From assembly GCA_030019475.1 (NCBI GenBank), contig JASEER010000005.1:1-33032 (forward strand): DNA of 33,032 nucleotides. Reading direction: 5' to 3'. The number at the start of each line of letters is the position of its first letter. The stretch's first letter is position 1. Below, piece after piece: positions 1-33,032 of the stretch. Made by a program: the position numbers and the translations under genes. Source of the DNA: Thermoanaerobacterales bacterium. Its GTDB lineage: Bacteria; Bacillota; Desulfotomaculia; Desulfotomaculales; JASEER01. The notes under the pieces were generated by a model. That model was not told the origin of the DNA. It did no database searches and saw nothing but the letters and a program-made list of their open reading frames with translations.

Positions 1-702
1 CCGCTGGCCGCCGCCTACGCGCGCGGCGAGCGGGGTGCGGCGGATAACCTGCAGGTGGTGAATCTTGACTCCGTCCAGGCCCAGGGCGGTGAGAGCGCGG
101 GCCGTAGCCAGGAAGTCCTCCCGGTCCTCCCCTGGGAGGCCGAGGATGATATGGGCGCAGACAAAGATGTTCCTTCCCCGCGTGCGCCGCACGGCGTCGA
201 TGAAGTCGGCCGCCGAGTGCCCGCGGTTAATGATATGCAGCGTGCGGTCGTGAATCGACTGAAGGCCGTATTCCACCCAGACATGCCGTTTGCGCGTGTA
301 TTCCTCGAGGAGGTCCAGGACCGGATCGGGGGCGCAATCCGGCCGGGTGGCGACGGCCAGTCCCACCACCTCGGGGTCGGCGAGGGCGGAATCAAAGAGG
401 CCGCGCAGGGCGGCAGGCGGGGCGTAGGTGTTCGTATGGCTTTGAAAATAGGCCAGAAACCCGGCGCGGGGGTCGCGCCGGCGCAGGGCCGCCTTTCCAC
501 GGGCGATCTGCTCCCGGATGGTCAGGCCGCTTCCGGCGGCCGGGGCGAAGCTGGGGTTGTAGCAGAAGGTGCAGCCGCCGCGTCCTATGCGCCCGTCACG
601 GTTGGGACAGGTAAAGCCCGCGTCGAGCGGGATCTTATAGATGGGGCGGCCGAAGCGTTCGCGCAGGAAGCGGCTGAACGCATACCAGCGGGGGGCTGTC
701 AA
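1..702 (-). CDS. Radical SAM protein, TIGR01212 (YhcC-like) family, C-terminus beyond the window
   Basis: The first 234 codons are visible; the frame is still open at base 1, so the C-terminus is missing. The protein begins with the family's opening block (LDAGFTCPNRDG near residues 26-37). It carries the cluster motif C-x11-C-x2-C at C32, C44 and C47, which in radical SAM enzymes binds a [4Fe-4S] cluster and S-adenosylmethionine. Further matching blocks are Y-x-SHTNTYAP near residue 75 and the helix VEYGLQS. The substrate of this family is not established to my knowledge. The TTG start at 702-700 is chosen because a GGAGGGG SD lies about 9 bases upstream and because the codon overlaps the stop of the upstream PIN gene (TTGA), which implies translational coupling. 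Confidence 0.88.
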   Translation of the reverse strand, partial: MTAPRWYAFSRFLRERFGRPIYKIPLDAGFTCPNRDGRIGRGGCTFCYNPSFAPAAGSGLTIREQIARGKAALRRRDPRAGFLAYFQSHTNTYAPPAALRGLFDSALADPEVVGLAVATRPDCAPDPVLDLLEEYTRKRHVWVEYGLQSIHDRTLHIINRGHSAADFIDAVRRTRGRNIFVCAHIILGLPGEDREDFLATARALTALGLDGVKIHHLQVIRRTPLAARVGGGQR

Positions 703-1130
703 TGGAGGTGCCCCTCCAGGTAGGCCCCGGCGGTGAGAATGGGCACCCCCGCCCGGTGGGCGACGTCCAGGAGATGGTGGTCATGGGTAACCAGGCAGGC
801 GGCCCGGCCTGCCACGGCGCATTCCAGGAACTTGTTGTCGGCCGGGTCGTCCTTCACCAGACTGAGATGCAGGTCCGGCTTAATCTCGCGGCAATGCGGG
901 CCCTCGAGCAGGCTAACGGCGCGGGCCTCGCGCCGGGCTGCGGCGTCAGGGCTGCCGAACCGCATTTTGCCCAGGATGTCGAGGTACTCGCTACGGATGG
1001 CAGGACTCACCAGGACCTCGATGACACCGCTTTCCCAAAGCTGGAGGAGGCGGCCGGAGGCCTTTTCCGGGGCAAGGAGGCCTCCCATGAAAACATTGGT
1101 GTCGATGACGATACGCGGCCGTCCGGTCAT
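699..1130 (-). CDS. PIN-domain protein, putative toxin-like RNase
   Basis: This 143-residue protein has the PIN fold signature: VIDTNVF with D10 at the N-terminus, an acidic E in IRSEYLDIL, the block DDPADNKFLECA in the middle, and THDHHLL near the end. These supply the acidic residues that bind metal in PIN ribonucleases. The DPADNKFLECA block matches the TIGR00305 'putative toxin of a toxin-antitoxin system' subfamily. No small antitoxin-like gene precedes it: the 103 bases up to the acylphosphatase gene hold no convincing frame. Its stop overlaps the TTG start of the radical SAM gene. The SD before the ATG is weak (GGGGGA, about 7 bases away). The family call is firm; a toxin role is only an inference. 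Confidence 0.85.
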   Translation of the reverse strand: MTGRPRIVIDTNVFMGGLLAPEKASGRLLQLWESGVIEVLVSPAIRSEYLDILGKMRFGSPDAAARREARAVSLLEGPHCREIKPDLHLSLVKDDPADNKFLECAVAGRAACLVTHDHHLLDVAHRAGVPILTAGAYLEGHLH

Positions 1131-1233
1131 TGAGATGTCCCCCACTTTTCGTCCTCGGGCTCTCTTTGTCCGTAGTAGGCTGTGCCCGGTGTTCTCAGGT
1201 TCGCCTTCTTTTTTTTCACTGCCTGCGTGCCGC

Positions 1234-1521
1234 TTATTTGAGGATGCGGAATTCCGGCAGCGGTTTTTCGTTCTCGGGAAGGATGCGCCGCCGCGTATCC
1301 ACCTCGTCGACGCGGGCCTTCGGAGGCCCCTGGCGGCACCAGGCGATGATCGCTTCGACCGCCTCCTCCGGCCCCTGGAAGAGGGCCTCCACGGTCCCGT
1401 CCGGTAAGTTGCGCACCCATCCGGTGACTCTAAGGCGGCGGGCCTCCTCGGCGGTCGACCAGCGGAAGAAAACGCCCTGTACCTTCCCCGTAATGCGGGC
1501 ATGGGCCTCAAAAAGTGCCAT
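1234..1521 (-). CDS. acyP: Acylphosphatase
   Basis: Acylphosphatase hydrolyses the carboxyl-phosphate bond of acyl phosphates in the cytoplasm. The 95-residue product has the complete family signature: [10 protein letters not shown], with catalytic R20 in the phosphate-binding loop, and GWVRN with catalytic N38, followed by the usual DGTVE and GP strands. Length is typical (about 90-100 residues). An ATG six bases further upstream (1527) is also possible, but only one base separates it from the GGGGAGG SD. The ATG at 1521 has a normal 7-base spacing and is preferred. It is transcribed divergently from the tRNA thiolase gene. Confidence 0.93.
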
Positions 1522-1574
1522 ATTCATTCCTCCCCTCGCCTTCCCTTTGGCTGTCTCCGGTTGTTTGACCGTCC

Positions 1575-1604
1575 TTGCGGGCCTGTTCTATCCTGTTCTA
1601 TAAT
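1575..1604 (+). promoter_or_regulatory. Sigma-A type promoter for the tRNA sulfurtransferase gene
   Basis: TTGCGG (1575-1580), an 18-base spacer and a perfect TATAAT (1599-1604) lie 47 bases upstream of the GTG start at 1651. A second overlapping candidate is TTGACC (1565-1570), 18 bases, TATCCT (1589-1594). Both -10 elements fall in the two copies of a perfect 10-base tandem repeat. Confidence 0.6.
1582..1601. repeat. Perfect 10-bp tandem duplication in a promoter
   Basis: The unit CCTGTTCTAT occurs at 1582-1591 and again directly at 1592-1601. The second copy supplies the first three bases of the TATAAT -10 box. The unit length is close to one helical turn, so the duplication places two -10-like boxes on the same DNA face. 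Confidence 0.9.
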
Positions 1605-1650
1605 GCAACAAGGCTGCCTGGTTACAGTCCTCGGAGAGGGGGTTGGAATA

Positions 1651-2550
1651 GTGAAGTGCAAAGTCTGCAAGGGCGAAGCCTTTATCAAGTTTCCTGCTCA
1701 TAACGCCGCCTTCTGCGAGGAGCATTTCGACGCCTTTTTTATCCGCCAGGTTGAAAAGGCCATCAGGCGTTACGGGATGCTATCCCCCGGCGCCGGCGTA
1801 ATGGTGGCTGTGTCCGGGGGCAAGGACTCGCTGGTCGTCGCGGATGTCCTTTCGCTCCTCGGTTATGCGGTCCGCGGCCTGCACATCGATCTGGGTATCG
1901 ATGACAACGGCTTCAGTGCCCAGTCCCGGGAAGTCAGCGCTTCTTTCTTTTCCCGGCGCGGTCTGCCGCTGCAGGTTCTTGACCTGCGTGAGACCTTCGG
2001 CATGAGCGTCGTCGAGGCCGGAAGGCGCTTCCCCCGCTTTTGTTCCCTTTGCGGGATGACCAAGCGGTACCTGATGAACCGTACGGCGGCCGAGGCCGGC
2101 GTGGAGGCCCTGGTCACCGGGCATAACCTGGACGATTTGGCCTCCGCCCTCCTGGCGAACGTTCTGCGTTGGGACCTCCGCTACCTGGCCAAGACGCTGC
2201 CCGTGCTTCCCGGTGAAAACGGTTTTGCCAGGAAGGTTAAGCCTCTGGCGCTGCTATCGGAGCGGGAAATAGCCGCCTACGCCGGGGTACATGCCATCCA
2301 GGTTGTGACGGCGCGCTGCCCCTATTCAACCGAGGCCAAGTTCCTCCGCTTCAAACGGGTCTTGAACGATATCGAGGACCAGTCCCCCGGAACCAAGCGC
2401 CGGTTTTACGAGGGGTACGTGGATGCGGCCCACCTGTTTCAGACGTCCGGCGGCGTCCAGGGCGGCGCTCTACGGCCGTGCACCGTCTGCGGAATGCCGA
2501 CCTCGGTCGAGGTCTGCTCCTTCTGCAAGACCTGGCGCGGCCGGCGGTAG
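1651..2550 (+). CDS. ttuA: TtuA/TtcA-family tRNA 2-thiolation enzyme (PP-loop ATPase)
   Basis: The family adenylates a tRNA base and replaces oxygen with sulfur. The 299-residue product shows every landmark of Thermus TtuA: an N-terminal zinc finger at C3, C6, C22 and H25; the ATP-binding SGGKDS loop at residues 55-60; three cysteines suited to the catalytic [4Fe-4S] cluster at C131, C134 and C223; and a C-terminal zinc ribbon at C277, C280, C289 and C292. The terminal zinc fingers favour TtuA (2-thiolation of T54) over TtcA (C32). The GTG start at 1651 is chosen because it places the first zinc finger at the N-terminus as in the family, with GGAGAGG about 11 bases upstream. An in-frame ATG at 1501 would overlap the divergent acylphosphatase gene and is rejected. 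No TtuB-like sulfur carrier gene is nearby. Confidence 0.88.
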   Translation: MKCKVCKGEAFIKFPAHNAAFCEEHFDAFFIRQVEKAIRRYGMLSPGAGVMVAVSGGKDSLVVADVLSLLGYAVRGLHIDLGIDDNGFSAQSREVSASFFSRRGLPLQVLDLRETFGMSVVEAGRRFPRFCSLCGMTKRYLMNRTAAEAGVEALVTGHNLDDLASALLANVLRWDLRYLAKTLPVLPGENGFARKVKPLALLSEREIAAYAGVHAIQVVTARCPYSTEAKFLRFKRVLNDIEDQSPGTKRRFYEGYVDAAHLFQTSGGVQGGALRPCTVCGMPTSVEVCSFCKTWRGRR

Positions 2551-2562
2551 TCCCCGCGTTAC

Positions 2563-3204
2563 TTATCTCCCCGGCGCCGCCAGGTCGAGGACGACGACCC
2601 GCAGCCCGCGGTCCTTCACGGGAGCGGTGATTTCCAGGGCGGGAAGCCGTTCGACCTGTGCAAAACGCTTCGAGAAATCCTCCACCGGCGCGATGGGGAA
2701 GTCGGTGTAATCAGTCTTGTAGTGCATGGGCAGGACGACGGCCGGCGCAAGGGTGGCGACCGTCTCGGCGGCCTCGGCCGCGTCGATGGTGTAAAAGCCC
2801 CCCACCGGGATGCACAGGACGTCGACCGTGCCGATGGCGGCCACCTGATCGGGACTCAGCAGGTGACCGAGGTCTCCGAGGTGGCAAACCCGGAGCCCTT
2901 CCCATTCCAGGACAAAGACCGTATTGGGGCCGCGCTTGGCGCCCTTTTCCCGGTCGTGGTAGGTCTGCAGGCCGTTGATCTCCAGCCCGTCAAGCACCTG
3001 CCTGCCCGGCGTGTCGATGACCCGGGGGCGGCCGGGGAGGGCTTTTACGTTGTTGTGGTCATGGTGCAGGTGACTGACGGTGACATAATCCACCGTCACC
3101 CGCGCTAGAGGGTAGCCAACGGCGGCGTCGAAGGGATCGGTCAATAACCTGCGACCCCCGCTCTCCAACAGGAAGCAGGCATGGCCCAGCCATTGAATAC
3201 GCAT
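2563..3204 (-). CDS. Metallo-beta-lactamase-fold metal-dependent hydrolase (UlaG/UPF0173-like)
   Basis: This 213-residue cytoplasmic protein opens with the UlaG-like strand MRIQWLGHACFLLE and DPF near residue 25. It carries the metal motif HxHxDH at H45, H47, D49 and H50, then a histidine in TYHD, the aspartate of CHLGDLGH and PMHYKTD near residue 167. These are expected to bind two metal ions. The substrate cannot be read from the sequence. The ATG at 3204 has GGAGGTGAG at 7 bases and is preferred over a GTG at 3216 that would overlap this SD. The gene converges on the tRNA thiolase gene with only 12 bases between the stops. Confidence 0.87.
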   Translation of the reverse strand: MRIQWLGHACFLLESGGRRLLTDPFDAAVGYPLARVTVDYVTVSHLHHDHNNVKALPGRPRVIDTPGRQVLDGLEINGLQTYHDREKGAKRGPNTVFVLEWEGLRVCHLGDLGHLLSPDQVAAIGTVDVLCIPVGGFYTIDAAEAAETVATLAPAVVLPMHYKTDYTDFPIAPVEDFSKRFAQVERLPALEITAPVKDRGLRVVVLDLAAPGR

Positions 3205-3389
3205 CGGCCTTCTCACCTCCGGTCTTTCATGCGGTCAATTCTTCGCCGCCGCGCTGGTGTTTCCTGCCGGCGGCGGCCTTTCCTCCCATATCCTGGCCCT
3301 GGTCCGGCCGACCTATGCGGCGGGCATATCCTGCCCCCCGAAGAACCCATACTAACACCAAAGTTATACAGAAAGCCGGGAGTTGGAAA

Positions 3390-4871
3390 ATGACGGACAA
3401 GTCGCCCAGCCTCTGGCGCGTCAAGCCCGTCGGTGCATTGCTGGCCGGGAAAGAATCGTCCCACCTGCGACGGTCACTGAGTGTTGTGGATCTGGTGGCC
3501 CTCGGCATCGGTGCGATCATCGGGACCGGCATCTTTGTCGTCACCGGGGTGGCGGCCGCCCAGTATGCCGGCCCGGGGCTCGTTATCTCCTTCGTGCTCG
3601 CGGGGCTCGCCGCGGCCCTGGCGGCTCTGGTCTACGCGGAACTGGCCTCAATGATCCCGGTCGCCGGCAGCGCCTACACGTACACCTACGCCGCCTTAGG
3701 GGAGTTTGTGGCATGGGTTGTCGGCTGGAACCTGATGCTGGCCTACCTGATCGCTTCGGGGGCGGTAGCCATCGGATGGGGATCCTATCTGGTGGACCTG
3801 CTACGCTCCTTCGGGGTCCTTCTTCCGGCCTCCCTGGTCAACGGGCCGGGCCAGGGGGGGGTGGCCAACCTGCCGGCGATGGCTGTCGCCTTCCTGGTGG
3901 CTTTGTTGATCATCCGCGGCACCAGCCATAGCGCCCGGGCGACCAAGGCTATTGTCCTTGTTAAGCTGGCGGTGATTGTGCTCTTTATCGTTGTCGGGAT
4001 CCGATTCGTAGACCCCGCGAACTGGCGCCCCTTTCTTCCCTTCGGGATTCTGGGCATTTTCCAGGGAGCCGCCATTGTCTTTTTCGCCTACATCGGTTTT
4101 GACGCTGTAGCCACCGCCGCCGAAGAAACAAAGCGGCCCCAACGCGCCCTGCCGACGGGCATCCTGGGGTCTCTGATCGTCTCTACGGTTCTATATATCG
4201 TTGTAACCCTGGTGCTTACCGGCCTGGTGCCCTATGTACAGCTGAACACGGCTTCCCCCGTAACGACGGCCCTCCTTCGTGCCGGGGTGCCCCTGGCCGG
4301 GGGGATCGTGGCCGTGGGCGCCCTGGCCGGGATCACCAGCGTCCTGGTAGTCATTCTTTACGCGCAAAGCCGGATTTTCTTCGCCATGTCGCGGGACGGG
4401 CTGCTGCCGCCCGTCTTTTCCCGTCTCCATCCCCGTTACCGAACGCCGTATATTGCGACTCTAATCGTTGGCGCCGTCGTCATGCTGATAGGCGGGTTCA
4501 TGCCATTTCAGACGGTAGCGGAACTGGCTAACATCGGGGCGCTCATGACGTTTATGCTGACCGCGGTAGGGGTGATGGTGCTGAGGCGCACGCGGCCCGA
4601 TTTGCCGCGGCCGTTCAAAACCCCCGGGGTTCCCTGGACCCCCGTTCTGTCCATTCTTTTCTCTGCCTACCTGGCCGGCAATCTTCCGGCGGACACATGG
4701 CTTCGTTATGCCATTTGGATGGCCGCCGGCATCATTGTCTATTTTGCCTATGGTTACCGCCACAGCGCGCTGGCGCCCCGGGATACCCGGTTTTCCTGGC
4801 GCAGCCTTCTTGCTCCCGTCCATGCCAAGCCGTTTCATCGGCCCAACAGAGCGGGCCAGGACAAGCGCTAG
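3390..4871 (+). CDS. APC-family amino acid permease
   Basis: A 493-residue inner-membrane transporter with about 12 hydrophobic segments. The first carries the APC signature GIGAIIGTGIFVVTG (about residues 40-54), which in this family forms the unwound helix that holds the substrate amino group. The sixth helix region has FAYIGFDAVATAAEETKRP, again diagnostic. It resembles the cationic/branched-chain type (YfnA, CAT-like), but the substrate cannot be assigned. The ATG at 3390 has GGGAG 7 bases upstream. It is monocistronic, divergent from the hydrolase gene and convergent with the cysteine-rich gene. No clear promoter was found in the 185 bases upstream. Confidence 0.9.
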   Translation: MTDKSPSLWRVKPVGALLAGKESSHLRRSLSVVDLVALGIGAIIGTGIFVVTGVAAAQYAGPGLVISFVLAGLAAALAALVYAELASMIPVAGSAYTYTYAALGEFVAWVVGWNLMLAYLIASGAVAIGWGSYLVDLLRSFGVLLPASLVNGPGQGGVANLPAMAVAFLVALLIIRGTSHSARATKAIVLVKLAVIVLFIVVGIRFVDPANWRPFLPFGILGIFQGAAIVFFAYIGFDAVATAAEETKRPQRALPTGILGSLIVSTVLYIVVTLVLTGLVPYVQLNTASPVTTALLRAGVPLAGGIVAVGALAGITSVLVVILYAQSRIFFAMSRDGLLPPVFSRLHPRYRTPYIATLIVGAVVMLIGGFMPFQTVAELANIGALMTFMLTAVGVMVLRRTRPDLPRPFKTPGVPWTPVLSILFSAYLAGNLPADTWLRYAIWMAAGIIVYFAYGYRHSALAPRDTRFSWRSLLAPVHAKPFHRPNRAGQDKR

Positions 4872-4897
4872 TGAAACATAGCACAACCCTGGCTGAC

Positions 4898-4925
4898 AAA
4901 AACCCCTTGATCACGTCCCTCAAGG
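4898..4925 (-). terminator. Rho-independent terminator for the cysteine-rich gene
   Basis: Read on the minus strand, CCTTGA and TCAAGG form a 6-bp stem around a 9-base loop, followed by GGTTTTTG. It starts 18 bases after the stop of the gene ending at 4943. The stem is short, so confidence is moderate. Confidence 0.5.
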
Positions 4926-4942
4926 TGTGGCAACAGGCCGGG

Positions 4943-5236
4943 TTACCAGTCGGCCGGGGTAATCACCGGCCAGTAAACCCCGCCGCAGAACCGGCAGGTG
5001 CGGCCCGGCTTCTCCAGGCAGAACCGCCCGCACTGGGAACAGATGCACTCCCGCCGGAAAGGAAGCTTGCCGCATTGGGCGCGCCCGGGCAGGTAATTGC
5101 GGCAGGAGCCGCAAGACAGGGGGGCCAGGTCGCAGGCCAGGCTGGTCCGCTCTTCGGGTGCGGGGTCGTAATGCGGGCACATAAGGACACCTTGCCGGTT
5201 GAAATAAGTAGCGTGCAGATGGATCAGTTCACCCAT
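4943..5236 (-). CDS. Small cysteine-rich protein, probable metal-binding (unknown function)
   Basis: I do not recognise this 97-residue protein. It has 11 cysteines: C20, C35, C42, C45, C55, C64, C66, C69, C73, C81 and C84. Pairs spaced C-x2-C (42/45, 66/69, 81/84) suggest zinc ribbons or an iron-sulfur site. There is no signal peptide and no membrane segment. The ATG at 5236 has a purine-rich SD (GGAAGGGGG, 7 bases away), a candidate promoter just upstream and a terminator just downstream, so it looks like a real single-gene unit. It could be a regulatory or redox zinc-finger protein. Confidence 0.7.
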   Translation of the reverse strand: MGELIHLHATYFNRQGVLMCPHYDPAPEERTSLACDLAPLSCGSCRNYLPGRAQCGKLPFRRECICSQCGRFCLEKPGRTCRFCGGVYWPVITPADW

Positions 5237-5270
5237 TGTCTAACCCCCTTCCAATTCCTTTAATTCTGAA

Positions 5271-5299
5271 ATCTTAAAACATTTGGAATTGAATGTGAA
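5271..5299 (-). promoter_or_regulatory. Candidate promoter of the cysteine-rich gene
   Basis: On the minus strand TTCACA (5294-5299), a 17-base spacer and TAAGAT (5271-5276) lie about 35 bases before the ATG at 5236, within an AT-rich island (5240-5340) that stands out from the GC-rich surroundings. Both boxes deviate from consensus. Confidence 0.45.
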
Positions 5300-5309
5300 A
5301 TTTATCACG
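5294..5309. promoter_or_regulatory. CRP/FNR-type operator candidate
   Basis: TGTGA-AATTTA-TCACG matches the CRP half-site arrangement TGTGA-N6-TCACA at nine of ten half-site bases. It overlaps the -35 box of the promoter for the cysteine-rich gene. The rest of the 5310-5493 gap holds only weak inverted repeats (for example ATACCCA 5351-5357 with TGGGTAT 5371-5377), with no gene. Confidence 0.4.
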
Positions 5310-5493
5310 ATCTCCTAGCTCTAAAATATGTCAAGGGAGCACCCCTGTCAATACCCACCCGGCACAAACATGGGTATAGTCTAATGCCGCTTGCGTTACG
5401 TTTATGCGAAAGGATGGCACGCCGCCGACCGGTTCTGATGGGCGGACGGTCTGATAGGTGGGCGGCGGGTGTTTTGACGTTTGGGTGGCAATG

Positions 5494-6735
5494 TCACTGG
5501 TGCATTGAGCGTGTTGAAGAAACCAGGTTCTCGGTGCGGCGGCTGATCAGGGTGGCATCCACGCTCAGGCGCGCGGTGCCGGAAATCATCGCGGCCCGCG
5601 CCGTGGCCGCGGCGACGGCCGGTGCGACGCGGTGGTCGAGGGGGCGGGGGATGATCCTCTGGGGCGAGAGTTCGTCGGCCACAAGCGCCGAGATGGCCTC
5701 GGCGGCCGCAAGCTTCATGGCGTCGTTGATATCCCGGGCCCTGACATCGAGAGCCCCGCGAAAGATCCCCGGAAAGGCGAGGACATTATTAATCTGGTTC
5801 GGGAAGTCGGACCTGCCGGTGGCCACAACGGCGGCGCCGGCACGCAGGGCCTGGTCGGGCCAGATCTCCGGTTCCGGGTTCGCCAGGGCGAAGATGATGG
5901 GATCAGGGGCCATTGAACGTACCATGTCTTCGGTGACCAGGTTGGCACGGGAGACGCCGATAAAGACGTCGGCTTCCGCCAGGGCATCGGCAAGGCTGCC
6001 CTGCCTGCCGTCCGGGTTGATGCGCCGGGCGATTTCCTCCTTGTGAGGGTTCATGCCCTTTGGCCGCCCGGCGTAGAGGATTCCCTCCCGGTCACACACA
6101 AGAATCCGGCCGACGCCGAGGGTCAGAAGCAGCCTGGTGATGGCGAGGCCGGCCGAGCCCGCACCGTTGATGACGACCTTTGTTCCGCCGGCCCGGCGCC
6201 CGGTGAGGTTAAGGGCGTTAAGCAAGCCGGCGGCCACCACGACCGCCGTCCCGTGCTGGTCGTCGTGAAAGACGGGGATATCGAGAGTGCGCTTTAACTC
6301 TTGCTCGACTTCAAAGCAGGCGGGGGCGGCGATGTCTTCCAGGTTGATCCCCCCGAAAGTCGGGGCCACCTGCTGTACGAAGCGGATCACGTCGGCCGCT
6401 GTACGGGCGTCGATACACAGTGGAAAGGCGTCCACCCCGGCAAAGGTCTTAAATAACATAGCCTTCCCTTCCATAACCGGGAGGGCGGCCTCGGGTCCCA
6501 CGTTTCCCAGGCCGAGAACGGCGGTCCCGTTGGACACTATAGCCACGAGGTTGTCCTTGGCCGTGTAATCGTGAACGGCCTCCCGGTCGGCGTAGATCTC
6601 CCGGCTCGGGGCCGCCACGCCGGGCGTATAAACCAGCGACAGGTCCTGCTCGTTGCGCAGCGGGAGCTTGGACGTGACCTCTATCTTCCCTTTAGCCTGG
6701 CGATGCAGGGCCAGCGCTTCTTCACGCAGCGCCAT
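5494..6735 (-). CDS. Malic enzyme (malate to pyruvate + CO2)
   Basis: Oxidatively decarboxylates malate to pyruvate with NAD(P)+ and a divalent metal. The 413-residue protein is of the short bacterial type without the phosphotransacetylase-like extension. Visible landmarks are VYTPGVA with the catalytic tyrosine near 36, GKAMLFKTFAG with the catalytic lysine, GINLEDIAAP and HDDQHGTA for metal and substrate, a Rossmann GAGSAG loop, FALANPEPEI and GRSDFPNQINNVLAFPGIF. Cofactor preference cannot be read. The ATG at 6735 has AGGGGTG 7 bases upstream; the frame stays open well upstream (to 6894), but that stretch holds the promoter and a hairpin and is not coding. It lies downstream of frdB in the C4-dicarboxylate island and feeds malate carbon to pyruvate. 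Confidence 0.94.
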   Translation of the reverse strand: MALREEALALHRQAKGKIEVTSKLPLRNEQDLSLVYTPGVAAPSREIYADREAVHDYTAKDNLVAIVSNGTAVLGLGNVGPEAALPVMEGKAMLFKTFAGVDAFPLCIDARTAADVIRFVQQVAPTFGGINLEDIAAPACFEVEQELKRTLDIPVFHDDQHGTAVVVAAGLLNALNLTGRRAGGTKVVINGAGSAGLAITRLLLTLGVGRILVCDREGILYAGRPKGMNPHKEEIARRINPDGRQGSLADALAEADVFIGVSRANLVTEDMVRSMAPDPIIFALANPEPEIWPDQALRAGAAVVATGRSDFPNQINNVLAFPGIFRGALDVRARDINDAMKLAAAEAISALVADELSPQRIIPRPLDHRVAPAVAAATARAAMISGTARLSVDATLISRRTENLVSSTRSMHQ

Positions 6736-6775
6736 CGGTTTCACCCCTGAAAGATGTATACAATATCCTAAATAC

Positions 6776-6804
6776 ACTATACCCCGGTGACTGTTTTCTG
6801 ACAA
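6776..6804 (-). promoter_or_regulatory. Sigma-A promoter of the malic enzyme gene
   Basis: On the minus strand TTGTCA (6799-6804), exactly 17 bases, then TATAGT (6776-6781). Five of six bases match consensus in each box. It sits about 41 bases before the ATG, so the malic enzyme can be expressed separately from the fumarate reductase genes upstream. Confidence 0.75.
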
Positions 6805-6844
6805 TATAAAATAATGTTGCCGACTTCCCCGGCCCGGAACGCGC

Positions 6845-6876
6845 GAGAGCCCGCGCCATAAGGTTTGCGGGCTCTC
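6845..6876. repeat. Perfect 10-bp inverted repeat after frdB, possible transcript end
   Basis: GAGAGCCCGC (6845-6854) and GCGGGCTCTC (6867-6876) pair perfectly around a 12-base loop. It lies 66 bases beyond the frdB stop and upstream of the malic enzyme promoter. No T-run follows on either strand, so it is either a non-canonical terminator or a 3'-end-stabilising hairpin. Confidence 0.6.
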
Positions 6877-6941
6877 ACCGGAAGGCCGGTCCATGCGTTA
6901 TGTTCTTATTGGTCCCGGGGGATAACGCTTGGCGTTCCCCC

Positions 6942-7670
6942 TTATAGCTTGAGGCCCAAGGCGGCCATTCGGCGGCGAACAAAGGCCAGCTGTTGCTGTA
7001 GGGGTAGCTGCGCCGGGCAGTTGTCCTCACAGGCCATAAGGCCGATGCAGCCGAAGGCCCCGTCGTTATTCCCCACGATCTCATAAAAGGCACGGCCCGA
7101 ACGCAGGTCGCGGGGATCGACCATGAAGCGGGCGACCCGGTTGAGACCGGCGGCACCGAGGAATTCCTGCCGGATGTTGGCCGTGGCGCAGCCGGCGATG
7201 CAGCAGCCGCATTCGATACAGCGCTCGGCTTCATAGATCTTGAGAGCGGTGGCGTTGTCCATCCGGTCCTCCCTGGCTGTAGGATCAAACTCCTTGTCGG
7301 TATGGATCCAGGCTTCGGTCTTCAACGAGAGATGCCGAAACCAGGTGCCGGTATCGACCGAAAGGTCGCCGATCAGCTTGAAAACCGGCAACGGCAACAG
7401 GGTAATCTGCTTGGGCAGCGTTCTGGTCAGGGTTTTGCATGCCAGGCCGGGGCGGCCGTTGATGAGCATACCGCAGGAACCGCAGATCGCCGCCCGGCAG
7501 ACGAAGTCGAACATCAGAGAGGGGTCCTGTTCCTCGCGGATGCGGTTCAAGGCCACGAAGAGGGTCATCCCCTCGGTTTCATTCAGCCGGTAGGTCTGCA
7601 GATGCGGAGTGACCTCATGTGAAGCGGGATTGTAACGGAAAATCTTAAAGGTCAGTTCACGATTAGGCAT
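6942..7670 (-). CDS. frdB: Fumarate reductase/succinate dehydrogenase iron-sulfur subunit
   Basis: This 242-residue subunit passes electrons between the diheme membrane anchor and the flavin subunit. It carries cysteines for all three clusters: CRAAICGSCGM plus a later C for [2Fe-2S]; CIECGCCIAGC for [4Fe-4S]; and CIGLMACEDNCP for [3Fe-4S]. The ATG at 7670 has GGGAGGT at 4 bases, and that SD lies immediately after the frdA stop, so the two are tightly coupled. The order C-A-B matches Wolinella fumarate reductase and Bacillus succinate dehydrogenase. Sequence alone cannot settle the physiological direction, but neighbouring fumarase, C4-dicarboxylate uptake and the anchor's features favour fumarate reduction. 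Confidence 0.94.
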   Translation of the reverse strand: MPNRELTFKIFRYNPASHEVTPHLQTYRLNETEGMTLFVALNRIREEQDPSLMFDFVCRAAICGSCGMLINGRPGLACKTLTRTLPKQITLLPLPVFKLIGDLSVDTGTWFRHLSLKTEAWIHTDKEFDPTAREDRMDNATALKIYEAERCIECGCCIAGCATANIRQEFLGAAGLNRVARFMVDPRDLRSGRAFYEIVGNNDGAFGCIGLMACEDNCPAQLPLQQQLAFVRRRMAALGLKL

Positions 7671-7680
7671 GTTTACCTCC

Positions 7681-9513
7681 CTACGCCTTCTGTGGATTGG
7701 ACCCTGTGCCGGACTGGGCGGATGATTCGCCGTAGCCCCGGTCGCCCGGAGGCAGTTCGGTAATCTTCACCGGCTCATACTTCAACTCGGGCAGGTCGGC
7801 ATCGGGCGGCCAGTAAGACAGGGTGCGCTTCAGCCAGTTGACGTCATCGCGTCGCGGGTAATCCTCGCGGGCGTGGCTGCCCCGGCTCTCGGTGCGCTGC
7901 AAGGCACCGTAGGCGATGCACAGCGCCAGGCGGATCATACCCGGCAGACGTAGGGCCGACGTCAGTTCGGGGCTGGCACCTCGTCCGCTTGATACCAGGC
8001 CGATGTGGCGCGAACGCTGGTGCAGCTCCTGCAGCCGTGCGACCGCCGTTTCGAGATCCTTGCCGTTACGGAAGATGCCCACATAGTCCATCAGGGTCTG
8101 CTCCATCTCCCGCCGTAGATGATAAACATTCTCCTTCCCGTTGCGGCCGTAGATGAGGTCGGCCAGGCGCGCCTCCTGGCGGCGAATCCGTTCCTCCACC
8201 AGTCGCGAGGAGAACTCCAGGTCGGCGCCGAGGGCGTACTCGGCGATTTTCTGGCCCACGATCATCCCGGCCACGATGGTCTCCGCCAGGGAGTTGCCGC
8301 CCAGGCGGTTGAAACCGTGCAGGTCCCAGCAAGCGGCCTCGCCCACGGCGAACAGGCCTTTAAGACCGTAAGCCTTGCCGTCGATGTTGGTCCGCACGCC
8401 GCCCATGCTGTAGTGCTGGGTCGGGCGCACAGGGATCAGCTGGTGCACCGGGTCCACGCCGACGAAGTTGCGGCAAATGTTGGCGATCTCGCGCAGGTTG
8501 GTGTTAATATGTTTCGCCCCGAGATGGCGGATGTCCAGCCACAGATGCGGGCCGTAGGGGCTGTCCACACCGAAGCCCTTGCGCATATGCTGGATCATGC
8601 GCCGGGAAACGACATCACGGGAGGCCAGTTCCTTCTTCTTGGGTTCATAATCGGGCATGAAACGGTACTCGTTCTTGTCCAGAAGGTAGCCGCCGTCGCC
8701 CCGGGCACCTTCGGTGATCAGAATCCAGACGGGTACGAGACCGGTGGGGTGGAACTGGACGGCCTCCATGTTGCCCAGGGGAACCATTCCGGTGTCGAGG
8801 GCCAGGGACATCCCGGTGCCCTCGTTGATGACCGCGTTGGTGGATGCGCCGTAAAGGCGGCCGTAACCGCCGGTGGCGATGACGGTCGCCCGGGCCAGAT
8901 AGGCCGTGAGCGCCCCCGTCCGGAGGCAGCGGGCGACGGCGCCGAGGCAGCGCTCCCCGTTGTGGATGAGGGCGATGGCCTCCATCCGGTCGTGAACGGT
9001 AATCCCCATTTTGATAACGATGGAGTCCATGGTGTATTGCAGGGTATGCCCCGTACCGTCGGCGGTGTAGCAGGTGCGCCACTTGGCGGTGCCGCCGAAG
9101 TCGCGGGCGTTGATGAGGCCCTCGTACTCGGGCTCCTCCTCGATCACCCGCCCGTCGGGAAGTGTCCGCTTACCGGCCACGACCCGGCTCCAGGGAACGC
9201 CCCAGTAGGCCATCTGGCGGACGGCGATCGGTACCGTTTCCACGAAAAGGCGGGCGACGTCCTGGTCGCAGCCCCAGTCTGAACCCCTTACGGTGTCAAC
9301 GAAGTGGATATCCGGGTTATCGCCCCGGCCCATGGCGCAGTTGCCGAGGGAGGCCTGCATGCCCCCCTGGGCCGCCGTGCTGTGGGAACGCCGGGGCGGG
9401 ACCAGGCTGAGGATGGTCACGTTCAGCCCGTGGGAGGAGGCTTCGATGGCCGCCCTTTCCCCTGCCAGGCCGGCGCCGATGATGAGAACGTCGGTGACGT
9501 GCGTGGTCACCAT
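7681..9513 (-). CDS. frdA: Fumarate reductase/succinate dehydrogenase flavoprotein subunit
   Basis: The 610-residue catalytic subunit. It begins with a Rossmann FAD loop (IIGAGLAGERAA, residues 11-22) and has the covalent flavin histidine H44 in HSTAAQGG. Active-site blocks include QFHPTGLVP, EGARGDGGYLL, the SRDVVSRRM arginine segment and RPTQHYSMGGVRT. The C-terminal helical region ends with a proline-rich tail. The ATG directly follows the frdC stop (TAG then ATG) and uses GGAGGTG, inside the end of frdC, as its SD. Together with frdB it forms the soluble cytoplasmic part of the complex, interconverting fumarate and succinate. Confidence 0.95.
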   Translation of the reverse strand: MVTTHVTDVLIIGAGLAGERAAIEASSHGLNVTILSLVPPRRSHSTAAQGGMQASLGNCAMGRGDNPDIHFVDTVRGSDWGCDQDVARLFVETVPIAVRQMAYWGVPWSRVVAGKRTLPDGRVIEEEPEYEGLINARDFGGTAKWRTCYTADGTGHTLQYTMDSIVIKMGITVHDRMEAIALIHNGERCLGAVARCLRTGALTAYLARATVIATGGYGRLYGASTNAVINEGTGMSLALDTGMVPLGNMEAVQFHPTGLVPVWILITEGARGDGGYLLDKNEYRFMPDYEPKKKELASRDVVSRRMIQHMRKGFGVDSPYGPHLWLDIRHLGAKHINTNLREIANICRNFVGVDPVHQLIPVRPTQHYSMGGVRTNIDGKAYGLKGLFAVGEAACWDLHGFNRLGGNSLAETIVAGMIVGQKIAEYALGADLEFSSRLVEERIRRQEARLADLIYGRNGKENVYHLRREMEQTLMDYVGIFRNGKDLETAVARLQELHQRSRHIGLVSSGRGASPELTSALRLPGMIRLALCIAYGALQRTESRGSHAREDYPRRDDVNWLKRTLSYWPPDADLPELKYEPVKITELPPGDRGYGESSAQSGTGSNPQKA

Positions 9514-10134
9514 CTATAAGGCACCTCCCAACTGGGCAAAGACCCACAGGATGACCAGACCAAGGCCGAAGATGACGGCGCTCACCGTCTTGGTTACCCA
9601 GCTTACGGTGTGCCGGTTGATCCAGCCCCACTTGACGAATACCCGGTAAAGGCCGAAGCCGGCATGGTACTCGCCAAAAACCAGCAGAAGCAGATAAAAC
9701 CACCAGTAGGTATGAATCCGGTCCGCGCTCTGGAGAGCCCGGATCGGCCATCCGGTGAGGATGGAAGCCACATGAATGCCGGCCAGCGCTCCCACTCCCA
9801 GCGCCGTGAATAGCTGGAAGACCCAGATCCAGGTGTCGGTGTGGTTAACCAGCCGGACGTGCCGCCAGAACTCCCGGTAACGGGTCGGGATGCGCCGGCA
9901 GACGGCGAAGACGTGAACGAAGGCCGCCGCGATAACGACGGGAATGCCCAGGTATGAGAGCCAGTAACGGTCCAGGAAGGCGGCGAACCGGTCAAAAGTG
10001 CCCATCCCGAGCAGGATCACGGCCAGAAAGAGCATGTGGGTCCAGAGGAAACCAACCAGGACGACGGCACTGACCAACTGCGCCAGTTCGACGTACAGGT
10101 CGGCCTTCAGATTGGTGTTAACGGTCTTTTCCAA
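9514..10134 (-). CDS. frdC: Diheme cytochrome b membrane anchor of fumarate reductase/succinate dehydrogenase (class B)
   Basis: This 206-residue protein has five hydrophobic helices. Four histidines lie in helices at H33, H74, H121 and H157, the pattern of the four axial ligands of two b hemes in class-B enzymes. E155 sits two residues before H157 in the block GEYHAGFGLYR, matching the position of the E-pathway glutamate (E180, with heme ligand H182) of the Wolinella enzyme, where it carries compensating protons during menaquinol-dependent fumarate reduction. The start is TTG at 10134, with GGAGGAG 9 bases upstream. The 66 bases before it contain no convincing promoter, so it is probably co-transcribed with the fumarase genes. 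Confidence 0.92.
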   Translation of the reverse strand: MEKTVNTNLKADLYVELAQLVSAVVLVGFLWTHMLFLAVILLGMGTFDRFAAFLDRYWLSYLGIPVVIAAAFVHVFAVCRRIPTRYREFWRHVRLVNHTDTWIWVFQLFTALGVGALAGIHVASILTGWPIRALQSADRIHTYWWFYLLLLVFGEYHAGFGLYRVFVKWGWINRHTVSWVTKTVSAVIFGLGLVILWVFAQLGGAL

Positions 10135-10200
10135 GGGGCGATTCTCCTCCTCGTCAACTGGTCAAAGCACAAGCCCATGAACCTTCCTTATCGGGAACGG

Positions 10201-10758
10201 TTAAGGCGCCTGGGCGTATTCCCGCCGCCCCCGCCGGTAAAGATCCTCACCGCGGCAGTCGATGGCCACGACGGCGGGGAAATCCTGGACCACAAACTCA
10301 TGGATGGCCTCGGGCCCAAGGTCGGGATAAGCCACGACCCGCGCCGCCTTGATGCAGCGGCTCAGAAGAGCTCCGGCACCCCCGACGGCGGCGAAGTAAA
10401 CGGCCTTGTGGTTTCGCATGGCCTCGACCACGGCCGGCGAGCGGTAACCCTTTCCAATCATCCCCTTCAACCCCCGCGCGATCAATGCCGGAGCATAGCG
10501 GTCCATGCGCCCGGCCGTAGTGGGGCCGGCGGCCCCCACGACCCTGCCGGGGGGCGCCGGACTGGGGCCCACATAGTAGATGATCTGGTTGGTAATGTCG
10601 ATGGGCAAGGGCTTTCCCTGGTCCAGCAGTTCATACATCCGCTTGTGGGCGGCGTCCCGGGCGGTATATACCGTCCCGCTGATGAGGACGGGCTGGCCGG
10701 CATGCAGGCTTTCGACGACGGCATCGGTAAGGGGCGTGGTTATCTTCAACGGTTTCAT
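10201..10758 (-). CDS. Fumarate hydratase class I, beta (C-terminal) subunit
   Basis: This 185-residue subunit pairs with the upstream alpha subunit in the iron-sulfur fumarase that hydrates fumarate to malate. Family blocks are LKITTPLTD at the start, LISGTVYTARDAAHKRM, YYVGPSPAPPG, GPTTAGRMD and IGKGYRS. The ATG at 10758 (MKPLKI) has GGAGGG about 10 bases upstream and matches the family N-terminus. An in-frame ATG at 10785 overlaps the alpha-subunit stop (ATGA) but lacks an SD. The paralogous activity in other members is tartrate dehydratase; the fumarate-related neighbours favour fumarase. Confidence 0.93.
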   Translation of the reverse strand: MKPLKITTPLTDAVVESLHAGQPVLISGTVYTARDAAHKRMYELLDQGKPLPIDITNQIIYYVGPSPAPPGRVVGAAGPTTAGRMDRYAPALIARGLKGMIGKGYRSPAVVEAMRNHKAVYFAAVGGAGALLSRCIKAARVVAYPDLGPEAIHEFVVQDFPAVVAIDCRGEDLYRRGRREYAQAP

Positions 10759-10781
10759 TCGGCGTTTCCCTCCTTCCCCCG

Positions 10782-11624
10782 TCATAAGAGCGTCGACTTG
10801 TGGCGCATCGCATGGCAGTTGATGTTTACCGCCACGGGCAGCGAGGCGATGTGCGTGGGATACAGCTCGACGTGTACGGCCAGGGCGGTCACCCGTCCTC
10901 CCAGACCCATCGGCCCGAGTCCCAGGGCGTTGATCCTTTCCAGCAGTTCGGCCTCCAGCGCGGCCGCCGCCGGGTCCGGGTTGGGCCTGCCGAGGGGGCG
11001 CACAAGGGCCTCTTTGGCCATGAGGGCCGCCTTTTCCATCGTCCCGCCGATGCCCACCCCGACCGTCAACGGCGGGCAGGCGTTGGGGCCGGCGGCAAGC
11101 ACAGTATCAATAACGAACTGCTTGACTCCCTCCACCCCGTCCGCCGGCTTAAGCATTTTTAAGGCGCTCATGTTTTCACTGCCGGCTCCTTTGGGGACGA
11201 CGGTAATGCGCAGCTGATCACCCGGAACGATCCGGCAATGGATCACCGGCGGCGTATTGTCGCCGGTGTTCACCCGTTCCAGGGGGCTCTTGACCACCGA
11301 CTTGCGCAGGTAGCCTTCGGTGTACCCCTGGTGGACCCCCTCCGTAACTGCGGCGTACAGGTCGCCGCCGACGATGGCCGCCTCCTGCCCGACATCGAGA
11401 AAAACGACGACGATGCCGGTGTCCTGGCACATGGGGATCCTTTCACTCTCCGCGATGGCGGCGTTGGTCAAGAGCTGTTCCAGGATTTCCCGGCCGACCG
11501 GGGAGACTTCTTTCCCCCTGGCGTTTTCTAGAGCGGCGCGGACATCGGCTTCGAGTTCAAAGCATGCTTCCTGGCAGAGCCGGGCCACAGCCGCGATAAT
11601 GTCATCGGTATTGATGGTGCGCAT
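10782..11624 (-). CDS. Fumarate hydratase class I, alpha (N-terminal) subunit
   Basis: This 280-residue subunit holds the oxygen-sensitive [4Fe-4S] cluster. The three expected ligands are visible at C66 (PMCQDTG), C183 (AGPNACPPL) and C270 (NINCHA). Other family blocks are VNTGDNTPP, PKGAGSENMSALKML and VGVGIGGTMEKAA. The ATG at 11624 has GAGGAGGGA at 8 bases. It follows dctM by 36 bases and overlaps the possible upstream start of the beta subunit. An oxygen-labile class I fumarase fits an obligate anaerobe. Confidence 0.94.
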   Translation of the reverse strand: MRTINTDDIIAAVARLCQEACFELEADVRAALENARGKEVSPVGREILEQLLTNAAIAESERIPMCQDTGIVVVFLDVGQEAAIVGGDLYAAVTEGVHQGYTEGYLRKSVVKSPLERVNTGDNTPPVIHCRIVPGDQLRITVVPKGAGSENMSALKMLKPADGVEGVKQFVIDTVLAAGPNACPPLTVGVGIGGTMEKAALMAKEALVRPLGRPNPDPAAAALEAELLERINALGLGPMGLGGRVTALAVHVELYPTHIASLPVAVNINCHAMRHKSTLL

Positions 11625-11660
11625 AAGCCTTCCCTCCTCGCCGCGTTGTTTTCGAGTTCG

Positions 11661-12941
11661 TTACGGCATCAGGACCCGCGGGATGTAGAGCGAGATCCCG
11701 GGCCAGTAAATAAGCAGGACCAGGAACGCCAGCATGATCACCAGGAAGGGCAGGACGCCCTTGATGACCTCTTCGAGGCGGGAACGGGCCATAGCGCTGA
11801 CGACGAAGAGGTTGAGGCCGACGGGCGGCGTGATCATGGCCAACTCCATGTTTACGGTCATGATAACCCCGAAGTGGACCAGGTCGATACCAAGGGCGGT
11901 GATCATCGGTAACAGGACCGGCAGGGTGATCAGGGTGATGGCGACGGCCTCGAGGAAGGTGCCCATCACAAAGAACATAATGTTGCACGCGAACAGGAAC
12001 AGGTAGCGGTTCAGGTTGCTGTCGGAAATCCACTGGGCCACGGCTCCTGGGATTTGGTTAAAGGTTAGGAAGAGCGAAAAGACCATGGCCGCGGCGATCA
12101 CCAGGAAGATCATTGAAGAAATATTGATCGCCTCGCGAAAAATAAGACGCATGTCTTTGAGGCTCAGTTCCTTATACAAAAAGCCCGAGACGATAAGCGC
12201 ATAGAAAACCGAAAGAACGGCCGCCTCGGTCGGGGTGACGACACCCTTGTAAATAGTGCCCAGGATAAAGAAGGGCAGGACGAACCCGGGCAGCGCCTTA
12301 AGGGTTGTCTGCCAGCGTTCTGTCCAGGACGCCTTCGGGGCTCGGCCGTAGTTGTGGCGTAAGGCCATGGCGATGGCTGAGACCATTAGGATTGCACACA
12401 GCAACAGGCCGGGGAGCAGCCCGCCCATAAAGAGCTTGCCCACCGATTCCTCCACTGTGACGCCGTAGACGACCATGACCACGCTCGGCGGGATAAGGAT
12501 GCCGAGGGTACCGGAGGCGGCGATAAGGCCCATCGCGTAGCGTTTTGGATAACCACCGTGGATCAAGGCGGGGAGCATAATCGCGCCGATGGCGGCGGCC
12601 GTGGCCGGGCTGGAACCGGAAATGGCGGCGAAAATGCCGCAGGACAGAACGGTCACCACCGCCAGGCCTCCGGGGAGATGGCCCAGCCAGGCGCGGAGGG
12701 CGTGGATCAGGTACTTGGCGATGCCGCCGCGGGACATAACCACCCCGGCAAAAACGAAGGCCGGAATGGCCATAAGGGGAGGAGAGAGCAGCGAGGCGAA
12801 CATCCGCTGCACAACCATGTAGACCGTGAAATCGCCCTGCAGGAAGATGACAATAATCGCCGCTACGGCCAGGCTGACGGCGACCGGGACATTCAGGAGA
12901 AACAGTATGACGAATATACTAAACAGCGCTAGGGTGGCCAT
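11661..12941 (-). CDS. dctM: TRAP transporter large permease DctM
   Basis: A 426-residue polytopic membrane protein with about 12 hydrophobic segments. It forms the ion-coupled translocation channel of a TRAP dicarboxylate importer. Family features include AIPAFVFAGVVMSRGG near the first third, SSPATAAAIGAIMLP, the conserved block ASGTLGILIPPSVVMVVYG, and TPPVGLNLFVV near the C-terminus. The ATG at 12941 has GAGG 4 bases upstream and lies 23 bases inside the end of dctQ, so the two are coupled. The frame continues upstream to 13016 but that part is out-of-frame dctQ. Confidence 0.95.
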   Translation of the reverse strand: MATLALFSIFVILFLLNVPVAVSLAVAAIIVIFLQGDFTVYMVVQRMFASLLSPPLMAIPAFVFAGVVMSRGGIAKYLIHALRAWLGHLPGGLAVVTVLSCGIFAAISGSSPATAAAIGAIMLPALIHGGYPKRYAMGLIAASGTLGILIPPSVVMVVYGVTVEESVGKLFMGGLLPGLLLCAILMVSAIAMALRHNYGRAPKASWTERWQTTLKALPGFVLPFFILGTIYKGVVTPTEAAVLSVFYALIVSGFLYKELSLKDMRLIFREAINISSMIFLVIAAAMVFSLFLTFNQIPGAVAQWISDSNLNRYLFLFACNIMFFVMGTFLEAVAITLITLPVLLPMITALGIDLVHFGVIMTVNMELAMITPPVGLNLFVVSAMARSRLEEVIKGVLPFLVIMLAFLVLLIYWPGISLYIPRVLMP

Positions 12942-13491
12942 AATCCTCGTCCCTCGCTTCCTGGGCGGCGAACCATGCCCGCCCGCCGTCCTTGAGCAAC
13001 AGCCATAGCTTTTCAATAAAGCGGAAAGCCAACATTAGTCCCGCCACGGGAAGGATCAGGGCGATGATCCACTCGGGGGTCTGGGTGTTGACGGTCCTTT
13101 GCCCCATCTTCAGGTAGAAGGCGACAAGGAGGTAACCGTAGTAGCAAAACAGGATAGAAAAACCAACCCCCACTGTATTGGCGAAAAGGCTCACCCACCG
13201 TTTCACCTTTAACGGCAAGAAGTTATAGAGCATGTCGACCTTGATATGGTGCTCGTTACGCTGGGCGACGGCCCATCCGAGCATGGTACCCCAGACAACC
13301 AGGTAAATCGAATACTCGTCAATCCAGGCCTTCGGCCGCCAGGCGGGAATATAGCGCAGGATGACGTTGACCATGACAAGTGTCAACCCGGTGAACAAGA
13401 GCCCGCCGGCCAGATAATCCTCCACGGCGGCGTAGATTTTCTTTAACTTCTGCAACCTGTGATCCCCCCGTGTGACAGACTGGAAAGCCAT
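12919..13491 (-). CDS. dctQ: TRAP transporter small permease DctQ
   Basis: This roughly 180-190-residue protein has four hydrophobic helices and the DctQ block IDEYSIYLVVWGTMLGWAVA, followed by HIKVDML. It partners DctM in the membrane. The start is unresolved. ATG at 13491 is used here but has no SD and begins only six bases after a strong hairpin. TTG at 13455 begins right at the conserved KLKKIYAAVEDYLAG block and has a G-rich stretch 8 bases upstream. A GTG at 13515 lies inside the hairpin and is unlikely. Confidence 0.9.
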   Translation of the reverse strand: MAFQSVTRGDHRLQKLKKIYAAVEDYLAGGLLFTGLTLVMVNVILRYIPAWRPKAWIDEYSIYLVVWGTMLGWAVAQRNEHHIKVDMLYNFLPLKVKRWVSLFANTVGVGFSILFCYYGYLLVAFYLKMGQRTVNTQTPEWIIALILPVAGLMLAFRFIEKLWLLLKDGGRAWFAAQEARDEDYGHPSAV

Positions 13492-13496
13492 AATGC

Positions 13497-13527
13497 GGGG
13501 GGCGGGAGTGAGCACGTCCCGCCCCCC
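13497..13527. promoter_or_regulatory. Strong hairpin between dctP and dctQ
   Basis: An 11-bp perfect GC-rich stem (13497-13507 with 13517-13527) closes a 9-base loop. It starts 26 bases after the dctP stop on the minus strand. No T-run follows, so it is probably not a full terminator. Its position suits a 3'-end barrier that raises binding-protein expression relative to the permeases, or an attenuator of dctQM. Confidence 0.75.
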
Positions 13528-13553
13528 GGTGGCTTATCATTCAACGACAGGCC

Positions 13554-14588
13554 TTACTTCGCCGCCTTGGCCGAGTCGATGTACTCCTGGCCGATGATCG
13601 GCACGTACTTGTCGTAAACCGGCTTCAGTGCTTCCTCGAAGGCCTTGCGGTCGGCATCGGTCAGGTTGTAGACCTCGAGGCCGCTGTTCTTCAGGGTCTC
13701 GAAGCTCTTCGCGTTCAGCTCGTCGGCCAGCTTGATGGCGTAGTCCGTGGCTTCCGCCATGGCGTCGGTGATGATCTTCTTCTGGTCGTCGGTGAGGCTG
13801 TTCCAGAAGGTGGTATTGGTCAGCACCACGTAGTCCAGCCGGCCGTGGGCGGAGACCGTCAGGTACTTCTGCACCTCGGCGTACTTCTGGGTGTCGATGT
13901 TGTTGAAGGTGTTTTCGGTGCCGTCGACCGTCTTGTTCTGCAGGGCCTGGTAGCATTCGGAGAAGGGCATCGGCTGCGCGCCCGCGCCGAGCGCCTCGAA
14001 CTGGTCGACCAGCAGGCCGCCGCTCTGGACGCGGAACTTCAGGTTCTTGAAGTCGGCCGGGGTCTTCAGGGGCCGCACGCCGTTGATGAAGTGCTTGGAC
14101 CCGTTCGGCCACCAGGCCAGGCCCAGCATCCCCTTCGGCTCCAGGGAGTGCAGGAGCTTCTCACCCATCTCGCTCTTGTACCAGTTATAAGCGGCCTGGT
14201 CGCTGGCGAAGAGGAAGGGCATATCAACCAGCTGGAAGGACTGGTTGTACTTAATGAGCTTTGTAACCGAGGGCGCGATGAACTGGACGTTGTTGGAGAG
14301 CAGGGCCTCCAGTTCTTCGTTGTCCCCGAAGAGCGAGGACGACGGGAAGACGGAAACCTTCATCGTCCCACCGGACTTCTGCTCGATAAGTTCGGCGAAC
14401 TTCAGAGCGGCCTGGCCCTTGGGAGTCTTCTCGGCCACGACGTGGGAGAACTTCATTTCAATAACCTTGGTTTCCTTGTCCTTATCGGCCGTATCCTGGG
14501 CGCCGCCGCCGCCACAGCCGGTGACGACAAAGGCAAAAACTCCGATCAGGACAAGTGCCGTCAAAATTACCCATAGACGCCTTTTCAT
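13554..14588 (-). CDS. dctP: TRAP transporter substrate-binding lipoprotein (DctP family)
   Basis: A 344-residue extracytoplasmic binding protein. The N-terminus is a lipoprotein signal (basic K2-R4, hydrophobic 5-22, lipobox VTGC with C25 as lipidated residue) followed by a glycine-rich linker. The mature part has DctP landmarks: KFSHVVAEKTPKGQAA, LKFRVQSGG with the conserved substrate-carboxylate arginine, and MPFSECYQALQNKTVDGTEN. The GGLLVDQFEALGAGAQ stretch deviates from the common DctP pattern, while the neighbouring paralogue keeps that pattern. The SD GGAGG is 7 bases before the ATG. It lies directly before dctQM and is probably the transport component. Confidence 0.93.
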   Translation of the reverse strand: MKRRLWVILTALVLIGVFAFVVTGCGGGGAQDTADKDKETKVIEMKFSHVVAEKTPKGQAALKFAELIEQKSGGTMKVSVFPSSSLFGDNEELEALLSNNVQFIAPSVTKLIKYNQSFQLVDMPFLFASDQAAYNWYKSEMGEKLLHSLEPKGMLGLAWWPNGSKHFINGVRPLKTPADFKNLKFRVQSGGLLVDQFEALGAGAQPMPFSECYQALQNKTVDGTENTFNNIDTQKYAEVQKYLTVSAHGRLDYVVLTNTTFWNSLTDDQKKIITDAMAEATDYAIKLADELNAKSFETLKNSGLEVYNLTDADRKAFEEALKPVYDKYVPIIGQEYIDSAKAAK

Positions 14589-14660
14589 GGTTTACCTCCT
14601 CAATACTTCTGGGCTTTTCTCTCTCTCTCGATGACTGGCTGCAAAACCGGTCCCTGCCTT

Positions 14661-15752
14661 TCACCCCCCCTTTCGGCCCGCCTTGCGGGCGGCGTTAATC
14701 AGGTCGGCACTGACCTGCTCGGCGAAAGAGTTATAAACCGGGGCCAGTGCTTGTTCCCACTCCCGCCGTTCTTTTGGTGTCTGTAAATGAATCTCAAGGC
14801 CATCCATCTTTTTCAAGGTCTCAAGGTCTTTGGCGTTGGTGGCGGCGGCGTAATCCCTTTCCCACCTGGTAACATCCTCCAGGCTATCCTCCAGGACGGC
14901 CCGGATGTCGGGCGGCAGTGAACGCCAAAAGTCCTGCTCTGCCAGGACCACGTAACCCAGAAAGCCATGATTGGAAAGGGTCATATAGGTCTGTCCCTCG
15001 TAAAGCCTCTTGGTCCGTAGATTCGAGAGGGTGTTCTCCTGCCCGTCCACACGGTCATGGGCCAGCGCACCGGGTACATCGCTGAAGGCCAGCGGGATGG
15101 GCTCGGCGTTTAGAAGACGGAATTGTTCCTGCAGCACCGAACTGCCCATCATCACCCGAAAACGGAGACCGGCAAAGTCTACGGGATGGACCAGGGGCCG
15201 CACCCGGTTGGTCATCTGCTTGAAGCCGTTATCCCAGAAAACCAGGGGTACCAAGCCCTCGGCCTCCAGCGCCTCAAAGAGCCGGGCGCGTGCCGGGCCG
15301 TCGACAAACCGGTGCACCGCCTCATAGGACGGAAAGAGGTAAGGCAGGTCAAGCACCTGCCAGGCGGGAGCGATTCCGGCCAGCTTCGAGGTGGCCGGAG
15401 CGATAAGCTGCACCTTTCCTTCCCGGAGGGCCTCAAATTCCTCCCCGTCCTTATAGAGGGTTGAGTCGTGAAAGACCTGGACCTCCACCCGCCCCCCCGT
15501 CCGCTGCCGGACCAGTTCGGCGAACCTCTCGACAGCCATCCCTTTGGGACTGTCAGCCGTCGTCACGTGGGAGAACTTAACGACGATTTTCCGGGCCGGG
15601 TCGACCTGTTCGCTGTCCGTCACGCGCTGGGTGCAGCCGTTAAAAAAAATGAGCGCCAAGACAAGCGCCAGGCTGATTAGAATAACTCTATACGGGAAAT
15701 GGGCTTTTCTAGTTAGCAACAAAACCTTGTTGCTGTAGGTACTATTCACCAT
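14661..15752 (-). CDS. Second TRAP-type binding lipoprotein, possible DctB-like co-sensor
   Basis: A 363-residue paralogue of the adjacent DctP. It has an unusually long N-region (about 22 residues) before the hydrophobic core, then a lipobox FNGC with C40. Family blocks are KFSHVTTADSPKGMA, LRFRVMMGS with the conserved arginine, and VDGQENTLSNL. The ATG at 15752 follows GGAGAG by 4 bases. A sigma-A promoter with an overlapping palindrome sits immediately upstream, and the regulator gene precedes it. It may be a second binding protein for the same transporter, or a co-sensor. In Bacillus subtilis a DctP-like protein, DctB, works with the kinase DctS. The proximity to the two-component genes suggests the latter, as an inference. 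Confidence 0.9.
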   Translation of the reverse strand: MVNSTYSNKVLLLTRKAHFPYRVILISLALVLALIFFNGCTQRVTDSEQVDPARKIVVKFSHVTTADSPKGMAVERFAELVRQRTGGRVEVQVFHDSTLYKDGEEFEALREGKVQLIAPATSKLAGIAPAWQVLDLPYLFPSYEAVHRFVDGPARARLFEALEAEGLVPLVFWDNGFKQMTNRVRPLVHPVDFAGLRFRVMMGSSVLQEQFRLLNAEPIPLAFSDVPGALAHDRVDGQENTLSNLRTKRLYEGQTYMTLSNHGFLGYVVLAEQDFWRSLPPDIRAVLEDSLEDVTRWERDYAAATNAKDLETLKKMDGLEIHLQTPKERREWEQALAPVYNSFAEQVSADLINAARKAGRKGG

Positions 15753-15764
15753 TAGCTCTCCACT

Positions 15765-15801
15765 TTTAGAAAATTCTAAATAGATGTCATCGAGGACTCA
15801 A
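15765..15801 (-). promoter_or_regulatory. Sigma-A promoter of the dctP operon with overlapping palindrome
   Basis: On the minus strand TTGAGT (15796-15801), exactly 17 bases, then TAGAAT (15773-15778) precede the ATG at 15752. A perfect palindrome, TTTAGAA-AA-TTCTAAA on the plus strand (15765-15780), covers the -10 box and the expected start of transcription. Upstream of the -35 box the DNA is A-rich (about 15805-15835, at the end of the regulator gene), a plausible response-regulator site. Confidence 0.7.
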
Positions 15802-15823
15802 CGTTTCGGTAATTGTGTTTATT

Positions 15824-16537
15824 TTAATCTTTTTGGTCCAAGGGTGGGGAAGCGTTGACCACGCGGTAGCGGTTTACGGGCCGGCCCACCGAGCCATACT
15901 GCAGTTCCAGGCCGACCTTCCCCACCCGCTGCAGGTAGTCCAGGTAGCGCCGGGCGGTGACACGGGCCAGCCCGACGCCGGCGGCGACCTCGTCGGCCGA
16001 AAGACTCTTCTCTTGTCGCAGCAGATAGACGTAAATCTGCTTCAGGGTCAGCTCGTGAAGCCCCTTGGGAAGGCTCTCCTTTCCGGCTTCTTCGCGGGCG
16101 GCGCCGCGTGCAAAGCGATCGACGGTCTCCTGGTCCACCAGCCCGCGGTGATGCGCCAGGCCTTCATGCATACCGGCGTATGATTCCAGGGCGGCCTTCA
16201 GGCGGTTGAACTTAAAGGGCTTGATAATATAGTCGATCGCTCCATGGCGGATGACGTCCTGGATCGTTGGAACGTCCTGGGCGGCGGTAATCAGGATGAC
16301 ATCCGTAGGCAAAAGGCGCCTTCGTATCTCATGGAGCACAGCCACACCGTCCATATCGGGCAGGTAAATGTCCAGGAGTGTCAGGTCCGGTTTCAATTCG
16401 GCGATGCTGTCAAGGGCCTCGGCTCCCGTGGCGGCGAGGCCGACAACAGTAAAGAAAGCCACCGACTGTACGAACTGGCGGTTGACTTCGGCGACCATTG
16501 GGTCGTCCTCGACAATCAGGGTTCTAATGTTCGCCAT
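15824..16537 (-). CDS. dcuR: Response regulator, CitB/DcuR/DctR type
   Basis: A 237-residue two-component regulator. The N-terminal receiver domain has the acidic pair E10/D11, phospho-acceptor D56 in LLDIYLPDMDG, the switch threonine in LITAAQD and the lysine in IIKPF. The C-terminal part (about 165-225) holds a helix-turn-helix (SADEVAAGVGLARVTARRYL) of the CitB kind. The ATG at 16537 lies 22 bases inside the kinase gene, with GAGAGGA 9 bases upstream, so kinase and regulator are translated together. The expected target is the promoter of the binding-protein gene that follows 71 bases later. Confidence 0.93.
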   Translation of the reverse strand: MANIRTLIVEDDPMVAEVNRQFVQSVAFFTVVGLAATGAEALDSIAELKPDLTLLDIYLPDMDGVAVLHEIRRRLLPTDVILITAAQDVPTIQDVIRHGAIDYIIKPFKFNRLKAALESYAGMHEGLAHHRGLVDQETVDRFARGAAREEAGKESLPKGLHELTLKQIYVYLLRQEKSLSADEVAAGVGLARVTARRYLDYLQRVGKVGLELQYGSVGRPVNRYRVVNASPPLDQKD

Positions 16538-18135
16538 GGGTTTTTCCTCTCTTCCCGGCGGGGGATGGTGACTCTAAAGACGGCGCCGCCGCCCGGGCCG
16601 TCCTCAACCCGGATGGCTCCCCCCGCAAGATCCACATACCGCTTGACCAGGGCCAGCCCCAGGCCCCGCCCTTCAACCCCGTGCGTGCTGTAGCCGGGGA
16701 GAAAGATCCTTTCCCGCTCTTCGGGGGGGATGCCGGGGCCGCGGTCCCTGACAACAATGGTGACGCCGTCAGGCTCATCGAACAGGCCGGCAAAGACCGA
16801 CCGTCGCTCGGGCTCCAGCTGGCGGACGGCTTCAAAGGCATTCTCCAGAAGGTTGCCGATGATAATCACCATGGCGCTGGAGTCGATATGCGGGGGCAGC
16901 TCTTGCAGACGGCTTGTGTGATCGATGACCAGTTCAATACGCATTTCCTTGGCCCGGCTGTGTTTACCCAAGAGCATTCCCGCGATGCCGTAATCATGGA
17001 CGTTCCGGGCCAGGAACTGGGTCAACTCCTGCTGTTCAGCGGTGACCCGGAAAATATAATCCAGGGCCTCTTGCAGCCGGTTGAGCTGGATGAGCCCGGC
17101 GATGGTGTGCAGTTTGTTCATATGCTCGTGGTTTTGTACCCGCAAAGCCTCGATGAACTTCTTCACCCCCGTGAGTTCCTCGGCCAGGCGCTGGACCTCG
17201 GTCTTATTGCGGAACGAGGCCACGGCTCCGACAATCCTGCCCTTAACGCGGATCGGGATGCGGTTGGTGACGACGACCACCTGGTTAATGAGCATCTCCT
17301 GGTTGTATTCCGCCCGGCCGGTGACGAGAACGCGGGGCAGGGCGCTGTCGGGGATGATCTCCCGCACCGGCCGGCCGAGGACGTTACCGGCGCCCATAAT
17401 GCGCTGTGCGGCTTCGTTGACCAGCGTGATCCGCGCCTCGCTGTCGACGGCGAGGATCCCCTCGTTGATGGATTGCAGGATGGCGATCCGTTCCTCCAGG
17501 AGCCGGGCGATTTGCTCGGGTTCAAGGTTGAACATCCCCCGCTTGATGCGGCGGGCCAGGTAGAGAGAGCCCAGGAGGCCGACGAGCAGCCCGAAGGCGA
17601 GGGCGAAATAGAGTTCCATGCGAATCGTTTTCAAAACGCTATGGATCGTCGGCGTAAGAATGCCGACGACGACAACGCCTACCTGCCGTGTCCCCTCTTC
17701 GGTCTTGATGGGCACGAAAGCGCGCACCGACGGGCCGACCACTCCTTCGGCCGGGGAGATGTAATCATCGCCGGTCGTTAACGCACGGGCCAGATCGGGG
17801 TCGGAGAATCTCCGGCCGATACGGTCTTGCAGGGGATGGGAGTAGCGGATGCCGTTATTATCCAGCACGACCACGTAAGCCACGTCGGTGGCCAATCGGA
17901 TGCGTTCGGCCAGGGGCTGGATAACCTGGGCGCCGCCCGGTCGGCCCACGTTTTGTCGGATGTCCTCCATCTGCGCCAGGGTCCGGGCGATGGCGATCGC
18001 CCGCATCCCCATCTCTCTTTCGAGTTGGGCTGTAAACCGCTCCACAACCAGGGCGCCGCCGGCCAGGACGGCGATCAGAATAGAACTGAAACACAGCAGG
18101 GCCATCTTGGTGTGCAGGCCAAATTTCAACTTCAT
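16516..18135 (-). CDS. dcuS: C4-dicarboxylate sensor histidine kinase, DcuS/DctS type
   Basis: A 539-residue membrane sensor, close to the 543 residues of E. coli DcuS. It has TM1 (about 10-32), an extracytoplasmic PAS domain (33-173), TM2 (174-195), a cytoplasmic PAS domain (about 214-310), a histidine box NHEHMNKLHTIAGLIQL with H336 the likely phosphorylated residue, and an ATPase domain with GNLLENAFEA, DRGPGIP and GRGLGLALV. In the sensing domain R97, H100, F110, R138 and F140 match the DcuS fumarate ligands R107, H110, F120, R147 and F149 almost exactly in spacing. Phenylalanine at the last site favours C4-dicarboxylates over citrate. The ATG at 18135 gives the family N-terminus but lacks a good SD; a GC-rich palindrome lies just upstream. 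Confidence 0.93.
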   Translation of the reverse strand: MKLKFGLHTKMALLCFSSILIAVLAGGALVVERFTAQLEREMGMRAIAIARTLAQMEDIRQNVGRPGGAQVIQPLAERIRLATDVAYVVVLDNNGIRYSHPLQDRIGRRFSDPDLARALTTGDDYISPAEGVVGPSVRAFVPIKTEEGTRQVGVVVVGILTPTIHSVLKTIRMELYFALAFGLLVGLLGSLYLARRIKRGMFNLEPEQIARLLEERIAILQSINEGILAVDSEARITLVNEAAQRIMGAGNVLGRPVREIIPDSALPRVLVTGRAEYNQEMLINQVVVVTNRIPIRVKGRIVGAVASFRNKTEVQRLAEELTGVKKFIEALRVQNHEHMNKLHTIAGLIQLNRLQEALDYIFRVTAEQQELTQFLARNVHDYGIAGMLLGKHSRAKEMRIELVIDHTSRLQELPPHIDSSAMVIIIGNLLENAFEAVRQLEPERRSVFAGLFDEPDGVTIVVRDRGPGIPPEERERIFLPGYSTHGVEGRGLGLALVKRYVDLAGGAIRVEDGPGGGAVFRVTIPRREERKNPWRTLEP

Positions 18136-18334
18136 AGAGAAGAAGCCCCCGGGGGGCAAAATCGTGGTTGCCTGCTGGAGAATTGGACATACCTGTTTAT
18201 AAACCCTTCTTTCCGCAGCACGGTAGATTGTATATGGAATGGGGTAAAGAACCACCGCCTGCGAGGCATTAACCTGCGCCCATTCCTCCACACTATAACC
18301 GGAGCATTAAAATGCACTGTAAAGGGGGATGCCG

Positions 18335-18652
18335 ATGTTTGTCAGCCGTGGGCGCAACCACCTTGACCAGCGGGTGGACGTTATTCCGTCACCGAGCCTG
18401 AGGGGCCGCCATGTAACAATCCGTTATGATGGGCTTCTGAACCGCGCGGGGGCGGACCGGGTCTTTATCCATTACGGGTTTGATGGCTGGAAGAAGAAGG
18501 GGACCATGGAGATGCGGCGGGAGCCGGACGGGGCCTTTGCATGTTCCCTGCCGATGGACGGGGACGTGGAATGCAACTTCTGTTTTAAGGACAGCGCCGC
18601 TAACTGGGATAACAACAGCGGCTGGAACTGGGCGACCGACATCCGGCCATAG
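18335..18652 (+). CDS. Stand-alone carbohydrate-binding domain protein (CBM25-like)
   Basis: A 105-residue protein made of a single starch/glycogen-binding beta-sandwich. Visible features are VTIRYDGLL at the first strand, HYGFDGWKKKGTMEM with an aromatic likely to stack on sugar, and the diagnostic end block NFCFKDSAANWDNN followed by GWNWATDI. There is no catalytic domain and no signal peptide, so it should act in the cytoplasm, perhaps on glycogen. The second ATG (18335) is chosen because it is 5 bases from GGGGG; the first ATG (18329) abuts it. It is divergent from the sensor kinase gene and followed by a strong terminator. Confidence 0.85.
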   Translation: MFVSRGRNHLDQRVDVIPSPSLRGRHVTIRYDGLLNRAGADRVFIHYGFDGWKKKGTMEMRREPDGAFACSLPMDGDVECNFCFKDSAANWDNNSGWNWATDIRP

Positions 18653-18685
18653 CCGGGAGTGCCGTGGACTGCGGCATGCCTTCGG

Positions 18686-18731
18686 AGACGCGTCCTTATG
18701 TCTCCTCCCTGAGACGAGGACGCGTCTTTTT
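18686..18731 (+). terminator. Rho-independent terminator after the CBM gene
   Basis: AGACGCGTCCT (18686-18696) and AGGACGCGTCT (18717-18727) form a perfect 11-bp stem. A nested GTCTC/GAGAC stem lies inside the loop, and a run of five T (18727-18731) follows. It starts 33 bases after the stop codon at 18652. Confidence 0.93.
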
Positions 18732-18759
18732 GTTTGTCCGCCCGGCTCCATGTTATGAT
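18730..18759 (+). promoter_or_regulatory. Candidate promoter of the EcsC-like gene
   Basis: TTGTTT (18730-18735), 18 bases, TATGAT (18754-18759) precede the GTG start at 18783. The -35 box overlaps the T-run of the preceding terminator. The -35 match is weak. Confidence 0.35.
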
Positions 18760-18782
18760 GAAATCAAAGGAGGTATGCAGGC

Positions 18783-19415
18783 GTGCGGGTAGGCTTCATG
18801 GTGCGGCGGGCGGCTGCGGCCGCCCGGAAGCGGGTATCCGAACTGCGGGCAAGCCATCCCGGGCTGACCGAACGCGAGTTGGCCGAGATCCTGATCGGCG
18901 AAAAAGCCCGGGCCTCCGCTGCCGCGGGGGCTCTTACGGCCCTGCCGGCCGTCTTTCCCGGCGTGGGAACCCTGGTAGCCCTGGCGGCGGGGCTGGCGGC
19001 TGATATCGGTTTCTTGAAACACCTGCTGGAGAGGCTCGTCCTTGAACTCGCTGTGCTTTACGGCCGTGACCCCCTGGCGCCGGATGTACGGCGTGAGCTT
19101 TCGTGGGTCCTGGCCTTTGCCGCCGGGGTGGACGGTGCCGGTAAACGGATGGCCTCCTATGCGGCGGGTGTTGCGGCACGGCAGGCGCCTATCGCCAGCC
19201 TCGCCGGCCGGTACTCCCTGTCGCTCGGCTTCAAGGCCGCCCAAAAGTCGGTCTTCTTCCGTGTCCTGCCGCTCCTGGGGATCGCCGCCGTAGGGGCGCT
19301 AAACTACTTTTTTGTGCGGGGCCTGGGCCGCCGGATGCTAACGCACTTCGCCGGGCGGGAAAGTTCCCCTTGGGCCGGGCGCACTATGGATGCCGACTTC
19401 AGGGTCGAGGCCTAA
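18783..19415 (+). CDS. EcsC-like membrane-associated protein (unknown function)
   Basis: A 210-residue protein with a basic N-terminal helix, a helix with the PGLTERELAEIL block, a hydrophobic Ala/Gly-rich hairpin (about residues 43-70), the segment LELAVLYGRDP and a second hydrophobic stretch near 160-180. The pattern resembles EcsC/DUF697-type proteins, whose biochemical role is unclear. I cannot assign a reaction. The GTG start at 18783 has AGGAGG 9 bases upstream. Its stop overlaps the convergent rhomboid gene's stop by 3 bases. Confidence 0.75.
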   Translation: MRVGFMVRRAAAAARKRVSELRASHPGLTERELAEILIGEKARASAAAGALTALPAVFPGVGTLVALAAGLAADIGFLKHLLERLVLELAVLYGRDPLAPDVRRELSWVLAFAAGVDGAGKRMASYAAGVAARQAPIASLAGRYSLSLGFKAAQKSVFFRVLPLLGIAAVGALNYFFVRGLGRRMLTHFAGRESSPWAGRTMDADFRVEA

Positions 19416-20086
19416 AAGCGGGTGCGCCGGCGGGGGCCTATCACGCGGCCCAGCAGCATCCCGAGGGCGAAACCGCCGATATGCGCCCACCAGGCTACGG
19501 TGTTACCCGGGACCGCCGCCGACACCAACCCGTTCACCATTTGCAGAGCGAACCACAGGAACAGAAAGATAACGGCCGGCAATTCGGTGAGGACCGGGAT
19601 AATGAATATCGGTACAAGGGTCAGGATGCGGGATCTACGAAAAGTTACAAAATAGGCTCCCATGACGCCGGCTATGGCCCCGCTCGCTCCTACGGTCGGG
19701 ACCATGGATTCGGGGTTGGCGAAGATATGGGCGAAACTCCCGGCGAGACCGGCGCCCAGATAGAAGAACAAGTAGTTCCGGTGCCCCATGGCGTCCTCCA
19801 CGTTATCGCCGAAAACCCACAGGTACAGCATGTTCCCCAGGATGTGGAGCCAGCTTCCATGGAGAAAGATCGTGGTGAACATGGGGATCCAGGCATCCAG
19901 GTTCAATGGATTGTCAAGGATCTTTCCCTGGACGGCAGGTACCACCCCGTAGCTATTGAAAAGGCGTGTCAATTCGCTCTCCGTCAGGCCCGATTCATAA
20001 AGAAACACCGCCAGGTTAAGCGCTATCAGGATGACGTTGACGACCGGAAAGGTCCGGGAGCGGATGGTGTCGCGTAGCGGGATCAA
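19412..20086 (-). CDS. Rhomboid-family intramembrane serine protease
   Basis: This 224-residue membrane protease cleaves transmembrane segments within the lipid bilayer. Six or so hydrophobic helices are present. The catalytic dyad is S135 in GASGAIAG and H202 in AHIGG. The HGSWLHILGNM block supplies H76, H81 and the oxyanion-hole-side N85 typical of the family. The start is TTG at 20086 with GGAGG 9 bases upstream; the longer open frame upstream belongs to the antisense of the divergent DUF763 gene. The substrate is unknown. Confidence 0.93.
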   Translation of the reverse strand: MIPLRDTIRSRTFPVVNVILIALNLAVFLYESGLTESELTRLFNSYGVVPAVQGKILDNPLNLDAWIPMFTTIFLHGSWLHILGNMLYLWVFGDNVEDAMGHRNYLFFYLGAGLAGSFAHIFANPESMVPTVGASGAIAGVMGAYFVTFRRSRILTLVPIFIIPVLTELPAVIFLFLWFALQMVNGLVSAAVPGNTVAWWAHIGGFALGMLLGRVIGPRRRTRF

Positions 20087-20102
20087 GTATTCCGGCCTCC
20101 TC

Positions 20103-20122
20103 TGGCATCGAATGGCATCGAA
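20103..20122. repeat. Perfect 10-bp tandem duplication in a divergent intergenic region
   Basis: The unit TGGCATCGAA occurs at 20103-20112 and directly again at 20113-20122, between the rhomboid SD (20096-20100 on the other strand) and the DUF763 start. The gap between the two divergent starts is only 51 bases. Confidence 0.9.
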
Positions 20123-20137
20123 AGGCGGGTGCCCTTT

Positions 20138-21253
20138 TTGCGTACGGGTACGGCGAATCTGCCGTTGCACGGGGGTAAATGCCCGGCGTGGCTCTTCGCG
20201 CGAATGAAGAATCTGGCTGCGGCCCTCATCGAGATCATTGTCCTGGAAAACGGTACCGAAGAAGTCCTGCGGCGTTTGGCCGATCCCTTTTGGTTCCAGG
20301 CCTTCGGCTGCGTTCTGGGCTTCGACTGGCACTCCTCCGGGCTGACAACCACTGTAACCGGCGCCCTAAAGGAAGCGCTCCGCGACCGTGCCCCGGACCT
20401 GGGGCTTTTCGTCTGCGGCGGCAAGGGGGGAACCTCCCGCCGTACGCCTGACGAAATCGCCGCCTGGGGGGAACGCAGCGCCCTTACCCTGGATCCCGGG
20501 GTACTGGCCTTCGCGAGCCGCATGGCGGCCAAGGTGGATAACGCGGCCGTCCAGGATGGGTACCAACTCTACCATCACGTCTTCGCCTTCTCGGCCAGCG
20601 GGCGGTGGGCCGTGATCCAGCAGGGCATGAATGAGAACACCCGCTACGCCCGCCGTTACCACTGGCTGAGTGAGGGGCTGGAGGACTTCGTATGCGAGCC
20701 GCACGCCGCGGTTTGTACCGTTGTCCCGGGGGAGACCGTTCTAAACCTGGTGGCCCGGGAAAGCGACGGCGCGCGCCGGGTTTCGGCTCAACTGGCCCGC
20801 CTGGACCCGTCCCGTCTCTGTCGCGACCTTGCCCGGTTGCAGAATGACAACCACCTGGAACTGGCGCGCCACCACCGCCTCCTGCTTTCGGACCTCGATC
20901 CCCGGAGCGTGGAAAAGGTGCTCCTTAAGAGCTACGCCGCGCAACCGCCTGACTTTCTCGCCCTTCTAGGTATCCAGGGCGTGGGCCCGAAAGCCGTCCG
21001 TGCCTTGAGCCTCATGGCGGAGCTGGTCTATGGGGCCCCTGCCAGCTGCCGTGACCCGGCACGCTTCAGCTTCGCGCACGGGGGCAAAGACGGCCACCCC
21101 TACCCGATCGACCGCCGGGTATACGACAACTCTGTCGCCTGCCTGGAGCGCGCCCTGGCCGCGGCGCGGGTCGGCCGGACCGAGAAGGTCAGCGCCTTCG
21201 GCCGCCTGGCCCGTTTTCAGGCGGAGGCCCCTTCGCCGGCCGCTGGCCGGTGA
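20138..21253 (+). CDS. DUF763 family protein (unknown function)
   Basis: A 371-residue protein recognised by the DUF763 opening block RTGTANLPLHGGKCPAWLF, the block FQAFGCVLGFDWHSSG and the late block FAHGGKDGHPYPIDRRVYD. Near residue 280, LLGIQGVGPKAVRALSL resembles a helix-hairpin-helix, suggesting nucleic acid binding. The function is not known to me. TTG at 20138 starts the conserved block directly and has GGCGGG upstream; a GTG three codons earlier is too close to this sequence. It is divergent from the rhomboid gene. The C-terminus is alanine- and proline-rich. Confidence 0.88.
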   Translation: MRTGTANLPLHGGKCPAWLFARMKNLAAALIEIIVLENGTEEVLRRLADPFWFQAFGCVLGFDWHSSGLTTTVTGALKEALRDRAPDLGLFVCGGKGGTSRRTPDEIAAWGERSALTLDPGVLAFASRMAAKVDNAAVQDGYQLYHHVFAFSASGRWAVIQQGMNENTRYARRYHWLSEGLEDFVCEPHAAVCTVVPGETVLNLVARESDGARRVSAQLARLDPSRLCRDLARLQNDNHLELARHHRLLLSDLDPRSVEKVLLKSYAAQPPDFLALLGIQGVGPKAVRALSLMAELVYGAPASCRDPARFSFAHGGKDGHPYPIDRRVYDNSVACLERALAAARVGRTEKVSAFGRLARFQAEAPSPAAGR

Positions 21254-21267
21254 AGACTCTTCCCCTG

Positions 21268-21768
21268 TTACCCTATTTTATCCCCGGGTTTTTCTTCGGA
21301 TCCCGCTTCCAGGTCTTGTGTTTCCGCGGAGGGGCCGTTGGTTGAATCATCTTCCCGTGCTTCGAGGCTTGAAACCACGGCCCATCCGAACCATACCCCG
21401 GCGAGAATGGTGACGATGTTATTCGACCTTTGCAGGGGCCACCAGAAGACGTACTTAGATTCCAGCCCGGGCCAGGCCCAGAGAAGCACCGGTACGGCCA
21501 GCACCAGTGCCGGGAGCCCCTGGATGAGCAGGCGCTTCCAGTTCAAACGGCGCGGGGTCCGGGACGGGATTAGGCGGATCGCGGCGAGGGCGGCCCCGAA
21601 AAGCATCGGGATCAGCATGGCTGCCGCCAGAAGGGGTTTGGGGTTAAGGGTCTGCTGGAAGGTCCCGATATAGTGTTCGATGACCTTGGTCACGCCTATG
21701 AAGAAGGCGATCAGGAATAGGGCGGCCAGGGATTCGTTACGCCAGTTGAAGTCTGTTTTGGTGATCAA
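21268..21768 (-). CDS. Small integral membrane protein (unknown function)
   Basis: A 166-residue protein with four predicted hydrophobic helices (roughly residues 14-32, 45-65, 82-101 and 116-133), and an acidic C-terminal tail of about 30 residues. No known family was recognised. The TTG start at 21768 is supported by GGAGGGG 8 bases upstream. It lies 29 bases after the alcohol dehydrogenase stop and is probably in its operon. It converges with DUF763, with 14 bases between stops and no clear terminator. Confidence 0.78.
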   Translation of the reverse strand: MITKTDFNWRNESLAALFLIAFFIGVTKVIEHYIGTFQQTLNPKPLLAAAMLIPMLFGAALAAIRLIPSRTPRRLNWKRLLIQGLPALVLAVPVLLWAWPGLESKYVFWWPLQRSNNIVTILAGVWFGWAVVSSLEAREDDSTNGPSAETQDLEAGSEEKPGDKIG

Positions 21769-21797
21769 GATTACCCCTCCTAACGGTTATCTAAAAA

Positions 21798-22943
21798 CTA
21801 GAGATTGTCATGGAGCAGGGCGTACAGGTCCTGTCTTGTTACCCTGCGGGGGTTGGCGGCCAGCGACTGGCTGGGCATCGTTTCTTCGATGACGGCCGGA
21901 ATATCGGCTTCCTTAAGCCCGACGGCGGAAAGTTTCTCCGGCAGGCCTAGGCGCTCACGGAGACGCTCAAGGTAAATGAGCAGTTTCGCGGCGGCTGCAC
22001 CGGCATCGGCAGCGGTTCCGGTGAGGCCGGCCTCGATCGCCAGCGCGGCATAAGTATCTTCCAGAAGGACCATATTGAAGTGGACGGCGTAAGGAAGCAG
22101 AATGCCGCAGACCAGACCATGGGGCAGCCCGTAGCGGACGCCGACCGGGTGCGCGAGAGCGTGAACCAGGCCCGCCCGGGCGTTGGCCAGGGCCATCCCG
22201 GCCATCAGGCTCCCGAGCATCATCTTCTCGCGGGCGTCACGCTGGCGGCCGGAATCATAGGCCGTAAAGAAGTTTTGCACGATCAGGCGGAAAGCCTCGC
22301 GGCTTATGCCCGAGGTATAGGGGGTACGCCAGCGCGAGGTATGGGACTCAATGGCATGGGTGAGAGCGTCCATCCCGGTCTGCGCGGTCAGGGTTGGCGG
22401 CTGGGACATGGTCAGGATGGGGTCGACCACGGCCACGGCGGCCAGCCAGCGCCCGTCGCGGATAGTGGCTTTACGTCGCTGGACCGGGTCGATGAGCACA
22501 GCGTTGTAAGTAGCCTCCGCCCCGCTCCCCGCGGTTGTCGGTACGGCCACCCAGGGGAGCCCGGGCCGTGGTGCACGCAGGGGATCGAAGAAGGCCGCGG
22601 TGGGTTCTTCCTCGCCCGCGAGCCCGGCGGCGGCCTTGGCGACGTCAAGGACGCTCCCGCCTCCCACCCCCACAACAACCTGGCACCCCTCGCTGTGCAA
22701 CAGTCCGCGGGCCTCGTCGACGGCCTGTACGGTCGGCTCGGGGTCCACCTGATGCCAAACGGTTTCTACCCCGGCCTGCTTCAGAGGGGTGGTGATACGG
22801 TCCATGTGACCCGATTCGGCCAGGCTTCGCCGCCCGGTGATCACCAGCGCCCGCCGGCCGAGAGATACGACCTCCTCACCCAGCCGATAGGTGCTGCCGG
22901 GACCGAAAAGGACGCGTGGTGGAGTCAGGACGTCAAAGAGCAC
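21798..22943 (-). CDS. Iron-containing alcohol dehydrogenase
   Basis: This 381-residue group III dehydrogenase oxidises an alcohol or reduces an aldehyde with NAD(P). The nucleotide-binding block is GVGGGSVLDVAKAAA (about 92-106), then PTTAGSGAEAT. The metal ligands expected from FucO-type structures are D192 and H196 (DALTHAIES), and H261 and H275 (VHALAHPVG and LPHG). The substrate is unassigned. The start GTG at 22943 has AGG 8 bases upstream and GGAAGG further up. The 127 bases before it hold no clear promoter. Confidence 0.92.
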   Translation of the reverse strand: MLFDVLTPPRVLFGPGSTYRLGEEVVSLGRRALVITGRRSLAESGHMDRITTPLKQAGVETVWHQVDPEPTVQAVDEARGLLHSEGCQVVVGVGGGSVLDVAKAAAGLAGEEEPTAAFFDPLRAPRPGLPWVAVPTTAGSGAEATYNAVLIDPVQRRKATIRDGRWLAAVAVVDPILTMSQPPTLTAQTGMDALTHAIESHTSRWRTPYTSGISREAFRLIVQNFFTAYDSGRQRDAREKMMLGSLMAGMALANARAGLVHALAHPVGVRYGLPHGLVCGILLPYAVHFNMVLLEDTYAALAIEAGLTGTAADAGAAAAKLLIYLERLRERLGLPEKLSAVGLKEADIPAVIEETMPSQSLAANPRRVTRQDLYALLHDNL

Positions 22944-23070
22944 GGGCAGACCTACCCTTCCTGCAATGCTGATCAGGGCTTAATACCCATAAAGATAGCC
23001 TTTTCCATAAGGGAGGGGGCAATTCCTGCTAAATGGCCGAGGTTTACGTCAGGGAGAGGTAAAGAAGGGC

Positions 23071-23415
23071 TTAATCAGCCAGGCGCAGGGTGTTTCCCGG
23101 CAGGGTGCCGGTTTCGCGCAAGCGGTGGGCGGGAAGCTCGAGCACGTGGCGGGTCCCGCGCACCCACGGGCCGAGCCGGAACGGTGCCAGCGCTTCAACC
23201 GTGTGCAGGACGTGCCAGCCGGCGTCCAGATAAGCCAGGTCGATGGGAAAGCGCATAAACCAGGTGTGAACGTTGCTGCAGGGGGTAAGCAGCAGACCGG
23301 TGCCGGGGGCCAGAGCGGCGCGGCCCATCAGGCCGAGGAGCCGGCGCCCGAAGGTGCCGGCCACCTCCACCTTCACTGCCAGGTCGGTACCCAGGGTGAG
23401 GTCGACGACGCGCAT
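23071..23415 (-). CDS. DUF192 family protein
   Basis: A 114-residue protein with the DUF192 signature: GLMGR near residue 28, then PCSNVHTWFMRFPIDLAYLD near 45-65, and a C-terminal ELPAH block. There is no signal peptide, whereas many relatives carry one. The ATG at 23415 follows the tadC stop by three bases and has GGAG about 11 bases upstream, so it is co-transcribed with the Tad genes. The function is unknown; its position suggests some part in Tad assembly or envelope work. Confidence 0.88.
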   Translation of the reverse strand: MRVVDLTLGTDLAVKVEVAGTFGRRLLGLMGRAALAPGTGLLLTPCSNVHTWFMRFPIDLAYLDAGWHVLHTVEALAPFRLGPWVRGTRHVLELPAHRLRETGTLPGNTLRLAD

Positions 23416-23418
23416 CGC

Positions 23419-24324
23419 TCAAAAACTCCGTAGAATCTGCAGGGCGGCCGGCCCCAGCAGGACGATAAAAGTCGCCGGGAAGATAAAGAAGATGAGGGGG
23501 AAAAGCATCTTTACCGGCGCCTTGAGGGCCCTTTCCTCGGCCAGCTGGCGCCTCTTGAGGCGCATTTGGTCCGACTGCGTGCGCAGGACATTGCCAATAC
23601 GCACCCCCATCTGTTCGGCCATGACTACCGCGCCGATAAAGGTCGTCAGGTCGTCGACCGCCACGCGGTCGGCCACGTCACGCAGCGCCTCCCGGCGGGG
23701 CTTGCCGACCTGGATTTCACGGAGCATCTCCCGCATTTCGGAGGCCAGGGTCCCCTTGGTCTTGTCCACCACTTTTTGCACCGCGCCGTCAAACCCGAGC
23801 CCGGCTTCGATACTCACCGTCAGCAGGTCGAGGGTGTCGGGCAGGGCTTTCTGCACCTCCTGGCGGCGGCGGTTAATGCGTGAGGTGAGATAGAACCCCG
23901 GAGCGGCCCAGCCGGTTATCCCGGCGCCGGCGGCCAGAATGACCCCGGTGGCTGTCGGGAGACCGGTGGCGGCGAGGGCGGCCCCGATAACGACACCGCC
24001 TGCGGCGGTCAGGTAACGCAGGATCGTGAACTCGGAGGCCGTCAAACCTCCGGGACTGCCGGCCAGGGCCAGACGCTTCGTGAGGGCGTTTGCCGCGGGG
24101 CTGGACGGTGCCTGCCTACGCTGAAGGCGGCCGAACAGCGGCTGGAAGAGGCGTCGCCACAGCGGTACCGCCAGTTCAGCCTGCCGGGCGTGTAGGATTT
24201 TATCGCCGGCCGCCAATTCCTCCAGGCGTTGGGTGACGGCCAACCGCTCGCTGTAAAGGCGTTCGAGCAGCAAGAGGACGAAGGCCGTGACGGCCGTTAA
24301 CACCAGGAATACAAGTAGCAGCAA
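23419..24324 (-). CDS. tadC: Tad secretion system inner-membrane protein TadC (GspF family)
   Basis: A 301-residue membrane protein with an N-terminal helix, hydrophobic stretches near 105-145 and a C-terminal one near 275-295. The T2SSF block LPDTLDLLTVSIEAGLGF lies near the middle, followed by MREIQVGKPRREALRDVADR and VAVDDLTTFIGAVVMAEQMG. With TadB it forms the platform on which the ATPase acts. The start is TTG at 24324 with GGAGG upstream. It follows tadB by 41 bases. Confidence 0.92.
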   Translation of the reverse strand: MLLLVFLVLTAVTAFVLLLLERLYSERLAVTQRLEELAAGDKILHARQAELAVPLWRRLFQPLFGRLQRRQAPSSPAANALTKRLALAGSPGGLTASEFTILRYLTAAGGVVIGAALAATGLPTATGVILAAGAGITGWAAPGFYLTSRINRRRQEVQKALPDTLDLLTVSIEAGLGFDGAVQKVVDKTKGTLASEMREMLREIQVGKPRREALRDVADRVAVDDLTTFIGAVVMAEQMGVRIGNVLRTQSDQMRLKRRQLAEERALKAPVKMLFPLIFFIFPATFIVLLGPAALQILRSF

Positions 24325-24365
24325 GTCCCGTTCCCCCTCCGGATCTCGGGCCGAGGATGCACCTG

Positions 24366-25328
24366 CTAGACTTCAATGTTCATAATGTGCCGGACCAGGA
24401 TGACGCCGATAACCTCGGAAACGGTGGCATAGGCGACCATTGCCAGTCCGGCGGGGTTGCCGAACAGTTCGCGCAGGTAACCGGGGTTGATAAGGAGAAG
24501 GACAAGGGCCAGGGCCACCGGCAGCAGGCCGATGATCAGGCCGGAAATCCTTCCCTGGGCGGTAAGGGTCTTGATCTCTCCTTTAATACGCACCCGTTCA
24601 CGGATTGTATCCCGGATCTTGTCCAGGATTTCAGCCAGGTTCCCCCCTACCTGGCGTTGGATGATAACCGCTGTGACCATCAGGTCGAGATCGTCGCTCC
24701 CGACCCTACCGACCAGGGTCTGTAACGCTTCTTCCGTCCCCAGGCCGAGGTTCATCTCCTGCAGGCAGCGGGCGAACTCCTTGCTGATCGGCGGCGGCAT
24801 CTCCCTGCAGACCATTTCCAAGGCCTGGGCGAAGCCGAAGCCGGCCCTCAGTGTATTGCTGATCATCGCCAGCGCATCCCCCAGCTGGGCGTTGAAGGCC
24901 GCCAGCCGGCGCGCTTTAGCCAGGTGCAGGGCAAAAAAAGGTGCGGCGGCGGCAAGGACGGCCAGAACAGCGGCTCCTAAACCCGTGCGCAGTATGAGGC
25001 TGCCCGCCGCCCAGCCGGTGATTCCCGCCAGGATCACTCCGGCGGCGAACTCCTCCCCGCGCAACGGGAAGTCAGCACGAGCCAGGTCCGCGTCCACCCG
25101 GGACCCGAGGCGGCGCAAAGGCATCACGTGCGCCAGCACCCGGACGATGCGGATTATGACGGAAACCGGCTCCGTTTCGGCCGGGTGGGCGTGGGGATCG
25201 CCGTCTGTTTGCGCGCCCAGCCGGTTCAGCCGCTCGAGGACGGCCCTGTCGCCCCGGCCGGCGGCCTGGGCCAGGTACCAGACAAGTAGAGAGACGGAAA
25301 CGAAGGTCAGGAGGAAAATCGGCAGCAT
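24366..25328 (-). CDS. tadB: Tad secretion system inner-membrane protein TadB (GspF family)
   Basis: A 320-residue paralogue of TadC, with an N-terminal helix, a central hydrophobic pair near 95-135 and two C-terminal helices. The T2SSF block is LGDALAMISNTLRAGFGFAQ, then EFARCLQEMNLGLGTEEALQ and DLDLMVTAVIIQRQVGGNLA. It is expected to contact the TadA ATPase. The ATG at 25328 has AAGGGGGG at 7 bases. It lies in the operon cpaB-tadZ-tadA-tadB-tadC. Confidence 0.92.
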   Translation of the reverse strand: MLPIFLLTFVSVSLLVWYLAQAAGRGDRAVLERLNRLGAQTDGDPHAHPAETEPVSVIIRIVRVLAHVMPLRRLGSRVDADLARADFPLRGEEFAAGVILAGITGWAAGSLILRTGLGAAVLAVLAAAAPFFALHLAKARRLAAFNAQLGDALAMISNTLRAGFGFAQALEMVCREMPPPISKEFARCLQEMNLGLGTEEALQTLVGRVGSDDLDLMVTAVIIQRQVGGNLAEILDKIRDTIRERVRIKGEIKTLTAQGRISGLIIGLLPVALALVLLLINPGYLRELFGNPAGLAMVAYATVSEVIGVILVRHIMNIEV

Positions 25329-25354
25329 AGTCGAACCCCCCTTGGGTGGTACAA

Positions 25355-26641
25355 TCAGATCCTGCGGGCAAAAACCTCGGGCCGGATATGTAGCCCCTGA
25401 GCCTCGATCTTTTCCATGAATTTGGGGCGGATCCCGGTGGCCTCATACCGTCCGACGGCCCTGTTCTCGTTATCGACACCCTGCTGGCGGAAAAGGAAAA
25501 TGTCTTGCAGGACAATGACGTCTCCTTCCATCCCCTGGACCTCGGTGATCTGGGTGACCTTGCGCGAGCCGTCCTTAAGCCGGCTCTGGTGTACTATAAG
25601 GTCGACCGCCGAGGCGATCTGCTCCCGGATGGCGCGGACCGGGAGATCCATCCCGGCCATCAGGACCATGGTCTCCAGGCGGGCGAGCATGTCACGGGGC
25701 CCGTTGGCGTGACCGGTAGTCAGAGAGCCGTCGTGACCGGTGTTCATGGCTTGAAGCATGTCAAGCGCCTCCCCTCCCCGGACCTCGCCGACGACGATCC
25801 GGTCGGGCCGCATACGGAGCGCGTTTCTTACCAGGTCACGGATCGTGATCTGCCCCCGGCCCTCAATATTTGCCGGGCGGGATTCCAGGCGGACGACATG
25901 CTCCTGGTGCAACTGGAGTTCCGCCGCGTCCTCGATGGTTACGATCCGCTCGTCTGCGGGGATGAAAGACGACAGGACGTTAAGGGTGGTCGTTTTACCG
26001 CTGCCGGTGCCGCCGGAAACGACGATGTTTAGCCTGGCCCGCACACAGGCCTCGAGGAACCGGGCCATTTCCTGGTTAAGGGTTCCCAGGCGGACCAGGT
26101 CCTCTATCCGGAGTCGCTCCCGCGCAAATTTGCGAATGGTCAATGTGGGACCGTCCAGGGCCAGGGGCGGGATAATTGCGTTGACGCGGGAACCGTCCGG
26201 GAGGCGCGCGTCCACCATGGGCATGCTCTCGTCGATACGGCGCCCAAGCGGGGTGACTATCTTTTCGATGATGTGGAGGATATGTTCATTATCCCGGAAT
26301 TCAACGGAGGTCAACTCCAGGCGTCCTTTTCGTTCCACGTACACCCGGTGCGGGCCGTTGACCATCACCTCGTTAACCTCGGGGTCGTTCAGTAACGGGG
26401 TGATCGGCCCGTAACCCAGGATCTCGTCCACAAGATCCCCGATGATCCGCTGGCGGTCCAGGCGGGGCAGGTATTCGGTGTTCGCCTCCAGGACCTGTTT
26501 GGCCAGACTCTCCACGACCGACGAGGTCAATTCCGCCCCGGTGTCGGGCCGCTTCTGAAGCTCGGCGATAAGCTGCTTATGGAGTACGGCCTTCAACTCG
26601 TGGTATGGTTCGCGTCCGTTCCTTGGTGCACGCTTCAACAA
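25355..26641 (-). CDS. tadA: Tad secretion ATPase TadA/CpaF
   Basis: The 428-residue secretion ATPase powers assembly of Flp-type pili. The N-terminal domain has YGPITPLLNDPEVNEVMVNG. The RecA-like domain has Walker A VSGGTGSGKTTTL, an Asp box VTIEDAAELQL, Walker B IVVGEVRGGEALDML and the His box TTGHANGPRDML. All catalytic motifs are intact. Two TTG codons compete for the start (26641 and 26638); GAGGAG is 2 and 5 bases before them, so the second may be used in practice. Confidence 0.94.
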   Translation of the reverse strand: MLKRAPRNGREPYHELKAVLHKQLIAELQKRPDTGAELTSSVVESLAKQVLEANTEYLPRLDRQRIIGDLVDEILGYGPITPLLNDPEVNEVMVNGPHRVYVERKGRLELTSVEFRDNEHILHIIEKIVTPLGRRIDESMPMVDARLPDGSRVNAIIPPLALDGPTLTIRKFARERLRIEDLVRLGTLNQEMARFLEACVRARLNIVVSGGTGSGKTTTLNVLSSFIPADERIVTIEDAAELQLHQEHVVRLESRPANIEGRGQITIRDLVRNALRMRPDRIVVGEVRGGEALDMLQAMNTGHDGSLTTGHANGPRDMLARLETMVLMAGMDLPVRAIREQIASAVDLIVHQSRLKDGSRKVTQITEVQGMEGDVIVLQDIFLFRQQGVDNENRAVGRYEATGIRPKFMEKIEAQGLHIRPEVFARRI

Positions 26642-26664
26642 CGCTCCTCACTTCCCTCTCCGTT

Positions 26665-27867
26665 TTACAGACTGAACAGGCGGGCGGCGATGGACAAGCG
26701 CGGTGTCTCCTCCGTGTCCTTCTCCTCGGGACTGCACAACTGGCGGGCCAGGGCGCGAATGGCCTGTGTCAGCTTGCCGGCCGGACTGGTGGTCAGGATG
26801 GACTGCCCTTTGTTCAAGGACGTGACGGCGGCTTTCCCGTCCTCGGGGAGGGATGCCAGGCACTTGCATTCCAGCACTCTCTCAATCTCGGCCGTTTTAA
26901 TGCCGCCCTCAAGCCCGGCCCGGTTCAAGACGATGGCCGCCCGGTCCTGAAGATCATGGTCTGTCAAGAAATCGAGCGCGGACCGGGCATGGCGTATGCT
27001 CAACAGCTCCGGGGTCGCCAGGAGCAGGATAAGATCGGCGGCGGACAAGGCGGTTTGCGTCAGGCTGTCGGGCCGGATTCCGGTGTCCAGGATGACGTAC
27101 GAATAACGTTCGGTCAGCAGGTCAAGGGCGTGTTGCAGGGCTTCCGGGGTCACCAGGTAGGCGTCGTCACGGGACGGGCTGCAAAGGACTTTTGTCCCGG
27201 TATAGTGGGAGATGAGGAAGTTGTCCACGGCCACCAGGTCCTCGGTCGAAGATTCATCGACGAGGTCCGCCAGGGTCCGGCGCGCCTTGAGGTTCAACGC
27301 GACCTCAATGTCTCCTTCGCCCGGGACCAGGTCAACCAGGACCGTCTTGCGCCCCTCCTGGGCAAGCGCGGCGGCCAGGTTTACGGCGACCAGCGTGCGC
27401 CCGACTCCGCCGCGCGTTGAAAAGACGGTGATGATCTTCCCCTGCCGGCGGCTCTTGGCCTGGGCCTGGATACCGAGGAGGTTTTGCCGGTGCTTGTGTT
27501 TCTCGTGTACGCGCCGGATGGCCGCGGCCAGTTCGCTGGAGTTGATCGGCTTGACCAGGTAGTCACCGGCGCCGGCGGCCATCGCTTTCCGGATATACTC
27601 CTGCTCGCCCTGGATGGAGACAATGATCACGGCGCTTTCCGGGACCTTGTTGGTGATCTCTTCGGTGGCCGTAATGCCGTCCATCTCTGGCAGGTTGATA
27701 TCCATTAGGATCACGTCGGGCCTCAGGTCCTCGGCCGAGGCGATGGCCACGGATCCGTCGTCGGCCTCACCGACGACCTTTATGTCCTCCTCGAAGAAGA
27801 GCAGGCGCCTGATGTCTTCGCGGGTTCCAGCGACATCGTCCACGATCAGGACCTTGATCGGTTCCAT
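26665..27867 (-). CDS. tadZ: TadZ/CpaE-like protein with receiver domain and atypical MinD-type ATPase domain
   Basis: A 400-residue two-domain protein. Residues 1-120 form a response-regulator receiver domain with D10/D11, D56 in LMDINLPEMDG and K106 in YLVKPI. From residue 143 a MinD/ParA-type domain follows. Its P-loop reads STRGGVGRT: both the signature lysine (R152) and the P-loop lysine (R157) are arginine. In known TadZ/CpaE proteins, which localise the Tad machine, the Walker A box is often degenerate, so ATP hydrolysis may be lost. The ATG at 27867 has GAGGAGGG at 8 bases. Confidence 0.9.
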   Translation of the reverse strand: MEPIKVLIVDDVAGTREDIRRLLFFEEDIKVVGEADDGSVAIASAEDLRPDVILMDINLPEMDGITATEEITNKVPESAVIIVSIQGEQEYIRKAMAAGAGDYLVKPINSSELAAAIRRVHEKHKHRQNLLGIQAQAKSRRQGKIITVFSTRGGVGRTLVAVNLAAALAQEGRKTVLVDLVPGEGDIEVALNLKARRTLADLVDESSTEDLVAVDNFLISHYTGTKVLCSPSRDDAYLVTPEALQHALDLLTERYSYVILDTGIRPDSLTQTALSAADLILLLATPELLSIRHARSALDFLTDHDLQDRAAIVLNRAGLEGGIKTAEIERVLECKCLASLPEDGKAAVTSLNKGQSILTTSPAGKLTQAIRALARQLCSPEEKDTEETPRLSIAARLFSL

Positions 27868-27899
27868 CTTCAGCCCTCCTCGGTTATTGCTCGCGGACT

Positions 27900-28607
27900 T
27901 TAGCGCAATAGGTGATCCTTCCTGGCGCTGGGTATGGACAGGACCTCACTGTCTGCGGGGGAGCGCAGCAGCATTCGGATCGTGCCGCGCTCGGAGCCCA
28001 GGACAAGGTGCTGGGCCTGGGCCGGGGTGACGCCGAGGATAACCGTCTGCGCCTTGTTGCCTTCGCGCTGCCCCCCGGAGGCCGAGGTGCGCTTGGCGGC
28101 CAGGACGCGTACGTTTTGGATAACGGTCGACGTATAACTGTTGGATGTCTCGCCGGCTTCGAGGTCAAAGGTCACCGCCACGTCCACGCGGTCCCCGACC
28201 TTAAGCAGGCCGGAAACCCCGGAGACCTCGTTCACGGCGACGCTGACCGCACGCTCGCCGGGATTCAAAGCCAGGGCCAGGTCCTCAGAAGCCTCTCCTA
28301 CGGCCGCTGTACGGGATTTGAGAATCTGTTCCCCGGGGAGGATCGCTGCCGTGGATGCCTTGCCGGCCACGTCTTCGATTTTGCGGTAGGCGTCGGGGTG
28401 GATGTACGCCGCCGGCACCTTACGATAGGCCAGCGCTTCCCGCTTTATGGGCGTACGGACCGGGATGGGCTCGCGGGCGACCACGACCGACTCGAAATCC
28501 CCCGTACGGCGATAGGTTTCTTCCATCCGGTCAAGATAGAAATAGACGCCGGCCGCTGCCGCCAGGCCGCAGACCAGGGCCACAATAAACAAAAGTCGCC
28601 TGCGCAC
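27900..28607 (-). CDS. cpaB: Flp pilus assembly protein CpaB (RcpC, SAF domain)
   Basis: A 235-residue membrane-anchored protein with one N-terminal helix (about 4-24), a SAF domain (VVVAREPIPVRTPIKREAL near 41-59 and LPGEQILKSR) and the C-terminal RcpC/CpaB domain (GERAVSVAVNEVSGVSGLLKVGDRVDV region, then ILGVTPAQAQHLVLGSERG). In Gram-negatives the partner is a secretin; none is present here. The GTG start at 28607 has AAAGGAGGAG at 4 bases. It is the first gene of the Tad operon. Confidence 0.92.
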   Translation of the reverse strand: MRRRLLFIVALVCGLAAAAGVYFYLDRMEETYRRTGDFESVVVAREPIPVRTPIKREALAYRKVPAAYIHPDAYRKIEDVAGKASTAAILPGEQILKSRTAAVGEASEDLALALNPGERAVSVAVNEVSGVSGLLKVGDRVDVAVTFDLEAGETSNSYTSTVIQNVRVLAAKRTSASGGQREGNKAQTVILGVTPAQAQHLVLGSERGTIRMLLRSPADSEVLSIPSARKDHLLR

Positions 28608-28702
28608 GGGGCTCCTCCTTTCAACCTTTCCCCAATGACCGTCTCGGGCAGTTCCAGCGTATCATGCCGTCCCCTTCCCGTTCATCGGACAGGGGCCTCA
28701 TT

Positions 28703-28716
28703 TTGACTTGGGTCAA
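28703..28716. promoter_or_regulatory. FNR/CRP-family-like palindrome upstream of the Tad operon
   Basis: TTGAC-TTGG-GTCAA is a perfect 5-4-5 inverted repeat with the same geometry as FNR boxes (TTGAT-N4-ATCAA). It lies 96-109 bases before the cpaB start. It overlaps a second inverted repeat, CTTGGG (28707-28712) with CCCAAG (28721-28726). No clear -35/-10 pair was found in this interval. Confidence 0.4.
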
Positions 28717-28735
28717 GAGTCCCAAGCCCTAACAC

Positions 28736-28756
28736 AAAAAGCCCGGGTATCCGGGC
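28736..28756 (-). terminator. Rho-independent terminator after gpsA
   Basis: On the minus strand GCCCGG-ATAC-CCGGGC forms a 6-bp GC-only stem with a 4-base loop, then TTTTTGTG. It is 27 bases after the gpsA stop at 28784. Confidence 0.88.
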
Positions 28757-28783
28757 GGTTCGGTCAGGGTTTGAGGTGTAAGG

Positions 28784-29824
28784 TCACTCAGGCGTTTTCC
28801 AGGCGATGCCGTAGAGGGCGACCTCTTCGATTTCGTGTCTCCGTTGACGCGTCATCAGCAGGTTGACACCTTCGCTGGGCGTCAGACCCTCAAAAAGGAT
28901 GGCATAGACCTGCCGGGCGATGGGTAGCTCGACGCCGAAGCGGACGGCCAGGCGGGTGGCGGCGCGGGTGGTGCGCACCCCCTCAACGATCTGGCTGACC
29001 TCGACCAGGGCTTCTTGCACGCTGAGTCCGCGGCCGACGGCCATCCCGAAACGGCGGTTGCGGCTATGCATGCTCGTGCAGGTAACGATAAGATCCCCGA
29101 CTCCGGTGAGCCCGGCGAAGGTGAGGGGGTTGGCTCCCATGCGCACGCCGAGGCGGGTGATCTCGGCCAGGCCGCGGGTCATGAGGGCGGCGCGGGTGTT
29201 ATCGCCGAAACCCAGGCCATCGGAGACCCCGGTAGCAACGGCGATGATGTTCTTCAGGGCGCCGCCGGTTTCGACGCCGGTGAGGTCCCGGTTGGTGTAG
29301 ACCCGGAGGCAGGGAGACATGAACAGGTCCTGGGCAAATTCTGCCACGGCGGAAACCGGGGAGGCCGCCACCAGGGCGGTGGGCATGGCCCGCCCCAACT
29401 CCTCGGCGTGGCTTGGTCCTGACAGGGCGCAGTAACGCTGCAGTTCCCGATCGCCGGTCAGATCGGCCCAGACCTGGGAAAGCCTGCGCAATGTATCTTC
29501 CTCGATGCCCTTGGCGGCGTTGATTACCGGGACCGGGGGCAGGTAGGGCCGGGCCAGGGATACGGTTTCGCCGAAGGCATGCGAAGGCACGGCGAAGACG
29601 ACCGCTTCTGAGCCGCGCAGTGATGCGGGAAGATCGGCGGTAACGGTCACCCCGGAGGGGATAGACACCCCGGGAAGGTAGCGGGTGTTCTCCTTCACGT
29701 CTGCCAATACCGCGGCGTGGGAAGCGCTGCGTGCCCAGAGACGGACGCGGTGCCCCGACCGCGCCAGATGGCAGGCCAGGGCGGTGCCCCAGCTCCCCGC
29801 ACCCAGGATGCTTACGGTAGCCAC
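28784..29824 (-). CDS. gpsA: Glycerol-3-phosphate dehydrogenase [NAD(P)+]
   Basis: Reduces dihydroxyacetone phosphate to sn-glycerol-3-phosphate for phospholipid synthesis. The 346-residue protein has the N-terminal Rossmann loop GAGSWGTALA (8-17), FAVPSHA, NAAKGIE, the active-site block LSGPSHAEE and catalytic K191 in GGALKNIIAVATG, then GLTGVGDLIVTCTS and SRNRRFG. Length is typical. The GTG start at 29824 has GAGAGGA 7 bases upstream. It follows purQ by 18 bases and is probably co-transcribed with it, an unusual neighbour for a purine gene. Confidence 0.95.
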   Translation of the reverse strand: MATVSILGAGSWGTALACHLARSGHRVRLWARSASHAAVLADVKENTRYLPGVSIPSGVTVTADLPASLRGSEAVVFAVPSHAFGETVSLARPYLPPVPVINAAKGIEEDTLRRLSQVWADLTGDRELQRYCALSGPSHAEELGRAMPTALVAASPVSAVAEFAQDLFMSPCLRVYTNRDLTGVETGGALKNIIAVATGVSDGLGFGDNTRAALMTRGLAEITRLGVRMGANPLTFAGLTGVGDLIVTCTSMHSRNRRFGMAVGRGLSVQEALVEVSQIVEGVRTTRAATRLAVRFGVELPIARQVYAILFEGLTPSEGVNLLMTRQRRHEIEEVALYGIAWKTPE

Positions 29825-29842
29825 AGGACGTTCCTCTCTCCT

Positions 29843-30592
29843 TTACATTTCGCGCGCGTAGCGCACGGCGTTCGCAAAGATCGGCAGCCCGTGGGGCTCG
29901 TCTGCCATCCCCCGCCGCCAGTTGGGGTGCTGGGTGGGCAATACAAAGCGTTCGGGGTGGGGCATCAAGCCCATCACCCGTCCGCTGGGGTCGCAGATTC
30001 CGGCGATGGCGCGCAGGGAACCGTTGGGGTTGTACGGGTTGTAACGGAAAACCACCAACCCCCGGCGCTCGATGTCATCCAGAAGCGGTTCCGGCGCCAG
30101 GAATTTCCCTTCGGCGTGGGCGACCTGATAGCTGAGTGTCCTTCCTTCCATTCCGGCCGTGAAGACACACGGGCCTTTTTCAACTTTCAGAGTGACCCAA
30201 CGGCAGACAAAGTGCCCGCAGTCATTACCCATCAAAGTGGCGCTGATCTCCCCCGGGCGTACGTACGGCAAAAGCCCGGTACGCACCAGGACCTGAAAAC
30301 CGTTGCAGATACCGAGGACCGGCCGCCCGTGCGCGACGAAATTCTGCAGTTGGTCCTGGAGACGGGAGATCAACTCCACGGCCAGGATTTTGCCGGACAG
30401 TACGTCGTCGCCGTAAGAAAAGCCCCCCGGGATAGCCATCAGGGCGTAGTCGGTAAGGCGCTTGAGCCCCGACCGTAGCTCGTTAACGTGTACGAAATCG
30501 GGCTGGGCTCCGCAGATCTCAAAGGCAAAAGCCGTTTCCCGGTCGCAGTTGGTGCCGTCGGTGCGCAGGATACAGACTCTCGGCCGGATCAC
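29843..30592 (-). CDS. purQ: Phosphoribosylformylglycinamidine synthase, glutaminase subunit PurQ
   Basis: Class I glutamine amidotransferase that delivers ammonia to PurL in the fourth step of purine synthesis. The 249-residue protein has the catalytic cysteine C96 in GICNGFQ, H212 and E214 in MPHPER, and the oxyanion-side PGGFSYGDD block. The GTG start at 30592 overlaps the purL stop (GTGA), indicating translational coupling and equal expression. No separate purS gene lies between them. Confidence 0.95.
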   Translation of the reverse strand: MIRPRVCILRTDGTNCDRETAFAFEICGAQPDFVHVNELRSGLKRLTDYALMAIPGGFSYGDDVLSGKILAVELISRLQDQLQNFVAHGRPVLGICNGFQVLVRTGLLPYVRPGEISATLMGNDCGHFVCRWVTLKVEKGPCVFTAGMEGRTLSYQVAHAEGKFLAPEPLLDDIERRGLVVFRYNPYNPNGSLRAIAGICDPSGRVMGLMPHPERFVLPTQHPNWRRGMADEPHGLPIFANAVRYAREM

Positions 30593-33032
30593 TCGCCAAA
30601 CACCTCCCGCATAGGACGGTCCCAGGCCGCCTTCAGTTCGTCGACGCTAACGGCGAACAACCGTTCCCCGGCGGCGGTGCGGGCTTCAATCACCCGTTCC
30701 TCCTGCGGGCGCCCGACATGGGTCCAGGGGACGTTCTTGAAAAGGGCGGCGGGGTCAAGATCCGCCCTGATTTCAACCAGGAAGCAGCCCGCTGTTTCGT
30801 TAAAGAGGAACTCATCGGGGCGGACGCCCTCCGGGATGTTCACCAATGCGCCGCAGCGGCCTCCGAAACACATCTCGGCCAGGGCGGCGGCCAGGCCGCC
30901 CTCGCTGATGTCGTGACACGCAAGGACCTCACCTGCGGTAATGGCGTCGTGCAAGGCGGCACAGGCGGTGACGAACCCGGCCAAGTCCAGGCGGGGCAGA
31001 TTGGCCCCGGTAACCCCGTGGATATCCCAGTAGACCGAGCCGCCCATCTCCTTGTGGCGGCGGTGTCCGATAAGGATAACCACGCTTATCCCGGGGCGCT
31101 TGAAGTCGGATGAGACGGTGTGGCGAACGTCCGGCACGCGCCCGAAGGCCGAAACGCAGAGGACCGGCGGGATATGTACAAGGGTGCCGCCGGGACCGCG
31201 GTAGGTGCTGGACAGGCTGTCTTTTCCGGAGATAAAGGGCATGCCCGTGGCCAGCGAGAAGTCAACGCAAGCGTCGACGGCGCGGTCCAGGTAACCCAGC
31301 GTTTCCTCGTCGGGCACGGGCCAGATGAAGTTGTCGATAAGGGCCGTCTCACGGATATCGGCCCCGGCGGCGACGGCGTTGGCGACGGCCTCGGCACAGG
31401 CCCAAAGGCCTCCCCAGTATGGATCGAGGCGATTCAGGACAGGGTTCAGGCCATGGCTGATAATCAGGCCGTATGGCCGGCCGAGGAGCGGCGTGAGCAT
31501 GCAGGCGTCGTTCGGCCCCGAGCCGTCCAGGCCGCCGAAGGGCGGCAGGGCGCTGGAGCCTTGAACCCCGTGGTCGTAAACGCGCACGATCGGTTCCTTC
31601 GAGCAGACGTTAAGGTGGCCCATCACCCGGCGGTAACAGTCCGCCCAATCTTCCGGGAGCGGGGGCGCCACGCCGGGGGCGCCCTTTGGCGGGGATTTCG
31701 CCTGCATCACCCGTTGTGGCAGGCCACAGTGCAGAAAATCCATCGAGAGGTCCATAACCGTCTCGCCGTTGTAGGTGGCCCGAAAACGGCCGTCACCGGT
31801 GAAGCGGCCGAGGACGGTGGCCTCGACGTTGAAGGCGCGGCAGATGGCCGAGAAACGTTCCCAGTTCTGCGGGGCCACGGCGCAAACCATGCGCTCCTGG
31901 CTCTCGGAAAGCAGGATCTCCCAGGGCGCAAGGCCGGCATACTTGAGGGGGGCCGCATCAAGGGCGATTTCGGCGCCGGTCTCAGAGGCCATCTCCCCGA
32001 CGGCAGAGGCGAAACCCCCCGCGCCGCAGTCGGTGATCGCCCGGATCAGGTCCTCGTCCCGCGCCGCGAGGACGGCGTCGGCCGTCCGTTTCTCCTCGAT
32101 TGGATGGCCGACCTGGACGGCTTGGGCGTGGACGTCGACCGTACGGTCGGTCATGGCCGCGCTGGAAAAGGTTGCCCCGTGCAGGCCGTCACGGCCGGTT
32201 CGCCCGCCGATGACGACCACCAGGTCCCCGGGCACGGGGTGCCCCTTGCCCGCCCGGGCCTTGGGAAGCAGGCCGTAGGCGCCGACGATGACCGTCGGCT
32301 TGGCCCGGAAGTCCGGGTGGAAGTGGACCGAGCCGTTGCAGGTCGGGATGCCCATGCGGTTGCCGTAGTCCCGGACCCCCGCCACAACGCGCCGCAACAG
32401 GTAAGACGGGTGCAGGCAGCCGGCGGGGATATCCTCCGCCGGGGTATCCGGAGAGGCGAAGCAGAACATATCGGTCGAAGCCACGACGGCGGCTCCCTGC
32501 CCCGTACCCATAATGTCGCGGAAAACACCGCCGCTTCCGGTGGCCGCTCCGCCGTAGGGTTCGATGGCCGACGGGGAATTATGGGTCTCCACCTTGCCGC
32601 AGACGGCCCAGCCGTTGTAGAAGGCGAAGACGCCCGAGTTGTCCTCGAAGGCCGACAGGACCAGGGGATGAGCCACCCGGCGGGTGGCTTCCTGCAACCT
32701 CTTCAGGAGCGGCGGCTTTTCCACCCCGTCGACGATGAGGCTGGCCTTGAAGGTCTTGTGCACGCAGTGCTCCGACCAGGTCTGGGCCAGGATTTCGATC
32801 TCGCAGTCCGTCGGCTCGCGGCCTGCCTCCCGGAAATGATCGCGGATGAGCCGCATCTCGTCCAGGTTCAGAAAGAGCCGGTCGCGGCTGAGGGCCATAA
32901 GGGCCTCATCGTCCATATTGGTAATGGGGACCACCCGCGCCGGGAGAGCCTCCCCGGTCAGGAGCAGGGTTCGGGGCTTCTCCCTCACAACGTGCTGGAC
33001 GGTGTCGTTCACCAGAAGACGGGTGAGGATGA
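30589..33032 (-). CDS. purL: Phosphoribosylformylglycinamidine synthase PurL, N-terminus beyond the window (probable PurS-PurL fusion)
   Basis: About 813 residues are visible. PurL converts FGAR to FGAM with ATP and ammonia from PurQ. Landmarks are TWSEHCVHKTF with the catalytic histidine, AVCGKVETHNSPSAIEPYGG, the metal and ATP block GSGGVFRDIMGTGQGA, VIGGRTGRDGLHGATF, a second half with MPFISGKDSLSS and a near-terminal HDISEGGLAAALAE. A GTG at 33012 could start a protein, but the frame stays open to the window edge and encodes ILTRLLVNDTVQ, which looks like the end of a PurS domain. The true start is therefore probably outside. Confidence 0.92.
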   Translation of the reverse strand, partial: ILTRLLVNDTVQHVVREKPRTLLLTGEALPARVVPITNMDDEALMALSRDRLFLNLDEMRLIRDHFREAGREPTDCEIEILAQTWSEHCVHKTFKASLIVDGVEKPPLLKRLQEATRRVAHPLVLSAFEDNSGVFAFYNGWAVCGKVETHNSPSAIEPYGGAATGSGGVFRDIMGTGQGAAVVASTDMFCFASPDTPAEDIPAGCLHPSYLLRRVVAGVRDYGNRMGIPTCNGSVHFHPDFRAKPTVIVGAYGLLPKARAGKGHPVPGDLVVVIGGRTGRDGLHGATFSSAAMTDRTVDVHAQAVQVGHPIEEKRTADAVLAARDEDLIRAITDCGAGGFASAVGEMASETGAEIALDAAPLKYAGLAPWEILLSESQERMVCAVAPQNWERFSAICRAFNVEATVLGRFTGDGRFRATYNGETVMDLSMDFLHCGLPQRVMQAKSPPKGAPGVAPPLPEDWADCYRRVMGHLNVCSKEPIVRVYDHGVQGSSALPPFGGLDGSGPNDACMLTPLLGRPYGLIISHGLNPVLNRLDPYWGGLWACAEAVANAVAAGADIRETALIDNFIWPVPDEETLGYLDRAVDACVDFSLATGMPFISGKDSLSSTYRGPGGTLVHIPPVLCVSAFGRVPDVRHTVSSDFKRPGISVVILIGHRRHKEMGGSVYWDIHGVTGANLPRLDLAGFVTACAALHDAITAGEVLACHDISEGGLAAALAEMCFGGRCGALVNIPEGVRPDEFLFNETAGCFLVEIRADLDPAALFKNVPWTHVGRPQEERVIEARTAAGERLFAVSVDELKAAWDRPMREVFGE

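Follow-up and report, generated by a model that had tools for sequence, protein, structure and literature searches.

The window analysed here, i.e. the whole 33,032 nt stretch of DNA from Thermoanaerobacterales bacterium (GCA_030019475.1, contig JASEER010000005.1, positions 1 to 33,032, forward strand), harbours an island of twelve co-oriented minus-strand genes (5494-18291) for the sensing, import and splitting of malate/fumarate. The dismutation of these acids is already known metabolism; the new point is that one of the two family-7 substrate-binding proteins (SBPs) of the island, DctP2, is of a class found along with the sensor kinase and not with the permease. A C4-dicarboxylate dismutation island under DctBSR control is the best explanation of the locus and one that we consider reasonably probable. 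The genes lie in the order HK, RR, DctP2, DctP1, DctQ, DctM, FumA, FumB, FrdC, FrdA, FrdB and ME:

16516..18291, minus strand: sensor kinase (HK), DctS/DcuS-type; Pfam sCache_3_2, PAS, SPOB_a, HATPase_c; likely start 18135
15824..16537, minus strand: response regulator (RR), DcuR/DctR-like; Response_reg over cut-off
14661..15752, minus strand: DctP2, family-7 binding protein of the sensor-associated class (proposed DctB-like co-sensor); PF03480, neighbourhoods, tree, motif
15567..15617, minus strand: DctP2 linker motif D46-x-E48-Q49-x10-F60-S-H; alignment, 17-residue span
13554..14588, minus strand: DctP1, TRAP transport binding protein; PF03480, permease-adjacent clade
12919..13515, minus strand: DctQ, TRAP small permease; PF04290, 108.8 bits
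11661..13016, minus strand: DctM, TRAP large permease; PF06808, 385.9 bits; TIGR00786 over cut-off; likely start about 12941
10782..11624, minus strand: FumA, class I fumarase alpha; PF05681; NF004885, 425 bits, cut-off 276
10201..10785, minus strand: FumB, class I fumarase beta; PF05683; NF005310, 267 bits, cut-off 238
9514..10134, minus strand: FrdC, diheme cytochrome b subunit; PF01127 over cut-off; aligned with 5xmj_C, 1qlb_C
7681..9513, minus strand: FrdA flavoprotein, Wolinella/D. gigas type; NF006383; best PDB chain 5xmj_A, E 1.3e-270
6942..7670, minus strand: FrdB iron-sulfur subunit; NF010071
5494..6894, minus strand: malic enzyme (ME); PF00390 and PF03949 over cut-offs; NF009501 under cut-off, a partial match to a longer model

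Open reading frames and family matches bear out all genes named in the original prediction, on the minus strand and in the order given there, although it counted eleven and the list holds twelve. Its border, 18135, falls on an ATG inside the kinase frame, which is the likely start, while the mechanical ORF begins at 18291. The spacing is operon-like: FrdA and FrdC abut, the ORFs of FumA/FumB, DctQ/DctM and HK/RR overlap, and the remaining intergenic gaps are below 75 bp, except for about 200 bp ahead of the malic enzyme gene if this starts at 6735. Such a start, at residue 54, may be the true one, the family alignment beginning close by at residue 57. Rfam at gathering thresholds and a tRNA scan returned no matches in the window. 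A scan of 5200-19500 for promoters and terminators gave 12 promoter-like sites against 4.1 expected from shuffles, one of them directly ahead of DctP2; we claim no functional meaning for these sites, and an island promoter is a prediction.

The kinase combines sCache_3, SPOB_a and HATPase domains (Pfam), which is the DcuS/DctS architecture, and its sensor domain matches the DcuS/CitA structures 3by8 and 8bgb. Its pocket reads R-x-x-H...R-x-F, as in DcuS, and not R-x-K, as in the citrate-type CitA; R149 and R190 are kept in 77/77 aligned kinases, H152 in 60/77 and F192 in 62/77, and presumably these residues have roles in ligand binding. The best NCBIfam match of the regulator is DcuR, at 177.8 bits below the cut-off of 262. 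DctP, DctQ and DctM form a complete, adjacent TRAP set, and the closest PDB chains bear the names of dicarboxylate-binding DctP proteins; DctP1-DctQM is a putative C4-dicarboxylate carrier. The single further DctM match in the host genome lies inside a 714-residue frame at C33. Families and kinase pocket together thus support the predicted set for C4-dicarboxylate sensing, uptake and conversion.

FrdA and FrdB exceed their curated cut-offs (1048 against 663 bits and 400 against 264 bits, respectively), whereas FrdC passes Pfam Sdh_cyt but reaches only 91.6 of the 187 bits set for the NCBIfam equivalog NF010072. The predicted diheme character is supported by the FrdC alignment, in which H33, H74, H121 and H157, mapped by hand, correspond to the axial heme ligands H44, H93, H143 and H182 of Wolinella succinogenes. 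Homologous FrdA and FrdC, the four histidines and the Glu180 equivalent (E155) are shared with the quinol:fumarate reductases of D. gigas (5xmj) and W. succinogenes (1qlb), from which the window differs by a shorter FrdC and by Asp55 in place of Glu66.

Of 67 other genomes with an FrdA match, the comparison of relatives covered all but six, which had only matches near 40%; region counts here and below are not strictly one per genome, since G049, G074, G156, G264 and G373 each occur twice. FumAB, FrdCAB and ME stand together in the window and in 5/62 FrdA loci of relatives. The neighbourhood search proposed originally did recover the full functional set, but in only 2/62 loci (L006, L114), each with a different TRAP transporter. 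Both are Desulforudis-type genomes of another family, in which the order HK-(RR)-DctP2...FumAB-FrdCAB-ME repeats, so that the island is not a product of chance; L114 also keeps the upstream ADH and rhomboid genes. In Desulforudis sp. SURF_60 (L006), which reads HK-RR-DctP2...FumAB-FrdCAB...ME, there are, instead of DctP1-DctQM, a TAXI-type binding protein (NMT1_3) and a long permease of DctM type, and a TauE gene and another ORF precede ME. Similar enzymes cluster in the order FrdCAB-FumAB-ME in the Desulfovibrionales loci L030, L032 and L036; the window has sensor and TRAP genes in addition. In the stretch covered of these loci (just 5 kb in L036), HK, RR and DctP were without a match at E 1e-8. 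The arrangement, which the original prediction took to be possibly specific to a lineage, is therefore not restricted in this way: the enzyme core extends to Desulfovibrionales and other loci, and the full functional set to two Desulforudis-type genomes.

Two family-7 binding proteins are present as predicted, but only one of them appears as a transport part. In a tree of 109 SBPs, with three distant ones (L264, L265, L274_11565) omitted from the clade counts, DctP1 falls in a permease-adjacent clade, while DctP2 belongs to a class of which 74/75 members sit in kinase/regulator regions. This sensor class is separated from the 24-row DctP1 clade with a split support of 100/99, whereas its separation from a 7-row transport clade has little SH-aLRT support (86/11). 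A D-x-x-Q motif at constant spacing ahead of the folded domain occurs in 75/75 proteins of the sensor class, always with the same 17-residue span, but in 0/24 and 0/7 of the transport paralogues; its D and Q are invariant in the former (75/75) and show no conservation across the 31 transport rows. Bacilli regions, which lay outside the set used for motif discovery, carry it in 19/19 kinase-linked proteins. Overall, a motif-bearing SBP is found in 97/97 regions with a kinase or regulator and is absent from 6/7 regions with neither, the exception being one protein of L274, whose 13 kb region holds no kinase. As the regions were collected by similarity to DctP2, motif and kinase linkage may partly reflect shared descent. 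An AlphaFold model of DctP2 from a three-row alignment (mean pLDDT 51.6) was too poor to locate the motif.

The DctP2 class stays beside HK/RR while its other neighbour varies. Among 38 regions, the window included, a tally made by hand counted 14 with DctP1-Q-M, three with another DctP-Q-M, two with TAXI plus fused TRAP, four with a Liv-type ABC transporter, one with a convergent Liv-type ABC (L171), one with a convergent MFS gene (L175; both assigned by Pfam check), 11 without a recognised transporter and two others. In Bacilli, the SBP and HK/RR accompany a sodium:dicarboxylate symporter in 5/6 neighbours tested. Across Bacillota, a dedicated sensory branch of TRAP-type binding proteins, with an invariant D-x-x-Q in a membrane-proximal linker, could make up with DctS/DctR an unchanging sensing unit, behind which transporters of various kinds (TRAP, TAXI-TRAP, Liv-type ABC, symporter) are swapped or none is present; the motif would be a kinase-docking or coupling element. 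We put this forward tentatively, at slightly less than even chances. An operator ahead of DctP2-class genes was also considered: 6-base direct repeats occur in 38/79 upstream regions, compared with 16.7 after shuffling; as the most frequent repeat words match regulator coding sequence in the window, no operator is claimed.

Both SBPs might instead feed one DctQM and broaden its substrates, the nearness of DctP2 to the kinase being operon order only. Both indeed lie in one run with DctQM, and DctP2 retains residues invariant across the two SBP classes (W173, R199, E239, N240, N244, Y267 and others); the proposal nevertheless seems unlikely to us given the kinase/regulator regions that lack a recognised transporter (11/38), those with a Liv-type ABC (5/38, one convergent) or a changed TRAP type (L006, L114), and the distribution of motif-bearing proteins with and without a kinase or regulator. 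Less credible still is a loose set of neighbouring operons, each under its own control, to which the excess of promoter-like sites and the one ahead of DctP2 could point; the overlaps and short gaps speak against it, as does the order kept in L006/L114 save for the swapped transporter.

A further alternative concerns the direction of FrdCAB, which might act mainly as a succinate dehydrogenase driven by the membrane potential, the island then oxidising succinate to pyruvate with sulfate. The host is a sulfate-reducing bacterium; its genome contains dsrA and CdhC/ACS (acetyl-CoA synthase) and a single Sdh_cyt gene, FrdCAB being the only such complex found there. A related Pelotomaculum enzyme works as a succinate dehydrogenase, and an Asp matching D55 was tied to succinate-oxidising syntrophs (PMC10308238); the flavin-motif Gln is likewise common to both enzymes. 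However, D55 recurs in 23/23 further FrdC rows from relatives (some genomes being repeated) and is thus no marker of syntrophs, and the Gln is also present in the D. gigas and W. succinogenes reductases, so that both were rejected as direction markers. Where the complex runs as a succinate dehydrogenase, the usual reason is the presence of citrate synthase or methylmalonyl-CoA mutase. Neither enzyme was detected in the host genome, by searches that recovered citrate synthase in 13/14 and the mutase in 8/14 controls; this speaks for fumarate reduction but is no proof of direction. We hold predominant succinate oxidation to be improbable and predict fumarate reduction in vivo, although direction is not readable from sequence. 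Although syntrophic propionate oxidisers have been suggested as the only carriers of this Asp, the window genome has it too, with no propionate mutase detected there, so that direction should not be assigned from it alone.

Under the preferred reading of a DctBSR-controlled dismutation island, DctP2, anchored outside the membrane by its lipobox, would bind malate, fumarate or succinate and, probably in a complex with the kinase, would set kinase activity together with the Cache domain, whereupon the regulator would switch on DctP2 and the genes that follow it. DctP1-DctQM would bring the acid in, fumarase would equilibrate malate and fumarate, malic enzyme would convert malate to pyruvate and CO2, and FrdCAB would reduce fumarate to succinate with menaquinol, or succinate might be reoxidised when sulfate is available. 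Such dismutation, part of the original prediction, remains plausible, as the same enzyme types are reported to carry it out in Desulfovibrio alaskensis G20, but the direction of FrdCAB is not fixed by sequence; to call the module 'self-contained' is too strong, because the twelve genes leave out the steps that link NAD(P)H and pyruvate with menaquinol and acetyl-CoA.

In the sections of PMC4215793 drawn on here, G20 dismutes malate/fumarate with malic enzyme (Dde_1253), a two-gene fumarase (Dde_1254-1255) and a Wolinella-related fumarate reductase (Frd), i.e. the enzyme types of the window, and uses malate/fumarate with sulfate; fumarase and fumarate reductase contribute to fitness on these two acids, a succinate burst is described, and those sections give no fitness data for malic enzyme itself. 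For the sensing side, the counterpart is Bacillus subtilis DctB (Graf et al. 2014, as cited in part of PMC6978683), a co-receptor that works with the DctS/DctR pair, alongside the transporter DctA. DctP2, a family-7 SBP adjoining DctS/DctR, would take the place of such a co-sensor, and we read it as DctB-like, ahead of an exchangeable transporter, by a comparison of descriptions rather than of sequences and with kinase binding as a proposal; unlike in B. subtilis, as described there, the sensor SBP adjoins a TRAP transporter with an SBP of its own. Among the 40 matches listed, of 140, a plasmid search for named DctB gave only proteobacterial records.

In the island, then, the sensor unit is conserved and the adjoining transporter exchanged. 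If the motif is a kinase-docking or coupling element, sensory and transport binding proteins would be separable from sequence; many proteins annotated as 'TRAP substrate-binding protein' would then be relabelled correctly, and there would be a two-residue handle on signalling from binding protein to DcuS-family kinase. A transporter-type binding protein also works with a two-component system in Bordetella, where, according to the part of PMC5812351 used here, BctC, a TTT binding protein and thus of another SBP family, does both jobs, import and signalling.

The window sits at the start of contig 5 of a genome of 2.28 Mb that is 95.7% complete. Its minus-strand island comprises twelve genes, every one of which was assigned by Pfam, with NCBIfam also applied to ten of them; the original prediction had listed the same genes, in agreement with the Pfam identities, but had counted eleven.

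5494-18291, minus strand, island: kinase (HK), regulator (RR), DctP2, DctP1, DctQ, DctM, FumA, FumB, FrdC, FrdA, FrdB, malic enzyme
14661-15752, minus strand, DctP2, family-7 binding protein of the proposed sensor-associated class
13554-14588, minus strand, DctP1, TRAP transport binding protein
9514-10134, minus strand, FrdC

The two TRAP binding proteins, previously treated as equals, differ in a way that had been missed. In a tree of 109 binding proteins, DctP2 falls in a kinase/regulator-linked group of 75 rows (63 directly adjacent to kinase or regulator genes, 11 with other neighbours, 1 permease-adjacent); a kinase and regulator lie elsewhere in the region for 10 of the 11 and for the permease-adjacent row, leaving only locus L274 without them. 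Permease-adjacent proteins form a clade of 24 rows (support 99/97; 22 rows plus 2 that are also regulator-adjacent) and a second one of 7 rows (100/99). The 75-row and 7-row groups are jointly separated from the 24-row clade with support of 100/99, and the 75-row group alone reaches only 86/11. DctP2 itself clusters (100/98) with the proteins of L006 and L114, loci from genomes with the same enzyme genes.

The residues D46 and Q49 (window numbering), situated between the lipobox cysteine and the folded domain, are each present in 75/75 sensor-class rows, in all of them at a fixed distance ahead of F-S/T-H/Y; many Bacilli members have an apparent membrane helix without Cys in place of the lipobox Cys. 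At that spacing the D-x-x-Q motif occurs in 0 proteins of either transport clade, with a looser D-x-x-Q in one of the 7 rows of the smaller. W173, R199, E239, N240, N244, Y267 and H262, which probably form the pocket, are conserved across sensor and transport classes. Among 20 binding proteins from 20 Bacilli regions not used for motif discovery, the motif was found in 19/19 from kinase/regulator regions and was missing from the one adjoining DctQM without a kinase; it was also found in 0/21 further proteins whose loci show no kinase within the short stretch covered. Overall (104 regions), a motif-bearing protein is present in 97/97 regions with HK/RR versus 1/7 without. Because all these regions were found by DctP2 similarity, and the 19 Bacilli proteins are close to DctP2, such sequence counts cannot tell function from shared descent, and a Fisher test on the regions does not count as independent evidence. 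L274 (G373) 5835 is a motif-bearing sensor-class protein whose 13-kb region contains no kinase, although a second such protein of that genome (L298) adjoins one.

Aligned kinases keep the pocket R-x-x-H...R-x-F/Y (R149 and R190 in 77/77, H152 in 60/77); since the kinase itself retains it, the ligand would probably be sensed at two points, the kinase as well as DctP2. In B. subtilis, DctB is reported as a co-receptor for DctS, together with DctA (PMC6978683), and genomes of Paenibacillus darwinianus reportedly carry genes for DctB and DctA next to DctS-DctR (PMC4186907). By analogy, we infer that DctP2 may take the job of a DctB-type co-receptor for the kinase, with DctP1 taking that of transport. 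Openly licensed literature, a body mostly without subscription papers, yielded nothing on the sensor class in Desulfotomaculum-type bacteria nor on the motif. Of the results on this island, the sensory class of binding proteins and the motif that goes with it most merit further work.

In relatives, the close class of DctP2 (47-57% identity) extends to 36 genomes besides the window's; beyond it lie remoter DctP2 matches and, at ~40%, DctP1-type proteins. The close-class gene directly follows the regulator in 36 of 38 regions (window included); in L178 it comes after DctM within one run, and in L114 after a truncated kinase that retains just the sensor part, where no match to the regulator was found. 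This L114 (G049) kinase remnant (2859-3502) matches window residues 52-207, and DctP2 and the enzyme genes are still matched there. Tallied by hand over the 38 regions, the next genes are DctP1-Q-M (14), another DctP-Q-M (3), TAXI-TRAP (2) or a Liv-type ABC transporter (4; binding protein by Pfam in L122, L124 and L174, gene sizes in L119); a convergent Liv-type ABC (L171) or MFS gene (L175) occurs once each, two regions (L176, L178) have other neighbours, and 11 show no recognised transporter. Nine of these 11 run into a kinase-like gene and fumarase, genes of the kind that open the propionate cluster in L121. In the Bacilli, 72/299 genomes have a DctP2 match at E 1e-60; members of this class there lie beside HK/RR, together with a symporter (5/6 neighbours tested) or with TRAP or TAXI-TRAP genes.

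In L121, L126, L127, L167, L168, L173 and L177, kinase, regulator and DctP2 without a recognised transporter are followed by a gene in convergent orientation, which in L121 encodes LexA, and then by a fumarase/succinyl-CoA ligase/methylmalonyl-CoA mutase cluster (Pfam on L121 only). The sensor unit stands with an apparent branched-chain-type ABC transporter after it in L122, L119 (gene sizes), L124 and L174, and facing it in L171. One family of relatives, with genes identified in L113 (9644-17086) and similar gene sizes in L115-L118 and L120, has after the sensor-TRAP unit an HpcH/HpaI lyase, a SucCD-like ligase, an MmgE/PrpD protein and, at ~40%, a second flavoprotein resembling FrdA, which suggests an itaconate- or citramalate-like pathway.

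Among 80 FrdA loci outside the window's genome, the best 80 of 584 qualifying relatives, six combine fumarase, fumarate reductase and malic enzyme in the locus stretch (L006, L030, L032, L036, L053, L061), and one of them (L006) also kinase, regulator and DctP2. FrdA matches occurred in 68/120 genomes searched (own included); of the 67 other genomes, 61 contributed 62 FrdA loci, several of them on short contigs. Within the stretch covered, these include 15 with fumarase, 5 with fumarase and malic enzyme, and 2 (L006, L114) with the full set, sensor-class protein and TRAP permease. These two lack DctP1-DctQM and have a TAXI-type binding protein and long permease (L006 by Pfam, L114 by homology). 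Neither locus set (best 80 of 584; 62 loci) contains a second instance of the window's exact arrangement; the full functional set is not confined to one lineage.

The predicted dismutation of malate or fumarate appears sound, though it is an already known kind of metabolism, given the precedents of Desulfovibrio alaskensis G20 and Desulfohalobium retbaense. In the former, both fumarase (Dde_1254-1255) and fumarate reductase contribute to fitness when malate or fumarate is supplied together with sulfate, and a burst of succinate is reported; pyruvate formation by malic enzyme Dde_1253 is proposed, without fitness data (PMC4215793). In the latter, fumarate reductase and fumarase tags are adjacent (Dret_1065-1069) and malic enzyme lies elsewhere (PMC3035252).

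FrdA and FrdB score above, and FrdC below, the curated NCBIfam cut-offs for Wolinella-type fumarate reductase. FrdC is alignable over most of its length to FrdC of D. gigas and W. succinogenes and retains 4/4 heme histidines and the Glu180 equivalent, residues whose roles are taken from PMC6175931. The genome contains dsrA and the acetyl-CoA synthase domain CdhC. Searches of it gave no match for citrate synthase (PF00285; positive in 13/14 control genomes) or methylmalonyl-CoA mutase (positive in 8/14), a missing gene not being proven absent at 95.7% completeness; the PF00285 profile would presumably miss Re-type citrate synthase. The only Sdh_cyt gene detected is the island's, as are both binding proteins recovered with DctP2 and one of two DctM matches. 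The complex thus seems not to be explained by a standard TCA cycle or propionate oxidation, and since neither enzyme was found, FrdCAB more plausibly serves to reduce fumarate. Asp at the FrdC D55 site is suggested in PMC10308238 to have evolved in syntrophic propionate oxidisers. Residue 55, a menaquinol-site position, is Asp in the window, in 18/76 first-scan rows (Glu in 56, gaps in 2) and in 23/23 further rows from relatives, so that Asp is much more widespread than these organisms and is no marker of direction.

Within 5200-19500, 12 promoter-like sites were found versus 4.1 expected in shuffles, one ending ~20 bases before DctP2. Outside the island, 23419-28607 carries a Flp/Tad-type pilus assembly gene run (two T2SSF, T2SSE, a receiver-ParA protein and RcpC/CpaB).

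Follow-up and report, generated by a model that had tools for sequence, protein, structure and literature searches.

Two DctP-family binding proteins of TRAP type stand in tandem in this stretch of DNA with a single DctQM permease pair, which raises the question of what the additional binding protein does. The window, that is, the whole 33,032-nucleotide stretch analysed, comes from a Thermoanaerobacterales bacterium (GCA_030019475.1, JASEER010000005.1:1-33032). From gene position, the initial annotation had proposed that the copy nearest the response regulator, here called P1, is a co-sensor of the neighbouring kinase, for which the DctS-DctB-DctA unit of Bacillus subtilis is the precedent (PMC6978683). 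A recent review describes as largely unexplored how binding proteins combine transport with signalling, and counts only about ten characterised examples that act on kinases (PMC9602780). The parts of the locus are the following:

16516-18135, minus strand: DctS/DcuS-type sensor histidine kinase, with its ATG at 18135 and sCache_3_2, PAS, SPOB_a and HATPase domains
15824-16537, minus strand: DcuR/DctR-like response regulator (Response_reg and HTH_64)
15765-15801, minus strand: promoter-like element TTGAGT-17-TAGAAT, just upstream of P1
14661-15752, minus strand: P1, DctB-type DctP-family protein and proposed co-sensor (PF03480, E 1.8e-87; lipobox Cys40)
15606-15617, minus strand: membrane-proximal motif D46-S-E48-Q49 of P1, matching the clade signature D-x-E-Q
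13554-14588, minus strand: P2, transport DctP lipoprotein of the TRAP-I transport clade (PF03480, E 4.2e-99)
12919-13515, minus strand: DctQ, small TRAP permease (PF04290, E 2.4e-31)
11661-13016, minus strand: DctM, large TRAP permease (PF06808, E 2.7e-115)
10201-11624, minus strand: class I fumarase, alpha and beta subunits (NCBIfam)
6942-10134, minus strand: fumarate reductase/succinate dehydrogenase, with cytochrome b, flavoprotein and presumed Fe-S subunit

ORFs and Pfam matches confirmed the tandem pair and the single DctQM pair. The ORFs from the kinase to DctM are intact, and all genes from the kinase to the fumarate reductase/succinate dehydrogenase follow one another downstream on the minus strand. 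The true start of DctM is probably the ATG near 12941. The regulator scores 178 bits against the DcuR model, under the model's own cut-off. Cytochrome b has an NCBIfam match, while the flavoprotein and what is presumably the Fe-S subunit were assigned through sequence and position. A whole-genome search (2.28 Mb) retrieved no DctP (PF03480) beyond P1 and P2, and DctA is absent from this locus according to Pfam, with TRAP DctPQM there instead. Divergent from the kinase lies a short ORF (18329-18652, plus strand) which, by its appearance, looks like a starch-binding-type carbohydrate domain.

The kinase matches the NCBIfam DcuS/MalK family (E 5e-145). Its extracytoplasmic domain, previously called PAS, turned out to be a single Cache domain (sCache_3_2, E 1.6e-29) and not a classical PAS. 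The C4-dicarboxylate site of Escherichia coli DcuS comprises R107, H110 and R147 (PMC12772337). Matched by motif and spacing, R97, H100 and R138 of the kinase correspond to these residues and are invariant in 15 relatives, which is why the kinase itself probably binds C4-dicarboxylates. Given such a complete site in the kinase, the role of P1 may be to modulate the signal and not to carry it.

Anchor, pocket and clade-specific residues of P1

P1 has about 22 residues ahead of the hydrophobic core of its signal sequence, compared with about six in P2, in agreement with the long N-region first described. A helix is predicted at residues 21-37, and Cys40, the putative lipid anchor, occupies the lipobox column of the family. 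A simple motif scan found the lipobox cysteine in about half of the P1s, as we call P1 and its kinase-linked relatives, and none in the rest; those inspected without a lipobox have an N-terminal hydrophobic helix instead, and D-x-E-Q is kept in both kinds. In 114 P1 proteins, D is present in 99%, E in 85% and Q in 99%, against less than 10% in 67 transport DctPs. The P1-specific residues are D46, E48 and Q49, between anchor and domain, M201 beside the substrate arginine, and A78.

The AlphaFold model of P1 (pLDDT 90.5) superposes on PA0884 with a TM score of 0.97 at 40% identity. The polar contacts of PA0884 to succinate or itaconate are K41, K94, R169, N209, N213 and Y236 (PMC12599236); the equivalent residues of P1 are K70, K123, R199, N240, N244 and Y267, 94-100% kept among P1s. 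P1 is thus a protein with a DctP-family domain and a predicted C4-dicarboxylate-binding pocket. The ligand loop, claimed to differ between the copies, does so: it reads FRVMMGSSVL in P1 and FRVQSGGLLV in P2, with one extra residue after the substrate arginine in P1 and a contact position changed from Q to M, the usual residue among P1s (97%). The difference is, however, small, and all polar ligand contacts are retained. The Pseudomonas aeruginosa proteins DctP and IctP (PA5167 and PA0884) share this fold and these contacts, but they are transport proteins on the other branch of the tree and lack the D-x-E-Q motif.

P1-type genes in loci with and without DctQM

A P1 genome scan combined with a reading of gene order showed that the kinase-regulator-P1 trio is conserved across Bacillota. 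Additional regions for the locus set were picked through P1 profile matches, and P1 is single copy in all of the resulting 113 distinct loci. Each of the 40 loci with TRAP DctQM carries exactly one additional transport DctP, whereas the 73 loci without DctQM all carry P1 alone and no transport DctP (0/73; both are raw counts that ignore kinship).

We considered whether P1 might serve both tasks, so that it would signal to the kinase and also, alongside P2, supply DctQM with substrate. One protein does perform transport and signalling in Bordetella pertussis, namely BctC of the TTT-family system BctC-BctE-BctD (PMC5812351), and the P1 of the window has a full ligand pocket. Docking or coupling to SiaQM requires E172 of HiSiaP (E170 of PpSiaP) and K143 of PpSiaP (K145 of HiSiaP) (PMC9352664, PMC9971032). 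With a HiSiaP reference sequence checked against PDB 2cex, a comparison within TRAP loci showed the equivalent of E172 to be retained in 39/41 transport DctPs but only 9/41 P1s, and that of K145 in 38/41 and 7/41, respectively. The DctQM-docking residues are, therefore, relaxed across the P1 clade. The copy in the window is changed mildly (K to R197 and E to D225, with E252 kept), and since these changes are conservative, the argument is weaker for this particular P1, which may still be able to dock to DctQM. Against a dual role also stand the separate transport DctP in every DctQM locus and the stronger co-divergence of the kinase with P1: over the 40 TRAP loci, distances correlate at r 0.91 for kinase and P1 and at r 0.61 for kinase and transport DctP (P2), with a bootstrap difference of 0.11-0.43. 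Taken together, we regard a dual role as improbable.

P1 could instead be a second transport protein that widens the substrate range of DctQM and has no signalling role; it has a genuine DctP fold, its pocket is intact and it is located near DctQM. Yet P1 is not restricted to DctQM loci, unlike what is required of a TRAP transport DctP, and it is kept in the 73 of 113 loci that lack DctQM. These contain DctA (37), TAXI-TRAP (16), a LIV-type ABC transporter (5) or no transporter (15), partner families having been confirmed by Pfam on examples. To our knowledge, DctA, LIV ABC and TAXI systems do not use DctP proteins, and a purely transport-related P1 thus appears less probable still than a dual one.

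Under the co-sensor reading, P1 should accompany the kinase rather than a transporter, and the two genes do occur together. Ignoring kinship, both were found in 92 of 299 Bacillales genomes, P1 only in 1, the kinase only in 6 and neither in 200; among 113 genomes of the window's own class, the corresponding numbers are 34, 1, 0 and 78, and P1 lies near 35/35 kinases in this class. In the Bacillales set, P1 was detected within 6 kb of 93 of the 100 DctS-type kinases at the first threshold. Of the remaining seven, five do have a P1 that is either sub-threshold (four) or broken (one), another lies at a contig end and the last lacks P1, which brings the count to 98/100 after reading the exceptions. 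Most of the apparent kinase-only genomes therefore proved to have a sub-threshold or broken P1. On a quick P1 tree, parsimony implies that the type of transporter has switched about 30 times, a kind of count that tree error and unseen genes inflate.

Several individual loci depart from the common layout. One clear loss of P1 was found beside a TAXI-TRAP system, where the DctS-type kinase and regulator persist (L217, in genome G236). No P1 was present in the ten loci read of a sister kinase group (503-541 bits). Several of these P1-less sister kinases (L224-L231 and L148) adjoin three genes encoding proteins of about 505, 152 and 348 aa, which, judged by size alone, are as expected of a tripartite tricarboxylate transporter. 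In Desulfosporosinus (L017 and L018), kinase and P1 are divergently oriented, with no regulator found beside the kinase; L018 has a second DctQM pair. Pelotomaculum and its kin (L005, L007, L010, L012 and L067; e.g. L007:5543-16100) carry the trio close to genes for fumarase and succinyl-CoA synthetase-like proteins, with an intervening LexA gene and no transporter. This neighbourhood resembles what has reportedly been published as the mmc propionate-oxidation cluster, and the sensor might there control catabolism rather than uptake.

Phylogeny, codon bias and the upstream element

P1 and all kinase-linked copies were separated from the transport DctPs by a single split with a support of 97 (FastTree, 150 rows), which was recovered in 79% of bootstraps in an IQ-TREE analysis of 70 rows. 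Neither a single P1 clade nor an alternative topology, in which the TRAP-II transport DctPs join some of the P1s (AU p 0.44), was rejected. The placement of P1 inside the TRAP-I/proteobacterial transport clade was rejected (p 0.001). The B. subtilis DctB sequence, verified by a 100% match at 496.6 kb in a 4.2 Mb genome, places among the P1s. P1 thus groups with DctB and kinase-linked proteins, away from P2 and, in the FastTree analysis, from all transport DctPs, and the trees do not put both proteins of the window inside transport DctP clades.

The nearest relatives of P1 are P1s of TAXI loci from another family in its order (100/98), whereas those of P2 are TRAP-I DctPs of Desulfofundulus; the two neighbours therefore have different histories. 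The tandem position of P1 and its lower conservation between species might suggest a young copy of P2 that arose on the spot and is drifting with no settled role, but this is scarcely credible given that sisterhood of P1 and P2 is rejected (p 2e-91), that P1 is intact with invariant clade-specific residues, and that its closest relatives lie in TAXI loci.

Codon bias also separates the two copies. P2 has the strongest bias in the operon (ENC 35.5, compared with 47.9 for P1 and 42.5 for the kinase), and its ribosome-binding site, AGGAGG, is better than that of P1. Across loci, the transport copy exceeds P1 in 33/40 cases (p 3e-5) and P1 resembles the kinase, the pattern expected for a sensor part as opposed to a bulk binding protein.

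A palindrome, TTTAGAATTTTCTAAA (15765-15780, minus strand), overlaps the -10 box of the promoter-like element. Three genomes from two families (G000, G049 and G050) each contain the pattern TTTAGAANNTTCTAAA a single time, at most about 100 bases upstream of P1, and its reversed control is absent. The palindrome is a likely candidate for the site of the regulator. In one G050 locus (L145, G050:C108:5000-20000), P1, TAXI-TRAP, fumarase and the unique palindrome are intact, but only a remnant of the kinase is left and there is no regulator; we read this locus as a decaying or re-wired sensor unit. Within the signal-peptide codons of P1, a terminator-like hairpin is followed by eight T (15652-15669, minus strand; GGCGCTTGTCTTGGCGCT-CATTTTTTTT), although shuffled versions of the stretch contain terminator-like sites at least as often.

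Proposed sensing unit and related systems

Clade membership, near-obligate kinase linkage, co-divergence, the conserved pocket, the relaxed docking residues and the unique upstream element lead us to read P1 as a membrane-anchored co-sensor of DctB type that serves the kinase, and P2 as the binding protein of the transporter; we assign this reading a probability of roughly 0.85. The proposal made from position is supported: P1 shares a clade with DctB and follows the kinase into loci without DctQM, so that the interpretation no longer depends on position alone but is based on comparison.

According to this model, P1 would be tethered at the membrane's outer face through its lipid, or through an uncleaved helix as in many Bacilli, and would close upon a C4-dicarboxylate (succinate, fumarate or malate). 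The loaded protein would then touch the single-Cache domain of the adjacent DctS-type kinase, possibly through the D-x-E-Q segment, and P1 and kinase would jointly determine how far the DctR-like regulator is phosphorylated, the direction of the signal being presumed. The regulator would switch on the C4-dicarboxylate operon, probably by binding at the palindromic promoter that precedes P1. Transcription from there would cover P1, P2, DctQM and the genes for fumarase and fumarate reductase/succinate dehydrogenase, with P2 supplying DctQM.

The closest known system is that of B. subtilis, reportedly described by Graf et al. in 2014 as DctB-DctS-DctR-DctA, whose DctB is distinct from the proteobacterial kinase of the same name. 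Tree, profile and gene order indicate orthologous binding proteins, kinases and regulators, and the likely ligands are the same. The B. subtilis locus runs P1 (DctB), kinase, regulator and DctA, with DctB divergent from the kinase and lacking a lipobox cysteine; here, P1 is a lipoprotein whose gene separates the regulator from the transporter genes and has a transport DctP as its neighbour, and TRAP DctPQM replaces DctA. Since the transporter varies across the clade, we do not treat a DctA partner as defining a DctB-type co-sensor, and the locus is best filed as a variant of the DctB-DctS-DctA unit with a TRAP transporter in place of DctA. The Bordetella system likewise has a substrate-binding protein signalling to a neighbouring sensor kinase, but BctC does both tasks alone, whereas two proteins would share them here, and the fold is DctP and not TctC. 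DcuS of E. coli is a kinase of the same family with a partner protein, although the partner is the transporter itself (DctA or DcuB) and no binding protein is involved.

More broadly, we consider it reasonably likely that kinase, regulator and DctB form a Bacillota-wide plug-in sensor of C4-dicarboxylates, in which the binding protein gave up transport for good. Repeatedly, this unit would have been joined to unrelated transporters (two TRAP types, TAXI-TRAP, DctA and LIV ABC) or, in propionate-oxidising Pelotomaculum, come to lie near fumarase and succinyl-CoA synthetase genes with no transporter. A single fold would thus be divided into adjacent transport and sensor copies, splitting detection from import, and the D-x-E-Q motif together with the docking residues distinguishes the one from the other. 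Many Bacillota genes annotated as TRAP transporter DctP could, on this basis, be re-annotated as sensors, and the locus would lend itself to studying what use a kinase makes of a second, loaded receptor when it already has a Cache site.
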